A stretch of DNA of 19,236 bases from a bacterium (GTDB lineage: Bacteria > SM23-81 > DAOVCL01): positions 1 through 19,236 of the forward strand of contig JAOZPP010000065.1 in assembly GCA_029932675.1 (NCBI GenBank), in the 5' to 3' direction. The notes under the pieces were generated by a model, which was not told the DNA's origin, searched no databases, and worked only from the letters and a program-made list of their open reading frames with translations. This document shows positions 1-19,236 of the stretch, piece after piece; within the stretch, counting starts at the first letter, position 1, and every line of letters starts with the position of its first letter. The position numbers and the translations under genes are program-made.

Positions 1-22
1 TTTCTATGGCTACCCCATAAAC

Positions 23-42
23 CTACCGCCTTTAGGCGGTAG
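23..42. repeat. Perfect 8-bp hairpin with TTTA loop, resembling an IS200/IS605-type end
   Basis: CTACCGCC (23-30), a TTTA loop and GGCGGTAG (35-42) form a perfect hairpin, followed by TAGTTTAG. Subterminal hairpins of this kind mark the ends of IS200/IS605-family elements and related repeats. No transposase or TnpB gene is visible in the window, so this is at most one end of an element extending leftwards, or a solitary relic. It could also be the terminator of a gene to the left, although no T-run follows the stem. Confidence 0.4.
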
Positions 43-128
43 TAGTTTAGTTCAGCAAGTTCTATCAAGTAGACGTTCGGGAAAGCATAGCCAAAGAATT
101 CACAAATTCAAGGGGTGAAGTGGATGAT

Positions 129-263
129 ATGATGGCTGGACTTCATGAGATTAGGGTTAGAATGGCAGAGGAGGAATACAATCTAAAAGAATTAGAAAGA
201 AAGGCCAAGAGAAATAAAGCAGAATCTCACCTATCTAGCCATCTTCATAAGGCAAGATCTTAA
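129..263 (+). CDS. Possible small charged helical protein or gene remnant (44 aa)
   Basis: An open frame runs from an in-frame stop at 48-50 to TAA at 261-263. The first ATG is at 129, with AAGGGGTG (110-117) a plausible but rather distant ribosome binding site; GTG 120 is an alternative start. The product is 44 residues, rich in Glu, Lys and Arg and predicted helical, and contains LHEIRVRMAEEEY. That pattern recalls short antitoxin-like or coiled-coil proteins, but I cannot assign a family. The frame continues upstream of the start without a stop as far as 51, which could mean the 5' part of an older gene has been lost. It sits in a decayed, repeat-rich region. It could be a non-functional remnant. 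Confidence 0.35.
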   Translation: MMAGLHEIRVRMAEEEYNLKELERKAKRNKAESHLSSHLHKARS

Positions 264-435
264 AATTTGTGTCAAGTTTTTGGAGCAACCAAGAATAGAT
301 GGAGAAATAGATGTTCTGTGGGGGAGGAAGAGAGTGAAGAGCAATAGGACTGACCCAGACCTTGTTGGCTCTGGTTAAAGGATTTTTTCAATTCTTAATT
401 CTACATTCTTCATTTTACATTCGAAGCTTCGCCCA

Positions 436-641
436 ATTTATACTGCCAGACCTCGTCGGTTTGAGGCGAAGCTTCGCTAGACAGTCGGTGAGCGATGCCA
501 AATAGGCCTCGTATCGCATAGGACCAAAGGCTTACCCCGACAAAGTCGGAGCCAGCGTCACCTCGCCTATCAGCGGGTAAACGGCTTCGCTACTTGCAAT
601 CCCATTATACGAGATAGCATTTCTTGTCTGGCAGTAAAATC
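436..641. repeat. MITE-like element bounded by inverted repeats (about 200 bp)
   Basis: TACTGCCAGAC at 441-451 is exactly inverted as GTCTGGCAGTA at 626-636. The match extends imperfectly outwards through A/T-rich bases to about 436 and 641. Inside lie further self-complementary pieces: the palindrome GCGAAGCTTCGC (466-477), the hairpin CCGAC-AAA-GTCGG (537-549), and CCTCGTAT (about 507-514) matching ATACGAG (about 607-613). No ORF of useful length lies inside. Terminal inverted repeats, small size and lack of coding are what a miniature inverted-repeat element would show. A structured RNA is the alternative. No clear target-site duplication was found. Confidence 0.45.
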
Positions 642-668
642 ACTTTCTATTCAAGGAGGAGTTTATCT

Positions 669-752
669 ATGGTTTTATCTTTTACCGACCCTGATAAGTG
701 GTATGAAGAGTATAAGCCGGCATCACCTAAACAACGATTATGGAGACAATAG
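669..752 (+). CDS. Possible 27-aa ORF with a strong ribosome binding site
   Basis: ATG 669 follows AAGGAGGAG at 654-662 with ideal spacing and reads 27 codons to TAG at 750-752. The product starts MVLSFTDPDKWYEEYKP and is mixed in charge with several aromatic residues; it has no recognisable domain. The strength of the ribosome binding site is the only real support. It may be the 5' stump of a gene whose remainder has been lost, because an unrelated sequence follows the stop. It may also be a leader peptide, although the next gene starts more than 200 bp downstream. Confidence 0.3.
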   Translation: MVLSFTDPDKWYEEYKPASPKQRLWRQ

Positions 753-824
753 AACAACCACTCTCCAGTTAATCCAGGCGTTTCAGAATAGTTTATGGCA
801 ATACGATTTCGTTCATCGCTGAGG

Positions 825-862
825 CCACCGGATAGTGTATCCAGTGAGGATTTTTTCGGTGG
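825..862 (+). promoter_or_regulatory. Nested hairpin in the region upstream of the redox operon
   Basis: CCACCG (825-830) can pair with CGGTGG (857-862). Between them GGATA-GTG-TATCC (830-842) forms its own small stem, sharing base 830, and a T-run (851-856) precedes the 3' arm. It lies about 95 bp before the first redox gene. It could be a leader structure or the weak terminator of a lost gene. It matches no riboswitch class that I can recognise. Confidence 0.25.
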
Positions 863-957
863 TTGGTGAGTTAGGGCTCCTCTCTAAGCCCATAATACAA
901 AATGGATCCCCAACATTTTCGATATGACTTTTCATTCCCCTTTTTTAGGAGAGGTGT

Positions 958-1407
958 ATGCAGGCTGAATTTGAAGAGCTGCTTTCAAATCACAAAGAGG
1001 AACGCAGCGAGCTGATTCCTCTCCTCCAGGAGATTCAGGAAAAGCTGGGCTACATATCTGAGGAGGCGGTTGAGCTAATCGCCAAGCATCTCCAATTATC
1101 AGCGAGTGAGGTTTATGGCGTAGCCACCTTCTTCTCGCAGTTTCGTTTCACTAAGCCAGGAAGGCACATGATCAAGGTCTGCTTGGGGACTGCTTGTCAT
1201 GTGCGCGGTGGGGCAAGGATCCTCGATTTCCTTCAGGACGAACTGCGGATAAAGCCAGGGGGGACCACAAAGGATGGTCGGTTCAGCCTGGAGAGGATAG
1301 CCTGTTTTGGCTGTTGTGCTTTAGCCCCAGTTGTGGTGGTCGATGACAAGGTCTATGGGAAGATGACCCCCTCCAAAACGAAGGAGATCCTTGAGGGCTA
1401 TGACTGA
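958..1407 (+). CDS. nuoE: NuoE/HydC-like [2Fe-2S] NADH dehydrogenase subunit
   Basis: This is the thioredoxin-fold subunit of about 24 kDa found in complex I and in bifurcating hydrogenase or formate dehydrogenase complexes. It carries one [2Fe-2S] cluster and works with the NuoF-type flavoprotein, on the NADH side of the enzyme in the cytoplasm. The four ligands are visible as C75-x4-C80 and C116-x3-C120. The N-terminal helical part contains the family-typical EVYGVATFFSQF (51-62). At 149 aa the length is normal for the short bacterial form. ATG 958 is preceded by AGGAGAGG (947-954), a strong ribosome binding site. The stop overlaps the start of the next gene by 8 bp (ATGACTGA), implying translational coupling. 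It is the first gene of a five-gene redox operon. The family is certain; which complex it belongs to is inferred from its neighbours. Confidence 0.95.
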   Translation: MQAEFEELLSNHKEERSELIPLLQEIQEKLGYISEEAVELIAKHLQLSASEVYGVATFFSQFRFTKPGRHMIKVCLGTACHVRGGARILDFLQDELRIKPGGTTKDGRFSLERIACFGCCALAPVVVVDDKVYGKMTPSKTKEILEGYD

Positions 1408-3262
1408 ACCCAAACCGTCGATAAGAAAGCTGAGGGAGCAGATCAATTCCCAGCAGGAGGCAAACCACGGCCAGAGGCCGCGGGTGCTCGTCGGGGCGGC
1501 AACTTGCGGCCGTGCCGCAGGAGCCCTGGAGGTACTGGATGCCTTTAGGGAGGAGCTGACCACCAGGAAGATAGATGCTCATCTGATCGAGGTGGGGTGT
1601 GTGGGCCTCTGTTATCTGGAGCCCATTGTGGGGATTGAAAAACCCGGTTACCCCCTCATCCTCTATGGAGAAGTTTCCCCTGAAAAGGTGAAGGATCTTG
1701 TGGAGAGGTGGCTTCAAGGAGACGATCCTTGCCCAGAGTATGCCCTGGGTAAGGTGGGGGATGGTAAGTTGAAGGGGATCCCTGACTTCTTTGGCCTACC
1801 CATGCTTGCTCCTCAGGTGCGCATTGTTCTAAAAAACTGTGGATTTATAGACCCAAAGCAGGTTGAGGAATACCTGGCCAACGGTGGCTATCAGGGCTTG
1901 GAGAAAGCCTTAAAGATGAGGCCTGAGGAGATAATCGAGGAGGTGAAGAGGTCTGGTTTGCGGGGTAGGGGAGGGGCCGGCTTCCCTACCTGGCGAAAAT
2001 GGGAGATATGCCATAGCTCTCCTATCCGACCGAAGTATCTGATCTGCAACGCCGATGAGGGAGATCCAGGTGCTTTTATGAACCGATCCCTGATTGAGGG
2101 TGATCCCCATGCCCTCTTGGAAGGGATGCTCATCGCTGGTTATACGATTGGGGTGGAGGAGGCGTTCATCTACATCCGGGCAGAATATCCTCTGGCCGTG
2201 GAGAGGCTGCAACTGGCCATCAGCCAGTTGGCTAAGTACGGCCTCCTTGGGGAGAAGATTTTGGGTTCGCACTTCAACTTCTCCATCTCCATCAAGAAGG
2301 GTGCCGGGGCCTTTGTTTGTGGAGAGGAGACTGCTCTGATCGCCTCCATCGAGGGGAGAAGGGGGATGCCCCGACCGCGCCCCCCTTTTCCCGCAGTGGC
2401 GGGACTTTGGGGCAAACCAACGGTGATCAACAATGTGGAGACCTTAGCCACCCTCCCCCACATCCTTCGCCAGGGGGCTGATTGGTATAGCCAATATGGG
2501 ACCTCCACCAGCAAGGGGACGAAGACCTTTGCCTTGGCTGGCAAGGTGGAACGCACTGGCCTCATTGAGGTTCCCTTAGGCATTAGTCTCCGGGAGATAG
2601 TCTACCAAGTGGGGGGAGGGATACCCACGGGGAGGGAGTTTAAGGCGGTGCAGACCGGTGGTCCCTCGGGCGGATGTCTACCTGCTGCTCATCTCGATCT
2701 GCCAGTGGATTATGAGTCCCTTGTTGAAGCAGGGTCCATTATGGGCTCCGGGGGGATGATCGTGATGGATGAGCGCACCTGCGCAGTAGATATAGCTCGC
2801 TATTTCCTCTCCTTTACCCAGAAGGAATCCTGCGGTAAGTGTGTTCCCTGTCGGGTGGGGACAAAGAGGATGTTGGAGATACTGGAACGGATCACCCAGG
2901 GGGAGGGCAGAGCTGAGGACCTGGAGAATTTGCAGACCTTGGCACAGACCGTGAAGGATACCTCCCTCTGCGGTTTAGGTCAGACAGCCCCCAATCCAGT
3001 GCTCACCACCTTGAAATACTTCCGGTCGGAGTATGAGGCCCACATCCGGGAGAGGAGATGCCCGGCCAGGGTCTGCAAGAAGTTAATCACCTACTCCATC
3101 GATCCAGAGAAGTGCACCGGTTGCCAGCTATGCAAGAGGAGCTGTCCGGTGGGGGCGATCTCTGGGGAGAAAGGGGGACCACATTCCATAGATCAGGCTA
3201 GCTGCACTAAGTGCGGTAACTGTGAGGAGGTCTGTAAGTTTGATGCAGTCGTCATCAAATAG
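1400..3262 (+). CDS. nuoF: NuoF/HydB/HndC-like FMN and NADH-binding flavoprotein
   Basis: This is the NAD(H)-oxidising FMN subunit, about 620 aa, in the extended form known from electron-bifurcating hydrogenases and formate dehydrogenases. Domain order: an N-terminal thioredoxin-like [2Fe-2S] module (about 28-105) with C36, C67 and C71; a complex I 51-kDa FMN/NADH core with the glycine-rich GLRGRGGAGFP (186-196) and GAGAFVCGEETAL (301-313); the [4Fe-4S] site C478-x2-C481-x2-C484 plus C524; and a C-terminal two-cluster ferredoxin domain (C572, C575, C578, C582 and C602, C605, C608, C612). Only three cysteines are evident in the N-terminal module. I chose ATG 1400, which overlaps the upstream stop; a TTG at 1391 would add three residues. 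The C-terminal ferredoxin suggests exchange with ferredoxin as well as NAD(H). The fold is certain; bifurcation is inferred. Confidence 0.95.
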   Translation: MTEPKPSIRKLREQINSQQEANHGQRPRVLVGAATCGRAAGALEVLDAFREELTTRKIDAHLIEVGCVGLCYLEPIVGIEKPGYPLILYGEVSPEKVKDLVERWLQGDDPCPEYALGKVGDGKLKGIPDFFGLPMLAPQVRIVLKNCGFIDPKQVEEYLANGGYQGLEKALKMRPEEIIEEVKRSGLRGRGGAGFPTWRKWEICHSSPIRPKYLICNADEGDPGAFMNRSLIEGDPHALLEGMLIAGYTIGVEEAFIYIRAEYPLAVERLQLAISQLAKYGLLGEKILGSHFNFSISIKKGAGAFVCGEETALIASIEGRRGMPRPRPPFPAVAGLWGKPTVINNVETLATLPHILRQGADWYSQYGTSTSKGTKTFALAGKVERTGLIEVPLGISLREIVYQVGGGIPTGREFKAVQTGGPSGGCLPAAHLDLPVDYESLVEAGSIMGSGGMIVMDERTCAVDIARYFLSFTQKESCGKCVPCRVGTKRMLEILERITQGEGRAEDLENLQTLAQTVKDTSLCGLGQTAPNPVLTTLKYFRSEYEAHIRERRCPARVCKKLITYSIDPEKCTGCQLCKRSCPVGAISGEKGGPHSIDQASCTKCGNCEEVCKFDAVVIK

Positions 3263-5825
3263 GGGGGTGAAGATCTCCTTAACCATAGATGGGCAAGAGG
3301 TGAGGACTGTGGAGGGGAGCACCGTTTTGGAGGCTGCTCAAGGGGTGGGGATCTACATACCTACCCTTTGCCACTATCCAGGGCTTCCCCCCTATGGGGC
3401 CTGTAGGCTCTGCATTGTGGAGATAGAGGGGATGAGGGGTTATCCTACGGCCTGCACAACGCCGGTGGCCCCGGGGATGGTGGTGCGCACCCAGACCGCG
3501 GAGCTTGCGGAGCGTCGCCGACAGATCCTCCAGCTAATTCTTTCCGAACATCCCTATACCTGTCTGGTCTGTGCCGATAGGCAGTGGTGTGGCTCTTACC
3601 AGACTACCACCCGCAAGTCCGGGGTGACTACAGGCTGTCAATTCTGCCCGAACAACAACCAATGTGACCTCCAGGACCTTGTCCACTTGCTGGGGATAGA
3701 AGAAGTAAGTTTTCCTATTGCCTATCGGAACCTCCCGGTGGAGGGGGACCCATTCTTCGAGAGGGATTACAACCTCTGTATCCTCTGCGGGCGATGTGTG
3801 CGCGCCTGCCAGGAAGTGCGAGGGATTGGGGCCTTAGCCTTCACCTTTCGGGGAAATGAGGCCTTAGTAGGAACTGCCTTTGGTCGGGAACTCCTCGAAT
3901 CCGGCTGTCAGTTCTGCGGGGCCTGCGTCGATGTCTGCCCCACTGGGTCCCTTGCCGAGAGGAGGGCAAAATGGGAAGGGAAGGCTGATCGCTCAGTTAC
4001 TACTGTATGTCCTTACTGTTCCTTGGGCTGTTCCCTTGATTTAGGGCTGAAGGCGGGGAGGATAATCCGCACAAGGCCAAGCGAGGGGGGGATTAATAGG
4101 GGACAGCTTTGTGTAAAGGGCCGTTTCGGGGTGCAGGAGATAGTCCACAGTGCCGATAGGCTACACTCCCCCTTGGTGAAGAGGGGGGGGAGGTGGGTGG
4201 AGACAGGTTGGAAGGAGGCCATAGAGGAGGTGGCAAAGAGGTTCTCCCCTTGGGTTAACACCGACAAATTCGCCCTCATCTCCTCCCCCAACTGTACCAA
4301 TGAGGACGGCTGGGTGCTGCAAAAGTTTGCCCGGACGGTTATGGGCACCAACCAGATAGGATTTTCCCCTCCCTATCTCCACCCCGATTGGGGTTGCCTC
4401 TGGGGGACTGGTCTGGAGGGGGATCTGGATGAGGTTTGCACAGCCGGTTTCTTCCTTTGCTTGGGGACTGATTTCTCCCTCTCCCATGGGGTGGTGGGGG
4501 TGGAGGTGAGGAAGGCATTAAGCCAGGGCGCCCATCTCCTTTCCATCGGCTATCGGGGGGCAAACTGGCAGTCCCCCCCAGGTGGGGAGGTCTCCCTGAT
4601 CTTAGCTATAGCCAAACTTCTCTGTGCAGAGGAGGGGATGGAGCCACCTCAAGAGGGGTTTGCCCAAATCTTAAAGGAGATCGACCTTTCCTATCTGAAG
4701 CGCTCTACTGGGATCTCCAAGGAGGAGGTTGAAGGGATTGCCCGGCTGATCAGGGACCACCAGCCCCTGGTAGCCCTTATTGGGCCGGGGGTGACCAGCT
4801 TTGACGCCATCAGGGCCGCCTATGGGCTCATTTGGCTCTTGCGAGCCAATGGTTTAAAGGCCGTTGTCCTTCCCCTCTTTGGAGCCAACAACTTTAGGGG
4901 TACCTGTGACATGGGACTGGCCCCGGGGTATTTCCCCGGCTTAGAAAGGGTAGAGGGGGAGAAAGCGAGGGTTCATTTTGAGAGGCTTTGGGGCGGCAAG
5001 CTCAATCCAGTGCGCGGCGAGGAGATCCTCCCGGGGATCGAAGGCCAAAAGGTGAAGGCCCTCTATCTGGTGGGCGACCTCCCCCCCCTAAGTTTCCTTA
5101 AGAAACTGGAGCTCTTAGTGGTGCAGGCCATCTACCCCTCCAAAGTAGCTGAGTATGCCCAGATAATTCTTCCAGCAGCCAGCTTTGCCGAAGTTGACGG
5201 GACATTCACCAATTTTGAGGGTCGGGTGCAGAGGGTAAGGAGGGGGATCAAGCCTCCGGGGAGGGCCAAGCCCGATTGGTGGATCTGCTCTCAGATCGCT
5301 CAGAGGATGGGAGCCTCCGGGTTTAACTACTCACGGGCTTCCCAGATAACCGCGGAGATAGCCGGGGCAGTTCCTGGATACCAGGGGGTATCCCCGCGGA
5401 GGCTGCGGGGAAAAGGGGTCCTCACCACCTTAGCCAAACCAATCCCCAAGCCCCCAAAGCTACCTAACAAGAGGACCTCTCAGCCCTTCAATCCCCATTA
5501 TCCCTTTACCTTGGTTGCCGTAGACTGGTTATTCGGCTATCGAGGGGCCTCCCTCTCGGAGAGGGTAAAGGGAATGGAGTTGATCTACCCAGCCAGACCG
5601 TTGCAGATGAACGAGGAGGATATGGCTAAACTTGGTTTGGGGGAGGGGAGTAAGGTGAAGCTCTCCTGCAGGCAAGGGGAACTCCACCTTCCGGTAAGCA
5701 AGGCCCGGGGACTACCCTCCGGGGTCGTATCGATTGAATCAAACCTAATTCCTGGCCCCTGGAGGCTGGTTAAGGAGCTTTTTACATCCGGGGGCCTTGC
5801 GGTGAGGATAGAGCCAGATGAATAA
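3243..5825 (+). CDS. NuoG/formate-dehydrogenase-alpha-like molybdopterin protein lacking the catalytic Cys/Sec
   Basis: A large iron-sulfur and molybdopterin subunit (860 aa from ATG 3243). Domains: N-terminal [2Fe-2S] ferredoxin (C43, C54, C57, C71); a His-Cys3 cluster site (H103, C107, C110, C116), followed by a second C132-x2-C135-x5-C141 set; a two-[4Fe-4S] ferredoxin (C179, C182, C185, C189 and C222, C225, C228, C232); the molybdopterin Fe4S4 motif (C256, C259, C263, C290); the molybdopterin oxidoreductase core; and a C-terminal dinucleotide-binding domain. Formate dehydrogenases have Cys or Sec followed by His after the GTNxx segment. Here GTN (368-370) leads to YLH (378-380): leucine at the catalytic position, histidine kept. 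It therefore probably relays electrons as NuoG does rather than oxidising formate. ATG 3243 lies 12 bp after GAGGAGG and overlaps nuoF; GTG 3267, just after the nuoF stop, is a fair alternative. Confidence 0.88.
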   Translation: MQSSSNRGVKISLTIDGQEVRTVEGSTVLEAAQGVGIYIPTLCHYPGLPPYGACRLCIVEIEGMRGYPTACTTPVAPGMVVRTQTAELAERRRQILQLILSEHPYTCLVCADRQWCGSYQTTTRKSGVTTGCQFCPNNNQCDLQDLVHLLGIEEVSFPIAYRNLPVEGDPFFERDYNLCILCGRCVRACQEVRGIGALAFTFRGNEALVGTAFGRELLESGCQFCGACVDVCPTGSLAERRAKWEGKADRSVTTVCPYCSLGCSLDLGLKAGRIIRTRPSEGGINRGQLCVKGRFGVQEIVHSADRLHSPLVKRGGRWVETGWKEAIEEVAKRFSPWVNTDKFALISSPNCTNEDGWVLQKFARTVMGTNQIGFSPPYLHPDWGCLWGTGLEGDLDEVCTAGFFLCLGTDFSLSHGVVGVEVRKALSQGAHLLSIGYRGANWQSPPGGEVSLILAIAKLLCAEEGMEPPQEGFAQILKEIDLSYLKRSTGISKEEVEGIARLIRDHQPLVALIGPGVTSFDAIRAAYGLIWLLRANGLKAVVLPLFGANNFRGTCDMGLAPGYFPGLERVEGEKARVHFERLWGGKLNPVRGEEILPGIEGQKVKALYLVGDLPPLSFLKKLELLVVQAIYPSKVAEYAQIILPAASFAEVDGTFTNFEGRVQRVRRGIKPPGRAKPDWWICSQIAQRMGASGFNYSRASQITAEIAGAVPGYQGVSPRRLRGKGVLTTLAKPIPKPPKLPNKRTSQPFNPHYPFTLVAVDWLFGYRGASLSERVKGMELIYPARPLQMNEEDMAKLGLGEGSKVKLSCRQGELHLPVSKARGLPSGVVSIESNLIPGPWRLVKELFTSGGLAVRIEPDE

Positions 5826-6630
5826 GGTAGTGCAAAGGGAGATGATCGTCCCCAACATCCACCTTTTGTGCCTCTCCGCGCCCCTCATTGCCTCCAAGCT
5901 TAGGCCTGGGCAGTTTGTGATCATCCGTCCTGATCAGACCGGCGAGAGGATCCCTCTTACTGTGGCCGATTGGGACCCTCATGGGGGGACAGTTACCTGT
6001 TTCTTCGTTCAAGTAGGGACCTCCACGGCAAAGCTGGCGCGGCTGAGACCAGGCGATGAGGTGCCCACATTTGTTGGTCCCTTGGGTAAACCCTTGGAGA
6101 TAAACCAGTTGGAAAGGGTGGTCCTGGTGGGGGGATGTTATGGCATTGGTAGCATCTATCCGGTGGCCAGGGCATTCAAGGAGGCAGGTAGCGGAGTTGT
6201 AGTGATGATCGAAGCACATAGTGGATTTCTTCTCTATTGGCAGGATAGGCTTAAGGGGGTGAGTGATGAGCTGATCATCTCCACTGGGGACGGTTCGGTG
6301 GGCCAGAAGGGGCGGTCACCATCCCACTTAGCGCAGTTGCTTGCCCAGGGAAGAAGGGTTGATTTGGTCGTCGCTATGGGCTGCACCTTTATGATGAATG
6401 CGGTCTCCGAGGCCACGAGACCATTTGGGGTGCGCACGATTGTTGGCCTGAACACAGTGATGGTCGATGGTACAGGGATGTGTGGTGCCTGTAGGGTGGA
6501 GGTGGGGGGAAAGACCCTCTTTGCCTGTGTAGATGGGCCAAACTTCGATGGCCATCAGGTGAATTGGGAACTGCTCCGCGCCCGCCGGCAGGCATACTAC
6601 CAACAAGAGACCATATCAGCGGAGAGATAA
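5818..6630 (+). CDS. nfnA: NfnA: ferredoxin-NADP+ oxidoreductase subunit alpha (SudB-like)
   Basis: Small subunit of the NADH-dependent ferredoxin:NADP+ oxidoreductase NfnAB, also known as the sulfide dehydrogenase beta subunit. In characterised NfnAB it binds FAD and one [2Fe-2S] cluster and handles NAD(H). Visible here are the FAD-binding RIPLT (44-48) in the N-terminal barrel, a nucleotide-binding domain beginning VVLVGGCYGIGSIYP (101-115), and a C-terminal iron-sulfur loop with C222, C225 and C237 inside DGTGMCGACRVEVGG (217-231). In NfnA proteins the fourth ligand is an Asp, and D217 is the candidate. At 270 aa the length is normal. The ATG overlaps the upstream stop by 8 bp (ATGAATAA), and nfnB follows after 6 bp. 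A dihydroorotate dehydrogenase electron-transfer subunit shares the fold, but the nfnB neighbour decides for NfnA. Confidence 0.92.
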   Translation: MNKVVQREMIVPNIHLLCLSAPLIASKLRPGQFVIIRPDQTGERIPLTVADWDPHGGTVTCFFVQVGTSTAKLARLRPGDEVPTFVGPLGKPLEINQLERVVLVGGCYGIGSIYPVARAFKEAGSGVVVMIEAHSGFLLYWQDRLKGVSDELIISTGDGSVGQKGRSPSHLAQLLAQGRRVDLVVAMGCTFMMNAVSEATRPFGVRTIVGLNTVMVDGTGMCGACRVEVGGKTLFACVDGPNFDGHQVNWELLRARRQAYYQQETISAER

Positions 6631-6636
6631 ACGGAA

Positions 6637-8034
6637 ATGGCTAAGCCATCCCCTTACAAAACCAAGATGAGGGAGCAACCTCCCCGGGAGCGGATTAGGA
6701 ACTTCCAAGAAGTCCCCTATGGTTACTCCCCAGATGAAGCAATGGTTGAAGCCCAGCGCTGTCTGCAGTGCAAGAAACCCAGTTGTATTCAGGGCTGCCC
6801 GGTGGAGATCGACATCCCCGGGTTCATTGGGCTCATTGCCCAGGGGGATTTCGCCGGCGCCATCCGCCGCTTGAAGGAGAAGAATGTCCTCCCCGCGGTC
6901 TGTGGCCGGGTCTGTCCCCAGGAGGAGCAGTGTGAGAAATTCTGTGTGCTGGGGAAGAAGATGGAGCCTGTGGCCATTGGCAGGTTAGAGAGGTTTGCTG
7001 CCGATTGGGAGGCTGCCCAAGGGGAACCAGAACTTCCGCAAAGGAAACCCACAACGGGAAAGAGGATTGCCGTTGTGGGAGCCGGTCCGGCTGGACTCAC
7101 CGTGGCCGGAGACCTAATTCAGTTAGGACACGAGGTGACTATCTTCGAGGCGCTCCATGAGGCCGGCGGTGTCTTGGTCTATGGAATACCAGAATTTAGG
7201 CTACCCAAGTTTATTGTAGCCAGGGAGGTGGAGAACCTCTGTAGGATGGGAGTTAAGTTGGTGAAGAACTTCGTCGTGGGCACGGCAAAGACTGTAGACG
7301 AGCTACTAAAGGAGTTCGATGCCGTCTTCTTAGGCACCGGAGCGGGACTTCCCTGGTTTATGCAGATTCCGGGGGAGAATCTGAACGGGATCTACTCGGC
7401 CAACGAATACCTCACCAGGGTAAACCTGATGAAGGCATACCTCTTCCCCCAATACGATACCCCCATTCAGCGGGGTCAGAGGGTAGCGACCATTGGAGGG
7501 GGTAATGTGGCTATGGATTCGGCCCGCACCGCCTTGAGACTTGGGGCAGAGCACTCGATCGTCATCTACCGCCGCTCGCGGGTGGAGATGCCGGCAAGGG
7601 ATGAGGAGATCCATCATGCTGAGGAAGAGGGGGTGGAATTTCAGTTTCTTACCAACCCAGTAGGCTACTATGGGGATGGGGGTGGTTGGGTCAAGGAGGT
7701 GGAGTGCATCCGGATGAGACTCGGTGAACCCGATAGCTCAGGTCGGCGGCGACCAGTTCCCATCGAGGGATCTAACTTTCGCATCCCCGTGGATACAGTT
7801 GTCGTCTCCATTGGAAACAGCCCCAATCCCTTGATCCCCTCCACAACCCCCGGACTGGAGACCGGCAAACATGGGAACATCATTACCGATGAACTAACCG
7901 GGAAGACTTCCAAAAGGGGCGTCTTTGCTGGAGGAGATGTGGCCACCGGGGCGGCCACGGTGATCTTGGCTATGGGAGCTGGCCGCAGGGCAGCCAGGGC
8001 AATCGATGAGTACGTGCGCACTAGTAGATGGTAA
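6637..8034 (+). CDS. nfnB: NfnB: NADPH-dependent subunit of ferredoxin:NADP+ oxidoreductase (GltD-like)
   Basis: Large NfnB subunit (465 aa, about the length of characterised NfnB), related to the glutamate synthase small subunit. In known NfnAB it carries the bifurcating FAD and two [4Fe-4S] clusters and binds NADP(H), coupling NADP+ reduction by NADH to reduction by ferredoxin. The N-terminal domain shows C42-x2-C45-x4-C50-x3-C54 and C89-x3-C93-x5-C99-x3-C103. Two Rossmann motifs follow: VVGAGPAGLTVAGDL (146-160) for FAD and IGGGNVAMDSARTALR (286-301) for NADP(H), with YRRSR (311-315) just after. FAGGDVATGAATVILAMG near the C-terminus closes the FAD site. GGAGAG at 6621-6626 is the ribosome binding site. 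It is the last gene of the operon, 17 bp before a terminator. No gltB-type large subunit is nearby, which argues against glutamate synthase. Confidence 0.93.
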   Translation: MAKPSPYKTKMREQPPRERIRNFQEVPYGYSPDEAMVEAQRCLQCKKPSCIQGCPVEIDIPGFIGLIAQGDFAGAIRRLKEKNVLPAVCGRVCPQEEQCEKFCVLGKKMEPVAIGRLERFAADWEAAQGEPELPQRKPTTGKRIAVVGAGPAGLTVAGDLIQLGHEVTIFEALHEAGGVLVYGIPEFRLPKFIVAREVENLCRMGVKLVKNFVVGTAKTVDELLKEFDAVFLGTGAGLPWFMQIPGENLNGIYSANEYLTRVNLMKAYLFPQYDTPIQRGQRVATIGGGNVAMDSARTALRLGAEHSIVIYRRSRVEMPARDEEIHHAEEEGVEFQFLTNPVGYYGDGGGWVKEVECIRMRLGEPDSSGRRRPVPIEGSNFRIPVDTVVVSIGNSPNPLIPSTTPGLETGKHGNIITDELTGKTSKRGVFAGGDVATGAATVILAMGAGRRAARAIDEYVRTSRW

Positions 8035-8051
8035 ACACTCACAGGGGTAAT

Positions 8052-8087
8052 AAAAAAGCTGAACCTAAGTTAGGCTCAGCTTTTTTT
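8052..8087. terminator. Bidirectional rho-independent terminator
   Basis: AAAAAAGCTGA pairs with TCAGCTTTTTTT around an inner CCTAA/TTAGG stem, with a single A-C mismatch between them. The T-run on each strand makes it work in both directions. It sits between the stop of nfnB (8034) and the 3' end of the convergent caspase gene (8445), closing the redox operon and probably stopping read-through from the minus strand. Confidence 0.92.
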
Positions 8088-8444
8088 CTTCTCAATCAGG
8101 TCAGCTTTGGAGCTCTGGTCTACCCTGAGGGGAAAGGTTCGAATTTTTAGACAGGATGATCGGGATAAAAACATTCATTAAACACCGAATATAAAAATGC
8201 TAAGTTATTGATTTATTGAGCATTAAAATCTGCGTTCCACGAACGAATAGGGTTTCTGTCGCCTCAATGTAAATGGCCTTTTGGTTATAGCTTTGCTGCG
8301 CTGTGATCGGGGGTAAGTGAATCCCATATGTTCCCCCCGCGTGAAGGAGTATCCCCCTCCTTAATCCTTCCCCATCATTGTAAAGTATAAGGACGAATTT
8401 TGAAACCTATCTGAAGGAGATCGGATTGGTCTGCTACCAGGATT
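8088..8444. other. Intergenic spacer between convergent transcription units
   Basis: No coding frame is evident. Near 8142-8170 lies one copy of an intergenic repeat beginning ATTTTTAGACAG. A weak hairpin AAGGAG/CTCCTT spans 8344-8362, without a T-run, and could lie in the 3' tail of the minus-strand caspase transcript. An A/T-rich stretch (about 8170-8235) may be structural or simply decayed. Confidence 0.4.
8142..8170. repeat. Dispersed intergenic repeat, copy 1
   Basis: ATTTTTAGACAGGATGATCGGGATAAAA resembles copy 2 at 15271-15308, sharing ATTTTTAGACAG, an ATC word and a GGATAAA end. Words of the type TTTTTAGACAGGAT recur between genes in many bacterial genomes. Function is unknown. Confidence 0.4.
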
Positions 8445-11114
8445 TCAATATTCCACCAACACCCTCCCTTTATCTCTGCTCAATAACTGGGGGGTCTGCT
8501 CCCTGTCCATCCGACCGGCCAACCGGGGGACATTGGCCTTCAGATAGTTGAACAGCTCCCCAACGATGATCTTCCTATCCCCATTGGCATCAGCCATCCC
8601 CTTTAACCCCTTGAGGAAGAAGTAGCTAAAGAGCCCATGCCTCTGCTCTGGGTAGCCGGAGCTTATCTGCCTCCCCGATGCGGCGGCAAGGACGGTAATG
8701 TCCCCATAGGCCAAGGGGCTCTCAATGCTAATCCCCACCGGACGGGCATCCGCCAACATCATCTCCTCCTCCCTGCTCTGCCCGGAGAAACAGGCATCCA
8801 AGATCACGGTCACCGACTTGGCCTTCAGTAGGTGGAGGTTCTTGTATAGCTTATCCAGGGGGAACCCGGTGCTGGCATAGTTGGGATCGATGTCATAAGG
8901 AATCAGATAGGGTGACTTGGTCTTGATGTCCGGGGCCCCATGGCCAGAGTAGTAGATGAAGACATCGGAGTTTGCTGTTACCCTCCTGGCCAACCAGCCA
9001 TCTGGCTCAAAGAGCTTCTTAAACTCCCCGGCTGTGGCCCCATCGTTCACCCGATAGTAGACATTTCTCTCCGGTATCCCCAGGACCCTGGTGGCATAGC
9101 CATAGAAGGCCTCGGCATCCCTGCTGGCAAAGGTGGCCTTGGGGGCATACTTATAGTCCTCTATGCCAATGATCACCGCAAAGCCATCAGGTCGCTTGGT
9201 CTTAGAGATAGTGGGAATATTGTCCACATCAGATTTGGCCACCTCGGCAATGGGCTTGATGGTAGGCTTAGGGGCTTCTATCTTGGCAATCCTCACATCC
9301 ACTATGTTCTGGGTGCGCACATTCATCTTCAGCCCCAGGTCAATAAGTTTGCCAAAATCTCCCCTGGCCTCAGTGAGTTGCACCTTCAAGGGAATGTGCT
9401 CTGCAGAATAGCGGCGGCTGGTGAAGAAGTAGAAACTCACAGGTTTGTAATCACCAGGTGGGATGTCACTCAGGGGGAATATCTTGCCCGCATCAGGACA
9501 GGAGATGTTCGGATCTGTGCTTTCCAGGATGACCTTTGCCTTCACATCCTCGGCCTTTCCTGTGCCAAAGTTCTGCACAAAGGCGGTAACCACTATGGAC
9601 TCGTTTGGTTCAATGATAGAGTTGCCATTGCCATAGGCATCGCTTCCTTCTTCAGTTTTGTCGTTGATGGCAATCTGTTCAATGTGTAAGTTAGGTGGAT
9701 CATACGCCTTCGTGTCAAAACTGATAGTAAAAGGATCGGCATCAAAGCCAAACTCCTCTGTAATTTGCACACGGAATCTACGAGGCAATGTTGCGACCCG
9801 CGCCTTCCCAGTTAATGTGAAACTAACCTCCCTTCGATTTTTAGGGTTTATTAGCTCAATTGTCTGGGCAGATGTGTATTCGATACCTTCGGCGGAAGTA
9901 AGTGGCGATAAGGTTAGATGAATATTTTGGGCTACGCCCCGCCCCTGGTTGTAAAGGATGAATTGGATTTTGCCTGTCTCGTAAGCATCTAACGCTTTAT
10001 TACCAGAAGGCTCGACAAATCTTATGTTTTCAACGGTTAAATCTGCAGGATAAGCGGGTTTGACAAATAAAGCTTGTGTGGGAACAGAAATAGTTGTCGT
10101 TGCAGAATGTCCCTCAGCAGCAGAAACATTAACGCGGATTATAGCTGTGCCTGATGTGAGTGTTTTTTTACCTGTAATGGATAGTGTCACGGCTTCGGAG
10201 CTTCTTGCCCGAATTATACCGATAGCTTTGGAACCATTTACTATGATGTCTGGATTATTGCTACTCATTGAAACACGAACATTTTCGGCAACACCTTTGC
10301 CTGAGTTATTGACATCAACGGTAATAGTTCCGCTTTCGGTTGCCTTTAAAATACCATTTGAAAATCTCGCGCTCACAGATAATTCCGGGGGATATGGAGG
10401 CTTGACAGGTGCAGTTGATGGTACTAATCTAGCACCTCCATGAAGGATGCCGTGGTTTCCTCTGCCTGACAAATCTTTAACACGACCATCGTGAGTTAGT
10501 TCATTGAAGGTGTAGTAGGCAACCAATCCTGGTTTAGCTCCGAATAATTCTTTGTGCATAGTTGCTTGAATTTCCGACTGCGAGCGAGCATAATTCCAGA
10601 TTCGAACTTCATCAATGTACCCCTTAAACCGCTCGCCGTTTTGCCAGTAACCAGCTCCTATGGCTTGTGTTTGAAGGGTTTTAACCTTACCAGAAATGTT
10701 TCGAGAAAAGTCTAGGAGTCCGTTGATATATCCTCTAACGGTTATGCCGTCGAATGTCAAAGCAAAATGATACCAGGTGTTGGGAGACAAAGAAATGCTG
10801 CCGTTTCCTTGATTAAAGCTAGCTTTTTGGGTAGTAAAGTGGTATCTCATTTTGTTACCTCTTTGCCTCACTGCCGCACCTACTTCAACAAAGCCGCGTC
10901 CGTTTCCATATATCCATCTCCATGTTGCGGTGTCAGAATATTTAAACCAGGCTTCAATAGTTATCTGACGTTGCCCATTGATGACATTCGGGATAGTAAT
11001 CATATCATTTTTCCCATCAAACTGGACCGCAGACCCTGCTTTCTCAGCTTGGACTTCAAGATTGAAGATGAATAACAAAATAAATAAAACTAAAGTTTTG
11101 ACTCCATATCTCAT
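8445..11114 (-). CDS. Exported LamG and CARDB-like protein with a C-terminal caspase (C14) domain
   Basis: An 889-aa exported cysteine-protease-like protein. Residues 1-23 are a signal peptide (hydrophobic LVLFILLFIF, likely cleavage after VQA). Residues about 26-232 form a LamG/concanavalin-like lectin domain, typical of binding sugars or surface ligands. Three Ig-like CARDB-type domains follow (about 245-350, 355-470, 473-605). The caspase domain spans about 641-889 with the dyad His725 in YYSGHGAP and Cys774 in DACFSG. The acidic D772 before the Cys resembles metacaspases, which cut after Arg or Lys. An EF-hand-like loop (842-853) follows. AGGAGG precedes ATG 11114 at good spacing. Residues about 471-889 closely match the middle of the upstream gene, including 444 identical bp, while the LamG half is more A/T-rich and unrelated. 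The fold is well supported; substrate and activation are unknown. Confidence 0.88.
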   Translation of the reverse strand: MRYGVKTLVLFILLFIFNLEVQAEKAGSAVQFDGKNDMITIPNVINGQRQITIEAWFKYSDTATWRWIYGNGRGFVEVGAAVRQRGNKMRYHFTTQKASFNQGNGSISLSPNTWYHFALTFDGITVRGYINGLLDFSRNISGKVKTLQTQAIGAGYWQNGERFKGYIDEVRIWNYARSQSEIQATMHKELFGAKPGLVAYYTFNELTHDGRVKDLSGRGNHGILHGGARLVPSTAPVKPPYPPELSVSARFSNGILKATESGTITVDVNNSGKGVAENVRVSMSSNNPDIIVNGSKAIGIIRARSSEAVTLSITGKKTLTSGTAIIRVNVSAAEGHSATTTISVPTQALFVKPAYPADLTVENIRFVEPSGNKALDAYETGKIQFILYNQGRGVAQNIHLTLSPLTSAEGIEYTSAQTIELINPKNRREVSFTLTGKARVATLPRRFRVQITEEFGFDADPFTISFDTKAYDPPNLHIEQIAINDKTEEGSDAYGNGNSIIEPNESIVVTAFVQNFGTGKAEDVKAKVILESTDPNISCPDAGKIFPLSDIPPGDYKPVSFYFFTSRRYSAEHIPLKVQLTEARGDFGKLIDLGLKMNVRTQNIVDVRIAKIEAPKPTIKPIAEVAKSDVDNIPTISKTKRPDGFAVIIGIEDYKYAPKATFASRDAEAFYGYATRVLGIPERNVYYRVNDGATAGEFKKLFEPDGWLARRVTANSDVFIYYSGHGAPDIKTKSPYLIPYDIDPNYASTGFPLDKLYKNLHLLKAKSVTVILDACFSGQSREEEMMLADARPVGISIESPLAYGDITVLAAASGRQISSGYPEQRHGLFSYFFLKGLKGMADANGDRKIIVGELFNYLKANVPRLAGRMDREQTPQLLSRDKGRVLVEY
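8556..8591 (-). other. EF-hand-like calcium-binding loop in the LamG-caspase protein
   Basis: Residues 842-853 read D-A-N-G-D-R-K-I-I-V-G-E: acidic or amide side chains at loop positions 1, 3 and 5, Ile at 8 and Glu at 12, as in EF-hand and dockerin loops. Glycine is at position 4 rather than the usual 6. Equivalent loops close both caspase domains of the upstream protein (residues 713-724 and 1249-1260). Confidence 0.5.
8729..9172. repeat. 444-bp block identical to 13215-13658
   Basis: I compared this segment line by line with 13215-13658 (constant offset 4486) and found no mismatch over 444 bp. Substitutions resume at 8728/13214 and 9173/13659. It encodes the catalytic core of the caspase domain in both genes, including the His and Cys motifs. 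Perfect identity including third codon positions points to recent duplication or gene conversion. Confidence 0.95.
9403..9642. repeat. Second near-identical block, paired with 13889-14128
   Basis: At the same 4486-bp offset, this roughly 240-bp segment, coding for the CARDB-like domain before the caspase domain, differs from its partner by about nine bases. The stretch between the two blocks (about 9207-9402) is clearly more diverged, so identity between the paralogues is patchy. Confidence 0.85.
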
Positions 11115-11261
11115 TTCAGGGACCTCCTACCTCAGACTTTTGTGAGTCTATTTACTAAGAACTCGATTTCATTTGTAAGTTGTTGTTTCTTGCACGCAAT
11201 AAAAGTTTCTAAAGATAGCACCTAAGCTACTACTACGCCAGTAGGCAACAAGATGTAGGGC

Positions 11262-11277
11262 CAGGGCTTTAGCCCTG
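11262..11277. repeat. Hairpin CAGGGC-TTTA-GCCCTG between the caspase genes
   Basis: A perfect 6-bp stem with a TTTA loop lies in the 199-bp gap between the two minus-strand caspase genes. It has the same loop as the hairpin at 23-42. No T-run follows on the minus strand, so it is a poor terminator. It resembles a dispersed palindromic repeat; mRNA 3'-end protection is also possible. Confidence 0.4.
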
Positions 11278-11313
11278 TCCGAAGAGAACTTAACCCCCAG
11301 AAACGCGCATCAC

Positions 11314-14300
11314 TTAATACCTCACCAGCACCCTGTTTTTGTTCCCCGTCACCACCGGGGTTTGGGGGCGTTGGAATTTGCGGTTCGACCAGTAGGGGAC
11401 ACCGTTTGTGGGATCGGTAAGATACCTTTGCATCTCTCCTACGGTTATCTGTTTGTCTCCATTGAAATCCGCAGCTCCCTGCAAGCCCTTGAGGAAAAAG
11501 TAGGTGAACATCCCATGCTTCTTCTCCGGATACCAGTTTGCTACCTGCTCCTCAGTGGAAGCTGTAAAGATGACTACATTGGACTTCGTGACTAAAAGGT
11601 TATCTACCTTGATCAAAACAGGGCTGGCATTGTTGATGAGCATTCCTCCATTCCCCATCTGCCCTGTGTAACAGGCATCTATCACCAGGGTTATGCTCTT
11701 GGCCTTGAGTTTAGCTACATCATCATAAAATTCCTTTACGCTATAGGCGTTGTCTTTGCTAGCATAATTGGGATCGCAGTCGTAGGGCACGAAGAATGCC
11801 TCCTGGGTGGCAGTGCTGGGCGCCCCGTGGCCTGAGTAGTAGATGAAGACGTCTGATTCTCCTTGGCGGATGTAGGCAGGCAGTTTCTTTCGGATGAGGG
11901 TTTTGAAGGTTCCCGCGGTAATTAGCTCATCTGGATTGCGAGGGAGGATGTTTTCCGGATCGTAGCCGAAGGCCTGAGCTAAATACTCACGCATCACAGA
12001 GGCATCCCGTTTAGCAAACTTAGCTCTGGGCACATTTGGGTTCTGATAGTCTGAGATACCAATCACTACAGCCACAGCATTGGGGTTGGATTTGCCTCCT
12101 TTGGGGATATTTTTATCCACATCTGGCACCAACTGAGGAGCCGATTTAATTGTCACTGGTTTCTCAGATTTACCCTGAACAACCAATTCTGAAGCTTTCT
12201 TTTGGACTACATTGAAGGGTAGATCAAGCCTCTTTGTGGAACCGTACCTATTGTAGGACTCGGAGAGAGTAACCGTAACCGGCAGGCTGGTAGCTATGTT
12301 GTTGGTGAAAAGGGAAAAAGAGATGTCCTTGTATTGGCCAGAAGTCATCTCACCTAAGTCAAAATCCCTTTTGGAGTCAGGCGTGAGGAAAACATTCTTT
12401 CCCACTGATACTGTAGCCTTAACCTGTTTAGCCTCCCCTGCCCCTGTGTTTTGAATGCGAGCGGTAACTTTGACGATTTCGGAACGCTCGATCTTGCGGT
12501 TGTGGTTGAAATCATCAATAGCATAATCGGCAACGATTAAATTGGGTGGGCGAAGCGCTTGGGTTCTGAATCTTATCTTGAGTGGCGGATCAAGATCGAA
12601 TCCATTGGCCTCAGAGACAAAGACAGTGTAAGCTACTTCACCATCAGACAAATCCATACTGGCTTTAAGGGGTATATCAACGGTAGTAGTTTTACCGGCG
12701 AGCAAACTCTTAATCGGGACCGGGTTAGCTATCGCTATATTAGGATAGTTTGTTGCAGGTTTAATCTTGAATGTGAGATCATAGGCATTTCCCTTACCCT
12801 CGTTGGTCAGATGTATCTTCAAACTGGCATTTTCGCCAGCATCAAGGATATCATTGCCAGATGGCTCGGAGAAGCTGATAGTTCCTCTCAACTTTACCGG
12901 ATAGGTAGGCTTCTGAACTATAGTAGTCCCCCTATATTTCACCAATACCCTCCTAGTATCTCTACCCAACAACTGTGGGGACTGTTCCCTATCCATCTGA
13001 GCGGCTAACCGGGGGACATTGGCCTTTACATAGGAGAATAGTTCCCCCACGGTGATCGCCCGATTGCCATCTGCATCGGCCATCCCCTTTAACCCCTTGA
13101 GGAAGAAGTAGCTGAAGAGCCCATGCCTCTGCTCTGGATAGCCAGAGCTTATCTGTCTGCCCGATGCGGCGGCAAAGACGGTGATGTCCCCGTAGGCCAA
13201 GGGGCTCTCAATGGTAATCCCCACCGGACGGGCATCCGCCAACATCATCTCCTCCTCCCTGCTCTGCCCGGAGAAACAGGCATCCAAGATCACGGTCACC
13301 GACTTGGCCTTCAGTAGGTGGAGGTTCTTGTATAGCTTATCCAGGGGGAACCCGGTGCTGGCATAGTTGGGATCGATGTCATAAGGAATCAGATAGGGTG
13401 ACTTGGTCTTGATGTCCGGGGCCCCATGGCCAGAGTAGTAGATGAAGACATCGGAGTTTGCTGTTACCCTCCTGGCCAACCAGCCATCTGGCTCAAAGAG
13501 CTTCTTAAACTCCCCGGCTGTGGCCCCATCGTTCACCCGATAGTAGACATTTCTCTCCGGTATCCCCAGGACCCTGGTGGCATAGCCATAGAAGGCCTCG
13601 GCATCCCTGCTGGCAAAGGTGGCCTTGGGGGCATACTTATAGTCCTCTATGCCAATGACCACCGCAAAGCCATCAGGTCGCTTGGTCTGGGAACCAGTAG
13701 GAATATCATCCACATCAGATAGGGCTATCTCTGTAGTTGCCCTGATCACTGCCTTTGGCATCTCAATCTTAGCAATATGTACCTCAGCAATATTCTGGAG
13801 TCGAACATTCATTTTCAGGTCAAGATCAATGGTTTTACCAAAATTGCTTTTGGCTTCGGTCAGTTGTACCTTCAAAGGGATATGCTTAGCAGAATAGCGG
13901 CGGCTGGTGAAGAAGTAGAAATTCACAGGTTTGTAATCACCAGGTGGGATGTCACCCAGGGGGAATATCTTGCCCGCATCAGGGCAGGAGATGTTCGGAT
14001 CTGTGCTTTCCAGGATGACCTTTGCCTTCACATCCTCGGCCTTCCCTGTGCCAAAGTTCTGCACAAAGGCGGTGACCACTATGGACTCATTGGGTTCAAT
14101 GACTGAGTTGCCATTGCCATAGGCATCGCCTTCTTCTCTATCGTTGATAGCGATCTGCTTGATCTGCAGATCAGGGGGCTCAAAAGCTTTGGCAGCAAAG
14201 CCAAACTTCTTTGATCCAATCAGGCCAGAGACATCCCAGAGCTTGATAGTTTTGTCATCACTTCCCGAGGCCAGAGTCCTTCCATCTGGGCTGAATGCAA

Positions 14301-15213
14301 CAGAGTAGACACTCCTGGAGTGCCCTTTCAGGGTATATAGACACTTTCCCAAGGAGACATCCCAGAGCTTGATGGTCTTGTCCCAACTTCCCGAAGCCAG
14401 AGTCCTGCCATCCGGGCTGAAAGCGACGGACCTGACCCATTCGGAGTGTCCTCTCAGGGTATGTAGACACTTCCCTGAGGAGACATCCCAGAGCTTAATG
14501 GTTTTGTCCTCGCTCCCTGATGCGAGGACTCTGCCATTGGGGCTGAAGGCAATGGATTTGACTCCCCCGGAGTGCCCTCCCAGGGTACACAAGAGTCTCC
14601 CCGAGGAGACATCCCAGAGCTTGATGGTCTCGTCATCACTTCCCGAAGCCAGAGTTTTCCCATCTGGGCTGAAGGTAACGGATCTGACTACCTCGGAGTG
14701 CCCTTTCTTCGTAAGCAAGCACCTGCCCGAGGAGACATTCCATAGCTTGATGGTACCGCTTCCTGAAGCCAGAGTCCTGCCATCCGGGCTGAAGACAACG
14801 GAGAAGACACAGCCATAGTGCCCTCTCTGCGTACGCCGGCACCTGCCCGAGTAGACATCCCAGAGCTTGATGGTTTTATCACAACTTCCCGAGGTCAGAG
14901 TCCTACCATTGGGGCTGAAGGCGACGGATTCGACACCCCTACGAGAGTGCCCTCTAAGCGTCCGCAAGCACTTCCCCGAGGAGACATCCCATAGCTTGAT
15001 GGTACCGCTTCCCGAAGCCAGAGTCCTGCCATCCGGGCTGAAAGCGACGGACACAACCGTTCCGGAGTGTCCTTCAAGTGTTCGGACTGGAATGGGAGTT
15101 TCCTCCTCTGCCCTAAGTCCTGAGCTTAACAGACAGAAGATGATTCCTGTAAGCAGGGCAACCAGGCCTACAAGTTTGTCAGCTTTCTTAAAAAGATTGA
15201 GGATGTTCACCAT
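11314..15213 (-). CDS. Exported WD40 protein with two caspase (C14) domains
   Basis: A 1299-aa multidomain protein. Residues 1-35 form a signal peptide (hydrophobic about 14-30, likely cleavage after GLRA) or a membrane anchor. Residues 44-330 are seven WD40 repeats, enough for one closed propeller, normally a protein-binding platform. A CARDB-like domain (about 345-480) leads to caspase domain 1 (about 511-760; His596 in YYSGHGAP, Cys646 in DACFSG). Two more Ig-like domains (about 775-885 and 888-1002) precede caspase domain 2 (about 1041-1299; His1129, Cys1181 in DACYTG). Both dyads are intact. Each caspase domain ends with an EF-hand-like loop (713-724, 1249-1260). Domain 1 is nearly identical to the downstream gene's caspase, whereas domain 2 is a divergent paralogue. 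The start overlaps GGGGGTGA closely (ATGGTG). Function is unknown; regulated proteolysis outside the cytoplasm is inferred. Confidence 0.88.
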   Translation of the reverse strand: MVNILNLFKKADKLVGLVALLTGIIFCLLSSGLRAEEETPIPVRTLEGHSGTVVSVAFSPDGRTLASGSGTIKLWDVSSGKCLRTLRGHSRRGVESVAFSPNGRTLTSGSCDKTIKLWDVYSGRCRRTQRGHYGCVFSVVFSPDGRTLASGSGTIKLWNVSSGRCLLTKKGHSEVVRSVTFSPDGKTLASGSDDETIKLWDVSSGRLLCTLGGHSGGVKSIAFSPNGRVLASGSEDKTIKLWDVSSGKCLHTLRGHSEWVRSVAFSPDGRTLASGSWDKTIKLWDVSLGKCLYTLKGHSRSVYSVAFSPDGRTLASGSDDKTIKLWDVSGLIGSKKFGFAAKAFEPPDLQIKQIAINDREEGDAYGNGNSVIEPNESIVVTAFVQNFGTGKAEDVKAKVILESTDPNISCPDAGKIFPLGDIPPGDYKPVNFYFFTSRRYSAKHIPLKVQLTEAKSNFGKTIDLDLKMNVRLQNIAEVHIAKIEMPKAVIRATTEIALSDVDDIPTGSQTKRPDGFAVVIGIEDYKYAPKATFASRDAEAFYGYATRVLGIPERNVYYRVNDGATAGEFKKLFEPDGWLARRVTANSDVFIYYSGHGAPDIKTKSPYLIPYDIDPNYASTGFPLDKLYKNLHLLKAKSVTVILDACFSGQSREEEMMLADARPVGITIESPLAYGDITVFAAASGRQISSGYPEQRHGLFSYFFLKGLKGMADADGNRAITVGELFSYVKANVPRLAAQMDREQSPQLLGRDTRRVLVKYRGTTIVQKPTYPVKLRGTISFSEPSGNDILDAGENASLKIHLTNEGKGNAYDLTFKIKPATNYPNIAIANPVPIKSLLAGKTTTVDIPLKASMDLSDGEVAYTVFVSEANGFDLDPPLKIRFRTQALRPPNLIVADYAIDDFNHNRKIERSEIVKVTARIQNTGAGEAKQVKATVSVGKNVFLTPDSKRDFDLGEMTSGQYKDISFSLFTNNIATSLPVTVTLSESYNRYGSTKRLDLPFNVVQKKASELVVQGKSEKPVTIKSAPQLVPDVDKNIPKGGKSNPNAVAVVIGISDYQNPNVPRAKFAKRDASVMREYLAQAFGYDPENILPRNPDELITAGTFKTLIRKKLPAYIRQGESDVFIYYSGHGAPSTATQEAFFVPYDCDPNYASKDNAYSVKEFYDDVAKLKAKSITLVIDACYTGQMGNGGMLINNASPVLIKVDNLLVTKSNVVIFTASTEEQVANWYPEKKHGMFTYFFLKGLQGAADFNGDKQITVGEMQRYLTDPTNGVPYWSNRKFQRPQTPVVTGNKNRVLVRY
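13215..13658. repeat. 444-bp block identical to 8729-9172
   Basis: Partner of 8729-9172 within caspase domain 1 of the WD40 protein. There is no mismatch across 444 bp, with flanking substitutions at 13214 and 13659. Same orientation, 4486 bp apart, so recombination between the copies would delete the intervening DNA and fuse the two genes in frame. Confidence 0.95.
13889..14128. repeat. Second near-identical block, paired with 9403-9642
   Basis: CARDB-like coding segment with about nine differences from 9403-9642 at the same offset. See that entry for the mosaic pattern. Confidence 0.85.
14224..15084 (-). repeat. Seven tandem WD40 repeats (period about 126 bp)
   Basis: Seven units of 40, 43, 40, 42, 42, 42 and 38 residues (protein residues 44-330). 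The core of each is a GH dipeptide, then FSPxGrxLxSGS, then TIKLWdV. DNA words such as CATCCCAGAGCTTGATGGT recur with few changes, so the array looks recently expanded or homogenised. Units 1 and 3 lack two residues between SGS and TIKLW, where the others have DK or DE. Confidence 0.92.
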
Positions 15214-15508
15214 TCACCCCCTTGCAAAGACATTGTGCCGTCAGGGCTCTGCCCTAACAGAAAAGGCTTGTATTTTTAGACAGAATCGACAGGATAATCA
15301 GGATAAATAGAAGTCCTGCAAACCTTGTTTATCCCGTTGGAAAATCAACCCCTCAGAAGCAGCTAAGTCCATGGAACAAGACTTCCACTTTGGACACGGA
15401 TAGACGGAGATTGGACCAGACGATTCTTCTCAATCCTGAGAATCTGTGTTAATCTGCGTCCCAGTTAGGCAGTGATTACTCCGCTGTCGGTCAGCCTCGG
15501 AATTTTGG
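15214..15508. other. Upstream region of the WD40-caspase gene
   Basis: This 295-bp stretch holds no clear gene. It contains a hairpin AGGGC-TCT-GCCCT (15243-15255), repeat copy 2 (15271-15308), and a small hairpin TTCTCA-ATCC-TGAGAA (15427-15442) followed by AATCTGTGTTAATCTGCG, a type of word common in intergenic repeats. A separate promoter for the caspase genes could lie here, but no convincing -35/-10 pair was found. Confidence 0.4.
15271..15308. repeat. Dispersed intergenic repeat, copy 2
   Basis: It begins TATTTTTAGACAG and ends CAGGATAA-TCA-GGATAAA, related to copy 1 at 8142-8170. A GTTTATCCCGTT about 25 bp further right is roughly complementary to its GGATAAA end, so it can form an imperfect inverted repeat. 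Confidence 0.4.
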
Positions 15509-15640
15509 TCACATCATCAACTCCCGCACCACCGAACCTCCTTCGACCGTGTCTCCTTCACTGATGCAACCGGGGAGCGAGGGAACATAGACGATGTATC
15601 CTCCTTCCTCACTGGGCTCTACCACCACCTTGAACTTCAT
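15509..15640 (-). pseudogene. HicB-like antitoxin, truncated (43 aa)
   Basis: ATG 15640 follows AGAGGAAG at good spacing, 21 bp after the FHA gene stop, and reads 43 codons to TGA at 15509. The first 33 residues match the HicB-type N-terminus: MKFKVVVEPSEEGG, then YIVYVPSLPGC and SEGDTVE. Full HicB-like proteins continue with a helix beginning roughly EEALxNIxEAI. Here the sequence turns into an unrelated ten-residue tail and stops, so the helical half and any DNA-binding domain are missing. No HicA toxin is visible next to it. It is most simply a degraded antitoxin gene or solitary HicB fragment. The short ORF itself may still be translated. Confidence 0.65.
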
Positions 15641-15661
15641 CTCTGTCTTCCTCTATACCTG

Positions 15662-17680
15662 CTACATCACCTTGTATTTTACCCCATGTTCTTCTATGAG
15701 AACACCAGGGGAGAGAATTCTGTATCCCTCTTTATTCTTAATGAGAAATACCTCGTCTCTGATAGCAAATTCATAACCGCTACCTTCCTTAAACTGAATT
15801 CCTACTGATGTGAAAGATATTCCCACCTCCTCCATAAGCACTATATAGAATCTATCTTTTGCTTCAAGGATTACTGATCGAAGAATTCCTTTGTCAGAAC
15901 CCCCTTTTGAGCTTAAAGGTTTTTGGGGGGAACTCTTTCCCAAACTGTTGGTTTCACTCCAAGTCAGAGTTTTTCCCGAAGGAACATTCTTCTTCAGTGT
16001 ATGCACAATCATAGGATATACACCTGCAAGGTCGACAATGTCACCATCCTCTATTCCAGATAACTTTATTTTCTTCCCCCTGATGGTTGTTCCATTTTTG
16101 CTTCCTAAGTCCTTTGCAATTACTTTGTCCTCCAGGAGACTAACCTGCAAATGGGTCCCACTTATTCTGGGATCATTGATGCCAATGTCATACTCCTTAC
16201 CTGACCCATCCCTGCCAAATATCAGATTATCTTTCTTAAAAAGGTATATTTCTTTCCCTACTTTCTCCGGAATTAGTCTAATGCACTTGATCGTCCTGTT
16301 TTCCCTTATTTTTTCGATTAACTTGTGTGCCCCGGTCTGATCCCTATCCATCTCTACTGATTGAATCAAGAGAGTCTCTGCTTGTCTAACTTCACCAGCA
16401 TATAGTAGCTTTTTCCCTTTCTCGAAAAAAGTACTGCTTGTTTCCAACCTTTTTTCAACTTCCTCCTGTAAGGAACCTATGCTTTCCGATGCTGGCAACT
16501 TAGGGAGTTCAATGCCGGATTTAGCGTGATCCAGTCTGGAGATAAGTGATTGGTATTTGTGCCAATCAGGGTCTTCGCTTAATTGTTTCATCTTGAGTGC
16601 CGCAGTTTTTGGTTCTCCCCTCCCTATGAGCATTTTGAACTCCTCAATTTTGGATTCGAACTTTTCAGATAGTTCAAGGAGTCTGATGTACTCGTCATAT
16701 TGTGCTACGAACTCGTTGACTTCGGGGGACTCCAGATACTTGGGTAAATCCTGAAGCTCAAGATGCTCGTCGGCTTTTAGCTTTCCTCCTCCTAAAATTC
16801 TGCTTTTGAAATTCTGATATTTTACAAATGCACGCTCTGCCTGGATTGGGTTACCTTTTGTTACTATATTTAACCTATCGTTTATCGCATTAAATTCAGG
16901 GTCATCCTTAAGGTAGAGCAACACCTTTGCAAGCTGATTCCTTGCAGATTCAAAACTACCGCTTCTGATCAGCAATTGGAGCTGTTCGAGTATTTCAGCC
17001 TTTCCGACCATAATCTTCTTTCTCCTCCGGCTGGTGATAGCAATTCCCAATACAAGGTAAATGAAAGAAGCCCCCAAAATGCCACCCAAGATGCGATTTG
17101 CTTGGGTAAATTTCTCTTTCTTTATGTTATAGGAGATTTCTCGAGATGGATGGGTAAAGACTGCTGTTGACTCGACCATTGCCACATTTTTGATTGTTGC
17201 CGTGAGTTGGACCATCCCTTTATTGCCTTCTAAATTTTGCCAATTTAATTGTATTTCGTAGTCTGGTGTAGTTACCGCCCTTTTCACTTTTTTGAGGATT
17301 ATAGATCTGACTCTCTCTGGGTTCATTCGACCCCTGATAAGTAGTTCATTTCTCAAACTATCTACCCCTCGGGCATAATCCTTTGGATTAACTATTAATG
17401 TGAATGGGCTATCTGGTCTTAAGAGACCAATGTGTACCTCAGGTATAACTATTCTCTCGAGGTTTTCGTCTTTTTGTGGGCCGGACATCTTAACAGTCTC
17501 TGATATCGCTCCTCGAAAATTCTTGGCACGGCATTGATTAACAAGACTGTTTATCAACCTCTTAACCGATTCCTTACACGGAGTAGGCTTGTTTATGTTG
17601 ATATAATAGCGGGAGTATGCAAAAATCCCCGTGCAGAGAGCTATTAGGCTTATAGGAACTATGATTCTAATCCTACTCAT
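15662..17680 (-). CDS. Two-TM membrane protein with cytoplasmic FHA domain
   Basis: A 672-aa protein. A short basic N-terminus and a first membrane segment (about 5-22) are followed by an extracytoplasmic region (about 23-196), a second membrane segment (about 197-216), and then RRRKK (218-222), placing the remainder in the cytoplasm. Residues about 225-460 are helical and repeat-like (TPR-style, not assignable with certainty). An FHA domain spans about 466-560, with GR (489-490), RISGTH (505-510) and SKNG (527-530), the residues that normally bind phosphothreonine. A small beta-rich C-terminal domain (598-672) follows a Ser/Lys-rich linker. Its ATG overlaps the lipoprotein stop by 4 bp (ATGA), and a Ser/Thr kinase gene lies just upstream, the expected partner of an FHA domain. 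The extracytoplasmic domain is unrecognised. Confidence 0.85.
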   Translation of the reverse strand: MSRIRIIVPISLIALCTGIFAYSRYYININKPTPCKESVKRLINSLVNQCRAKNFRGAISETVKMSGPQKDENLERIVIPEVHIGLLRPDSPFTLIVNPKDYARGVDSLRNELLIRGRMNPERVRSIILKKVKRAVTTPDYEIQLNWQNLEGNKGMVQLTATIKNVAMVESTAVFTHPSREISYNIKKEKFTQANRILGGILGASFIYLVLGIAITSRRRKKIMVGKAEILEQLQLLIRSGSFESARNQLAKVLLYLKDDPEFNAINDRLNIVTKGNPIQAERAFVKYQNFKSRILGGGKLKADEHLELQDLPKYLESPEVNEFVAQYDEYIRLLELSEKFESKIEEFKMLIGRGEPKTAALKMKQLSEDPDWHKYQSLISRLDHAKSGIELPKLPASESIGSLQEEVEKRLETSSTFFEKGKKLLYAGEVRQAETLLIQSVEMDRDQTGAHKLIEKIRENRTIKCIRLIPEKVGKEIYLFKKDNLIFGRDGSGKEYDIGINDPRISGTHLQVSLLEDKVIAKDLGSKNGTTIRGKKIKLSGIEDGDIVDLAGVYPMIVHTLKKNVPSGKTLTWSETNSLGKSSPQKPLSSKGGSDKGILRSVILEAKDRFYIVLMEEVGISFTSVGIQFKEGSGYEFAIRDEVFLIKNKEGYRILSPGVLIEEHGVKYKVM

Positions 17681-19110
17681 TTCAGTTTACTCTTCAAGAG
17701 CTTTATCAAACCTGGCTTCACTTTGCTAAAGGCCTCCCAACCTGCCCCCGATACAGTGACATGTTCACCCTTTGCTGAAGGGCCCGAAAGGGCGAAGAGC
17801 TCTTTACCCTGTGGAATAGAATAGAGGACAATTCTGCTTGAAGCTTTTGACCAACACATTCCATACATATCCGGTCCACCACCGAGAGCAGTTATCTTCA
17901 TTGATAGTAAATAGTCCGCATGTAGGTCTTGAGCTCCCCTTTTGTCTTGATTGGTAACCCTTTCACCTTGAATTGCATAATCAATTGTCCCATAACCTTT
18001 GTCAAGTAATGTTTGTTTTACCTCGTCCACAAATCCTACAGGTAAGATCCTGTGATGGTTATTGAAGAAGACTACTGAAATCGCTATAGTTTGTATCTTG
18101 TGAAGGTAAATATGGCAAATAGGCGTTATAAATTTTTGTTCGGGTTGTATCCCAATTTCCTTTTCACCAAGTTTTACTTCCAGGAGTGCATGGTTTTTTG
18201 ATGCGTCTATGTGTTCGATCACTATCTCTGCTAAACCATCAGTAGATGTTTTTATTCCGTATGTAACTATCTTCTCCTCCCCGGTAGGATATACTATCTT
18301 GGCAACAAGGGGAATGTTTGCAACCCTCGCTTCCGCCCCTCCTTCTTCTCGGTAAGCCACATATACTCGGGGGTTTACACTTGGCTTGCCTTCTGCATCG
18401 TAATTGACTTTTTTGTCAAGTGGTTTGATTTCAAGGTTGTTAATGAGGGTTGCAATCTTACTTTGAGTAAAGGAATTGAGTTCTAACTTTTCACCATTGA
18501 TCTCCGTTTCTATGGGTGTTTCTCCGAAGAATTTTTTAATCTCCTTTCCTGCCTTTATGAGAGTATTGAGCGCGAGGGCGAAATTCCTACCGTTTATTGC
18601 CTCTAATCCAGGTTTTAAGAATCCAAGGACCTTTGCCTTTTTCCTCCGTAGGTCTTCAGTGACATATTCATCATATTTCTTCCTACTTAGCCAGCATAAT
18701 CCAGTTACATAGTCCTGGTCGGGGCAGGGATAGTAATAATTGCACTTAACCTCATGTAGAACCATATCGGTATAGGAGTCGATGCGACTGTTAAACCAAC
18801 TTGTGTTCTCATCCGCTTTTTCGCTCACCTCATATTCAATCGTCGCTTTAACTCTGAGGCGGATTCCTGCAGCTAAATCGGCTCTTGCACCTTCTTTTGC
18901 GTTCTGGATCGCTTCCTCAAGTCCAAACTTATCAGTATTTACTACACTTTCACCCACAAAAAGCCTCGGATCCCGCTTTTTTTCACCAACCCTTCTCTTG
19001 TTTTGCTCAATTTTAGCAGATTCTTCGATCTGCTTGAGAGTCGGCCTCTTAAGGGATGTGCAAGAAAAGATAAAGATGATGAGCGCACAGAATAAATATA
19101 ACCCTCTCAT
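17677..19110 (-). CDS. LPP20-like lipoprotein of unknown function
   Basis: A 477-aa predicted lipoprotein. The N-terminus MRGLYLFCALIIFIFSC has a lipobox ending IFSC, with Cys17 as the lipidation site, so it should be anchored to a membrane facing the periplasm or cell surface. Residues about 50-160 (EEAIQNAKEGARADLAAGI and following) resemble LPP20-type domains, which begin with Ala-rich helices of this kind. A middle part (about 245-330) looks like a beta-sandwich. The C-terminal part (about 350-477) has a pattern like TolB-N or LPP20 domains, including HADYLLSMKI. None of these is certain beyond the lipobox. It is translationally coupled to the FHA gene (4-bp overlap) and starts 41 bp after the kinase stop, suggesting one operon. 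A GGGGGG run upstream of ATG 19110 is the likely ribosome binding site. Confidence 0.7.
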   Translation of the reverse strand: MRGLYLFCALIIFIFSCTSLKRPTLKQIEESAKIEQNKRRVGEKKRDPRLFVGESVVNTDKFGLEEAIQNAKEGARADLAAGIRLRVKATIEYEVSEKADENTSWFNSRIDSYTDMVLHEVKCNYYYPCPDQDYVTGLCWLSRKKYDEYVTEDLRRKKAKVLGFLKPGLEAINGRNFALALNTLIKAGKEIKKFFGETPIETEINGEKLELNSFTQSKIATLINNLEIKPLDKKVNYDAEGKPSVNPRVYVAYREEGGAEARVANIPLVAKIVYPTGEEKIVTYGIKTSTDGLAEIVIEHIDASKNHALLEVKLGEKEIGIQPEQKFITPICHIYLHKIQTIAISVVFFNNHHRILPVGFVDEVKQTLLDKGYGTIDYAIQGERVTNQDKRGAQDLHADYLLSMKITALGGGPDMYGMCWSKASSRIVLYSIPQGKELFALSGPSAKGEHVTVSGAGWEAFSKVKPGLIKLLKSKLK

Positions 19111-19151
19111 AGTTCATACCCCCCCTTAGATGTAGTGGGACTTTCCTTCAC

Positions 19152-19236
19152 TCAGGCATCCCTCAACTTAATCTTTTTAATCTCCTCCATAAACTCATTG
19201 ACCGAGGGGTATCTTTTCTCCTTCTCCGCCTCCAGA
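19152..19236 (-). CDS. Ser/Thr protein kinase, C-terminal end only (partial)
   Basis: The minus strand from the window edge reads 27 codons to TGA at 19152-19154: LEAEKEKRYPSVNEFMEEIK, then KIKLRDA. This matches the last helix of bacterial Hanks-type kinases, where the catalytic domain ends with an (A)L-x-K-x-P-E-K-RYxSxxEF-x-x-x-L/I pattern. Nothing follows the kinase lobe, so there is no C-terminal sensor domain or membrane anchor. The rest of the gene lies outside the window. The FHA protein two genes downstream is the natural reader of its phosphorylation. The call rests on only 27 residues, but the motif is characteristic. Confidence 0.7.
   Translation of the reverse strand, partial: LEAEKEKRYPSVNEFMEEIKKIKLRDA

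Follow-up and report, generated by a model that had tools for sequence, protein, structure and literature searches.

Predicted exported caspases, their envelope partner proteins and an adjoining kinase/lipoprotein/FHA operon in a bacterial draft genome

Bacterial caspases are mostly discussed as cytoplasmic death or defence enzymes. Here, we analysed a 19,236-bp window, the complete contig C52 of a 3.03-Mb draft genome, in which two genes for apparently exported caspases lie downstream of a kinase/lipoprotein/FHA operon. Judged by comparison of sequences across genomes, exported LPP20 and DUF4384 proteins are the ancestral partners of these caspases. Furthermore, because related bacteria have conserved gene groups that combine kinase, FHA and exported-caspase genes, a cross-envelope link between the kinase/lipoprotein/FHA group and the caspases of the window is plausible but unproven. 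The window probably represents, though this is unproven, a variant of an envelope caspase system that takes input from kinase/FHA proteins.

Gene order and spacing in the window

An earlier note on this DNA had read the minus-strand genes (Table 1) as a kinase end, a lipoprotein, an FHA protein, a HicB fragment and two caspases. The open reading frames, their strands, the 41-bp gap between the kinase stop (19152) and the lipoprotein start (19110) and the 4-bp overlap of the lipoprotein and FHA genes all match that description, and Pfam confirmed Laminin_G_3, CARDB, WD40, FHA and three Peptidase_C14 domains. Its 295-bp gap before the caspase genes holds when measured from the end of the HicB remnant, but the distance from the FHA stop to the caspase start is 448 bp. 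On the plus strand, the genes at 958-8034 read as NuoE/NuoF/NuoG-like and NfnA/NfnB-like subunits, and their GC content is about 57% versus 42-51% in the minus-strand genes.

Table 1. Minus-strand features of the 19,236-bp window
Feature	Position	Strand	Basis
LamG-CARDB-caspase, predicted exported, 889 aa	8445..11114	-	ORF and Pfam
WD40-CARDB-caspase-CARDB-caspase, predicted exported, 1299 aa	11314..15213	-	ORF and Pfam
Segment 87% identical to contig C91 sequence	15243..15456	-	Sequence comparison
HicB antitoxin remnant, 43 aa	15509..15640	-	PF15919 positions 1-31 of 123
Two-TM FHA protein, 672 aa	15662..17680	-	FHA Pfam score and TM scan
Lipoprotein, 477 aa, lipobox IFSC	17677..19110	-	ORF; LPP20 13.4 bits (below cut-off); family profile
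Probable Ser/Thr kinase, last 27 codons, truncated by contig end	19152..19236	-	Sequence and kinase-profile score

As the window is a whole contig, the kinase is present only as a 27-aa tail, and what the contig carries of a Hanks-type kinase, defined by its HRD...N / DFG core, is these C-terminal residues only. The Ser/Thr kinase end of the earlier note is probable: it scored 9.6 bits against the kinase profile, above the best of 500 shuffles (4.5), but its 27 codons are too short for a Pfam call. The gene stops directly after the kinase domain and therefore encodes neither a C-terminal TM segment nor DUF4384. The FHA domain of the next-but-one gene product (residues 487-551) scored 41.9 bits against a Pfam cut-off of 20.7, and the GR, SxxH and NG motifs are present as FGRD, SGTH and SKNG. 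A TM scan bore out the two membrane segments claimed for this protein, at residues 4-22 and 197-215; they enclose an extracytoplasmic loop of about 170 aa, and a cytoplasmic helical region lies between the second segment and the FHA domain. Its N-terminal 458 residues are an orphan region, with no homologue in 385 other genomes.

The spacer between the FHA and caspase genes is composite. The HicB fragment gave a partial PF15919 match and is a remnant, covering just the first 31 of 123 profile positions; the window ORFs include no HicA, and hence no HicAB toxin-antitoxin pair of a complete HicB and an adjacent HicA. Directly upstream of the WD40-caspase gene lies the segment resembling a 216-bp sequence on contig C91, and small parts of this segment are dispersed repeats. 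A promoter and terminator scan of the spacer gave no signals above chance.

Two exported caspases

The three caspase domains are the sole Peptidase_C14 matches in the genome; the protein with one domain scored 47 bits and the one with two scored 98 bits, against a gathering score of 21.4. The His and Cys of the dyad are kept in each domain and are invariant in a 62-sequence alignment, in which the Asp of Asp-x-Cys is at least 90% conserved and aligns with the plant metacaspase Asp; an acidic residue at this site is a mark of Arg/Lys-specific metacaspases/orthocaspases. The caspase-domain model (pLDDT 91) matches the fold of the MALT1 paracaspase, plant metacaspases and Geobacter GSU0716 (3bij), whereas identity to these proteins is 11-18% and none of them has CARDB or LamG parts. 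The signal peptides earlier assigned to both caspases agree with N-termini that we read by eye (VQA/EK and LRA/EE). Moreover, a signal-like N-terminus was found in 76 of 83 complete caspase genes versus 55% of other genes under the same loose rule, a background that makes this heuristic weak evidence by itself. The caspases are predicted to be extracytoplasmic cysteine proteases that probably cut after Arg/Lys.

A role as cytoplasmic death or defence effectors appears very improbable. The signal peptides and extracytoplasmic domains speak against it, and the match to the EACC1-associated caspase model NF047832 that would favour it is partial, at 62 bits and, for two domains together, 128 bits against a curated cut-off of 140; neither an EACC1 nor an NTPase partner is encoded in the window. 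EACC1/TRADD-N conflict systems (PMC8195603) likewise have caspases in neighbourhoods with kinases or FHA proteins as alternative effectors; they are described as effector/immunity networks, whereas the window caspases are predicted to be exported and lack an NTPase core. A comparison with viral contigs found no relative of the window caspases.

Both proteins have homologues at one locus of a Zixibacteriota genome (L158). Along its full length, the LamG-CARDB-caspase shares 46% identity with a 912-aa LamG-caspase there, and residues 768-1299 of the WD40 protein match a separate 804-aa LamG-caspase gene (47%); the window pair would therefore be an old exported caspase pair. Residues 339-760 of the WD40 protein are an 88% copy of residues 466-889 of the LamG-caspase, its CARDB-caspase part, which makes the double caspase a chimera. 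In the parts of PMC3501461 considered here, WD40 is the commonest extra domain of prokaryotic caspase homologues (metacaspases/orthocaspases, Peptidase_C14), and already in 2012 some were noted as possibly carrying signal peptides and extracellular domains; exported bacterial caspases and operon surveys have both been published. These homologues share with the window proteins a caspase domain with a His-Cys dyad, but the LamG-CARDB and WD40-CARDB double-caspase architectures differ, and the operon types given in those parts include neither LPP20/DUF4384 partners nor kinase/FHA operons.

Conserved envelope partners of exported caspases

A GTDB genome scan with the caspase domains yielded 80 loci that span Cloacimonadota, Marinimicrobia, Ignavibacteria, Desulfobacterota, Bacteroidota and others. 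Of the 79 loci from other genomes, 34 have a DUF4384 protein in the same-strand run, 10 an LPP20-like protein, 2 (L104 and L144) a kinase and none an FHA gene. DUF4384 was present in 26 of 39 caspase loci versus 0.3 expected from whole-genome densities; moreover, 35 DUF4384 and 11 LPP20 genes lie at most two genes from a caspase, against 2 and 2 at a distance of at least five genes. Given this conservation, the ancestral partners would be envelope proteins. For cyanobacterial orthocaspases, DUF4384 is already on record as an accessory domain (PMC8283722). Next to exported caspases, only DUF4384 proteins are commoner than formylglycine-generating-enzyme-like proteins, which were seen in 14 of 79 same-strand runs (L098-L177) and are fused to caspases in several genomes.

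These counts do not bear out the conserved order of kinase, LPP20-like lipoprotein, FHA and exported caspase that the earlier note had proposed: the exact set is unique to this genome, and at the 79 loci the caspase genes are seldom in a run with a kinase and never with an FHA gene. In the congeneric genome G001 there is no caspase and nothing matches the lipoprotein or FHA protein; the CARDB region alone finds a match there, a weak one.

DUF4384 is matched only twice in the window's genome, once by a fragment and once by a whole gene, and both are on contig C91, where two LPP20 proteins and a lytic transglycosylase are encoded in the same run as the whole gene. At L158, too, an LPP20 protein, a transglycosylase homologous to that on C91 (36.5%) and the LamG-caspases share a locus, without a kinase between them. 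The C91 set is the probable partner set of the window caspases; the caspase/partner locus may have been split or duplicated in this genome. The C91 locus (L186, G000 C91:30000-39252) reads at 2663-8024 as lytic transglycosylase, DUF4384 fragment, two LPP20 and DUF4384, followed by a TPR-WD40 gene truncated by the contig end.

A substantial but less probable explanation is rearrangement, by which the caspase pair, its true partners being on C91, moved beside an unrelated kinase/lipoprotein/FHA operon. Such a move is suggested by the C91-like segment of the spacer, whose C91 copy sits downstream of the LPP20-LPP20-DUF4384 genes, together with the dispersed repeats, the HicB remnant, the kinase-free locus L158 and the unlike GC content of the two halves of the minus-strand gene set (about 42% vs 48-51%). 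Recurring kinase/FHA/caspase gene groups argue against it, as do lipoprotein-family domains that are fused to exported caspases elsewhere.

The window lipoprotein has an LPP20-like N-terminal domain and a C-terminal envelope domain. Its LPP20-like label needs qualification, for the protein itself is below the gathering score of PF02169 (13.4 against 25.9 bits) but a homologue at L068 passes it with 38.1. The family, traced by its profile in 16 of 386 genomes, includes a full-length member at L199 (G153 C7), close to which lie a DUF4384 gene and an LPP20-caspase fusion; an HtrA-like protease is near that fusion as well (L199 8743-15443). Furthermore, the profile of the family's C-terminal domain matched the N-terminal domain of L213/L281-type caspases (below) with a probability of 96.7% and a score of 65.6, compared with a best score of 17.3 in 60 column shuffles. 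Thus, both recognisable parts of the lipoprotein family occur fused to caspases elsewhere. The link runs via the family, since the window sequence alone reached just 2.9% against the caspase N-terminal domain, below significance; it joins its own family profile at 86%, and its structure model is poor (pLDDT 55). The neighbourhoods of 16 further family loci contained no FHA genes and two kinases, several genes distant.

Kinase and FHA genes beside exported caspases in other genomes

A close counterpart of the window is an operon at L213, in the Desulfobacteraceae genome of L166. On one strand and with short gaps, it encodes three membrane proteins with FHA domains, a kinase-TM-DUF4384 protein, an exported caspase and a CsgG-type lipoprotein; a GNA1162-like protein is additionally encoded there. 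A second genome of that order (L281, Desulfobacterota) has the same gene order, with a caspase 45% identical, so that a six-gene operon is conserved (L213 1-9478; L281 3461-11922). This operon and the window both have a kinase (a probable one in the window), a two-TM FHA protein, a lipoprotein and an exported caspase, and like the window protein the first FHA protein of each of the two loci contains two membrane segments, although the FHA proteins compare with that of the window by the FHA domain only. Unlike the window, L213 and L281 have three FHA proteins, a kinase with TM-DUF4384, a CsgG-type lipoprotein and Glucodextran_B-like domains in the caspase; the window kinase ends after the kinase domain, and the 448-bp spacer precedes its caspases.

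Kinase genes also lie tightly beside exported caspases at L215, where a caspase with a lipobox-like start adjoins a kinase-TM-DUF4384 gene, at L104 (exported caspase, PP2C and kinase, with gaps of 18 and 32 bp) and at L144 (WD40-CARDB-caspase, cyclase-like gene and kinase). Of 40 caspase-bearing genomes, 3 have kinase-DUF4384 fusions; in the 386-genome set, such a fusion was confirmed by profile at L248, and coordinates suggest two more at L254 and L255. Thus, the domain most often found next to exported caspases also serves some kinases as their extracytoplasmic part. An early reading, that the kinases are simply unrelated to the caspases, was dropped once these fusions turned up. In the closer caspase family, kinase/FHA adjacency was seen at 4 of 80 loci versus about 1.3 expected (scaled), a weak signal given this expectation and the relatedness of two of the four kinase-positive loci (L163 and L166). 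In the 39-locus set, 4 kinases were seen against about 0.6 expected, a significance that is overstated because the 39 genomes used for the expectations take in all four kinase-positive loci by choice.

Two further loci show FHA and kinase genes in other company. L071 (G016 C1, 6273-11483), an independent case in which FHA/kinase genes are tied to an extracytoplasmic protease, is an operon of an exported trypsin-like protease-TM-FHA protein, PP2C and a kinase. At L214 (427-5801), a kinase-TM-PEGA-like-DUF4384 protein lies beside two multi-FHA proteins, one of which is fused to an FAD-dependent oxidoreductase-like domain with a ferredoxin-like tail.

We consider it unlikely that the caspases act constitutively, unconnected with phosphorylation, in the processing or shedding of adhesin-like surface proteins. 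The binding or adhesion-type character of LamG, CARDB and WD40 and the lack of a kinase at most caspase loci agree with this explanation; however, some genomes have tight operons of kinase-TM-DUF4384, FHA and exported-caspase genes.

Discussion

The earlier note had proposed a trans-envelope pathway from phosphorylation to proteolysis, which is supported in part. What speaks for it is the recurrence of kinase or FHA genes beside exported caspases (L213, L281, L215, L104 and L144) and the caspase-fused parts of the lipoprotein family; what speaks against it is the uniqueness of the exact gene set and the orphan N-terminal region of the FHA protein. Our best explanation, which we give an even chance, is that caspases with ancestral LPP20/DUF4384 partners lie downstream of a kinase/lipoprotein/FHA operon whose products gate or localise them. 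In this model, LamG, CARDB and WD40 domains would dock the caspases in the periplasm or at the surface, where they would cleave at basic sites; LPP20/DUF4384 proteins would attend them, and in some lineages a kinase and an FHA membrane protein would set their state. In this genome, the caspase pair would stand apart from the LPP20-LPP20-DUF4384 set on C91 and downstream of the operon. The kinase would phosphorylate threonine, the FHA domain would read the phosphothreonine state, and the two-TM FHA protein would hand this state to its own extracytoplasmic loop and to the lipoprotein, which may together gate or localise the caspases; alternatively, the signal may run inwards. Within this explanation, we infer the coupling of FHA protein and kinase, the direction of the signal, the substrate and co-regulation in this genome, and the coupling of kinase/FHA to the caspases is suggested by adjacency and the lipoprotein family.

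A precedent is YARHG, one extracellular domain found on kinase-TM proteins and on a secreted caspase (PMC3355149). Here, the shared domain is DUF4384, in kinase fusions and in caspase neighbours, and unlike that of YARHG its link is backed by gene neighbourhood. The open-access literature searched here yielded no account of LPP20/DUF4384 proteins as envelope partners or of operons that join kinase, FHA and exported-caspase genes, which, given that scope, is no proof of absence.

More broadly, we tentatively suggest, at somewhat less than an even chance, that exported caspases make up a family of envelope protease systems in which Ser/Thr kinases and FHA proteins act as the switch across the membrane and DUF4384, LPP20 and CsgG-like domains provide the extracytoplasmic interface; the window would be one variant and L213/L281 another. 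If true, a widespread class of exported caspases with fixed envelope partners would make caspase-type proteolysis also a matter of regulated envelope biology, and kinase/FHA control genes would share an operon with exported caspases in some lineages. DUF4384 and LPP20 proteins would thereby gain a testable role, with L213 and L281 as the operons in which to test it.
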